Below, one piece after another: positions 1-34,991 of a stretch of DNA of 34,991 nucleotides. Location of the stretch: NCBI GenBank assembly GCA_030590945.1, contig JAUVBY010000012.1, positions 1 to 34,991 on the forward strand, read 5' to 3'. Position numbers and translations under genes: made by a program. Origin of the DNA: Gammaproteobacteria bacterium (GTDB taxonomy: Bacteria; Pseudomonadota; Gammaproteobacteria; Arenicellales; Poriferihabitantaceae). The number at the start of each line of letters is the position of its first letter. Positions within the stretch are counted from its first letter, which is position 1. The notes beneath the pieces were generated by a model, which was not told where the DNA came from, searched no databases, and saw nothing but the letters and a program-made list of their open reading frames with translations.

Positions 1-228
1 AATGAACAACGGTATGCCCCGGGCCTAATCCGGCGGCAGTTTGACAACGCCCGCCGACTATTTCAGTGATTTCGCTATCACGACGTGAAAGCCCCAGATT
101 CATCGCCTGTCCGGAGGTGCCCGAGGTGCGATGAAGACGACTAACCGTTTTATGTTCTGACGCAAGATAGCTCCCAAAGGGCGGGTACTGATCCTGGGAT
201 ATCCTTATCTGAGCTTTTTCAGATAGAG

Positions 229-309
229 GGAGTTCTGGAAGGTCTCGCAGGTCCGATGGTGGTGTTTTTCCGTCCCAAAGTACTTTATAAAAAGCGGAAT
301 GTTGCTTAA
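229..309 (+). pseudogene. possible C-terminal remnant of a decayed protein-coding gene
   Basis: Reads GVLEGLAGPMVVFFRPKVLYKKRNVA* in one frame; the flanking 1-668 region has no long ORF and many stops in all frames. Speculative. Confidence 0.2.
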
Positions 310-619
310 CATAGTTTTTTTGTTTCTCCCAGGCTGCCTGCTGATGGGGAAACAGTTCCGCTGCACTTAGAAATATCGCATCCCTGATAATTGTCATTCG
401 GATATTTCTCAGTGATTCGTCGGAAGAGGACGGGACTTTAACACCCTGTTATGCTTGCCGCCAAGTCTCCCGGTGCTGCTAACTAATATTGGGTAGTTCT
501 GGGGACAATACCTACGCTCCCATGATGTGGGGTTTTTACTGGCATCAGAATCCAACTTTTATTAACGCCCGTCAAAGCATTGCTTAAACATACTAAATAG
601 CCGCAAAAAACATAAAAAT

Positions 620-642
620 GAGACCCACACAAGGCGGGCCTC
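620..642 (-). terminator. intrinsic terminator of the beta-helix gene
   Basis: On the minus strand GAGGCCC-GCCTTGTGT-GGGTCTC followed by ATTTTTATGTTTTTT, just downstream of the stop at 669. Confidence 0.6.
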
Positions 643-668
643 TAGTTCGATTGCTCTGAGCCTACAAG

Positions 669-2567
669 CTATTTCTTCTTCACTCCGCAGCTTGATTGAG
701 CAGCCTCAGACACGATCGCATCTTTCTCCCAGTCGCTAATCAGACCTAGCGCGACGAAGGCTTCCGACGCCCTGGCCGTACAGGAAGTGTACTTGCCGTG
801 ATTGCGCCACTTTTCAGTGGAACCCTGTAGCCCTTCGCATGGGCACAACTGCTCGATGGAGCAACCGGTAGCCGGGCTGACCAATATACCCAGTGGGGTG
901 CTGGCACAGATATCCGAGCTGTCCATTACTCCGTCATTATCGTCATCTGAATCACAGGCATCACCCTGACCATCGCCATCAAAATCGGTCTGATCCAGGT
1001 TGGCTACAAGCGGACAGTTATCAGCGCCAGAACACATTGACGGGCCATTACTCGGTGCACTGGAATCACATATTTGGTCGTGGTCACTATCTACTTGAGA
1101 ATCAGAACAGCCGTTGCGATCGGCCAATTCACCAAATACTGTACCGGGACAAAGCTCATGATCATCCGCCACACCATCGCCATCAGTATCATCTGGCAAT
1201 ATTATGGCGTAGGTTGAAAAATGTACTACAGGGGCAGTACAAGTAGCTATGATGGTGCTGCTATAAGATCCAGTACTTATTTCACACTCAGCCCCAGGAA
1301 CTTCTACAAAAGCGTCATCAGAATTAATTACACCATCAGAATTAGTATCTTCGTGGCGGTAGATACTTATTAAACTGCGCTCAGCTGAACTAAGATCAGT
1401 AACATCAATAATTAATGTAATCAATGCAGCCGGATCGAAAGTTGTACCATCAGGGCCAAAATCATAAATAGCCAGGGCTGTTGCAGTACTAGCTGACGGC
1501 CCTACGACTACGTCAGGCTCTGTTACCGCTACCAGATCAACTGTAATAGTAGTATCAAAACCAACAGAGTTTGCTGCAACATCAATCACAACGCCACCAT
1601 CATCAGTTGCAACGGTGCCACCAGTACTGGCAGTAACAATACCCGATGCATCTGATGTGTTATTTAGCCATCCATCTAGAGTAACCCACGGTACAGGGTC
1701 AGCGCTAGCCCGCCCAAAAATAAGTGTGTATGCTGAATCACAAATACCGTCTAGATTGTTATCACTACAGCCTTCGGCAACAGTATCAAAAACATCATAG
1801 TGGTTAGCATGATATAAACTGCTACCATTTCCACGTATATGATTGAGCGGAGCAATTGAAATATTGTTACCAAAGAAATTATTATTAAACACATCACTAT
1901 TTTCTGAAAATTGGCCATCATTTACACCGTAAATGAAATTAGAAATTGTATTTTCTGAAACGATATTTTCTCTGGATGCTGCACCAGATGTTCCAATAGT
2001 TATACCGTTACCATTGGGATAGTTGGTTGAGACTATATTACCTGTCACCTGGTTTTTACTTGATCCATTATTTATTTCTATTCCATTCTGTCCGCTGATA
2101 ATATTGTTAGAAATAATATTATCATCAGCTCCATTTCCGGCAACTATACCTTTCCATGTACCAGAAATTGTAACATTAGATATTGTATTGTTATCTCCTC
2201 CTCCAGAATTTCCATTAATGTAGATCCCAAAACCGGTATCAGGTTGGCTACTAACAATACGTAAATCCTTAAAGGTAATGTTACTGCCCAGTATTTGTAT
2301 CTGTCCTCCGGTTGGACCAAGTTTAACTTCGTATCCTGCACCATCTAGTGTCATCCCAGAGGCACCGCTTGTTAAAAAAATATCTCCTTCATAATCTGCT
2401 GTCAGCCTGCAGGTAAGATTAGGCCCATCCCAGCTTCCATTAATAGAGCCACAATCAGCTTCATTAGCACCAAAAAAAACAATAGCTGATACAGTGGAAC
2501 TGTATGCCGCAGCCAGCATGAGTGATACACCCAAAAATAAAGTTTTATGAAATTTCACTTCGTCCAT
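669..2567 (-). CDS. secreted right-handed parallel beta-helix repeat protein with thrombospondin type 3-like calcium-binding repeats
   Basis: N-terminal hydrophobic signal; NosD-like N/G-rich repeats (NNTISNVTISG, NIISGQNGIEI); D-rich repeats (DTDGDGVADDHELCPG, DFDGDGQGDACDSDDDNDGVMDSSD). Confidence 0.85.
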   Translation of the reverse strand: MDEVKFHKTLFLGVSLMLAAAYSSTVSAIVFFGANEADCGSINGSWDGPNLTCRLTADYEGDIFLTSGASGMTLDGAGYEVKLGPTGGQIQILGSNITFKDLRIVSSQPDTGFGIYINGNSGGGDNNTISNVTISGTWKGIVAGNGADDNIISNNIISGQNGIEINNGSSKNQVTGNIVSTNYPNGNGITIGTSGAASRENIVSENTISNFIYGVNDGQFSENSDVFNNNFFGNNISIAPLNHIRGNGSSLYHANHYDVFDTVAEGCSDNNLDGICDSAYTLIFGRASADPVPWVTLDGWLNNTSDASGIVTASTGGTVATDDGGVVIDVAANSVGFDTTITVDLVAVTEPDVVVGPSASTATALAIYDFGPDGTTFDPAALITLIIDVTDLSSAERSLISIYRHEDTNSDGVINSDDAFVEVPGAECEISTGSYSSTIIATCTAPVVHFSTYAIILPDDTDGDGVADDHELCPGTVFGELADRNGCSDSQVDSDHDQICDSSAPSNGPSMCSGADNCPLVANLDQTDFDGDGQGDACDSDDDNDGVMDSSDICASTPLGILVSPATGCSIEQLCPCEGLQGSTEKWRNHGKYTSCTARASEAFVALGLISDWEKDAIVSEAAQSSCGVKKK

Positions 2568-2916
2568 CTCCCTAAGAGTTATTGTTACATCAAGTAACGA
2601 TTTTTATTAAAAATAATTCCGTATACCGTTAAAAACAGGTTTTAACTTTCCTTTTCATTGAAAAGCTCTTAATTTATTAATGTTATACGAGCACAGCAAG
2701 CATAAACGCATTCGTTTTCGAGTTCAAGGGGTATCGATTTGCGGAATGCTGGCCTTTTATTTCAAGGTCAAGTACATGGGTCGCTCAACGTCCGCAACCC
2801 AAAGCGAGCCTTGTCGGTTGAGAGTTGAGCGGCTGAAATCAACGGCGGTTTCAACCGGTGGATGATGTCGAAACCTATCCCTGAGACGTCATATCAATAC
2901 CAATTAAACGACTTCG

Positions 2917-3606
2917 CTAAACCTCCAGATGGCGGTTTGTAACATCGTAAGTTAAGGCCTCAAACGATCCTTCCCATACCGAGCTGCCTTTTTCCAGGAT
3001 CACCGCGCGATCCGCCACGGTGGCGAGTTCTTTCAGTGATTTATCCACGACCAGGATGGCCATGCCGCTTTCGTTTTTCAATTGTGAGATCGCGGCCCAT
3101 ATTTCCTGTCGAATCACTGGCGCCAGCCCCTCGGTTGCTTCGTCTAGAAGTAAAAGCCGGGGGTTGGTCATCAGCGCGCGGCCTATGGCCAGCATTTGTT
3201 GCTCCCCCCCTGATAAAGAGGCGGCCAGTTGATCACGCCGTTCTTTTAACTGGGGGAATAATTGCACGACTCTCTGAAAATCCCACTCGCCTTTGCGAGC
3301 GGCAGCGGTCAAATTTTCCATCACGCTCAGGTTCGAAAAACAACGCCGGCCCTCAGGCACCAGGCCCAGGCCCAGGCGCGCAGCTCGATGCGAAGCGAAG
3401 TTACCCAGATCCGTACCATCAAAGTAAATTCTCCCGTCATGATGATGCAGTATGCGACATATCGCCTTGATGGTAGTGCTCTTACCCATGCCATTGCGAC
3501 CCAGCAGCGCAACGACTTCCCCTTCGGCCACTTCCAGGCTAACGCCAAACAATGCCTGCGCTGAGTCGTAAAATGCGGTGACCTCTTCCAGCATCAGAAG
3601 ACTCAT
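2917..3606 (-). CDS. livF: branched-chain amino acid/amide ABC transporter ATP-binding protein (LivF type)
   Basis: Walker A GRNGMGKST, signature LSGGEQQ, Walker B LLLLDEATEGLAP; ATGA overlap with the upstream ORF. Confidence 0.9.
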   Translation of the reverse strand: MSLLMLEEVTAFYDSAQALFGVSLEVAEGEVVALLGRNGMGKSTTIKAICRILHHHDGRIYFDGTDLGNFASHRAARLGLGLVPEGRRCFSNLSVMENLTAAARKGEWDFQRVVQLFPQLKERRDQLAASLSGGEQQMLAIGRALMTNPRLLLLDEATEGLAPVIRQEIWAAISQLKNESGMAILVVDKSLKELATVADRAVILEKGSSVWEGSFEALTYDVTNRHLEV

Positions 3607-4358
3607 GTCTCTTCCTCCTCGCCAAGATACGCATGACGCACCTCGCGGTCCGCGCGAATCTCGTCGGCTGTGCCGGTAATAATGAGCTCTCCATAAACCA
3701 GTACACTGATTCGGTCGGCCAGTGAAAAAACCGCATCCATGTCATGCTCCACCAGCAGGATAGGGGCCTGTGCTCTGAGATTATCAAGAAAACGCGTCAG
3801 GCCTTTGGAGCTGCTAGTACCCAACCCCGCCATGGGCTCATCCATCAAAAATGCTTTCGGGCGCAGTGTCAATGCCACCGCTACTTCCAGCTCTCTGCGC
3901 TGCCCGTGCGAAATTTCAGCGGTGATTTTTGCCGCCGAATCCTCAAGCCCAACGCGCTCGAGGGCTTCATACGCGATTCCAAGCAATTCCTTATCCTTCA
4001 GAGCGGGCTTTAAAAAACGGAACACGTCCCCTCTTGCGCCCAATGCTCCTAACACCACATTCTGCAACACCGTATATTCCATTGCCAGTGCAGAAACCTG
4101 GAAGGTGCGCGCCAGGCCCATGCGCGCTCGCTGGGCGGTACGGACATTTGTCACATCCTGCCCCAAAAAAAACACCTGACCACTATCCGGTGTCATCCCG
4201 CCCGCAATTTGTTTAATCAGGGTGGATTTGCCCGCACCATTTGGCCCGATCAAGGCATGAATTTCACCTTCACGTAAATCAAAACTTACGTCCTTATTGG
4301 CCACCAGTGCGCCAAACGATTTACACAGTTTTTTGACTTCCAGAACCGGCTCAGTCAT
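3603..4358 (-). CDS. livG: branched-chain amino acid/amide ABC transporter ATP-binding protein (LivG type)
   Basis: Walker A GPNGAGKST; ISHGQRRELEVAVAL signature region; MDEPMAGL Walker B; start taken as MTEPVLEV, overlapping the livM stop (ORF extends to 4388). Confidence 0.9.
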   Translation of the reverse strand: MTEPVLEVKKLCKSFGALVANKDVSFDLREGEIHALIGPNGAGKSTLIKQIAGGMTPDSGQVFFLGQDVTNVRTAQRARMGLARTFQVSALAMEYTVLQNVVLGALGARGDVFRFLKPALKDKELLGIAYEALERVGLEDSAAKITAEISHGQRRELEVAVALTLRPKAFLMDEPMAGLGTSSSKGLTRFLDNLRAQAPILLVEHDMDAVFSLADRISVLVYGELIITGTADEIRADREVRHAYLGEEEET

Positions 4359-5346
4359 GCGCCACTTCCCGACCTGCCAGGAGGCCAATCAGCCCCCCGC
4401 GGGCAAATAAAACCACCAGCAGCAACAAAAGGCCCAGGTATATGTGCCAATAATCGGATAAATCTCCCAGCACGTACTCCAGAAATACGAACAGTGCCGC
4501 GCCGGCAACCGGCCCATATAAACGCGCTACCCCGCCCAGAATAATAAACACCATAATCTCGCCACTGGTCTGCCAGGTAAACATCGACGGGCTGACAAAA
4601 CGATTCAAATCGGCGAACAATGCGCCGGCGAGGCCGGTAATCGCACCGGATATAATAAAGGCCACCAGGCGCAGCCGAAAGGTGTCGATGCCCACGGTCA
4701 AAACGCGCTCGGTATTTTGTCGAGCCCCGTTAAGAGCGAGCCCAAACGCCGATTTAGCCAGGCGCGCGCTGAAGTACAAAACCACCCCTAAGATGGCATA
4801 ACAGATAATCAAAAATTGAATCGGATCGAGCGTATTCATCCCTGGAAAGTGATTACGCGTATAAATCAATAGACCGTCCTCTCCCCCGTACGCCGGCCAG
4901 CTAATCGTAAAATAAAAGAACATCTGCCCGAATGCCAGGGTAATCATGATGAAATACACCCCGGAGGTTCTAAGCGATAGAGCGCCGACTAAAAGAGCTG
5001 CCAGGGCACTGCTAATGATGGCCACCAGCCAGATGACTGGCATGGACTTGGTGCCTTCAATCAAAAAAGGGATTTCCATAATTGGGCTGTAGCTTTGGGC
5101 ATGGCTGGCAAGAATACCCATTGCATACCCGCCGACCCCGAAAAATACGGCGTGCCCGAAGCTGACCAGGCCACCCAGTCCTAAGGCGATATTCAGCCCC
5201 ACCCCGGCTAATGCAAAAATGGCGACTTTGGTTAAAAGCGTGAGGATAAACGGCTCATCCGCCCACCACGCCCACAGCGGCATAACCACCAGTAGCAGCG
5301 TAATGAGGGCGTTTATTACTTTTTCACGTTGCACTGGTATCCCCAA
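4351..5346 (-). CDS. livM: branched-chain amino acid/amide ABC transporter permease (LivM type)
   Basis: Polytopic hydrophobic protein; GLGGLVSFGHAVFFGVGGYAMG typical of LivM; operon position. Confidence 0.9.
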   Translation of the reverse strand: MGIPVQREKVINALITLLLVVMPLWAWWADEPFILTLLTKVAIFALAGVGLNIALGLGGLVSFGHAVFFGVGGYAMGILASHAQSYSPIMEIPFLIEGTKSMPVIWLVAIISSALAALLVGALSLRTSGVYFIMITLAFGQMFFYFTISWPAYGGEDGLLIYTRNHFPGMNTLDPIQFLIICYAILGVVLYFSARLAKSAFGLALNGARQNTERVLTVGIDTFRLRLVAFIISGAITGLAGALFADLNRFVSPSMFTWQTSGEIMVFIILGGVARLYGPVAGAALFVFLEYVLGDLSDYWHIYLGLLLLLVVLFARGGLIGLLAGREVAHD

Positions 5347-6250
5347 AAAGACCGGTGGGTTTAATCAGCAGCACTGCCGCCATCAAGATATAAATCGACA
5401 TCGAGGCCAGGGATGAACCGATGGTGGTCGCCGTAGATTGATCCATGAAAGCACTGAAAAATTCGGGCAGTAAAAACCGACCCAGCGTATCCGTCATGCC
5501 CACCAGGATCGCGCCAATAAAGGCCCCTTTGATGGATCCGATTCCACCAATCACGATCACCACAAAGGCCAGAATCAGTACCGGCTCGCCCATGCCAACC
5601 TGCACTGACTGGATCGCACCAACTAATGCGCCCGCTACCCCGGCAAGTGCGGCGCCCAATGCGAAAACCAGGGTATACAGTTTGGAGATATCAACCCCGA
5701 GGGCGGCAATAATTTCCCGGTCATTTTCACCCGCGCGTATACGAACGCCGATGCGGGTGCGCGAAATCATATAAAACAGGCCGATCGCCACCGTAAAGCC
5801 CGCCACGATGATCGCCAGTCGATACACGGGATACTCGATTCCACCGGGCAAAGTAATGGGTCCCGATAACATTTTGGGCACATCCAGATACAGCGGAAAG
5901 GAACCAAACAGCCAGCGCGTGCCTTCTGAGAATATCAGGATCAGGGCGAAGGTTGCCAACACCTGGTCCAGATGATCACGCTTGTACAGCCGCCGAATTA
6001 CAATCCATTCGACCAATGCGCCCACCGCAGCAGCCGCCACAATACTAGCCAATAGGGCCAAAATAAAGGAACCTGTTGCATTGGCTACCGTCGCCGCTGC
6101 AAAGCCCCCAATCATATAAAACGAGCCGTGCGCGAGATTGATCAGCCCCATCACGCCGAATATCAGGGTGAGTCCCGCCGCCATCAAGAACAGCATTACC
6201 CCGAACTGGAGCCCATTGAGCAATTGCTCTATCAGTAGAATTGCTGACAC
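5324..6250 (-). CDS. livH: branched-chain amino acid/amide ABC transporter permease (LivH type)
   Basis: NGLQFGVMLFLMAAGLTLIFGVMGLINLAHGSFYMIGG and GGIGSIKGAFIGAILVG signatures. Confidence 0.92.
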   Translation of the reverse strand: MSAILLIEQLLNGLQFGVMLFLMAAGLTLIFGVMGLINLAHGSFYMIGGFAAATVANATGSFILALLASIVAAAAVGALVEWIVIRRLYKRDHLDQVLATFALILIFSEGTRWLFGSFPLYLDVPKMLSGPITLPGGIEYPVYRLAIIVAGFTVAIGLFYMISRTRIGVRIRAGENDREIIAALGVDISKLYTLVFALGAALAGVAGALVGAIQSVQVGMGEPVLILAFVVIVIGGIGSIKGAFIGAILVGMTDTLGRFLLPEFFSAFMDQSTATTIGSSLASMSIYILMAAVLLIKPTGLFGDTSAT

Positions 6251-6341
6251 GTTAGCTATACCACCAATAGTATGGCCCGGGGCATTGCATAAAATATCCG
6301 GGTTAAAAGTACGTTAACCGCTCGCACTCAAGCCGAATACG

Positions 6342-7499
6342 CTACATAGAGCATTGATCAATGTAGGCATTCGAGTGATCCTTGAGGCTCGTGCCAATCA
6401 GCTTGTTGGTATACACGTCACCTTCTTTGATGACCTCACGCACGTAAAGATCCTGGATCGGATGATGGTTAGAGCTAAACGCAAATTTACCGCGTACCGA
6501 ATCAAAATCTGCGGCTTCCAGGGCAGATCTAAACGCATCCGCGTCTGTGACGTCCGCTTTGGCCATCGCGCTGAGTATCAGGTTTGCGGTGTCGTAACCC
6601 TGGGATGCATAAAGCGAAGGCAACCGCCCGTACTCTTCCTGAAACGCTTTTACGAAAGTGGCATTCGCAGGATTATCGATGTCTTTATTCCACTGTGTCG
6701 TATTCTTAACCCCCATCGCCGCCTCGCCCACAGCCTGCAATATTCCCTGGTCAAAACTAAACGCCGGGCCAATTAAAGGAATATCGACACCACTGCCTGC
6801 ATATTGCTTGAGAAACGAGATGCCCATACCACCCGGCAAAAAGAAGAATACGCTATCGGCACCCGATGCACGAATTTGCGCAATTTCAGCCGCATAGTCT
6901 TTTTGGCCAAGCTTGGTATACAGCTCACCCGCCGCAGTGCCTTTGTAATAACGCTTGTACCCGGCAAGCATATCTTTACCCGCCGGATAATTCGGCGCCA
7001 TCATAAAGCTGTTGCTAAAGCCTGCGTCATTCGCGTAGGAACCGGCCGCTTCCGACAGGTTATCGTTCTGCCAGGAAACGTTAAAATAGTTTTTATGGCA
7101 ACCTTTGCCTGCCAGCGCAGACGGCCCGGCGTTGGGCGAAAGATAAAATTTACCCTGTGCGGTTGCGGAAGGCACCACTGCCATCGCAAGGTTGGACCAG
7201 ATAATGCCGGTCAATACATCCACTTTATCCGACTGGATCATTTTGTCCGCCAGTTGTACGGCAATATCCGGTTTACGCTGATCATCTTCGATCACCACTT
7301 CAATATTGTCATTGCCTGATAATTTAATCGCCAGCATGAAGCCATCCCGCACCCCGATCCCCAGGCCCGCGCCACCACCGGATAAGGTTGTGATCATGCC
7401 TACCTTGACTTTACCCGCGGCTAGCACGGCAGTAGACAGGGCGGCACTGAGTATCACGCCTGAGAGCAATATTGAACTGAATTTAATTTTCTTACGCAT
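6342..7499 (-). CDS. ABC transporter substrate-binding protein (Leu/Ile/Val-binding-like periplasmic protein)
   Basis: Signal peptide; KVGMITTLSGGGAGLGIGVRDGFMLAIK; first gene of the livHMGF-type operon. Confidence 0.9.
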   Translation of the reverse strand: MRKKIKFSSILLSGVILSAALSTAVLAAGKVKVGMITTLSGGGAGLGIGVRDGFMLAIKLSGNDNIEVVIEDDQRKPDIAVQLADKMIQSDKVDVLTGIIWSNLAMAVVPSATAQGKFYLSPNAGPSALAGKGCHKNYFNVSWQNDNLSEAAGSYANDAGFSNSFMMAPNYPAGKDMLAGYKRYYKGTAAGELYTKLGQKDYAAEIAQIRASGADSVFFFLPGGMGISFLKQYAGSGVDIPLIGPAFSFDQGILQAVGEAAMGVKNTTQWNKDIDNPANATFVKAFQEEYGRLPSLYASQGYDTANLILSAMAKADVTDADAFRSALEAADFDSVRGKFAFSSNHHPIQDLYVREVIKEGDVYTNKLIGTSLKDHSNAYIDQCSM

Positions 7500-7700
7500 G
7501 GTGTTTCCTCCTCCGGGAACGTTTTAACTAGAAGGCCGTTTAGATTTTTGTGTACGTCGCCCGTAAACCCGGTACTAACACCGGTTTATCGAGTATGACG
7601 TGAATCGTTTAAACAGACCGAAATATACAGACCACTGAGTGTACCGCATTCGCCGACTGGCGACATAAAAAGACGAAAATTGTGCGCTGCCCGTAAGCAG

Positions 7701-8525
7701 CTATATTTTATAATTTAACAACATTTGTGTCATCCGTGAGTTGCGTTCTTTTAAGCCATCGCACACATTGAAATGATGTTTTCCGGCCTCGATTTCAAGG
7801 CTGATATTTGTGCCGTGTTCTTTCCAGGCCTGATGTAGCGACCTGCTTTGATGAATAAATTCAGGGCGCTCATCACCCCCTACCCAGCAGGTGATTTTTG
7901 CACCCGCCAGCGACTGGCAAAGGCAGGTGCTTTCAGCCCTGGCCTCTGTTTCGGTAAGCTGAAGGGTCTGGTTCAATTTTGTTTTGCGCAGATTTCGAAG
8001 ATCGTGAACACCGCTTATTGACATCGTGTTCTGAATGCGCGCTTGCGTTTCTGCGCTTAGCGCGCTGTCCTGACAAAGCATCCGGCTAACCAGATGCCCT
8101 CCCGCAGAATGTCCGGCAAGGCAGATAGGGCCGCTGATTTTTGTGGCGGCAAACTCTATGGAGCGCACTATCTGTCGGGTAATTTCACTGATACGCGCGT
8201 CAGGCGCCAGTGTATACGAGGGCATGGCCACCGCCCAGCCGTTATCCAGCGGGCCGCGAGCCAAATCCGAGAAGAAGGAACGGTCCAGCCTGAGCCAGTA
8301 GCCGCCGTGAACAAAAATTACCAGGCCTTTTGCCTTACTCCCGCCCTCATTTTCAGGGAAAAACAAATCGATCTTTTCGCGTTCTGATATCCCGTAAGCC
8401 AGATTGAGTTCAGCTTTAACACCGCTATCACGAAATACCTGCGCGCGCGCAGGCCAGGCATCAAAATAAGCCAATGCCCCGGGTACGTGCCCCACATTGT
8501 CATAGGCGTCATCCCAGTCTGTCAT
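7701..8525 (-). CDS. alpha/beta hydrolase (kynurenine formamidase / carboxylesterase-like)
   Basis: HGGYW oxyanion motif, GHSAGGHL nucleophile elbow, C-terminal GKHHFNV histidine. Confidence 0.8.
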   Translation of the reverse strand: MTDWDDAYDNVGHVPGALAYFDAWPARAQVFRDSGVKAELNLAYGISEREKIDLFFPENEGGSKAKGLVIFVHGGYWLRLDRSFFSDLARGPLDNGWAVAMPSYTLAPDARISEITRQIVRSIEFAATKISGPICLAGHSAGGHLVSRMLCQDSALSAETQARIQNTMSISGVHDLRNLRKTKLNQTLQLTETEARAESTCLCQSLAGAKITCWVGGDERPEFIHQSRSLHQAWKEHGTNISLEIEAGKHHFNVCDGLKERNSRMTQMLLNYKI

Positions 8526-8540
8526 ACAGATATTGTCTTG

Positions 8541-8732
8541 CTAGAAGAGCGGAAGACGATTATCACCAGGCGTCTTTAAATCCGGCTGACCACAGCGGCA
8601 CAACGCCATCACTGCTTTCGTGGTCTCAACTTCGCCACGGATGTTCGTCATGCGCCCTAATTTGTGAACAATATAGGGTCCATTTTCTTTGCAAACAATT
8701 TCTAGTTTTTTAGTTTTTACGTCATTCGACAT
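8541..8732 (-). CDS. CDGSH iron-sulfur-like small protein with degenerate cluster-binding motif
   Basis: NGPYIV...ETTKAVMALCRCG resembles the CDGSH family, but the expected C-D-G-x-H reads G-D-N-R-L. Start taken as MSNDVKT. Confidence 0.6.
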   Translation of the reverse strand: MSNDVKTKKLEIVCKENGPYIVHKLGRMTNIRGEVETTKAVMALCRCGQPDLKTPGDNRLPLF

Positions 8733-8743
8733 AGCGTGAACTC

Positions 8744-9643
8744 CTAAATTCCGTCGTAAATCAGGCCGATCCATTTGTCGCCGTTAAACATACCATTGCC
8801 CCACAGCTCTTCCAGGTCCATAAGTGGGAACTCGGCAATCACCTGATCTACCATTTTACCGTCTGCTTTCATTTTTGATAACCGCTGTTCAACCGTAACC
8901 AGCATGTCACGGTATTCGAGCAATTGAGCCTTATCGGCCATTGGGCCATGCCCGGGAATGATTTTAGTGTCGGCATTGGCCAGCGCCAACGCCTGGTTAG
9001 CCGCATCAATCACGCCCTGGACGCTGCCCCCGTTTGAGACATCGATGAAGGGATAAAAGCCGTTGAAAAATATATCACCGGTATGGATCACGTTTGAATC
9101 CTCAAAATGAACCATCGCATCACCATCGGTATGCGCACTCGGCACATGAAAGGTTCGCACTCGTTCGCCGTTGATATTAAACACCAGTTCAGAATCAAAG
9201 GTCAGAACGGGCAACGCGGTATCCGGCGCCGGTGGCGTCTCCATAGCAAAAGCGGCAATGCTTGATCCGTCGGCAAGGCGTTGATACACGTTATGGTGGG
9301 CTATGATGGTCGCGCCGGCATCGCCAAAATCTTCGTTACCGCCAGTATGGTCTCCGTGGAAATGAGTGTTAAGTAAATATTTTGGCTCGCTTGCCCCCAC
9401 GGATTTGAGCGCCTTCATAATATTGCCACTCATGGGGGCGAACTTGTCGTCAATCATGAACGTACCATCGTCGCCGATAAACACGCCGATGTTCCCGCCT
9501 TTGCCCTTTATGACATAAATAGATTCCGTGACCTTCTCGGTCGTCACTTCCTGTGCAAGAACAGTGGTGGAATACACCCCGCCTAACGAGGCAAAGCAAA
9601 GCGATACAATTTTAATTTTCAAGCTATGTGAAATAACCATCAT
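8744..9643 (-). CDS. MBL-fold metallo-hydrolase, exported
   Basis: THFHGDHTGG zinc motif; signal peptide MMVISHSLKIKIVSLCFASLGG; AGGAG Shine-Dalgarno upstream of the ATG at 9643 (ORF extends to 9718). Confidence 0.88.
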   Translation of the reverse strand: MMVISHSLKIKIVSLCFASLGGVYSTTVLAQEVTTEKVTESIYVIKGKGGNIGVFIGDDGTFMIDDKFAPMSGNIMKALKSVGASEPKYLLNTHFHGDHTGGNEDFGDAGATIIAHHNVYQRLADGSSIAAFAMETPPAPDTALPVLTFDSELVFNINGERVRTFHVPSAHTDGDAMVHFEDSNVIHTGDIFFNGFYPFIDVSNGGSVQGVIDAANQALALANADTKIIPGHGPMADKAQLLEYRDMLVTVEQRLSKMKADGKMVDQVIAEFPLMDLEELWGNGMFNGDKWIGLIYDGI

Positions 9644-9695
9644 GATAGTCTCCTGTGCTGTAGTTTTTTTAATTGGCGTTGCAGGCATTCTACTC

Positions 9696-11255
9696 TCACA
9701 ACTGCTGCTCCGGTACAATTCTCAGAAACCAGGCCGTAAAGCGCCGCCAGGCGCTGGTTAGAGGCTCGCGGGTTTCCACTACTTCCCGGCCGTCTATTGT
9801 CGCGTGCCAGCTGATTTTGCGCTTTTCATCCAGGCTTAGGCGGTAGGCTATAGCAGGGATTATGGCCAGTGCATCATTAGCCATTCTGGCGCCCAACTCC
9901 TCCGAGTCGATCAAAATACCCATCTCGGTATTAATGTCAATCGAGCGCGGATCAAGATTCAGCGAACCCACAAATATTTGCCTGCGGTCGACCAGAATAC
10001 CTTTGGTGTGCAGGGTAAGCGGTTCGCTAAGTGTTGTGTCGCTCGCCTCGACGGTGATCCTGGCGGCATCGGCACGCGCCTCCCATAATTCAACCCCCAT
10101 GTCGAGTAGATCATGTCGATACGATGAATACGCCGAGTGGACCGAGGTGTGGTTGTTGCTTGCTAACGAGTTGGTGATCAATACAATTTTTACTCCTTTT
10201 GCCCGAATCTTCTTCAAAAACTCGATACCGCTTTTGCCCGGGATAAAGTATGGCGTAAATATAATGATCTCCTGTTTGGCCTTATTCAACTCCTTAGCAA
10301 TTTCCGTTATTACGATCTGCTCTGCCGCAGAAATCGCTACCCTGAGTTTGCGCGGGTCATCAACAATCACTCGTGCTTCAGCGATATACGGGTCCAGTTC
10401 GCCCTTCAAGAACTGATGCATCAGGGGTGAATTGACCGCTTCTGCATAAATCGTATCACCGGCCTTCGCCATTTCTGCCCTCAACCGCTCCCAATCCTTT
10501 TGAACAGTTGCCGGGTCAGGCGTTTTATCGATCGCCTCAATGGGTATCGCGAGCTCGTTGTTCCAGTAAGTATCGAACTCGACAGAAACCTCACTCACCA
10601 CCGGCCCGGTCACGAGCATGTCAAAATCAATGAACTCACCTGACGTTTCCAGCTGAAAATATTCGGCCGCGATGTTGCGCCCACCCACAATCGCGGCCTG
10701 ATTATCGACAATAAACGACTTATTGTGCATGCGACGGTTGGCCAGGCTAAAGTGTCCGATATAGTTAAAAACATACAGGCCCTTACGTGAGATGGGATTG
10801 AAAATACGCACCTCTACGTTCGGATGTGCGTTCATGAATGAAAAATAGACATCATCCACCGTGGTAAAAACATCGTCTAGTAGCAATCTGACGCGCACCC
10901 CACGATCGGCCGCTTCGAGTAATTTATCCGTGAATACCAGGCCTGCATTGTCCGGCTTCATGAGAAAATACTGTGCATCAATACCGACCTCGGCCTGACC
11001 CATCAATGCAAGGCGCGCACCAAATGCATCCTCACCTTCAGTAAGTGGATAAAACCCGTTTTCCTGAAGTCGGCCATCACGCCATACCGCACTTTCTTTA
11101 GCCAGATGGGTGCCGCCGGTGTCCGTAAGCGCCACCGTAGACACCCTGGGGTAGTCAAGCGGCACGCTTGCACAGCCAGCCAGAACCACGAGCAATAGCA
11201 GTATCACACTCGATCGAACGAAATTATATTTGGGCATTTCTTTTATAAAGTGCAT
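9696..11255 (-). CDS. phospholipase D-like / cardiolipin synthase C-like lipoprotein
   Basis: Lipobox LVVLAGC; two HKD motifs: HNKSFIVDNQAAIVGGRN and HTKGILVDRRQIFVGSLNLDPRS. Confidence 0.9.
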   Translation of the reverse strand: MHFIKEMPKYNFVRSSVILLLLVVLAGCASVPLDYPRVSTVALTDTGGTHLAKESAVWRDGRLQENGFYPLTEGEDAFGARLALMGQAEVGIDAQYFLMKPDNAGLVFTDKLLEAADRGVRVRLLLDDVFTTVDDVYFSFMNAHPNVEVRIFNPISRKGLYVFNYIGHFSLANRRMHNKSFIVDNQAAIVGGRNIAAEYFQLETSGEFIDFDMLVTGPVVSEVSVEFDTYWNNELAIPIEAIDKTPDPATVQKDWERLRAEMAKAGDTIYAEAVNSPLMHQFLKGELDPYIAEARVIVDDPRKLRVAISAAEQIVITEIAKELNKAKQEIIIFTPYFIPGKSGIEFLKKIRAKGVKIVLITNSLASNNHTSVHSAYSSYRHDLLDMGVELWEARADAARITVEASDTTLSEPLTLHTKGILVDRRQIFVGSLNLDPRSIDINTEMGILIDSEELGARMANDALAIIPAIAYRLSLDEKRKISWHATIDGREVVETREPLTSAWRRFTAWFLRIVPEQQL

Positions 11256-11611
11256 TTAGTCTTCCAATGAATTCAGACCGCTGGTTTAAGCTGAACTTTG
11301 CTCAATTCAAATAATACCGCTATATAGTGCGTATTCTGGCGGCGGTGCTACTACCGTTTTGTAAATAATGGCACTGGCTAAAATTCAATATTTGGCTCTT
11401 AGCCTGGAGATCGTAATAACGACGCTCAAACCATATGAAAACAAGGAAAGCGTAAAACAGTCTGTTGCTATCAAAATACGATCTATAGATTACGGACATC
11501 CCCAGATAAAACCCTATTCAGAGGCAGTATTCATTTTAGGTACAGCATAAAAAGGCTAATCTTCAGCCCTGAGAAGATAACACTCCAAATGTTAGTAAAC
11601 TCCTCGAACCA

Positions 11612-11642
11612 AACCCGGCCTTCCCCTGGCTGGGTTTTTTTT
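11612..11642 (+). terminator. intrinsic terminator pointing on the + strand
   Basis: AACCCGGCC-TTCCCCT-GGCTGGGTT followed by a T run; no confident + strand gene lies upstream of it. Confidence 0.55.
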
Positions 11643-11664
11643 GGGCTGGAGTTTCTCCAGTCTA

Positions 11665-14397
11665 CTACGATGATTTGCTAGTAGGTCCCAGCTTTACCGC
11701 ACAGTACTTAAACTCGGGGATTTTCCCATAGGGATCCAGTGCCTCATTGGTCAGCAGATTTGCAGCCGCCTCAACATAGCAAAAGGGCAGAAACACTTCA
11801 CCCCTTTGCATTGCCGGGGCCGCTCTGACGTGTACCTTCAGCTTTCCGCGTCTCGATTCAAGGCTGATCATCTGACCAGGCTCAAGCTCCAGTTGATGTA
11901 TATCTTCCGGATGCACATCCACCACCGGATAGGGCTCAATTTCATCCAGCACGCTCGCACGCCGGGTCATCGCGCCGGTATGCCAGTGTTCCAGTCGGCG
12001 ACCGGTAATCAGCACAAAGGGGTATTCAAAATCGGGCTGCTCATCGGCGGGGATCAGGCGCGCCGGTACCAGCCTCGCCCTGCCGTTCCCGGTTGGGAAA
12101 TCCTCCGTGAAAACCACGCCCTGACCTGGATCAGATTCATCGCTACACGGGTAGGTTACCGAATCCTGCTGTTCGAGCCGCTCCCAGGATATACCTGCAA
12201 TGCTCGGCATCAGGCTGCGCATTTCTTCATACACTTCGCTCAGGCTTTGATCAAAGGCACGATGCCCCATGCGAATCGCGATTTGCTGGATGATCCAGCT
12301 ATCCGGGCGTGCATCTCCGGGCGGCTTCACAGCCTGACGTCCTTTTTGCACACGCCGGTCGGTATTCGTCACACTCCCGTTTTTCTCCGGCCAGGCGGTG
12401 GCCGGTAAAACCACATCGGCAAAGGCTGTGGTCTCGGTGAGGAAAATATCCTGCACCACGAGGTGTTCAAGTTTGGCCAGCGCGGCCCGAGAATCGTTGA
12501 GATTCGGGTCAGACATCGCGGGGTTTTCGCCCATGATATACATGCCTTTTATGGTACCAGCATGAATGGCATGCATGATTTCCACCACGGTCAAACCGGG
12601 CTGCGGATCCAGCACCGTCTTCCAGGCCGCTTCAAACTTCTTGCGCGCAGCCGCATCGTCCACACGCTGATAATCAGGCAACATCATTGGTATCAGGCCT
12701 GCATCAGAGGCTCCCTGCACATTGTTTTGCCCGCGTAAGGGATGCAAGCCGGTTCCGGGCCGACCGATCTGGCCGCACACCAGGCATAGACTGATCAGGC
12801 AACGCGCGTTATCTGTGCCATGAATATGCTGCGAGACGCCCATGCCCCAGAAAATGATCGCGTTATCCGCCTGTGCATACAAGCGAGCCACCTGACGAAT
12901 TTTCTGCGCGGGTATGCCGCACACTGGCGCCATACTCTCGGGTGAATAGTCTGTCACGTTTTGCTTGATCAACTCAAAATCAGAAGTGCGCTGCTGAATA
13001 AATTCCTCGTCAATTAACTGCTCTTCAATGACGGTAAACAACATGGCATTCAGCAGCGCCACATCAGAATCAGGTTTGAATTGCAGGAAATGATCCGCCG
13101 CATTGGCCAGTTCAATACGCCTGGGGTCGATCACCACCAGGGTTTTCCCGGCACATTGTTCCTGTTTGATGAACGTCGCGGCTACAGGATGGTTGCCGGT
13201 AGTGTTAGAGCCAATCACCAGAATTAGATCTGCGTGCTGAACATCTTCGACCTGGTTTGATACCGCGCCCGAACCCACGCCTTCAAGCAGCGCCGCTACG
13301 CTAGAGGCGTGGCACAAACGCGTGCAATGATCCACATTGTTATTGCCAAATGCCGTGCGAACCAGCTTTTGGAATAAATAGGCCTCTTCGTTGCTGCCTT
13401 TGGCTGAACCAAATCCTGCCAGAGATTCAAACCCTTCATTCTCGCGCAATGCCAACAGCGCATCGGCGGCGAAATCCAGCGCTTCATCCCAGCTTGCCTC
13501 GCGAAACATTTTGCCGGGGTCAGCGGGATCAAAGAACTCATTCATGCCTTTGGGAATATCCTTGTGACGAATCAGCGGCCGCTGCAGGCGTTCAGGATGA
13601 TGAATATAGTCAAAGCCGTAACGCCCTTTGACACATAAGCGGTTATGGTTTGCCGGGCCATCGCGGCCGTCAACCTTGATGATTCGCTCATCTTTGACAT
13701 GAAACGTCAGCAGGCAGCCTACGCCACAATAAGGACAAACTGAATCGACCTGCCTATCGGCTTGCAGCAGATCGACGCCCCCCTTATTGCTCAAAGCGCC
13801 AGTCGGGCACGCCTGAACACATTCTCCACACCCCACGCAACGGCTGTCACCCAGATCATCGTTCAGATCAAACACGATTTGTGCTTTATCACCGCGATGT
13901 GCCATGCCGATAATATTATTAACCTGTACTTCGCGGCAGGCACGCACGCAACGCGTGCACAGGATGCAGGCATCGGACTGGAACGCGATGGCCGGATGGC
14001 TGGTATCACTGACTGTATCTTCTGTTTCTTGCCCTGTACGACCTTCAGCACCCGCCTTGGCTTGCCAGTGCCTGAGCTCATCCTTATTGGAATACACTTC
14101 GCTGCTCAGGGTCGAATCAAGCATATTCAGCACCCCGTTTTGCGCGCGTTTGGCGCGTTGTGAGGTGGTGCTGACCACCATACCTTCAGTGGGTGCGCGC
14201 CGGCACGATGGCGCCAGCGTACGTTCGCCCTCTATCTCTACTACGCAGGCGCGGCAATTTCCGTCGGCGCGTTGATCCGGGTGGTAACACAAATTCGGCA
14301 CATCGATTTCAAGACGCTTACACACATCCAGCAGGCTTTCTTTCGCTCCGGCACTGACCGATTTACCGTTTAGTTCAAAGTGAATATCAGGCATCAC
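11665..14397 (-). CDS. fdsA: NAD-dependent formate dehydrogenase alpha subunit (molybdopterin oxidoreductase)
   Basis: N-terminal 2Fe-2S (CYHPDQRADGNCRACVVEIEG), ferredoxin-like cysteine clusters (CILCTRCVRAC, CVGCGECVQACPTG), CPYCGVGC, active-site region VDHCTRLCHASS (Cys form), C-terminal molybdopterin-binding domain. Confidence 0.93.
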   Translation of the reverse strand: MMPDIHFELNGKSVSAGAKESLLDVCKRLEIDVPNLCYHPDQRADGNCRACVVEIEGERTLAPSCRRAPTEGMVVSTTSQRAKRAQNGVLNMLDSTLSSEVYSNKDELRHWQAKAGAEGRTGQETEDTVSDTSHPAIAFQSDACILCTRCVRACREVQVNNIIGMAHRGDKAQIVFDLNDDLGDSRCVGCGECVQACPTGALSNKGGVDLLQADRQVDSVCPYCGVGCLLTFHVKDERIIKVDGRDGPANHNRLCVKGRYGFDYIHHPERLQRPLIRHKDIPKGMNEFFDPADPGKMFREASWDEALDFAADALLALRENEGFESLAGFGSAKGSNEEAYLFQKLVRTAFGNNNVDHCTRLCHASSVAALLEGVGSGAVSNQVEDVQHADLILVIGSNTTGNHPVAATFIKQEQCAGKTLVVIDPRRIELANAADHFLQFKPDSDVALLNAMLFTVIEEQLIDEEFIQQRTSDFELIKQNVTDYSPESMAPVCGIPAQKIRQVARLYAQADNAIIFWGMGVSQHIHGTDNARCLISLCLVCGQIGRPGTGLHPLRGQNNVQGASDAGLIPMMLPDYQRVDDAAARKKFEAAWKTVLDPQPGLTVVEIMHAIHAGTIKGMYIMGENPAMSDPNLNDSRAALAKLEHLVVQDIFLTETTAFADVVLPATAWPEKNGSVTNTDRRVQKGRQAVKPPGDARPDSWIIQQIAIRMGHRAFDQSLSEVYEEMRSLMPSIAGISWERLEQQDSVTYPCSDESDPGQGVVFTEDFPTGNGRARLVPARLIPADEQPDFEYPFVLITGRRLEHWHTGAMTRRASVLDEIEPYPVVDVHPEDIHQLELEPGQMISLESRRGKLKVHVRAAPAMQRGEVFLPFCYVEAAANLLTNEALDPYGKIPEFKYCAVKLGPTSKSS

Positions 14398-16063
14398 TCA
14401 CCTCATGCGAAAAATATTTGACCACACAGCGCAGCGGATTCGGTGCTGCCTGGCCCAGACCGCAAATGGAGGCATCCTCCATCACGCAGCAAAGCGTTTC
14501 AAGTTCTTCCCCGGGCCACACTGCCTGCTGCATTATCTCAGACGCGCGTACGGTTCCAACCCGGCATGGCGTACACTGACCGCAAGATTCATGCGCAAAA
14601 AACTGCATTGCGTTGAGCGCTATATCGCGCGCCCGGTCATGACGGGAAAATACGATCACCGCTGCCGAGCCTATAAAGCAACCGTGTTTTTGCAGGGTAT
14701 CAAAATCCAGCGGCTCGTCGCCCAATGTTGCGGGCAAAATTCCACCTGAAGCGCCGCCCGGTAAATAGCCGTAAAACTCGTGGCCTTCAAGCATGCCACC
14801 TGCATAGTCTTCTATTAGCTCCCGCACGGTGGTGCCCGCGGGTGCCAGATAAACGCCCGGATTATTAACCCGCCCGCTCAGGGAATATCGACGTAAACCA
14901 CTGCGCCCGTGCGCGCCATAGCTCTGATACCAGTCAACGCCATTTCTCAGGATCTCCGGCACCCACATCAATGTTTCTGCATTGTGCTCCAGCGTGGGCA
15001 AACCATACAAACCCTGTTCCGCAATATATGGAGGGCGCTGGCGCGGCAAGCCACGCTTGCCTTCAATAGATTCGAGCATCGCCGATTCCTCGCCACAGAT
15101 ATACGCGCCCGCACCGCGGCGTATTTGCAGCTCTGGAAGGGGAAATTCGGCCCATTCACGCAAGGCTTCTATTTCCGTTTTCAATGAGGCCAGAATCGCT
15201 GGATATTCATCTCGCACATACAATACGCATTGCGTGCTTTCAATGGCCCAGGCAGCGATTAGTAAACCTTCGAGCAATGCGTGAGGCTGCTGCTCCAGCT
15301 CATGGCGATCTTTAAAAGTGCCGGGCTCCCCTTCATCAATATTCACCGCGATCCAACGGGGTTTGGATTGCTGACTAAGAATCTGCCATTTCCGCCCTAC
15401 CGGAAAGCCTGCACCCCCCAGGCCTCGCAAATTCGCGTCTGCAAGCGTCTGGATAATATCTTCTGTCGAATGTTCTCCCGCGAGGCAAGCCCGGTAAAAA
15501 TCATAACCGCCTTCCTTGATATAAGTCTCCAGTGCGGCAGGCAGGTCAGGACAGCTATGCTGTTTCTCTTCAATCACCTGTTCAATCCGCTGCGGACTGG
15601 CACAGCTCACCGGTTGTTGCCCCACCACCGCGACCGGGGCAGTATCACAGCGCCCCACGCAGGGCACACGCTGGATACGTACGCGATCAGGCAGGGAACT
15701 GTTTTCCAATTCTTCAATCAGTTTTTCGGCGCCCGCCAGCATACAGCTAATGGAATCGCATACGCGCACAGTGAGCGTAGCAGGATTTTGCTCATCATCT
15801 TCAAGCACATCAAAATGATGATAAAACGTGGCCACTTCGTAGACTTCAACTGGCGCGAGGTTCATCCATTCAGCCAGTGCAAGCAAATGCGCCTTGCGCA
15901 GGCAGCCATACTGATCCTGAATCAGGTGCAGAAACTCGATCAACAACTCGCGTTGTGGTGTTTCGTTTTTCAACAGAGACTCCATTTCAAGCCTGGCCTG
16001 CGGGCTAATTGGCCGGCCCTTGGGGCGCCAGAATTTGTTGCGTTTTGTCTTATTTCTACCCAT
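14387..16063 (-). CDS. fdsB: formate dehydrogenase fused gamma/beta subunit (NuoE-like + NuoF-like)
   Basis: N-terminal NuoE-like 2Fe-2S thioredoxin fold (VRVCDSISCMLAGAEKL..VPCVGRCDTAPV) followed by NuoF-like FMN/NADH domain (GRGLGGAGFPVGRKW-like LRGLGGAGFPVGRKW, INVDEGEPGTFKDR, ESCGQCTPCRVGT). Confidence 0.92.
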   Translation of the reverse strand: MGRNKTKRNKFWRPKGRPISPQARLEMESLLKNETPQRELLIEFLHLIQDQYGCLRKAHLLALAEWMNLAPVEVYEVATFYHHFDVLEDDEQNPATLTVRVCDSISCMLAGAEKLIEELENSSLPDRVRIQRVPCVGRCDTAPVAVVGQQPVSCASPQRIEQVIEEKQHSCPDLPAALETYIKEGGYDFYRACLAGEHSTEDIIQTLADANLRGLGGAGFPVGRKWQILSQQSKPRWIAVNIDEGEPGTFKDRHELEQQPHALLEGLLIAAWAIESTQCVLYVRDEYPAILASLKTEIEALREWAEFPLPELQIRRGAGAYICGEESAMLESIEGKRGLPRQRPPYIAEQGLYGLPTLEHNAETLMWVPEILRNGVDWYQSYGAHGRSGLRRYSLSGRVNNPGVYLAPAGTTVRELIEDYAGGMLEGHEFYGYLPGGASGGILPATLGDEPLDFDTLQKHGCFIGSAAVIVFSRHDRARDIALNAMQFFAHESCGQCTPCRVGTVRASEIMQQAVWPGEELETLCCVMEDASICGLGQAAPNPLRCVVKYFSHEVSDA

Positions 16064-16259
16064 GGCGCAATCGTACACGCCTGCCACAAATTGGAAACTG
16101 TGATGTCGCATTTATACAAGTGCGCGCCACCGGAGCTGCAAGTGAATAATACTACGGCGCGGGTAAGCATAAACTTGACGCATCTATTCCATTTTACCTG
16201 CTATAAAAGGGGTATTGTCAGCATCTAATTTAACCGCCATATCAATTGGAGTTTTCGTC

Positions 16260-17951
16260 ATGCCAACAGAACAGCATATTAATCCCCTGTCAGACATTGA
16301 AATCGCGCGGCAGGCAGACATGCAGCCCATTCAGGAGATTGCTGACAAGCTCGGTATCGATGAAGAGCACGTGTTTCCCTACGGCAAACATCGCGCCAAA
16401 ATTGAACGGGAATATCTCGAATCATTGGACGGCCGCCCCGACGGAAAACTCATTCTGGTTGCGGGGATCACCCCGACGGCAGCGGGCGAAGGCAAAACCA
16501 CCACGTCCGTCGGTCTGGGTGATGCGCTCACACGTATCGGGAAAAATGCCATGATCTGCCTGCGCGAACCTTCTCTTGGTCCCTGTTTTGGGATGAAAGG
16601 TGGCGCGGCGGGTGGCGGTTACGCCCAGGTGGTGCCCATGGAGCAAATCAATTTGCATTTTAACGGTGATTTTCACGCCATCAGCGCAGCGCACAACCTT
16701 CTATCCGCTATGGTCGACAACCATATTTACTGGGGCAACGAACTGGAAATAGATAGTCGCAAAGTAAGCTGGGGGCGCGTAGTGGACATGAATGATCGCG
16801 CGCTGCGCCAAATCACCAATGGCCTGGGTGGCACGGTCAATGGTTTCCCGCGCACCGACCATTACGACATTACTGTGGCCTCCGAGGTCATGGCTATTTT
16901 TTGCCTTGCCAACGATCTAAAAGATTTGCAACAGCGCCTGGGCGACATCATCGTGGCCTACACGCGAAAGGGCAAACCCGTATACGCGCGCGATTTGAAA
17001 GCAGATGGCGCGATGACTACGCTGCTTAAAGATGCGATTCAACCCAACCTGGTTCAGACCATGGAAGGCACACCGTGTTTTATCCATGGCGGCCCCTTCG
17101 CCAATATTGCACACGGCTGTAATACAGTAATCGCCACCAGATCCGCACTGAAACACGCCGACTACGTAATAACTGAAGCGGGGTTTGGCGCTGATCTCGG
17201 AGCCGAGAAATTTTTTGATATCAAAATGCGCAAATCCGGCTTAAGGCCCAATGCTGCGGTCATAGTCGCGACCATACGCGCCCTGAAAATGCACGGCGGT
17301 GTGGGCACGAAAGAACTGGGCGAGGAAAATCTTGAAGCGCTTGAAATCGGATTTTCCAACCTTAAACGCCATGTTACCAATACACGAAAATTCGGCGTGC
17401 CCGTGCTGGTCGCGCTGAACCGCTTCAACGCAGATACCGAAGCCGAACGCGAACTCCTGCTTACGCTATGCGAAAAAAGCGGTATCAACGCGGTTGAATC
17501 CGACCACTGGGCAATGGGCAGCGAAGGCAGCGAAGCGCTCGGGCGGGCGGTGATCAAAATGATCGATGAAGAACCCTGCGAGTTTGAATTTTTATACAAT
17601 ACGCAACTTAGCCTGTGGGGCAAAACCCGTACTATCGCTCAGGAACTATACGGCGCAGAAGACATTATCGCCGACAAAGCGGTACGTACGCAGTTCGAGA
17701 AACTACAGAAATCGCATGGGAATCTGCCCATTTGCATTGCCAAAACGCCGTTATCATTTAGTACCGACCCCTTGCTCAAGAATGCGCCGAGCGGCCACGT
17801 GGTACCAATACGGGAAATACGTCTTTCCGCCGGCGCTGGATTCGTGGTGGTGATATGCGGTGATATCATGACCATGCCGGGCCTGCCAAGGCATCCGGCG
17901 GCAGAGAATATCTTTGTCAACGAAGACGGGCTGGTAGAAGGGCTATTTTAG
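16260..17951 (+). CDS. fhs: formate-tetrahydrofolate ligase
   Basis: [71 protein letters not shown]-like TTGGAG upstream of the ATG at 16260. Confidence 0.95.
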
Positions 17952-18025
17952 GCAAAATTTACGAATCCTTTACCAATCGATTCTGGACATATAGTACCCA
18001 TTCCCCCTAAACTTACGTCCATAAT

Positions 18026-18096
18026 GTAGGGTGGATAAGCACGAGCGCATCCACCGATTAAAAAATGGTGGATGCGCTCGCGCTTATCCACCCTAC
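18026..18096. repeat. long palindromic intergenic repeat (30-bp arms, 11-nt loop)
   Basis: GTAGGGTGGATAAGCACGAGCGCATCCACC-gattaaaaaat-GGTGGATGCGCTCGCGCTTATCCACCCTAC; arms pair at 29 of 30 positions. Confidence 0.9.
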
Positions 18097-18119
18097 ACGT
18101 ACCTTCGAGTGATTCCAAT

Positions 18120-18869
18120 ATGAAAGTTCTGGTTGCAGTAAAACGCGTGGTTGATTTCAACGTGCGCGTTCGAGTCAAATCCGACGGCAGTGGTGTTGAT
18201 ATAGACAACGTCAAAATGTCGATGAACCCGTTTGATGAAAGCGCGATTGAAGAAGCCTTGCGTATGCGCGAAGCGGGCATTGCCTCTGAAGTTATCGCGG
18301 TATCGATCGGCGGCACAAAATCGCAGGAAACGCTGCGCACTGCGCTTGCCATGGGAGCGGACCGCGCCATCCACCTGGAATCTACCGACCCGGTTGAACC
18401 TCTGGGCGTCGCTAAACTACTGACCAAAATTGTAGAGCAGGAATCACCTGAAGTGGTGATTCTCGGCAAACAGGCCATCGATGACGACAGCAATCAGACC
18501 GGGCAAATGCTCGCTGCATTGCTCGATTGGCCCCAGGGCAGTTTTGCCTCAAAAGCGGTGTTTGATGGAAACAATCTGAGCCTGACCCGGGAAACCGACA
18601 GTGGTCTTGAGACACTGTCCATCACCCTGCCGGCGGTGATCACCACCGACTTGCGCTTGAATGAACCACGCTATCCTAAATTACCCGACATCATGAAGGC
18701 CAGAAAAAAACCCATCGATACCCACGATGCAGCCTCTATGGGAGTGGATATTGCGCCCCGCCTTACAGTATTAAACGTCACCGAGCCACCCGCGCGCGAA
18801 CCGGGCATCAAAGTGGCTAATGCAGCCGAACTCATCGATAAACTTAAAAACGAAACGGGGGTCATCTAA
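18120..18869 (+). CDS. etfB: electron transfer flavoprotein beta subunit
   Basis: [66 protein letters not shown]. Confidence 0.94.
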
Positions 18870-19798
18870 TGTCTATTTTAGTTGTTGCAGAACACGATAA
18901 TGCCTCGCTGAACCCGAGCACACTGAATACGATTAGCGCCGCAGCGCAAATCGGTGGCGAGATTGATCTACTGGTTGCCGGCCTGGACGCGAGTGCGGTG
19001 GTGGATGCTGCCAAAGCAGTAAACGGAATTAGTAAAGTAATCAGCGCCAACCATGAAGCACTGGGCGATGGCCTGGCTGAGAATATTGCCTGGCTGGTTA
19101 AAGGCCTTGCCAAAGACTACAGTCATATCCTCGTATCGGCATCAAATTTCGGAAAAAACTTTATGCCGCGTGTTGCCGCCATGCTGGACATGATGCAAAT
19201 ATCGGATATTACCGAAGTGGTGGCAGATGATACCTTCGTACGACCAATCTACGCGGGCAACGCCCTGCAAACCGTGCAAAGCAGTGATGCAATCAAGCTC
19301 ATCACGGTACGCACAACGGCCTTTGACCAGATCCCGGATAACGGAGGCTCTGCTGAAGTCATCGACACAGAGGTTGACGAAGCCTTTGGCCGCATTCAGT
19401 TTGTCAGCCGCGATGTAACCGAATCCGAACGTCCTGATTTGGCCTCAGCCAAAATCGTGATTTCAGGCGGGCGCGGCGTAGGCAGCAAGGAAGATTTCGC
19501 ACTCATTGAACAACTCGCTGAAAAACTCAACGCCGCTGTCGGCGCATCGCGCGCGGCGGTGGATGCCGGATATGCGCCCAACGACTACCAGGTCGGGCAA
19601 ACCGGAAAGGTCGTTGCCCCGGATTTATATATTGCAGTCGGAATATCCGGCGCCATTCAGCACCTGGCGGGCATGAAAGAAAGTAAGGTTATCGTGGCGA
19701 TTAACAAAGACGAAGACGCGCCGATATTTAATGTCGCTGATTACGGCATTGTGGCGGATTTGTTTGATGTAGTGCCCGAGCTGATTGAGGCATTGTAA
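18869..19798 (+). CDS. etfA: electron transfer flavoprotein alpha subunit
   Basis: C-terminal FAD-binding signature ISGGRGVGSKEDF..LAEKLNAAVGASRAAVDAGYAPNDYQVGQTGKVVAPDLYIAVGISGAIQHLAGM. Confidence 0.95.
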   Translation: MSILVVAEHDNASLNPSTLNTISAAAQIGGEIDLLVAGLDASAVVDAAKAVNGISKVISANHEALGDGLAENIAWLVKGLAKDYSHILVSASNFGKNFMPRVAAMLDMMQISDITEVVADDTFVRPIYAGNALQTVQSSDAIKLITVRTTAFDQIPDNGGSAEVIDTEVDEAFGRIQFVSRDVTESERPDLASAKIVISGGRGVGSKEDFALIEQLAEKLNAAVGASRAAVDAGYAPNDYQVGQTGKVVAPDLYIAVGISGAIQHLAGMKESKVIVAINKDEDAPIFNVADYGIVADLFDVVPELIEAL

Positions 19799-19811
19799 AA
19801 CTCAGAGTACA

Positions 19812-19939
19812 ATACCTCCCCCTTTGTCAAAGGGGGACTGCGGGGGATTTGATGTGCTTTACTTACTGAAAACGCTCTACTTTTGTCTCGCCTCGTTAAA
19901 TCTCCCCCAACCCCTCTTTGTTAAAGAGGGGGGTTATTG
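19812..19939. repeat. compound palindromic intergenic element with a hairpin in each arm (MITE/REP-like)
   Basis: Left arm AATACCTCCCCCTTTGTCAAAGGGGGACTGCGGGGGATTT; right arm AAATCTCCCCCAACCCCTCTTTGTTAAAGAGGGGGGTTATT; the arms are imperfect reverse complements and each folds on itself. Confidence 0.75.
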
Positions 19940-19942
19940 AGA

Positions 19943-21229
19943 ATGCCTCCCTCTACATCTCCTGATAAACAAAACACGGTAGCAGTCATCGGCGCAGGCG
20001 TTCTTGGCCTGTGCACTGCGCTGGAACTAATACGCGCCGGCTACCATGTCACGCTGTTCGACAAGGAACAGCCTGCGTTACAAGCCTCCTTTGGTAACGC
20101 AGCGTATCTGGCCGTCGAGTACCTGGAACCTCTGGCCAGCCCGGCACATATACTTTCTGCAATTAGGCTTAGTTTCAGCCGAAAATCAGCTTTTAAGGTT
20201 ACCCCCGATCACTTTCCGGCATTTCTACCCTGGGGCCTTCGTTTTATGCGGGAAGCTTTGCCTGCCAGGCTCGTGCATAACCAGCTCGCCATAAGCCGCC
20301 TCAACGCGCAGGCCATCGCTGCCTGGCAAGATATCTTGCGCTTTGCTAACGCACAGGATGATCTCCATCAGAGCGGCTTTTTGAGGCTTTGGGAAAAACC
20401 AGACGCCATTTCACAAGCCAGAATCTCACTGGAAAACGCCCGGCAATGGGGCTTTGATCCACAATTATTAAGTGGCGATGCGCTGCTCGAACGCGAGCCC
20501 GCGCTGGCTGACAGGGTTCGCCATGCCCTGTATTATCCCGGGGCCAGGCATCTTGGTAATACCTATCAAACCTGTCAACACCTGTTCGATCATTTTAAAC
20601 TTCAGGGCGGGTGCTTCAGGCAACAGGACGTCCAGGGCATTAGACCGCTCGGCTCCGGCGCCCGGCTCACACTGCAAGGCGGGCAACATGAGTTTGATAA
20701 AGTAATCATTACCGCTGGCGTCTGGAGCAAATCACTCCTGCACTCGATGGGCATTTCCGTTCCCCTGGCGGCTGAACGCGGCTACCATTTGACTCTCCCC
20801 GGGGCCAAAGGGACGCTTAGCCATATCCTGTCATCCACTGATCGCAACGTGGTACTCAGCCCACTGGATTGCGGCCTTAGAATAGTCGGATTTGGTGAAT
20901 ACTCCAATCTGACATCCAAACCCGTTAACAAACGTTATGCGCAACTGCGTTATCACCTGAGCAAACTCATCGCTGACGTAGATACCGAAGACCCGGATGT
21001 CGAGACCTGGATGGGGGTTCGCCCAACGTTTCCCGATTCACTACCGGTCATCGACTTACACCCCCAACACCCGCAAATAGGCATGGCCTTTGGCCACCAT
21101 CATCTGGGCGTCACCCATGCAGCTGTTTCAGCAAAAATGCTGGTGGCACTGATGACAGAGGGAAAGGGTTCTGAGGTATGGAAACCATTTGCAGATGCAC
21201 CGGATGCGTATTCGGTCGAGCGGTTTTAA
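19943..21229 (+). CDS. FAD-dependent oxidoreductase (D-amino acid dehydrogenase DadA-like)
   Basis: TVAVIGAGVLGLCTALELIRAGYHVTLFDKE dinucleotide-binding motif; C-terminal MGVRPTFPDSLPVID..GHHHLGVTHA typical of DadA-like proteins. Confidence 0.88.
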   Translation: MPPSTSPDKQNTVAVIGAGVLGLCTALELIRAGYHVTLFDKEQPALQASFGNAAYLAVEYLEPLASPAHILSAIRLSFSRKSAFKVTPDHFPAFLPWGLRFMREALPARLVHNQLAISRLNAQAIAAWQDILRFANAQDDLHQSGFLRLWEKPDAISQARISLENARQWGFDPQLLSGDALLEREPALADRVRHALYYPGARHLGNTYQTCQHLFDHFKLQGGCFRQQDVQGIRPLGSGARLTLQGGQHEFDKVIITAGVWSKSLLHSMGISVPLAAERGYHLTLPGAKGTLSHILSSTDRNVVLSPLDCGLRIVGFGEYSNLTSKPVNKRYAQLRYHLSKLIADVDTEDPDVETWMGVRPTFPDSLPVIDLHPQHPQIGMAFGHHHLGVTHAAVSAKMLVALMTEGKGSEVWKPFADAPDAYSVERF

Positions 21230-21241
21230 AGGTTGTTCCAG

Positions 21242-22120
21242 CTAATATCTCTCGACCTGATAACCCCGCGCTTCGAGCATGGCCAACAGACTTTCATCTC
21301 CGACTAAATGCAACACCCCTACCAATACATATTCAACCGTTTGATCACTCAATAAAGCCTCTATTTTTGGTAACCAGGCCCGGTTTCGTTCTACCAGTAG
21401 CGACTGGTACACGCGCGGAAATTCCCTGAATCCCTCCAGGCCAACTTCCTCCAGCTTCTGTGTATCACCTTGCCGCCAGGCCTTTTTTAATATTGAAAAC
21501 TCCTCACCGAAATCTTCCAGTTCATCCATCGTTTGTAATACCAGTTGATCTTCATCGCCTTCACCCATTGAGCTAAGAAACTCAATTTGTTGCTCGATTG
21601 TCTCTAGCGCCCCAATTGGCTTATTATCCTGTATGGCACGTGACGTGAAGTACTGATCAACACCTTCAGCCTGTATGCCATGGCGGTTCAATTCATTGAC
21701 GGTAAGAATAAGCACCAGCATCCCGACCTTAAACGACAGCAGGTTTTCCAGCGCAATCCCCCGTTTCTGCGTAAAGACCTTTAATTTCCTGAATGTAGAT
21801 GGTTTCAGGAGCGAGGTGAGAGTGCTGCCATCACGGTAAAGTACCGCTTGCATCAATTCCTGCTGAAACACCAGTGAGTTTGCCTGCGCAATATCGACTT
21901 CAAACACAAGCATTTCTGTTTCGGCATAGGCACGCTCAAATTCTAGCGGCAGGGGGTAGTCCTGCTCCTGTAGTACGTGAATCGTTCCACCAATTAACAA
22001 AGTATTATTCTCGTTACTGATTTTCCAGACAGGTGCGTCCGCCCGAGCCGGGTCGAGCACCAATAACAGCAACAAGGCAATTACTTTTCCGGAATATTTC
22101 ATAAAGAACGCAAACTGCAC
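21242..22120 (-). CDS. TraB/GumN family protein
   Basis: Signal peptide; PVWKISNENNTLLIGGTIHVL and C-terminal VLVGVLHLVGDESLLAMLEARGYQVE typical of the family. Confidence 0.85.
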   Translation of the reverse strand: MQFAFFMKYSGKVIALLLLLVLDPARADAPVWKISNENNTLLIGGTIHVLQEQDYPLPLEFERAYAETEMLVFEVDIAQANSLVFQQELMQAVLYRDGSTLTSLLKPSTFRKLKVFTQKRGIALENLLSFKVGMLVLILTVNELNRHGIQAEGVDQYFTSRAIQDNKPIGALETIEQQIEFLSSMGEGDEDQLVLQTMDELEDFGEEFSILKKAWRQGDTQKLEEVGLEGFREFPRVYQSLLVERNRAWLPKIEALLSDQTVEYVLVGVLHLVGDESLLAMLEARGYQVERY

Positions 22121-22190
22121 TGGGCGAACGAGTGTAACGCATCTACCCTATGTAAAGTCTTTTTCCGGGGCCAGGCTCAGTCCCAAAAAA

Positions 22191-22216
22191 AGGCCGCCTC
22201 TATACAGAGGCAGCCT
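22191..22216 (-). terminator. intrinsic terminator of the cytochrome P460-like gene
   Basis: Minus strand GGCTGCCTC-TGTATA-GAGGCGGCC followed by TTTTTTT. Confidence 0.8.
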
Positions 22217-22243
22217 GTTTCAGCTTAGCACCGGGAGTGGTAA

Positions 22244-22819
22244 CTAGTTGGTGTAAATATAGTCTCCGCCCGGCGCCGCCGTGTGGCATGCGATACAACC
22301 CTTGGGCTTGCCTTTTGCCACGCGCCCTGCAAGCTGCATGCCTTTATCGTTGGTATGCAATTCACCATTCGCTTTGTACTTAGCCCAGAACCAGTCCTGG
22401 TTTTCCGCATCATAGCCCGTTTCACGCTTGAACATCACGGTCACGGCTTTAAGATATTTTGCCGGGTCCGCGTTAACCGCATCCACCGATATGCCTTCAC
22501 CGCCGAAATTCTTTTTCACAATCGCTTTCCCGGAATGACCATCCACATTTACGATCGATGTTTTCGTTGTCAACACAGCGCCATGCGGATGAACACCTTT
22601 ATAGGCAGGAGGGTTTGACCCGGCATCGCCAACCAGTTTTGCTGCACCCAGTGAGGCCCACAACTGTTGTGAATAATTGACGCTATCGGGACCGCTAAAC
22701 GGCATCATCATCGGATCTGAGCCCATTGCATCTTTTTTATCCATTGAGCTTGAGCAGCCGGCCAGCGCAAGGAGCGCTACGGACGCAAGAGGTAGTAGTA
22801 TTTTCTTCATTTTTATCAT
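22244..22819 (-). CDS. cytochrome P460-like c-type heme lipoprotein
   Basis: Lipobox LLALAGC; VMFKRETGYDAENQDWFWAKYKANGE; single C-terminal heme motif CIACH (GCIACHTAAPGGDYIYTN). Confidence 0.82.
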   Translation of the reverse strand: MIKMKKILLPLASVALLALAGCSSSMDKKDAMGSDPMMMPFSGPDSVNYSQQLWASLGAAKLVGDAGSNPPAYKGVHPHGAVLTTKTSIVNVDGHSGKAIVKKNFGGEGISVDAVNADPAKYLKAVTVMFKRETGYDAENQDWFWAKYKANGELHTNDKGMQLAGRVAKGKPKGCIACHTAAPGGDYIYTN

Positions 22820-22967
22820 TATCCTGTTTTGTTTGTGACGCAGGCCACTCTGGCACTACGCTTAAGCAATAGGACAAGTATCAGGCTTTAAAGTTCATAG
22901 ACAGGCCGTGAAATAATATCCATACCAGAGGCCAAACATAAACGGCATCGACTCCATCGCGGAAAAC

Positions 22968-25379
22968 TTAAGCGCGCATTCTATGGCCTTTTGGATCATA
23001 TAGCGGTTGCGCCTGAACTTCAGCTTTGCACATTTCACCCAGAATTTCTACCTCCAGTTTCTGTCCCTCCTTCGCCAGAGCAAGCGGCACATACCCCAGT
23101 GCTACGGACTTTCCAACATAATGCGCATACCCGCCTGAAGAGACATATCCCACGGCTGCTCCTTCAAAAAGGATGGCTTCATCATTTGAAACATCGATAT
23201 CATCAGCTTCAATCACCAGCGTCACCAATTTGGTTTTTGCACCCTCAGCACGTTGTTGTAGCGTGGCTTCTTTTCCAATGAATTCTTTATTCCAGTTGAT
23301 AAACAAATCCATGCCACTTTCAACCGCGGTGAAATCGGGTCGAAAATCCAATGTCCACACCCCCCAGCTTTTTTCCAGGCGGAGACTCATCAAAGCACGC
23401 GCACCATACCAGCGCAGGCCAAGACCTTCACCGACCGCCTCAATGGCTTCGGCAAGTCGAATTTGATACTGCGGTGCGGTATAGATCTCATAACCCAGTT
23501 CGCCTGAAAAAGAGATTCGCGCCAGTATGACCGGCACCCCCGCTACAAAGGTCTTGCGAACGTCCAGAAATTTCAGCGCTTTGCCGGAAACGTCTTCACG
23601 GCAAATACCCTGCAATAACGCGCGCGAGTTTGGACCCGAAATTCCGATTCCGTGAAAAGCATCCGACTGGTTGACATAGCTAACTCCGCTTTCAGGCAAA
23701 TACTGCTCAAACCAGCGGCGATGTGCTTCCTGCATCGCACCGGAACCGAACAGCATAAAGTGGTCTTCGGCCAGGCATGCGACGGTTAGATCACCATACA
23801 GTTTGCCTTTTGGTGTCAACACCGGTGTCAACGCCATACGCCCGACTTTCGGCAGGCGCCCGGCCAGAACGTAGTCCAGAAATGCACGCGCGCCCGGGCC
23901 CCGGAATTCGTGTTTGGAGAAATTGGCAATCTCGATGCAACCCACCGCTTCACGCACCGCCTTTACCTCACACGCGACGTAATCGTGGGAGCGCGAACGA
24001 CGAAAGGTTGGTTCTTCGTGGGCATCATCGGGGCCGTCGGCGAACCATAGTGCGTGCTCGAGCCCAAACACCTGCCCCATCAGCGCGCCTTTCGCCATTA
24101 GCCGGTCATAAATTGCGGTGGTTTTTTGTCTGCGCCCCCGGGGCAGGGTTTCGTTTGGAAAAGTCATCACAAAGCGACGTTCATAATTTTCGGAAGACTT
24201 CACCGTTCCCCATTCCGGCGTAGCAAATTCCCCAAAACGCGCAATGTCCATCGCCCATACGTCAATCGATGGCTCGCCTTGTATCATCCACTCGGCCATG
24301 CACAAACCCACCCCACCCGCCTGGCAGAAACCCGCCATCACGCCAACTGCTACCCAGTAATTTTGTTTTCCCGGTACCGGGCCAATCATGGGATTGCCAT
24401 CCGGACCGAAGGTAAACGGGCCATTGATCATATCCTTTATACCCGCGCGGCCCAGCGCAGGAATCCGCTCAAACCCCACTTCCAGACGGTCCGCAATACG
24501 GTCAATATCGGGCGCTAACAGCTCATGCCCAAAATCCTGTGGCGTACCTTCGACTTTCCAGGGGGTCGACGTGGGCTCGTAAGTGCCCAGCAGCATGCCG
24601 TTGCGTTCCTGGCGAAAATACATATTACCTTCGTAATCGATTCCAGCCGGTAGGCGTTCATCAAGTTCCACGATTTCAGGAATTTCTTCGGTAATCAGAT
24701 AATGGTGCTCCATCGGTTGCACCGGCAGGTTTATCCCGGCCAGCTGCCCCACTTCACGCGCCCAGAGGCCACTGGCATTAACTACCATATCGGCATGAAT
24801 ATTGCCTTCGCCAGTTACCACATCCCAGGTACCGTCTGCGCGTTGGTTCATCTCCGTTACAGGGGTGTGCGTATAATAACTGGCGCCAAGCACCTTCGCG
24901 GCTTTGGCGTAGGCATACGTAGCACCCGAGGGATCCACATCACCATCCAGCGGATCCCACAAGGCGGCAATATACCGATCCGGATCAATCAAGGGGTGTC
25001 TGCGCGCGGCTTCCTCAACACTAATAAATTCCTGATCCAGCCCCATATAACGCGCCTTGGAACGCTCCCTTTTAAGATAATCATGCCAGGCTTCGTTCGA
25101 CGCGAGATAAAACCCGCCCGTGGAATGCAGGCCAACCGACTGCCCCGAGATTTCTTCAATCTCCTTGTAAAGATTGATGGTGTACCCTTGCATTCGCGAT
25201 ATATTCGGGTCGGATGAAAGTGTGTGAATCTGCCCGGCAGCATGCCAGGATGAGCCGGATGTCAGCTCATTGCGCTCCAGAAGAATCACATCCTTCCAGC
25301 CAAATTTTGCAAGGTGGTATAAAATTGAACACCCCACTACCCCCCCTCCAATAATGACTACTTTTGCTTCGGACTGCAT
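22968..25379 (-). CDS. dimethylglycine/sarcosine dehydrogenase-like protein (DAO-type FAD domain + GcvT-like domain)
   Basis: N-terminal KVVIIGGGVVGCSILYHLAKFGWKDVILLERNELTSGSSWHAAGQ; C-terminal GcvT domain with YGARALMSLRLEKSWGVWTLDF and FIGKEAT. Confidence 0.92.
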   Translation of the reverse strand: MQSEAKVVIIGGGVVGCSILYHLAKFGWKDVILLERNELTSGSSWHAAGQIHTLSSDPNISRMQGYTINLYKEIEEISGQSVGLHSTGGFYLASNEAWHDYLKRERSKARYMGLDQEFISVEEAARRHPLIDPDRYIAALWDPLDGDVDPSGATYAYAKAAKVLGASYYTHTPVTEMNQRADGTWDVVTGEGNIHADMVVNASGLWAREVGQLAGINLPVQPMEHHYLITEEIPEIVELDERLPAGIDYEGNMYFRQERNGMLLGTYEPTSTPWKVEGTPQDFGHELLAPDIDRIADRLEVGFERIPALGRAGIKDMINGPFTFGPDGNPMIGPVPGKQNYWVAVGVMAGFCQAGGVGLCMAEWMIQGEPSIDVWAMDIARFGEFATPEWGTVKSSENYERRFVMTFPNETLPRGRRQKTTAIYDRLMAKGALMGQVFGLEHALWFADGPDDAHEEPTFRRSRSHDYVACEVKAVREAVGCIEIANFSKHEFRGPGARAFLDYVLAGRLPKVGRMALTPVLTPKGKLYGDLTVACLAEDHFMLFGSGAMQEAHRRWFEQYLPESGVSYVNQSDAFHGIGISGPNSRALLQGICREDVSGKALKFLDVRKTFVAGVPVILARISFSGELGYEIYTAPQYQIRLAEAIEAVGEGLGLRWYGARALMSLRLEKSWGVWTLDFRPDFTAVESGMDLFINWNKEFIGKEATLQQRAEGAKTKLVTLVIEADDIDVSNDEAILFEGAAVGYVSSGGYAHYVGKSVALGYVPLALAKEGQKLEVEILGEMCKAEVQAQPLYDPKGHRMRA

Positions 25380-25438
25380 TCTATTACCTTTATAAATTGA
25401 TCATTTTTGTTTAAAGCTCAATTTCTGTACTCGGCCAC

Positions 25439-26041
25439 CTAATACCAGGCATCCGGGATTTCATCTTTTCGACGCCGCACATAATCCTGTAACGCTTCAT
25501 CCGTCGCGGCATCTATGGGGGGTGCCTCGTACTCCTCGAGCATGGTGTTCCAGCGTTCATACGCACGAGTTTGCGTGTCCTTGGCCCGGCTTTTCTCCGT
25601 AATAGCGCCCAGATGCGGCTTGTCGGAATATCGCATGTGGCAATAAAGCATATCCAGATGGCGTACAAATGGCGAGCCATAGACCGGGGCAAAAACCTGA
25701 TTGGCGCCACCGATGCGTACGGACCGATCCGGATTTCGGGCCAATTGTGTAAACTCAGTAGGCGCGGTTTTGCACAGGGCCCTAATCATCTCTCCCGACG
25801 CGCGAACGCGGGTCCCTTCAACATCCGCTCCCGCGTCCCGCCAGGTAGCCAGTGCAGACTCATCATCCTTAAACGCGATTCCCACATCCTGCATCAACCA
25901 GTCTGCCTGTTCCTCAATCTTGACCAGACCTTCTTCATCAAGAAATTCATAGAAGGGGATTTTTCTTTTGATGTAAGCAGGTACAGCGATGGATTCACTT
26001 GTATCACTGCGTGCTGCCCGTTTCCGTCGTCTTGGTGGCAT
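25439..26041 (-). pseudogene. trimethylamine methyltransferase (MttB)-like protein with large internal in-frame deletions
   Basis: N-terminal MttB-like segment to FAPVYGSPFVR, then HLDMLYCHMRYSDKPHLGAITEKSRAKDT, then an MttB-like C-terminus AYERWNTMLEEYEAPPIDAATDEALQDYVRRRKDEIPDAWY; total 200 aa against roughly 500 aa expected for the family. Reading frame intact, so it may still be expressed. Confidence 0.7.
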
Positions 26042-26140
26042 ATGGAACTCGGCTGATTGTGCTGGGAATATGTTTCTTAGCCTAACTATAACTCATGCTA
26101 AAATAGACGTAAACATTAGAATATAAGGGTGCAAACATAA

Positions 26141-27055
26141 ATGAATATTATGCGAGAGCTGCGAGAAATCACTCATTCACCGCATCATCTCATGGTTTTT
26201 GAAGCCGCCGCCCGGCATCAGTCGTTCACCAATGCAGCAAACGAACTCAGCGTTTCCCAGCCAGCGGTCAGCTCCGCGATTCGCCAGCTTGAAAAAGCAC
26301 TGGGCGTCCGCCTGTTTACGCGCGGCCACCGCTCGGTTGTGCTCACCGAAGCGGGTGATACGCTGTATCAGGATGTATCGCAGGGCTTTAGTCGTATCCT
26401 TGAAACCGCGCGTCGTTTGCGCCACATGGAGAGAAACCGCCACGTCACGCTGTCAACTTCCACCGCATTTGCGAATTACTGGATGCTGCCGCGGCTTTCA
26501 AATCTCCACGCCCGTCACCCGGGCATTGATCTTCGCCTGCAGACCACGGACAAAGATCTTGATTTATCGGAAGAGGGTGTCAGCCTGGGCATTCGTCTTG
26601 GCAAGGGCGCCTGGCCGGGCTACGATTGTGAGTTGATCGCCCACGAAGTACTGTTTCCAGTAGCCAGCCCTCATCTCGTAGACCGACCTTCCGACATCCG
26701 GGATTTGAACACGCTGGCCACGGAAAATCTGATACACCTTGAGGAGCCCTACCGTCCAAGACCAACCTGGAAAGAATGGTTCTCAAGAATGGGAGCCAAC
26801 GTTAAGGACACGGGTAAAGGGCTGCGGCTCAACGACTACGCGCTGGTGATTCAGGCGGCGATGGCAGGTGAGGGCATTGCAATGGGATGGGAGCACGTCG
26901 TTGCACCTCTTCTGGAACAGGGCTTACTCACCCGGGTGGGCAGCTGGAAACTGGAAACCGGCAGCGGCATTTATCTTATCTGGTCAAACAAAGCACAATT
27001 GTCGGAACAGGCGATCGCGGTTCGAGACTGGATAATCGAAACGGCTACTGACTAG
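26141..27055 (+). CDS. LysR-family transcriptional regulator (GcvA-like)
   Basis: HTH: LMVFEAAARHQSFTNAANELSVSQPAVSSAIRQLEKALGVRLFTRGHRSVVLTEAG; C-terminal substrate-binding domain; divergent from the MttB-like/DMGDH genes. Confidence 0.92.
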   Translation: MNIMRELREITHSPHHLMVFEAAARHQSFTNAANELSVSQPAVSSAIRQLEKALGVRLFTRGHRSVVLTEAGDTLYQDVSQGFSRILETARRLRHMERNRHVTLSTSTAFANYWMLPRLSNLHARHPGIDLRLQTTDKDLDLSEEGVSLGIRLGKGAWPGYDCELIAHEVLFPVASPHLVDRPSDIRDLNTLATENLIHLEEPYRPRPTWKEWFSRMGANVKDTGKGLRLNDYALVIQAAMAGEGIAMGWEHVVAPLLEQGLLTRVGSWKLETGSGIYLIWSNKAQLSEQAIAVRDWIIETATD

Positions 27056-27223
27056 CAGTATATATCGCCAACATGGTAAATGACTAAAGTAGTTATAAGA
27101 GAAGATTCACAAGGAATATTCTGGACGGCAAGCGCGACTCGTGTCCGGATACATTCGGAATGACCGCTGAGACCTTGCGAGGCATCTACAATATAGATTA
27201 CTATACCAGCACAAATTATCGTT

Positions 27224-30022
27224 ATGAAAGGAATATCCTTGGCCACGCACAGAACCGACGCGAAAAAAAGAAATCGACCCAACATAGATCATTATCACAG
27301 CCCAACTCAGGTCCGATTTGATAGTTGGCATAAATTAGTCGAATATTCCCAACGAATAAATTCGAAAAAGCCCGGTGCAAAAAAGACTGACAAATCGAGC
27401 AGCCAGCCCAGCTTGCGCAGCAAGGTAAAAGACTTATTGCTCACCCTGGAAACCATCGAGGAATACACTGCATTTCCGTCTATATCTGACATGGAGACGC
27501 TTTGGCGGTATTTTGATGATAAAAATTATTCCAGCTTTACCCGCAGCGTAGAACAAATCGTTCGTGCCCTGTGCAATGACAGTTACCGGCGACGCAATAT
27601 CAACCTTGACAAAGTTGACAAGACGCATTCTGATGATCAGAGTATTCAACGCAGTGATCAATCCTCATCCGACTCGAACTATGAAAAGCCATATTTCGAG
27701 GTTTTATTCGTCGATAAGAATGCCCGCGCAGAAACTCCGGTCATCAAAAAAGGTCTGGCTAAACTAAGCCGGGATGAAGATGAATTCGTTTACGATATTC
27801 TCGCCGTACCGAGCTTCGAAGACGCACTGATTGCGGTACTGCTCAACTACAACATTCAGGCTGTTGTGATACGTTACGATTTTCCGTTGCGTTCGAAAAA
27901 CCATCTAAAAATAATCCAGCGCTATTTGCACGCCATTACCGATATCGATTACGATGATTTACCTGTGTCCGGTCACGGCCCACTACTCGGTGCATTTATC
28001 GCCAGCTTACGCCCTGAGCTGGATATATATATGGTCACTGATTCTTCCGTGCAATCGATAGATGCGGGGTCTGGCGGGATATTTAACCGGGTATTTTACC
28101 GGCAGGAAGACTACCTTGAGCTGCACCTGAATATTTTGCGTGGCGTAGGCGAGCGTTACGAAACTCCTTTTTTCAATGCACTGAAAAAATACAGCCGCAA
28201 ACCTACGGGCGTGTTCCACGCCATGCCTGTCTCACGTGGAAAATCCGTCACCCAGTCGCACTGGATTCGGGATATGGTCAAGTTTTACGGAATAAATATA
28301 TTCCTCGCGGAAACATCAGCTACCTCAGGCGGGCTCGATTCGCTGTTGCAACCTCACGGGCCGATAAAAAAGGCCCAGCAGCTCGCAGCTCGCGCGTTTG
28401 GCGCCCGACGCACTTTTTTTGTCACGAATGGCACATCAACCGCAAACAAAATTGTCGTCCAGGCGCTGGTTAAACCCCGGGACATCGTCCTGATTGACCG
28501 GGATTGCCATAAATCTCACCACTATGGAATGATGCTTGGCGGCGCACTGCCTTCTTATCTTGACTCATATCCTTTACACGAATACTCAATGTACGGTGCC
28601 GTACCGCTCGGAGAGATAAAGCAGCGCCTTCTCGCTTACCGTGATGCAGGCAAACTAGACCAGGTAAAAATGTTGCTGCTGACCAACTGCACCTTCGACG
28701 GCATCGTGTATAACGTTGAAAAAGTCATGGAAGAATGCCTGGCCATCAAACCTGATCTGGTATTTTTATGGGACGAAGCATGGTTTGCGTTTGCCGCGTT
28801 CACGCCGACCTTCCGGCAACGAACCGCCATGGCGACCGCCAAGAAACTGGTTAAAAAATATCGTAGCGCCGCGTATCGCGAACAGTATGAACAGCGACAA
28901 CAGGCTAAGCCGGGCGAACCCGATGTGCTACCCGACCCGGATAAAGTCCGTGTCAGGGTTTACGCTACCCAATCTACGCATAAATCGCTGACCTCGCTTC
29001 GCCAGGGTTCCATGATTCATATTTATGATCAGGATTTTAATCAGAAGGTTGCTGAACCATTTAATGAAGCCTTTATGACTCATACATCAACATCGCCCAA
29101 TTACCAGATTCTGGCCTCACTTGATCTTGGTCGTCGCCAGGCTGAGCTCGAAGGGTATGAGATGGTACAAAAACAGATTGAACTTGCCATGTCCATACGC
29201 GAGCAGGTTTCAGGCAATCCGAGGCTGACTCGCTACTTTAAGTTTCTTGTCGCACGTGAACTGGTTCCAGAGACGTATAGACCGTCTAAAATCGAGGCAT
29301 ACATTGACGCAGAAACCGGATGGGCAAACGACAATATGGAGGAGGCCTGGGCGCAGGATGATTTCGTCGTAGATCCGACCCGTCTGACCCTATATATTGG
29401 CGCGACCGGTATCGACGGAGATACCTTTAAAAACGAATACCTGATGGATAAATACGGCATACAGGTAAACAAAACGTCGCGCAATACCGTGTTATTTATG
29501 ACCAACATTGGCACGACACGCAGCTCGGTTTCGTTCCTGATGGACGTATTAACAAAAATAGCGGACAACCTCGAATTGGAACAGGCAGAATTTGGCCGTT
29601 ACGAACGCAAGCTGTTTGAAAAGAAAGTTCATTCCTTGACCATGGATCTTCCTCCTCTGCCTGATTTTTCACGATTTCACGATTCATTTCGATCGCGTAA
29701 AGCAAGCGACACCCCGGAAGGCGATATACGCAAAGCTTTTTTCCTGGCGTACGATGAAGCCAACTGTGAGTACGTGGACATCGAGACACCCGGACTTGAA
29801 AAAGACATCGAAAATGGCCACGAACTGGTCGCCGCCAGCTTCCTGATTCCTTACCCGCCGGGGTTTCCAATTCTGGTGCCAGGCCAGGTCATCAGCACCG
29901 CCATCATTTCATTTATGAAAAAGCTGGATGTAAAAGAAATCCATGGTTACCAGCCGGAGCTGGGGATTCATGTGTTTACCGAAGAGGCCCTGCAACAGGT
30001 CGCTGCTGGCATACCGGCATAG
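27224..30022 (+). CDS. PLP-dependent Orn/Lys/Arg decarboxylase-like protein with long N-terminal extension
   Basis: RTFFVTNGTSTANKIVVQAL, DCHKSHHYGMML, FLWDEAWFAF, PLP-lysine motif ATQSTHKSLTSLRQGSMIH. TTG at 27239, preceded by AAAGGA, is an alternative start. Confidence 0.88.
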   Translation: MKGISLATHRTDAKKRNRPNIDHYHSPTQVRFDSWHKLVEYSQRINSKKPGAKKTDKSSSQPSLRSKVKDLLLTLETIEEYTAFPSISDMETLWRYFDDKNYSSFTRSVEQIVRALCNDSYRRRNINLDKVDKTHSDDQSIQRSDQSSSDSNYEKPYFEVLFVDKNARAETPVIKKGLAKLSRDEDEFVYDILAVPSFEDALIAVLLNYNIQAVVIRYDFPLRSKNHLKIIQRYLHAITDIDYDDLPVSGHGPLLGAFIASLRPELDIYMVTDSSVQSIDAGSGGIFNRVFYRQEDYLELHLNILRGVGERYETPFFNALKKYSRKPTGVFHAMPVSRGKSVTQSHWIRDMVKFYGINIFLAETSATSGGLDSLLQPHGPIKKAQQLAARAFGARRTFFVTNGTSTANKIVVQALVKPRDIVLIDRDCHKSHHYGMMLGGALPSYLDSYPLHEYSMYGAVPLGEIKQRLLAYRDAGKLDQVKMLLLTNCTFDGIVYNVEKVMEECLAIKPDLVFLWDEAWFAFAAFTPTFRQRTAMATAKKLVKKYRSAAYREQYEQRQQAKPGEPDVLPDPDKVRVRVYATQSTHKSLTSLRQGSMIHIYDQDFNQKVAEPFNEAFMTHTSTSPNYQILASLDLGRRQAELEGYEMVQKQIELAMSIREQVSGNPRLTRYFKFLVARELVPETYRPSKIEAYIDAETGWANDNMEEAWAQDDFVVDPTRLTLYIGATGIDGDTFKNEYLMDKYGIQVNKTSRNTVLFMTNIGTTRSSVSFLMDVLTKIADNLELEQAEFGRYERKLFEKKVHSLTMDLPPLPDFSRFHDSFRSRKASDTPEGDIRKAFFLAYDEANCEYVDIETPGLEKDIENGHELVAASFLIPYPPGFPILVPGQVISTAIISFMKKLDVKEIHGYQPELGIHVFTEEALQQVAAGIPA

Positions 30023-31692
30023 TGAACCATGACTTGGGGCCGTCGCCCGACGAATTAAGAAACCAGCTAAACCGTGTTTCCCGGATCACGCGTTCAGCTA
30101 TGCTGGACATCTATGCAAATATAAAACGCGCGGTATTGCGCAGCATCAATAGCCTAAAACTTGAAGGTGGCACAGCCAATGCTGATAAACAACATGAAAA
30201 TAACTACCCCACAGATACGAGGAGCCCAAGCATGAAAAAACTGAACAATATTTCTGATGTAAGGCGATATTTTCACCGCAATGAAACCCCGATTTATTTT
30301 ATCAGCGCGACCAATTTTAATTTACTCGGCATCTCTGAATGGGTGAAGGATTTTCGATATATAAACTATATCGATTGCTTTGATGGTCGACACCCAAGTG
30401 TACGAATCCCGGCTGAACAGCCCCATCGTGAGTTTGAAGGTATTGAAGACATTAATAATTACCTGCTGCAACACAAAGAGGTAGTCGATTACATCGAATA
30501 TCGTGGAACGAAAGGCAAAGCGGTTTTTTTGATGTTTGACGAGAAAACCGAACAACTGTGCGCCGATTTGGGGCTGGATGTCTGGTTTCCTTCGGCTGAG
30601 CTACGCCAAAAACTGGATAACAAAATTGAGACTGTTCGCATCGGTGATCGGGCCGGTGTACCCAGTGTTCCTAATATACTCGCCCGGGTTCAAAGCTATG
30701 AAGAACTTTGTGAGGTTTCCAGGGCACTGGGCAATGATCTCGTCCTTCAATCGGCATTTGGTGATTCGGGCAAAACAACTTACTTCATTTCGAATGAAGA
30801 AGAATGGGATGAGCATAGCGCAGAAATTATTGACGAACCTGAAATGAAGATAATGAAGCGGGTTAACTGTCGTGGATCTGCCATCGAGGCTTGCACTACC
30901 AAATGCGGCACAATTGTCGGGCCGCTGATGACCGAGCTAGTCGGGTTTAAAGAGCTTACGCCCTATAAAGGCGGGTGGTGTGGTAACGAGATTTTCGCTG
31001 ATGCATTTAGCCCTGAAATTCGCGAGAAGGCCCGCCGCTATACCCGGGATTTTGGCGAGGCCTTGCGGGAAGAAGGGTATCGCGGCTACTTTGAACTTGA
31101 TTTTTTAATCGATCTTGATAACGGTGAACTTTACCTGGGCGAGCTTAATCCCAGAGTAACCGGTGCGAGCTCCATGACGAACCATGCAGCCTTCGCGCAC
31201 GCTGATGCACCATTGTTTTTGTTCCATCTGCTTGAATTCTCGGATGTTGAGTTTGATATCGACATCGCCGCACTCAATAAACGCTGGGCAGACCCCGACA
31301 ATGTAGACGACTGGAGCCAACTGGTTATCAAACATGTGGACGACAGCGTGGACTACATCACCGATGCACCCGAATCAGGCATCTGGCGATTACAGGATGA
31401 TAATTCGGTTACCTTTACCCGGTTCGATTATCACCGCCGCGCTGTCGAAGACGATAACCATGCGTTTTATATGCGCATTAGCGGGTCCGGCGACTACCGC
31501 TACAAAGGCGCGGATTTAGGTATACTCATCACTCGCGGCCGCTTAATGACCGAAAATTTTGAACTCACTGAGCGCGCTAAAGCATGGACTGCGGGAATTA
31601 TCGGGCACTACAAAGCCATATCACTTGACGAAGCGGAAAATGCCACCCCACCCCCCGTTTCGTTGACCGACGGCGCGTTTAAAATATTGTAG
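30022..31692 (+). CDS. ATP-grasp domain ligase (carboxylase/peptide-ligase-like)
   Basis: ATP-grasp-like elements VPSVPNILARVQSYEELCEVSRALGNDLVLQSAFGDSGKTTYFI, GYFELDFLIDLDNGELYLGELNPRVTGAS. GTG start overlaps the upstream stop (TAGTG); ATG at 30232 with AGGAG upstream is a credible alternative. Confidence 0.82.
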   Translation: MNHDLGPSPDELRNQLNRVSRITRSAMLDIYANIKRAVLRSINSLKLEGGTANADKQHENNYPTDTRSPSMKKLNNISDVRRYFHRNETPIYFISATNFNLLGISEWVKDFRYINYIDCFDGRHPSVRIPAEQPHREFEGIEDINNYLLQHKEVVDYIEYRGTKGKAVFLMFDEKTEQLCADLGLDVWFPSAELRQKLDNKIETVRIGDRAGVPSVPNILARVQSYEELCEVSRALGNDLVLQSAFGDSGKTTYFISNEEEWDEHSAEIIDEPEMKIMKRVNCRGSAIEACTTKCGTIVGPLMTELVGFKELTPYKGGWCGNEIFADAFSPEIREKARRYTRDFGEALREEGYRGYFELDFLIDLDNGELYLGELNPRVTGASSMTNHAAFAHADAPLFLFHLLEFSDVEFDIDIAALNKRWADPDNVDDWSQLVIKHVDDSVDYITDAPESGIWRLQDDNSVTFTRFDYHRRAVEDDNHAFYMRISGSGDYRYKGADLGILITRGRLMTENFELTERAKAWTAGIIGHYKAISLDEAENATPPPVSLTDGAFKIL

Positions 31693-31696
31693 AATC

Positions 31697-32734
31697 TTGA
31701 ACACAAAAACACACCGGCGCATCACCAGCAAGCTGTTTGAATCGATCGAAGAGCATAACCCCGGTCCAAAATGGGCAGCGATGTTCGAACATTTCTGGCC
31801 GGAATATCATAAATGGTTTTTGAGCGAAGGCGATGCTGCCCGACCATCGTATGGTGAATGCCTTAAGCAGTTCCGTCGGCACATGCCTGAACTGGAGCCG
31901 ACTTACCGAAAATTGTGTGAATTAGCCGGTGGTGGAGATGCGGCCGCCCGGTTTTTGTCGATGTATTCTCCGCCGGCCTATTTGTCTGGCTGTACCCAGG
32001 CTGTGTGGACGGGCAGCGAGCCGGTCTTAATCCGTAATTACGACTACAACCTGAGCAGCTTTGAAGGCGTGGTATTAAATTCAAGCTGGCACGGGCAACG
32101 TGTTATAGCGATGAGCGATGGCTTGTGGGGCGTCCTGGACGGCATGAATGAATCGGGCCTGGCGATATCCCTGGCTTTTGGTGGGCGGGTTAATGTAGGT
32201 AAGGGATTTGGTATACCTATCATATTGCGTTACATACTGGAATTTTGCCGGGACACCCCGGCCGCGATTGCGGTATTAAAACGCATTCCAACCCACATGT
32301 CTTATAACATTACCGTTGTCGATGCCAAACAGCGCTTCGCCACGGTATACGTTACGCCAGACAAATCACCTGTGGTCAGGCAAATACCCGTCGCCACAAA
32401 TCATCAGGGGAAAATAGAATGGGCGCGCCATGCCTGGGCAACCGCTACCCTGGAACGCGAAAATGCGGTGCAGGCGATCATGAGCAACGCCGACGAAACC
32501 GCTGATGGCCTACTGGCCGGGTTTCTTCGCCCGCCCGTTTATAACACCGCTTATCAGCGGGGCTTTGGCACCCTGTACACCGCCGTGTACAAGCCCCGGC
32601 AGGCGACCATTGACTATATATGGCCGAATCAAAACTGGCATTTCAGCATGACGCATTTCGAAGAGCAGCGCCGTGAAATCGCGTTCGTCAATCTGAGCAA
32701 CGATGTTTTCCAGCCTGTTTTGCCCTTGAACTAA
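31697..32734 (+). CDS. C45-family autoproteolytic acyltransferase/hydrolase (Ntn fold, penicillin acyltransferase-like)
   Basis: SGCTQAVW with candidate nucleophile Cys99 after Gly98; LIRNYDYNLSSFEGVVLNSSWHGQRVIAMSDGLWGVLDGMNESGLAISLAFGG; MSYNITVVDAKQR. TTG start, 5 nt after the upstream stop. Confidence 0.82.
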   Translation: MNTKTHRRITSKLFESIEEHNPGPKWAAMFEHFWPEYHKWFLSEGDAARPSYGECLKQFRRHMPELEPTYRKLCELAGGGDAAARFLSMYSPPAYLSGCTQAVWTGSEPVLIRNYDYNLSSFEGVVLNSSWHGQRVIAMSDGLWGVLDGMNESGLAISLAFGGRVNVGKGFGIPIILRYILEFCRDTPAAIAVLKRIPTHMSYNITVVDAKQRFATVYVTPDKSPVVRQIPVATNHQGKIEWARHAWATATLERENAVQAIMSNADETADGLLAGFLRPPVYNTAYQRGFGTLYTAVYKPRQATIDYIWPNQNWHFSMTHFEEQRREIAFVNLSNDVFQPVLPLN

Positions 32735-32831
32735 TAAAGAGAACAATTGCAAGCATTGCGCTAAGGCAATATGCCGCAAAAAACGCGACGATAGGAATAA
32801 TACTCGCTGTGATCTTTATTAGGTGGTGAAA

Positions 32832-33251
32832 TTAAGGCTTATTAAACACGGGAGGAACGGTTTCGGGATGCGCAACGGCCTCTAGCTTCTCGCCCGGCGC
32901 GTTTCGCTCACTATCACGCTCACTTTCTGCTGTCCCAAGCGGCTCAAGATCGTTGCGTGTCCACCAGCACCAAAAGCCCTGGTCGCATAACCATTCGCTC
33001 AATTTGTCCAGACTATTCCATTCCCGTCCGGCACCACGCGCGTTGAACAACCTGCATAATTGGCCGTCTACATACACCGCTACCGCCCAGGCGTAAGGGT
33101 GCTTGCCCTGATCGCCGTAACCCCCTCCCTGGTGCACACGCTCAGTACGATATATCAGGGCGGACTCGCCCAAACGCCCGGCCTGACGAATAGGGGCGAG
33201 ATCAGCTTGCGTAACGGCCCCGACAATGCCGAGAGAAACATCTTGGTCCAT
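32832..33251 (-). CDS. hypothetical protein
   Basis: Start placed at MDQDVSLGIVG (ATG complement at 33249-33251); Trp-rich segment YAWAVAVYVDGQLCRLFNARGAGREWNSLDKLSEWLCDQGFWCWWTRNDLE. No family recognised. Confidence 0.6.
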   Translation of the reverse strand: MDQDVSLGIVGAVTQADLAPIRQAGRLGESALIYRTERVHQGGGYGDQGKHPYAWAVAVYVDGQLCRLFNARGAGREWNSLDKLSEWLCDQGFWCWWTRNDLEPLGTAESERDSERNAPGEKLEAVAHPETVPPVFNKP

Positions 33252-33255
33252 AGTG

Positions 33256-33284
33256 TTGACAATTGAAATGAATACAGCTACATT
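33256..33284 (+). promoter_or_regulatory. candidate sigma70-type promoter for the VOC gene
   Basis: TTGACA (33256-33261), 17-nt spacer, TACATT (33279-33284). Confidence 0.45.
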
Positions 33285-33308
33285 ATGATTCATGATGTAG
33301 CTGTATTC
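33270..33308. promoter_or_regulatory. 39-bp near-perfect palindrome, candidate operator
   Basis: GAATACAGCTACAT-tatgattcatg-ATGTAGCTGTATTC; 14-bp perfect arms and an inner segment that is also nearly symmetric, between divergent genes. Confidence 0.75.
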
Positions 33309-33349
33309 AAGCATTTTTCATTTATAAACACATACTGGAGATTCATGCC

Positions 33350-33901
33350 ATGGCAAAAAAAGTTAACCCCGTCCCTAGAGGCTATCGAACCGTTACCCCC
33401 TGCCTGATCGTCAGCGATGTAAATCACGCAGTCGATTTTTATACACAAGCATTAGGCGCCGAACTGCTGACACAGGCTAATGATCCAGGCGATAGTTTTG
33501 CCGTTCAGGCTAGCGTTAAAATTGGCAACTCCGTCATCATTCTGCAAGCTGAAAACCTCGCTTCGGGTCTGCTTTCACCACTTTCACAGGCGAATGGATC
33601 CAACCAGTTACATTTATATGTAGAAGACATTGACGCCTTGTGGGCTCGCGCACTAGCCGCTGGTGCAACCGTCATAAGCGAACCGGTCAACACCTATTGG
33701 GGCGATCGTAACGGGGTATTGCTCGATATGTTCGGGCATCGTTGGTCGCTGGCAAGCCGCGTTGAACATGTTTCTACAGAAGAAGCAAAGAAACGGCTGG
33801 CACAATTGCATGCACCGCTAGAGACGGTCGAGCTAGCTAATGCGAATGTTTCAATACTAGCCGACACCCTGGCTGAAAGCAGCGAAACTGTCGTACACTA
33901 A
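33350..33901 (+). CDS. VOC-family (glyoxalase/bleomycin resistance, PhnB-like) protein
   Basis: GYRTVTPCLIVSDVNHAVDFYTQALGAELL; NQLHLYVEDIDALWARALAAGATVISEPVNTYWGDRNGVLLDMFGHRWSLA. Confidence 0.88.
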   Translation: MAKKVNPVPRGYRTVTPCLIVSDVNHAVDFYTQALGAELLTQANDPGDSFAVQASVKIGNSVIILQAENLASGLLSPLSQANGSNQLHLYVEDIDALWARALAAGATVISEPVNTYWGDRNGVLLDMFGHRWSLASRVEHVSTEEAKKRLAQLHAPLETVELANANVSILADTLAESSETVVH

Positions 33902-33916
33902 GCGGGAATTACCATG

Positions 33917-33958
33917 CACCGCACGGGCGCCCCATTGGTGCCGGTGCGGGCCGTTTTA
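33917..33958 (+). terminator. probable intrinsic terminator after the VOC gene
   Basis: CCGCACGGGCGCC-CCATT-GGTGCCGGTGCGG imperfect stem followed by CCGTTTTAATTT. Confidence 0.6.
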
Positions 33959-34047
33959 ATTTAGCCGCCGGATTTACTCTCAGCTAAGGAATGTCAGCAG
34001 GGTCGAGGTAATCCAGACAATCATCTTTCCATCCAGGACCGTACTAT

Positions 34048-34991
34048 ATGTATTGGGTACATCAAAATGCAAGCGACCAGCGCGCAGCACTACTGCGCGG
34101 CGAAATATCTTCACTCGAATTGCTCAATGCGAGTATCGCCCAACTCGAAGCCGTTGAACCCTACATAAACCCTGTTTCCCACAAACTATACACCCAGGCA
34201 CGTGAAGCGGCACTGGCCGCCGATAAGCAACTTGCGCGCGGTAACGGCGGGCCTTTATGTGGCCTGCCCATTTCCATAAAAGATTCGCAGTGGTTTGCAG
34301 GCGAATCTTGCACACACGGCTCTGCGAGCTTGAAAGATTTTGTGCCGGACCAGACTTCGCAAGCGATAGAACGATTGCAGGCTGCCGGTGCCGTCATTTT
34401 TGCCAAAACCACTTGCCCGGAATACTGCCTGAGCGGAACGAGCGAATCGGCCCTGTATGGGCGCACATCCAATCCCTGGGACACGTCGAAAACAGCCGGC
34501 GGCTCGTCTGGTGGTGCTGCGGCAATTGTCGCCGCAGGTATTGGAAGTATGTCACTAGGCGGCGATGGAGGTGGCTCCATTCGAATTCCTTCGGCCCTTT
34601 GTGGAATTACCGGCTTCAAACCAAGTTTTGGCGTCGTGCCGAGAAAACCCGGCTTTCCAACCTGGGAATCACTGGTTGCCTACGGCCCGATGACGCGTTC
34701 GGTCGCCGATGCAAAATTAATGTTCAATGTACTCGCCAACAATGCGACCGAACATCCCACGACAACCGATGCCGTACGCGACAAAAAATCATCGTTCATC
34801 GTCTCGGAAGACCTCGGTTTTGCCCCCGTGAACGATGACATTCGCGCGGTCTTTCGGCGCGCTATTCACCAAATAAGCAGCGCAGGTTATACGATCAAAC
34901 ACGCCAACCCGGGTATACAGTCCTCTGTCTCTACCTGGGCAATTACGGCAACGTCTGACATGTACCGAAACCGTGATCTAGCAAATAAATA
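34048..34991 (+). CDS. amidase signature family protein, truncated by the window end
   Basis: Open from ATG 34048 to the window end (no stop, so missing from the ORF track). GPLCGLPISIKDSQW, KTAGGSSGGAAAIVAAGIGSMSLGGDGGGSIRIPSALCGITGFKPSFG: Lys and SSGG serines of the Ser-Ser-Lys triad. Confidence 0.92.
   Translation, partial: MYWVHQNASDQRAALLRGEISSLELLNASIAQLEAVEPYINPVSHKLYTQAREAALAADKQLARGNGGPLCGLPISIKDSQWFAGESCTHGSASLKDFVPDQTSQAIERLQAAGAVIFAKTTCPEYCLSGTSESALYGRTSNPWDTSKTAGGSSGGAAAIVAAGIGSMSLGGDGGGSIRIPSALCGITGFKPSFGVVPRKPGFPTWESLVAYGPMTRSVADAKLMFNVLANNATEHPTTTDAVRDKKSSFIVSEDLGFAPVNDDIRAVFRRAIHQISSAGYTIKHANPGIQSSVSTWAITATSDMYRNRDLANK

Follow-up and report, generated by a model that had tools for sequence, protein, structure and literature searches.

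Three neighbouring genes, coding for a PLP-dependent decarboxylase (DEC), an ATP-grasp ligase-like protein (GRASP) and an Ntn-type acyltransferase/hydrolase (C45), almost certainly form a conserved functional unit. This unit is quite probably linked to GABA metabolism, and we propose that the trio would be the local three-gene form of a GABA-metabolism module composed of CN, DEC, GRASP and C45. The genes are located in the window, the whole stretch of 34,991 nucleotides that was analysed (Table 1). A search of the literature found no paper on the trio and no characterised pathway that matches it, in agreement with the initial annotation.

Table 1. Features of the window and residues discussed in the text.
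Feature	Positions	Strand	Description	Basis
C1/methylated-amine cluster	11665-25379		dimethylglycine-dehydrogenase-like fusion, DAO, ETF subunits, formate-THF ligase, formate-dehydrogenase-like proteins	
MTTB remnant	25439-26041	-	200 aa, trimethylamine methyltransferase remnant	
LysR-family regulator	26141..27055	+	upstream of the trio	profile matches
DEC	27224..30022	+	PLP-dependent decarboxylase, 932 aa, Orn/Lys/Arg-decarboxylase fold	profile and structure-relative searches
DEC K587	28982..28984	+	PLP lysine in STHK	alignment A4
DEC N749	29468..29470	+	Asn in GIQ[IV]NKTSRN	alignment A4
Shine-Dalgarno-like site	30217..30224	+	ACGAGGAG, ahead of the likely GRASP start	
GRASP	30232..31692	+	ATP-grasp ligase-like protein, 486 aa from ATG 30232 (longest ORF from GTG 30022)	
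GRASP ELNPR motif	31141..31155	+	followed by V-TGAS	alignment and motif counts
C45	31697..32734	+	Ntn-type acyltransferase/hydrolase, 345 aa (TTG start), isopenicillin N acyltransferase-like fold	
C45 Cys99	31991..31993	+	Cys in SGC[ST]Q	alignment A3
Genes behind C45	32832-33901		160-aa protein without known family; VOC protein	

Conservation of the gene set

A scan of genome contigs listed at least 571 loci with relatives of GRASP, the best 80 of which were kept; 103 loci were read in all, a few of them being one place fetched twice. More than 80 loci, from Alpha-, Beta- and Gammaproteobacteria and one member of the Bacteroidota, carry the gene set. The order CN-DEC-GRASP-C45 is found in 42 of the 103 loci and CN-GRASP-C45-DEC in 15, from Halomonas and Marinobacter kin, while 32 have DEC-GRASP-C45, many of them ended by a contig edge, and a few are without DEC. 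Hence, the order varies and the set persists. CN, a nitrilase-fold carbon-nitrogen hydrolase (amidase), is the fourth gene in most lineages; it had been missed in the initial annotation, and a search of the window's genome found no close copy of it. Co-occurrence was counted across a single collection of 399 Pseudomonadota genomes, with GRASP counted over 500 bits. GRASP is present in 12 of these genomes, and module-type DEC and C45 are found in exactly those 12. The chance of such an overlap for two of the three genes would be about 10^-22 if genomes were independent, which, owing to kinship, they are not. The pairwise distances of DEC, GRASP and C45 correlate (r 0.90-0.93). A gene-neighbourhood survey had been suggested for the trio, and with these counts the genes are seen to be kept together outside close relatives.

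Among marine Alpha- and Gammaproteobacteria the module is common; it is also found in some soil bacteria and on rhizobial plasmids. DEC and GRASP lie together on plasmids of Rhizobium and Sinorhizobium (L141, L142 and L148), with C45 too in L142 and L148; the L141 module is near nifA, and DEC is shortened in L141 and L142. A Planctomycetota MAG (L061) has a lone GRASP beside S49 peptidase and gcpE genes, with DEC elsewhere in the genome. The two genes behind C45 in the window are found there in close relatives as well, often with an amidase. Upstream, the LysR-family gene is a possible regulator of the trio, judged by its neighbourhood. The MTTB remnant has kept its N-terminal and apparently its C-terminal part and has lost the middle.

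Gene boundaries

The trio lies on the forward strand where it had been reported (27224-32734), and its families are as assigned in the initial annotation. DEC matches OKR_DC_1 (E 2e-75) and scores 254 bits in the major domain of PF01276 (gathering score 27), GRASP reaches 776 bits against a cut-off of 684 for NF005096, and C45 is above the cut-offs of C45_proenzyme (E 1.6e-51) and NF040521 (175.5 against 85). What did not hold is the junction of DEC and GRASP, which had been described as a 1-nt overlap (TAGTG) and taken as a sign of translational coupling. This overlap is an artefact of longest-ORF calling. In relatives, GRASP homology starts at MKKL, the start codon (ATG or GTG) stands about 10 codons ahead of an RR[YF]FHR motif, and a purine-rich site mostly precedes this conserved start (GAGGAG in the window; GAGGA and GGAGGAG also among the sequences compared). 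No purine-rich ribosome site lies ahead of GTG 30022, and the likely start of GRASP is ATG 30232. The gap between DEC and GRASP is then 209 nt in the window, compared with roughly 0-60 nt in most other lineages. With this start and gap the coupling argument falls, and the case for an operon rests on conservation. The reported 4-nt gap between GRASP and C45 holds if C45 starts at TTG 31697, upstream of which no strong ribosome site was found.

The decarboxylase and its substrate

DEC shares with LdcI, AdiA and SpeF the fold, the PLP lysine of the STHK motif, K587, which is invariant in the alignment, and the PLP-nitrogen aspartate, here in a WDEAW motif. It differs from them by about 200 extra residues, by PGQ where Lys/Arg/Orn decarboxylases have PGE, and by an Asn instead of their substrate-binding Glu. 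This Asn, N749, is likewise invariant and aligns, in an HMM alignment, to the VEKTG Glu of a lysine decarboxylase and of AdiA. Counted along the alignment, that residue corresponds to E526 of E. coli LdcI, for which substrate binding has been proposed from docking in a relative (PMC5607190). Thus, DEC does not have the substrate-binding Glu that is suited to a basic side chain. Of 94 DEC sequences, 89 show the exchange; the remaining five are truncated, partial or missed by the regular expression. The closest solved relative, matched over its full length, is Rv2531c of M. tuberculosis (PDB 9n0n/9n0o; E 3e-247). It shares the active-site-loop Asn and the PGQ motif with DEC, has an Ile where the module DECs have the conserved Arg of NKTSRN, and has no known activity (PMC12910592).

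Eight further genomes (L184-L191) carry DEC without GRASP. These sister DECs are about 45% identical to that of the window (two compared), and six of them, taken into a tree, group together with 100/100 support. In all eight genomes the gene adjoins an AspT-family antiporter, a homologue of the Asp:Ala antiporter, one of which is over the TIGR03802 cut-off; a second AspT-family gene is located further away in most of them. Decarboxylase and antiporter could possibly work as a pair in the manner of GadBC. The change from Glu to Asn together with the AspT neighbour makes an acidic substrate the simplest reading, and it is moderately likely that DEC acts on an acidic amino acid. Members of the AspT family transport several acids, which counts against the proposed explanation.

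Genomic context and alternative explanations

In L021, L023, L027 and L036 the surroundings of the module include a gabT gene that exceeds a curated cut-off, and L027 has gabD-gabT-CN-DEC-GRASP-C45 in one run. The locus of Chondrinema (Bacteroidota) combines SSADH, gabT, CN, DEC, a permease, GRASP and C45, and in R. ponti gabT stands beside the module. In the 12 genomes with the module, to which this count is confined, no classical glutamate decarboxylase exceeds its cut-off. Four loci (L038, L140, L145 and L146) have GRASP and C45 without DEC, and in its place an arginine-catabolism set of KauB (PRK07524 over cut-off in L038 and L140), KauC-like and SpeB/GbuA-like proteins, D-amino-acid dehydrogenase, racemase and RidA. 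By known biochemistry, arginine racemase/dehydrogenase, KauB, KauC and GbuA-like enzymes lead from arginine to GABA. In the genome of Thiofilum (L038) no DEC was found. A general exclusion of DEC and the arginine route at genome level was rejected, as G007 and the XES5 plasmid each have a DEC away from the locus. The two exclude each other at the locus but not always genome-wide, and this weighs against the proposed explanation. The window's own genome has gabT and gabD above cut-off, which speaks for GABA, but both are unlinked to the trio, which speaks against it. Because of the Asn of DEC, the AspT neighbour, gabT and gabD, and the replacement of DEC by a route from arginine to GABA, the amine of the module is probably GABA or beta-alanine rather than a polyamine.

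The initial annotation had instead expected an amine or polyamine derived from lysine, ornithine or arginine. A route in which DEC forms a diamine or agmatine, GRASP conjugates it and C45 trims the conjugate would suit the Orn/Lys/Arg decarboxylase fold, and arginine could be a start shared with the DEC-less loci and their arginine-catabolism genes. It is nevertheless unlikely, given the clade-wide Asn, the AspT-type antiporter beside the sister clade and the adjoining gabT and gabD; moreover, no agmatinase, deiminase or polyamine gene is regularly near DEC loci. Less probable is a bacterial parallel to the black, ebony and tan system of insects, with DEC turning aspartate into beta-alanine, GRASP coupling it to amines and C45 releasing it. 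The aspartate:alanine antiporter homologue of the sister clade is in line with this reading, as is the fold of C45, since insect Tan is classed in the isopenicillin N acyltransferase family. Against it, the arginine route that replaces DEC gives GABA and not beta-alanine, and the usual neighbours are gabT and gabD.

In many Halomonas (L050 and others) the module is inserted between doeX and doeC, inside the ectoine-catabolism cluster doeA-doeB-doeX...doeC-doeD-eutB-eutC, and this setting indicates diaminobutyrate as much as GABA. A role in ectoine or diaminobutyrate turnover, with DEC decarboxylating 2,4-diaminobutyrate or a derivative, is improbable all the same: the setting is limited to the Halomonas lineage, the loci of Marinobacter, Roseobacter, Thiofilum and the window are without ectoine context, and in H. 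elongata the cluster is complete and works without the module (PMC3187862). More improbable still is an oxidative arginine route, in which DEC would convert arginine and O2 to 4-guanidinobutyramide, the CN amidase would yield 4-guanidinobutyrate, and GRASP and C45 would act on the latter. The amidase is a regular partner of the module and 4-guanidinobutyrate is the intermediate of the arginine route that replaces DEC at some loci, but the amidase occurs also where DEC is absent, nearly all DEC loci are without ureohydrolase, and the active site of DEC is changed away from basic substrates.

GRASP and C45

NF005096 carries the name biotin carboxylase. In GRASP, ELNPR[VI]TGAS stands where biotin carboxylase has EVNPRIQVEH, and the bicarbonate/biotin motif NxRxQVEH is thus missing; through this replacement the database name misleads. 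The nearest folds to the GRASP model (pLDDT 87) are biotin carboxylase and PurK, and the fold search gave generic ATP-grasp matches only, with no substrate hint. GRASP shares the overall ATP-grasp fold with these two and with GAR synthetase (TM about 0.6) and differs from all three by the absent IQVEH motif, an identity of about 13-14% and another gene context. Biotin carboxylase was rejected on motif and context, and a ligase is the likelier function, as judged from the family. A carboxylating operon with GRASP as a genuine biotin carboxylase, as name and nearest folds would have it, is very improbable in view of the replaced motif, a TM-score of only about 0.6 and recurring neighbours among which no biotin carrier or carboxyltransferase gene was noted.

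The model of C45 (pLDDT 92) is closest to isopenicillin N acyltransferase (2x1c), followed by N-acylethanolamine acid amidase (NAAA) and acid ceramidase; all three share the Ntn fold with it (TM 0.5-0.67). A profile search against solved structures returned nothing significant by sequence, and C45 differs from the three enzymes by an identity of about 14% and a context without CoA, penicillin or lipid. Its invariant Cys99 sits at the place of self-cleavage expected from these enzymes and is predicted to be self-cleavage site and nucleophile.

Proposed pathway and comparison with known systems

In the proposed pathway DEC would most likely convert glutamate to GABA, the conversion of aspartate to beta-alanine being a close alternative. 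GRASP would use ATP to form an amide bond onto this omega-amino acid, and C45, once self-cleaved at Cys99, would hydrolyse or transfer the amide; the CN amidase, where present, might act on a further small amide. The substrates, the direction in which the pathway runs and the making and breaking roles of GRASP and C45 are all inferred, and the explanation as a whole is tentative, falling a little short of probable. A cycle in which a GABA conjugate is made and broken is possible but doubtful. Of the initial interpretation, the conserved unit and the general scheme stand, and making an amine, coupling it with ATP and cleaving or transferring the amide remains the best working model; translational coupling and the source in lysine, ornithine or arginine are not supported.

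Should DEC indeed decarboxylate acidic amino acids, the presumed substrate would be wrong for an entire branch of the textbook polyamine-enzyme family, perhaps including the structure-solved Rv2531c, and there would be a second type of GABA-forming enzyme. The pair of GRASP and C45 would then indicate a so far undescribed GABA conjugate, and the database names 'biotin carboxylase' and 'ornithine decarboxylase' would need correction.

The Puu pathway, with gamma-glutamyl-putrescine, and insect black, ebony and tan are likened to the module in the way they work only, and the module differs from this comparison in having no oxidase step. In these systems an amide is formed with ATP and cut later. 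It is somewhat unlikely, but conceivable, that the module is a new conjugation route for GABA (or beta-alanine) in marine and symbiotic bacteria, leading from an acid-switched decarboxylase of the Orn/Lys/Arg fold via an ATP-grasp ligase to a penicillin-acyltransferase-like release or exchange, and thereby convergent with black, ebony and tan of insects.
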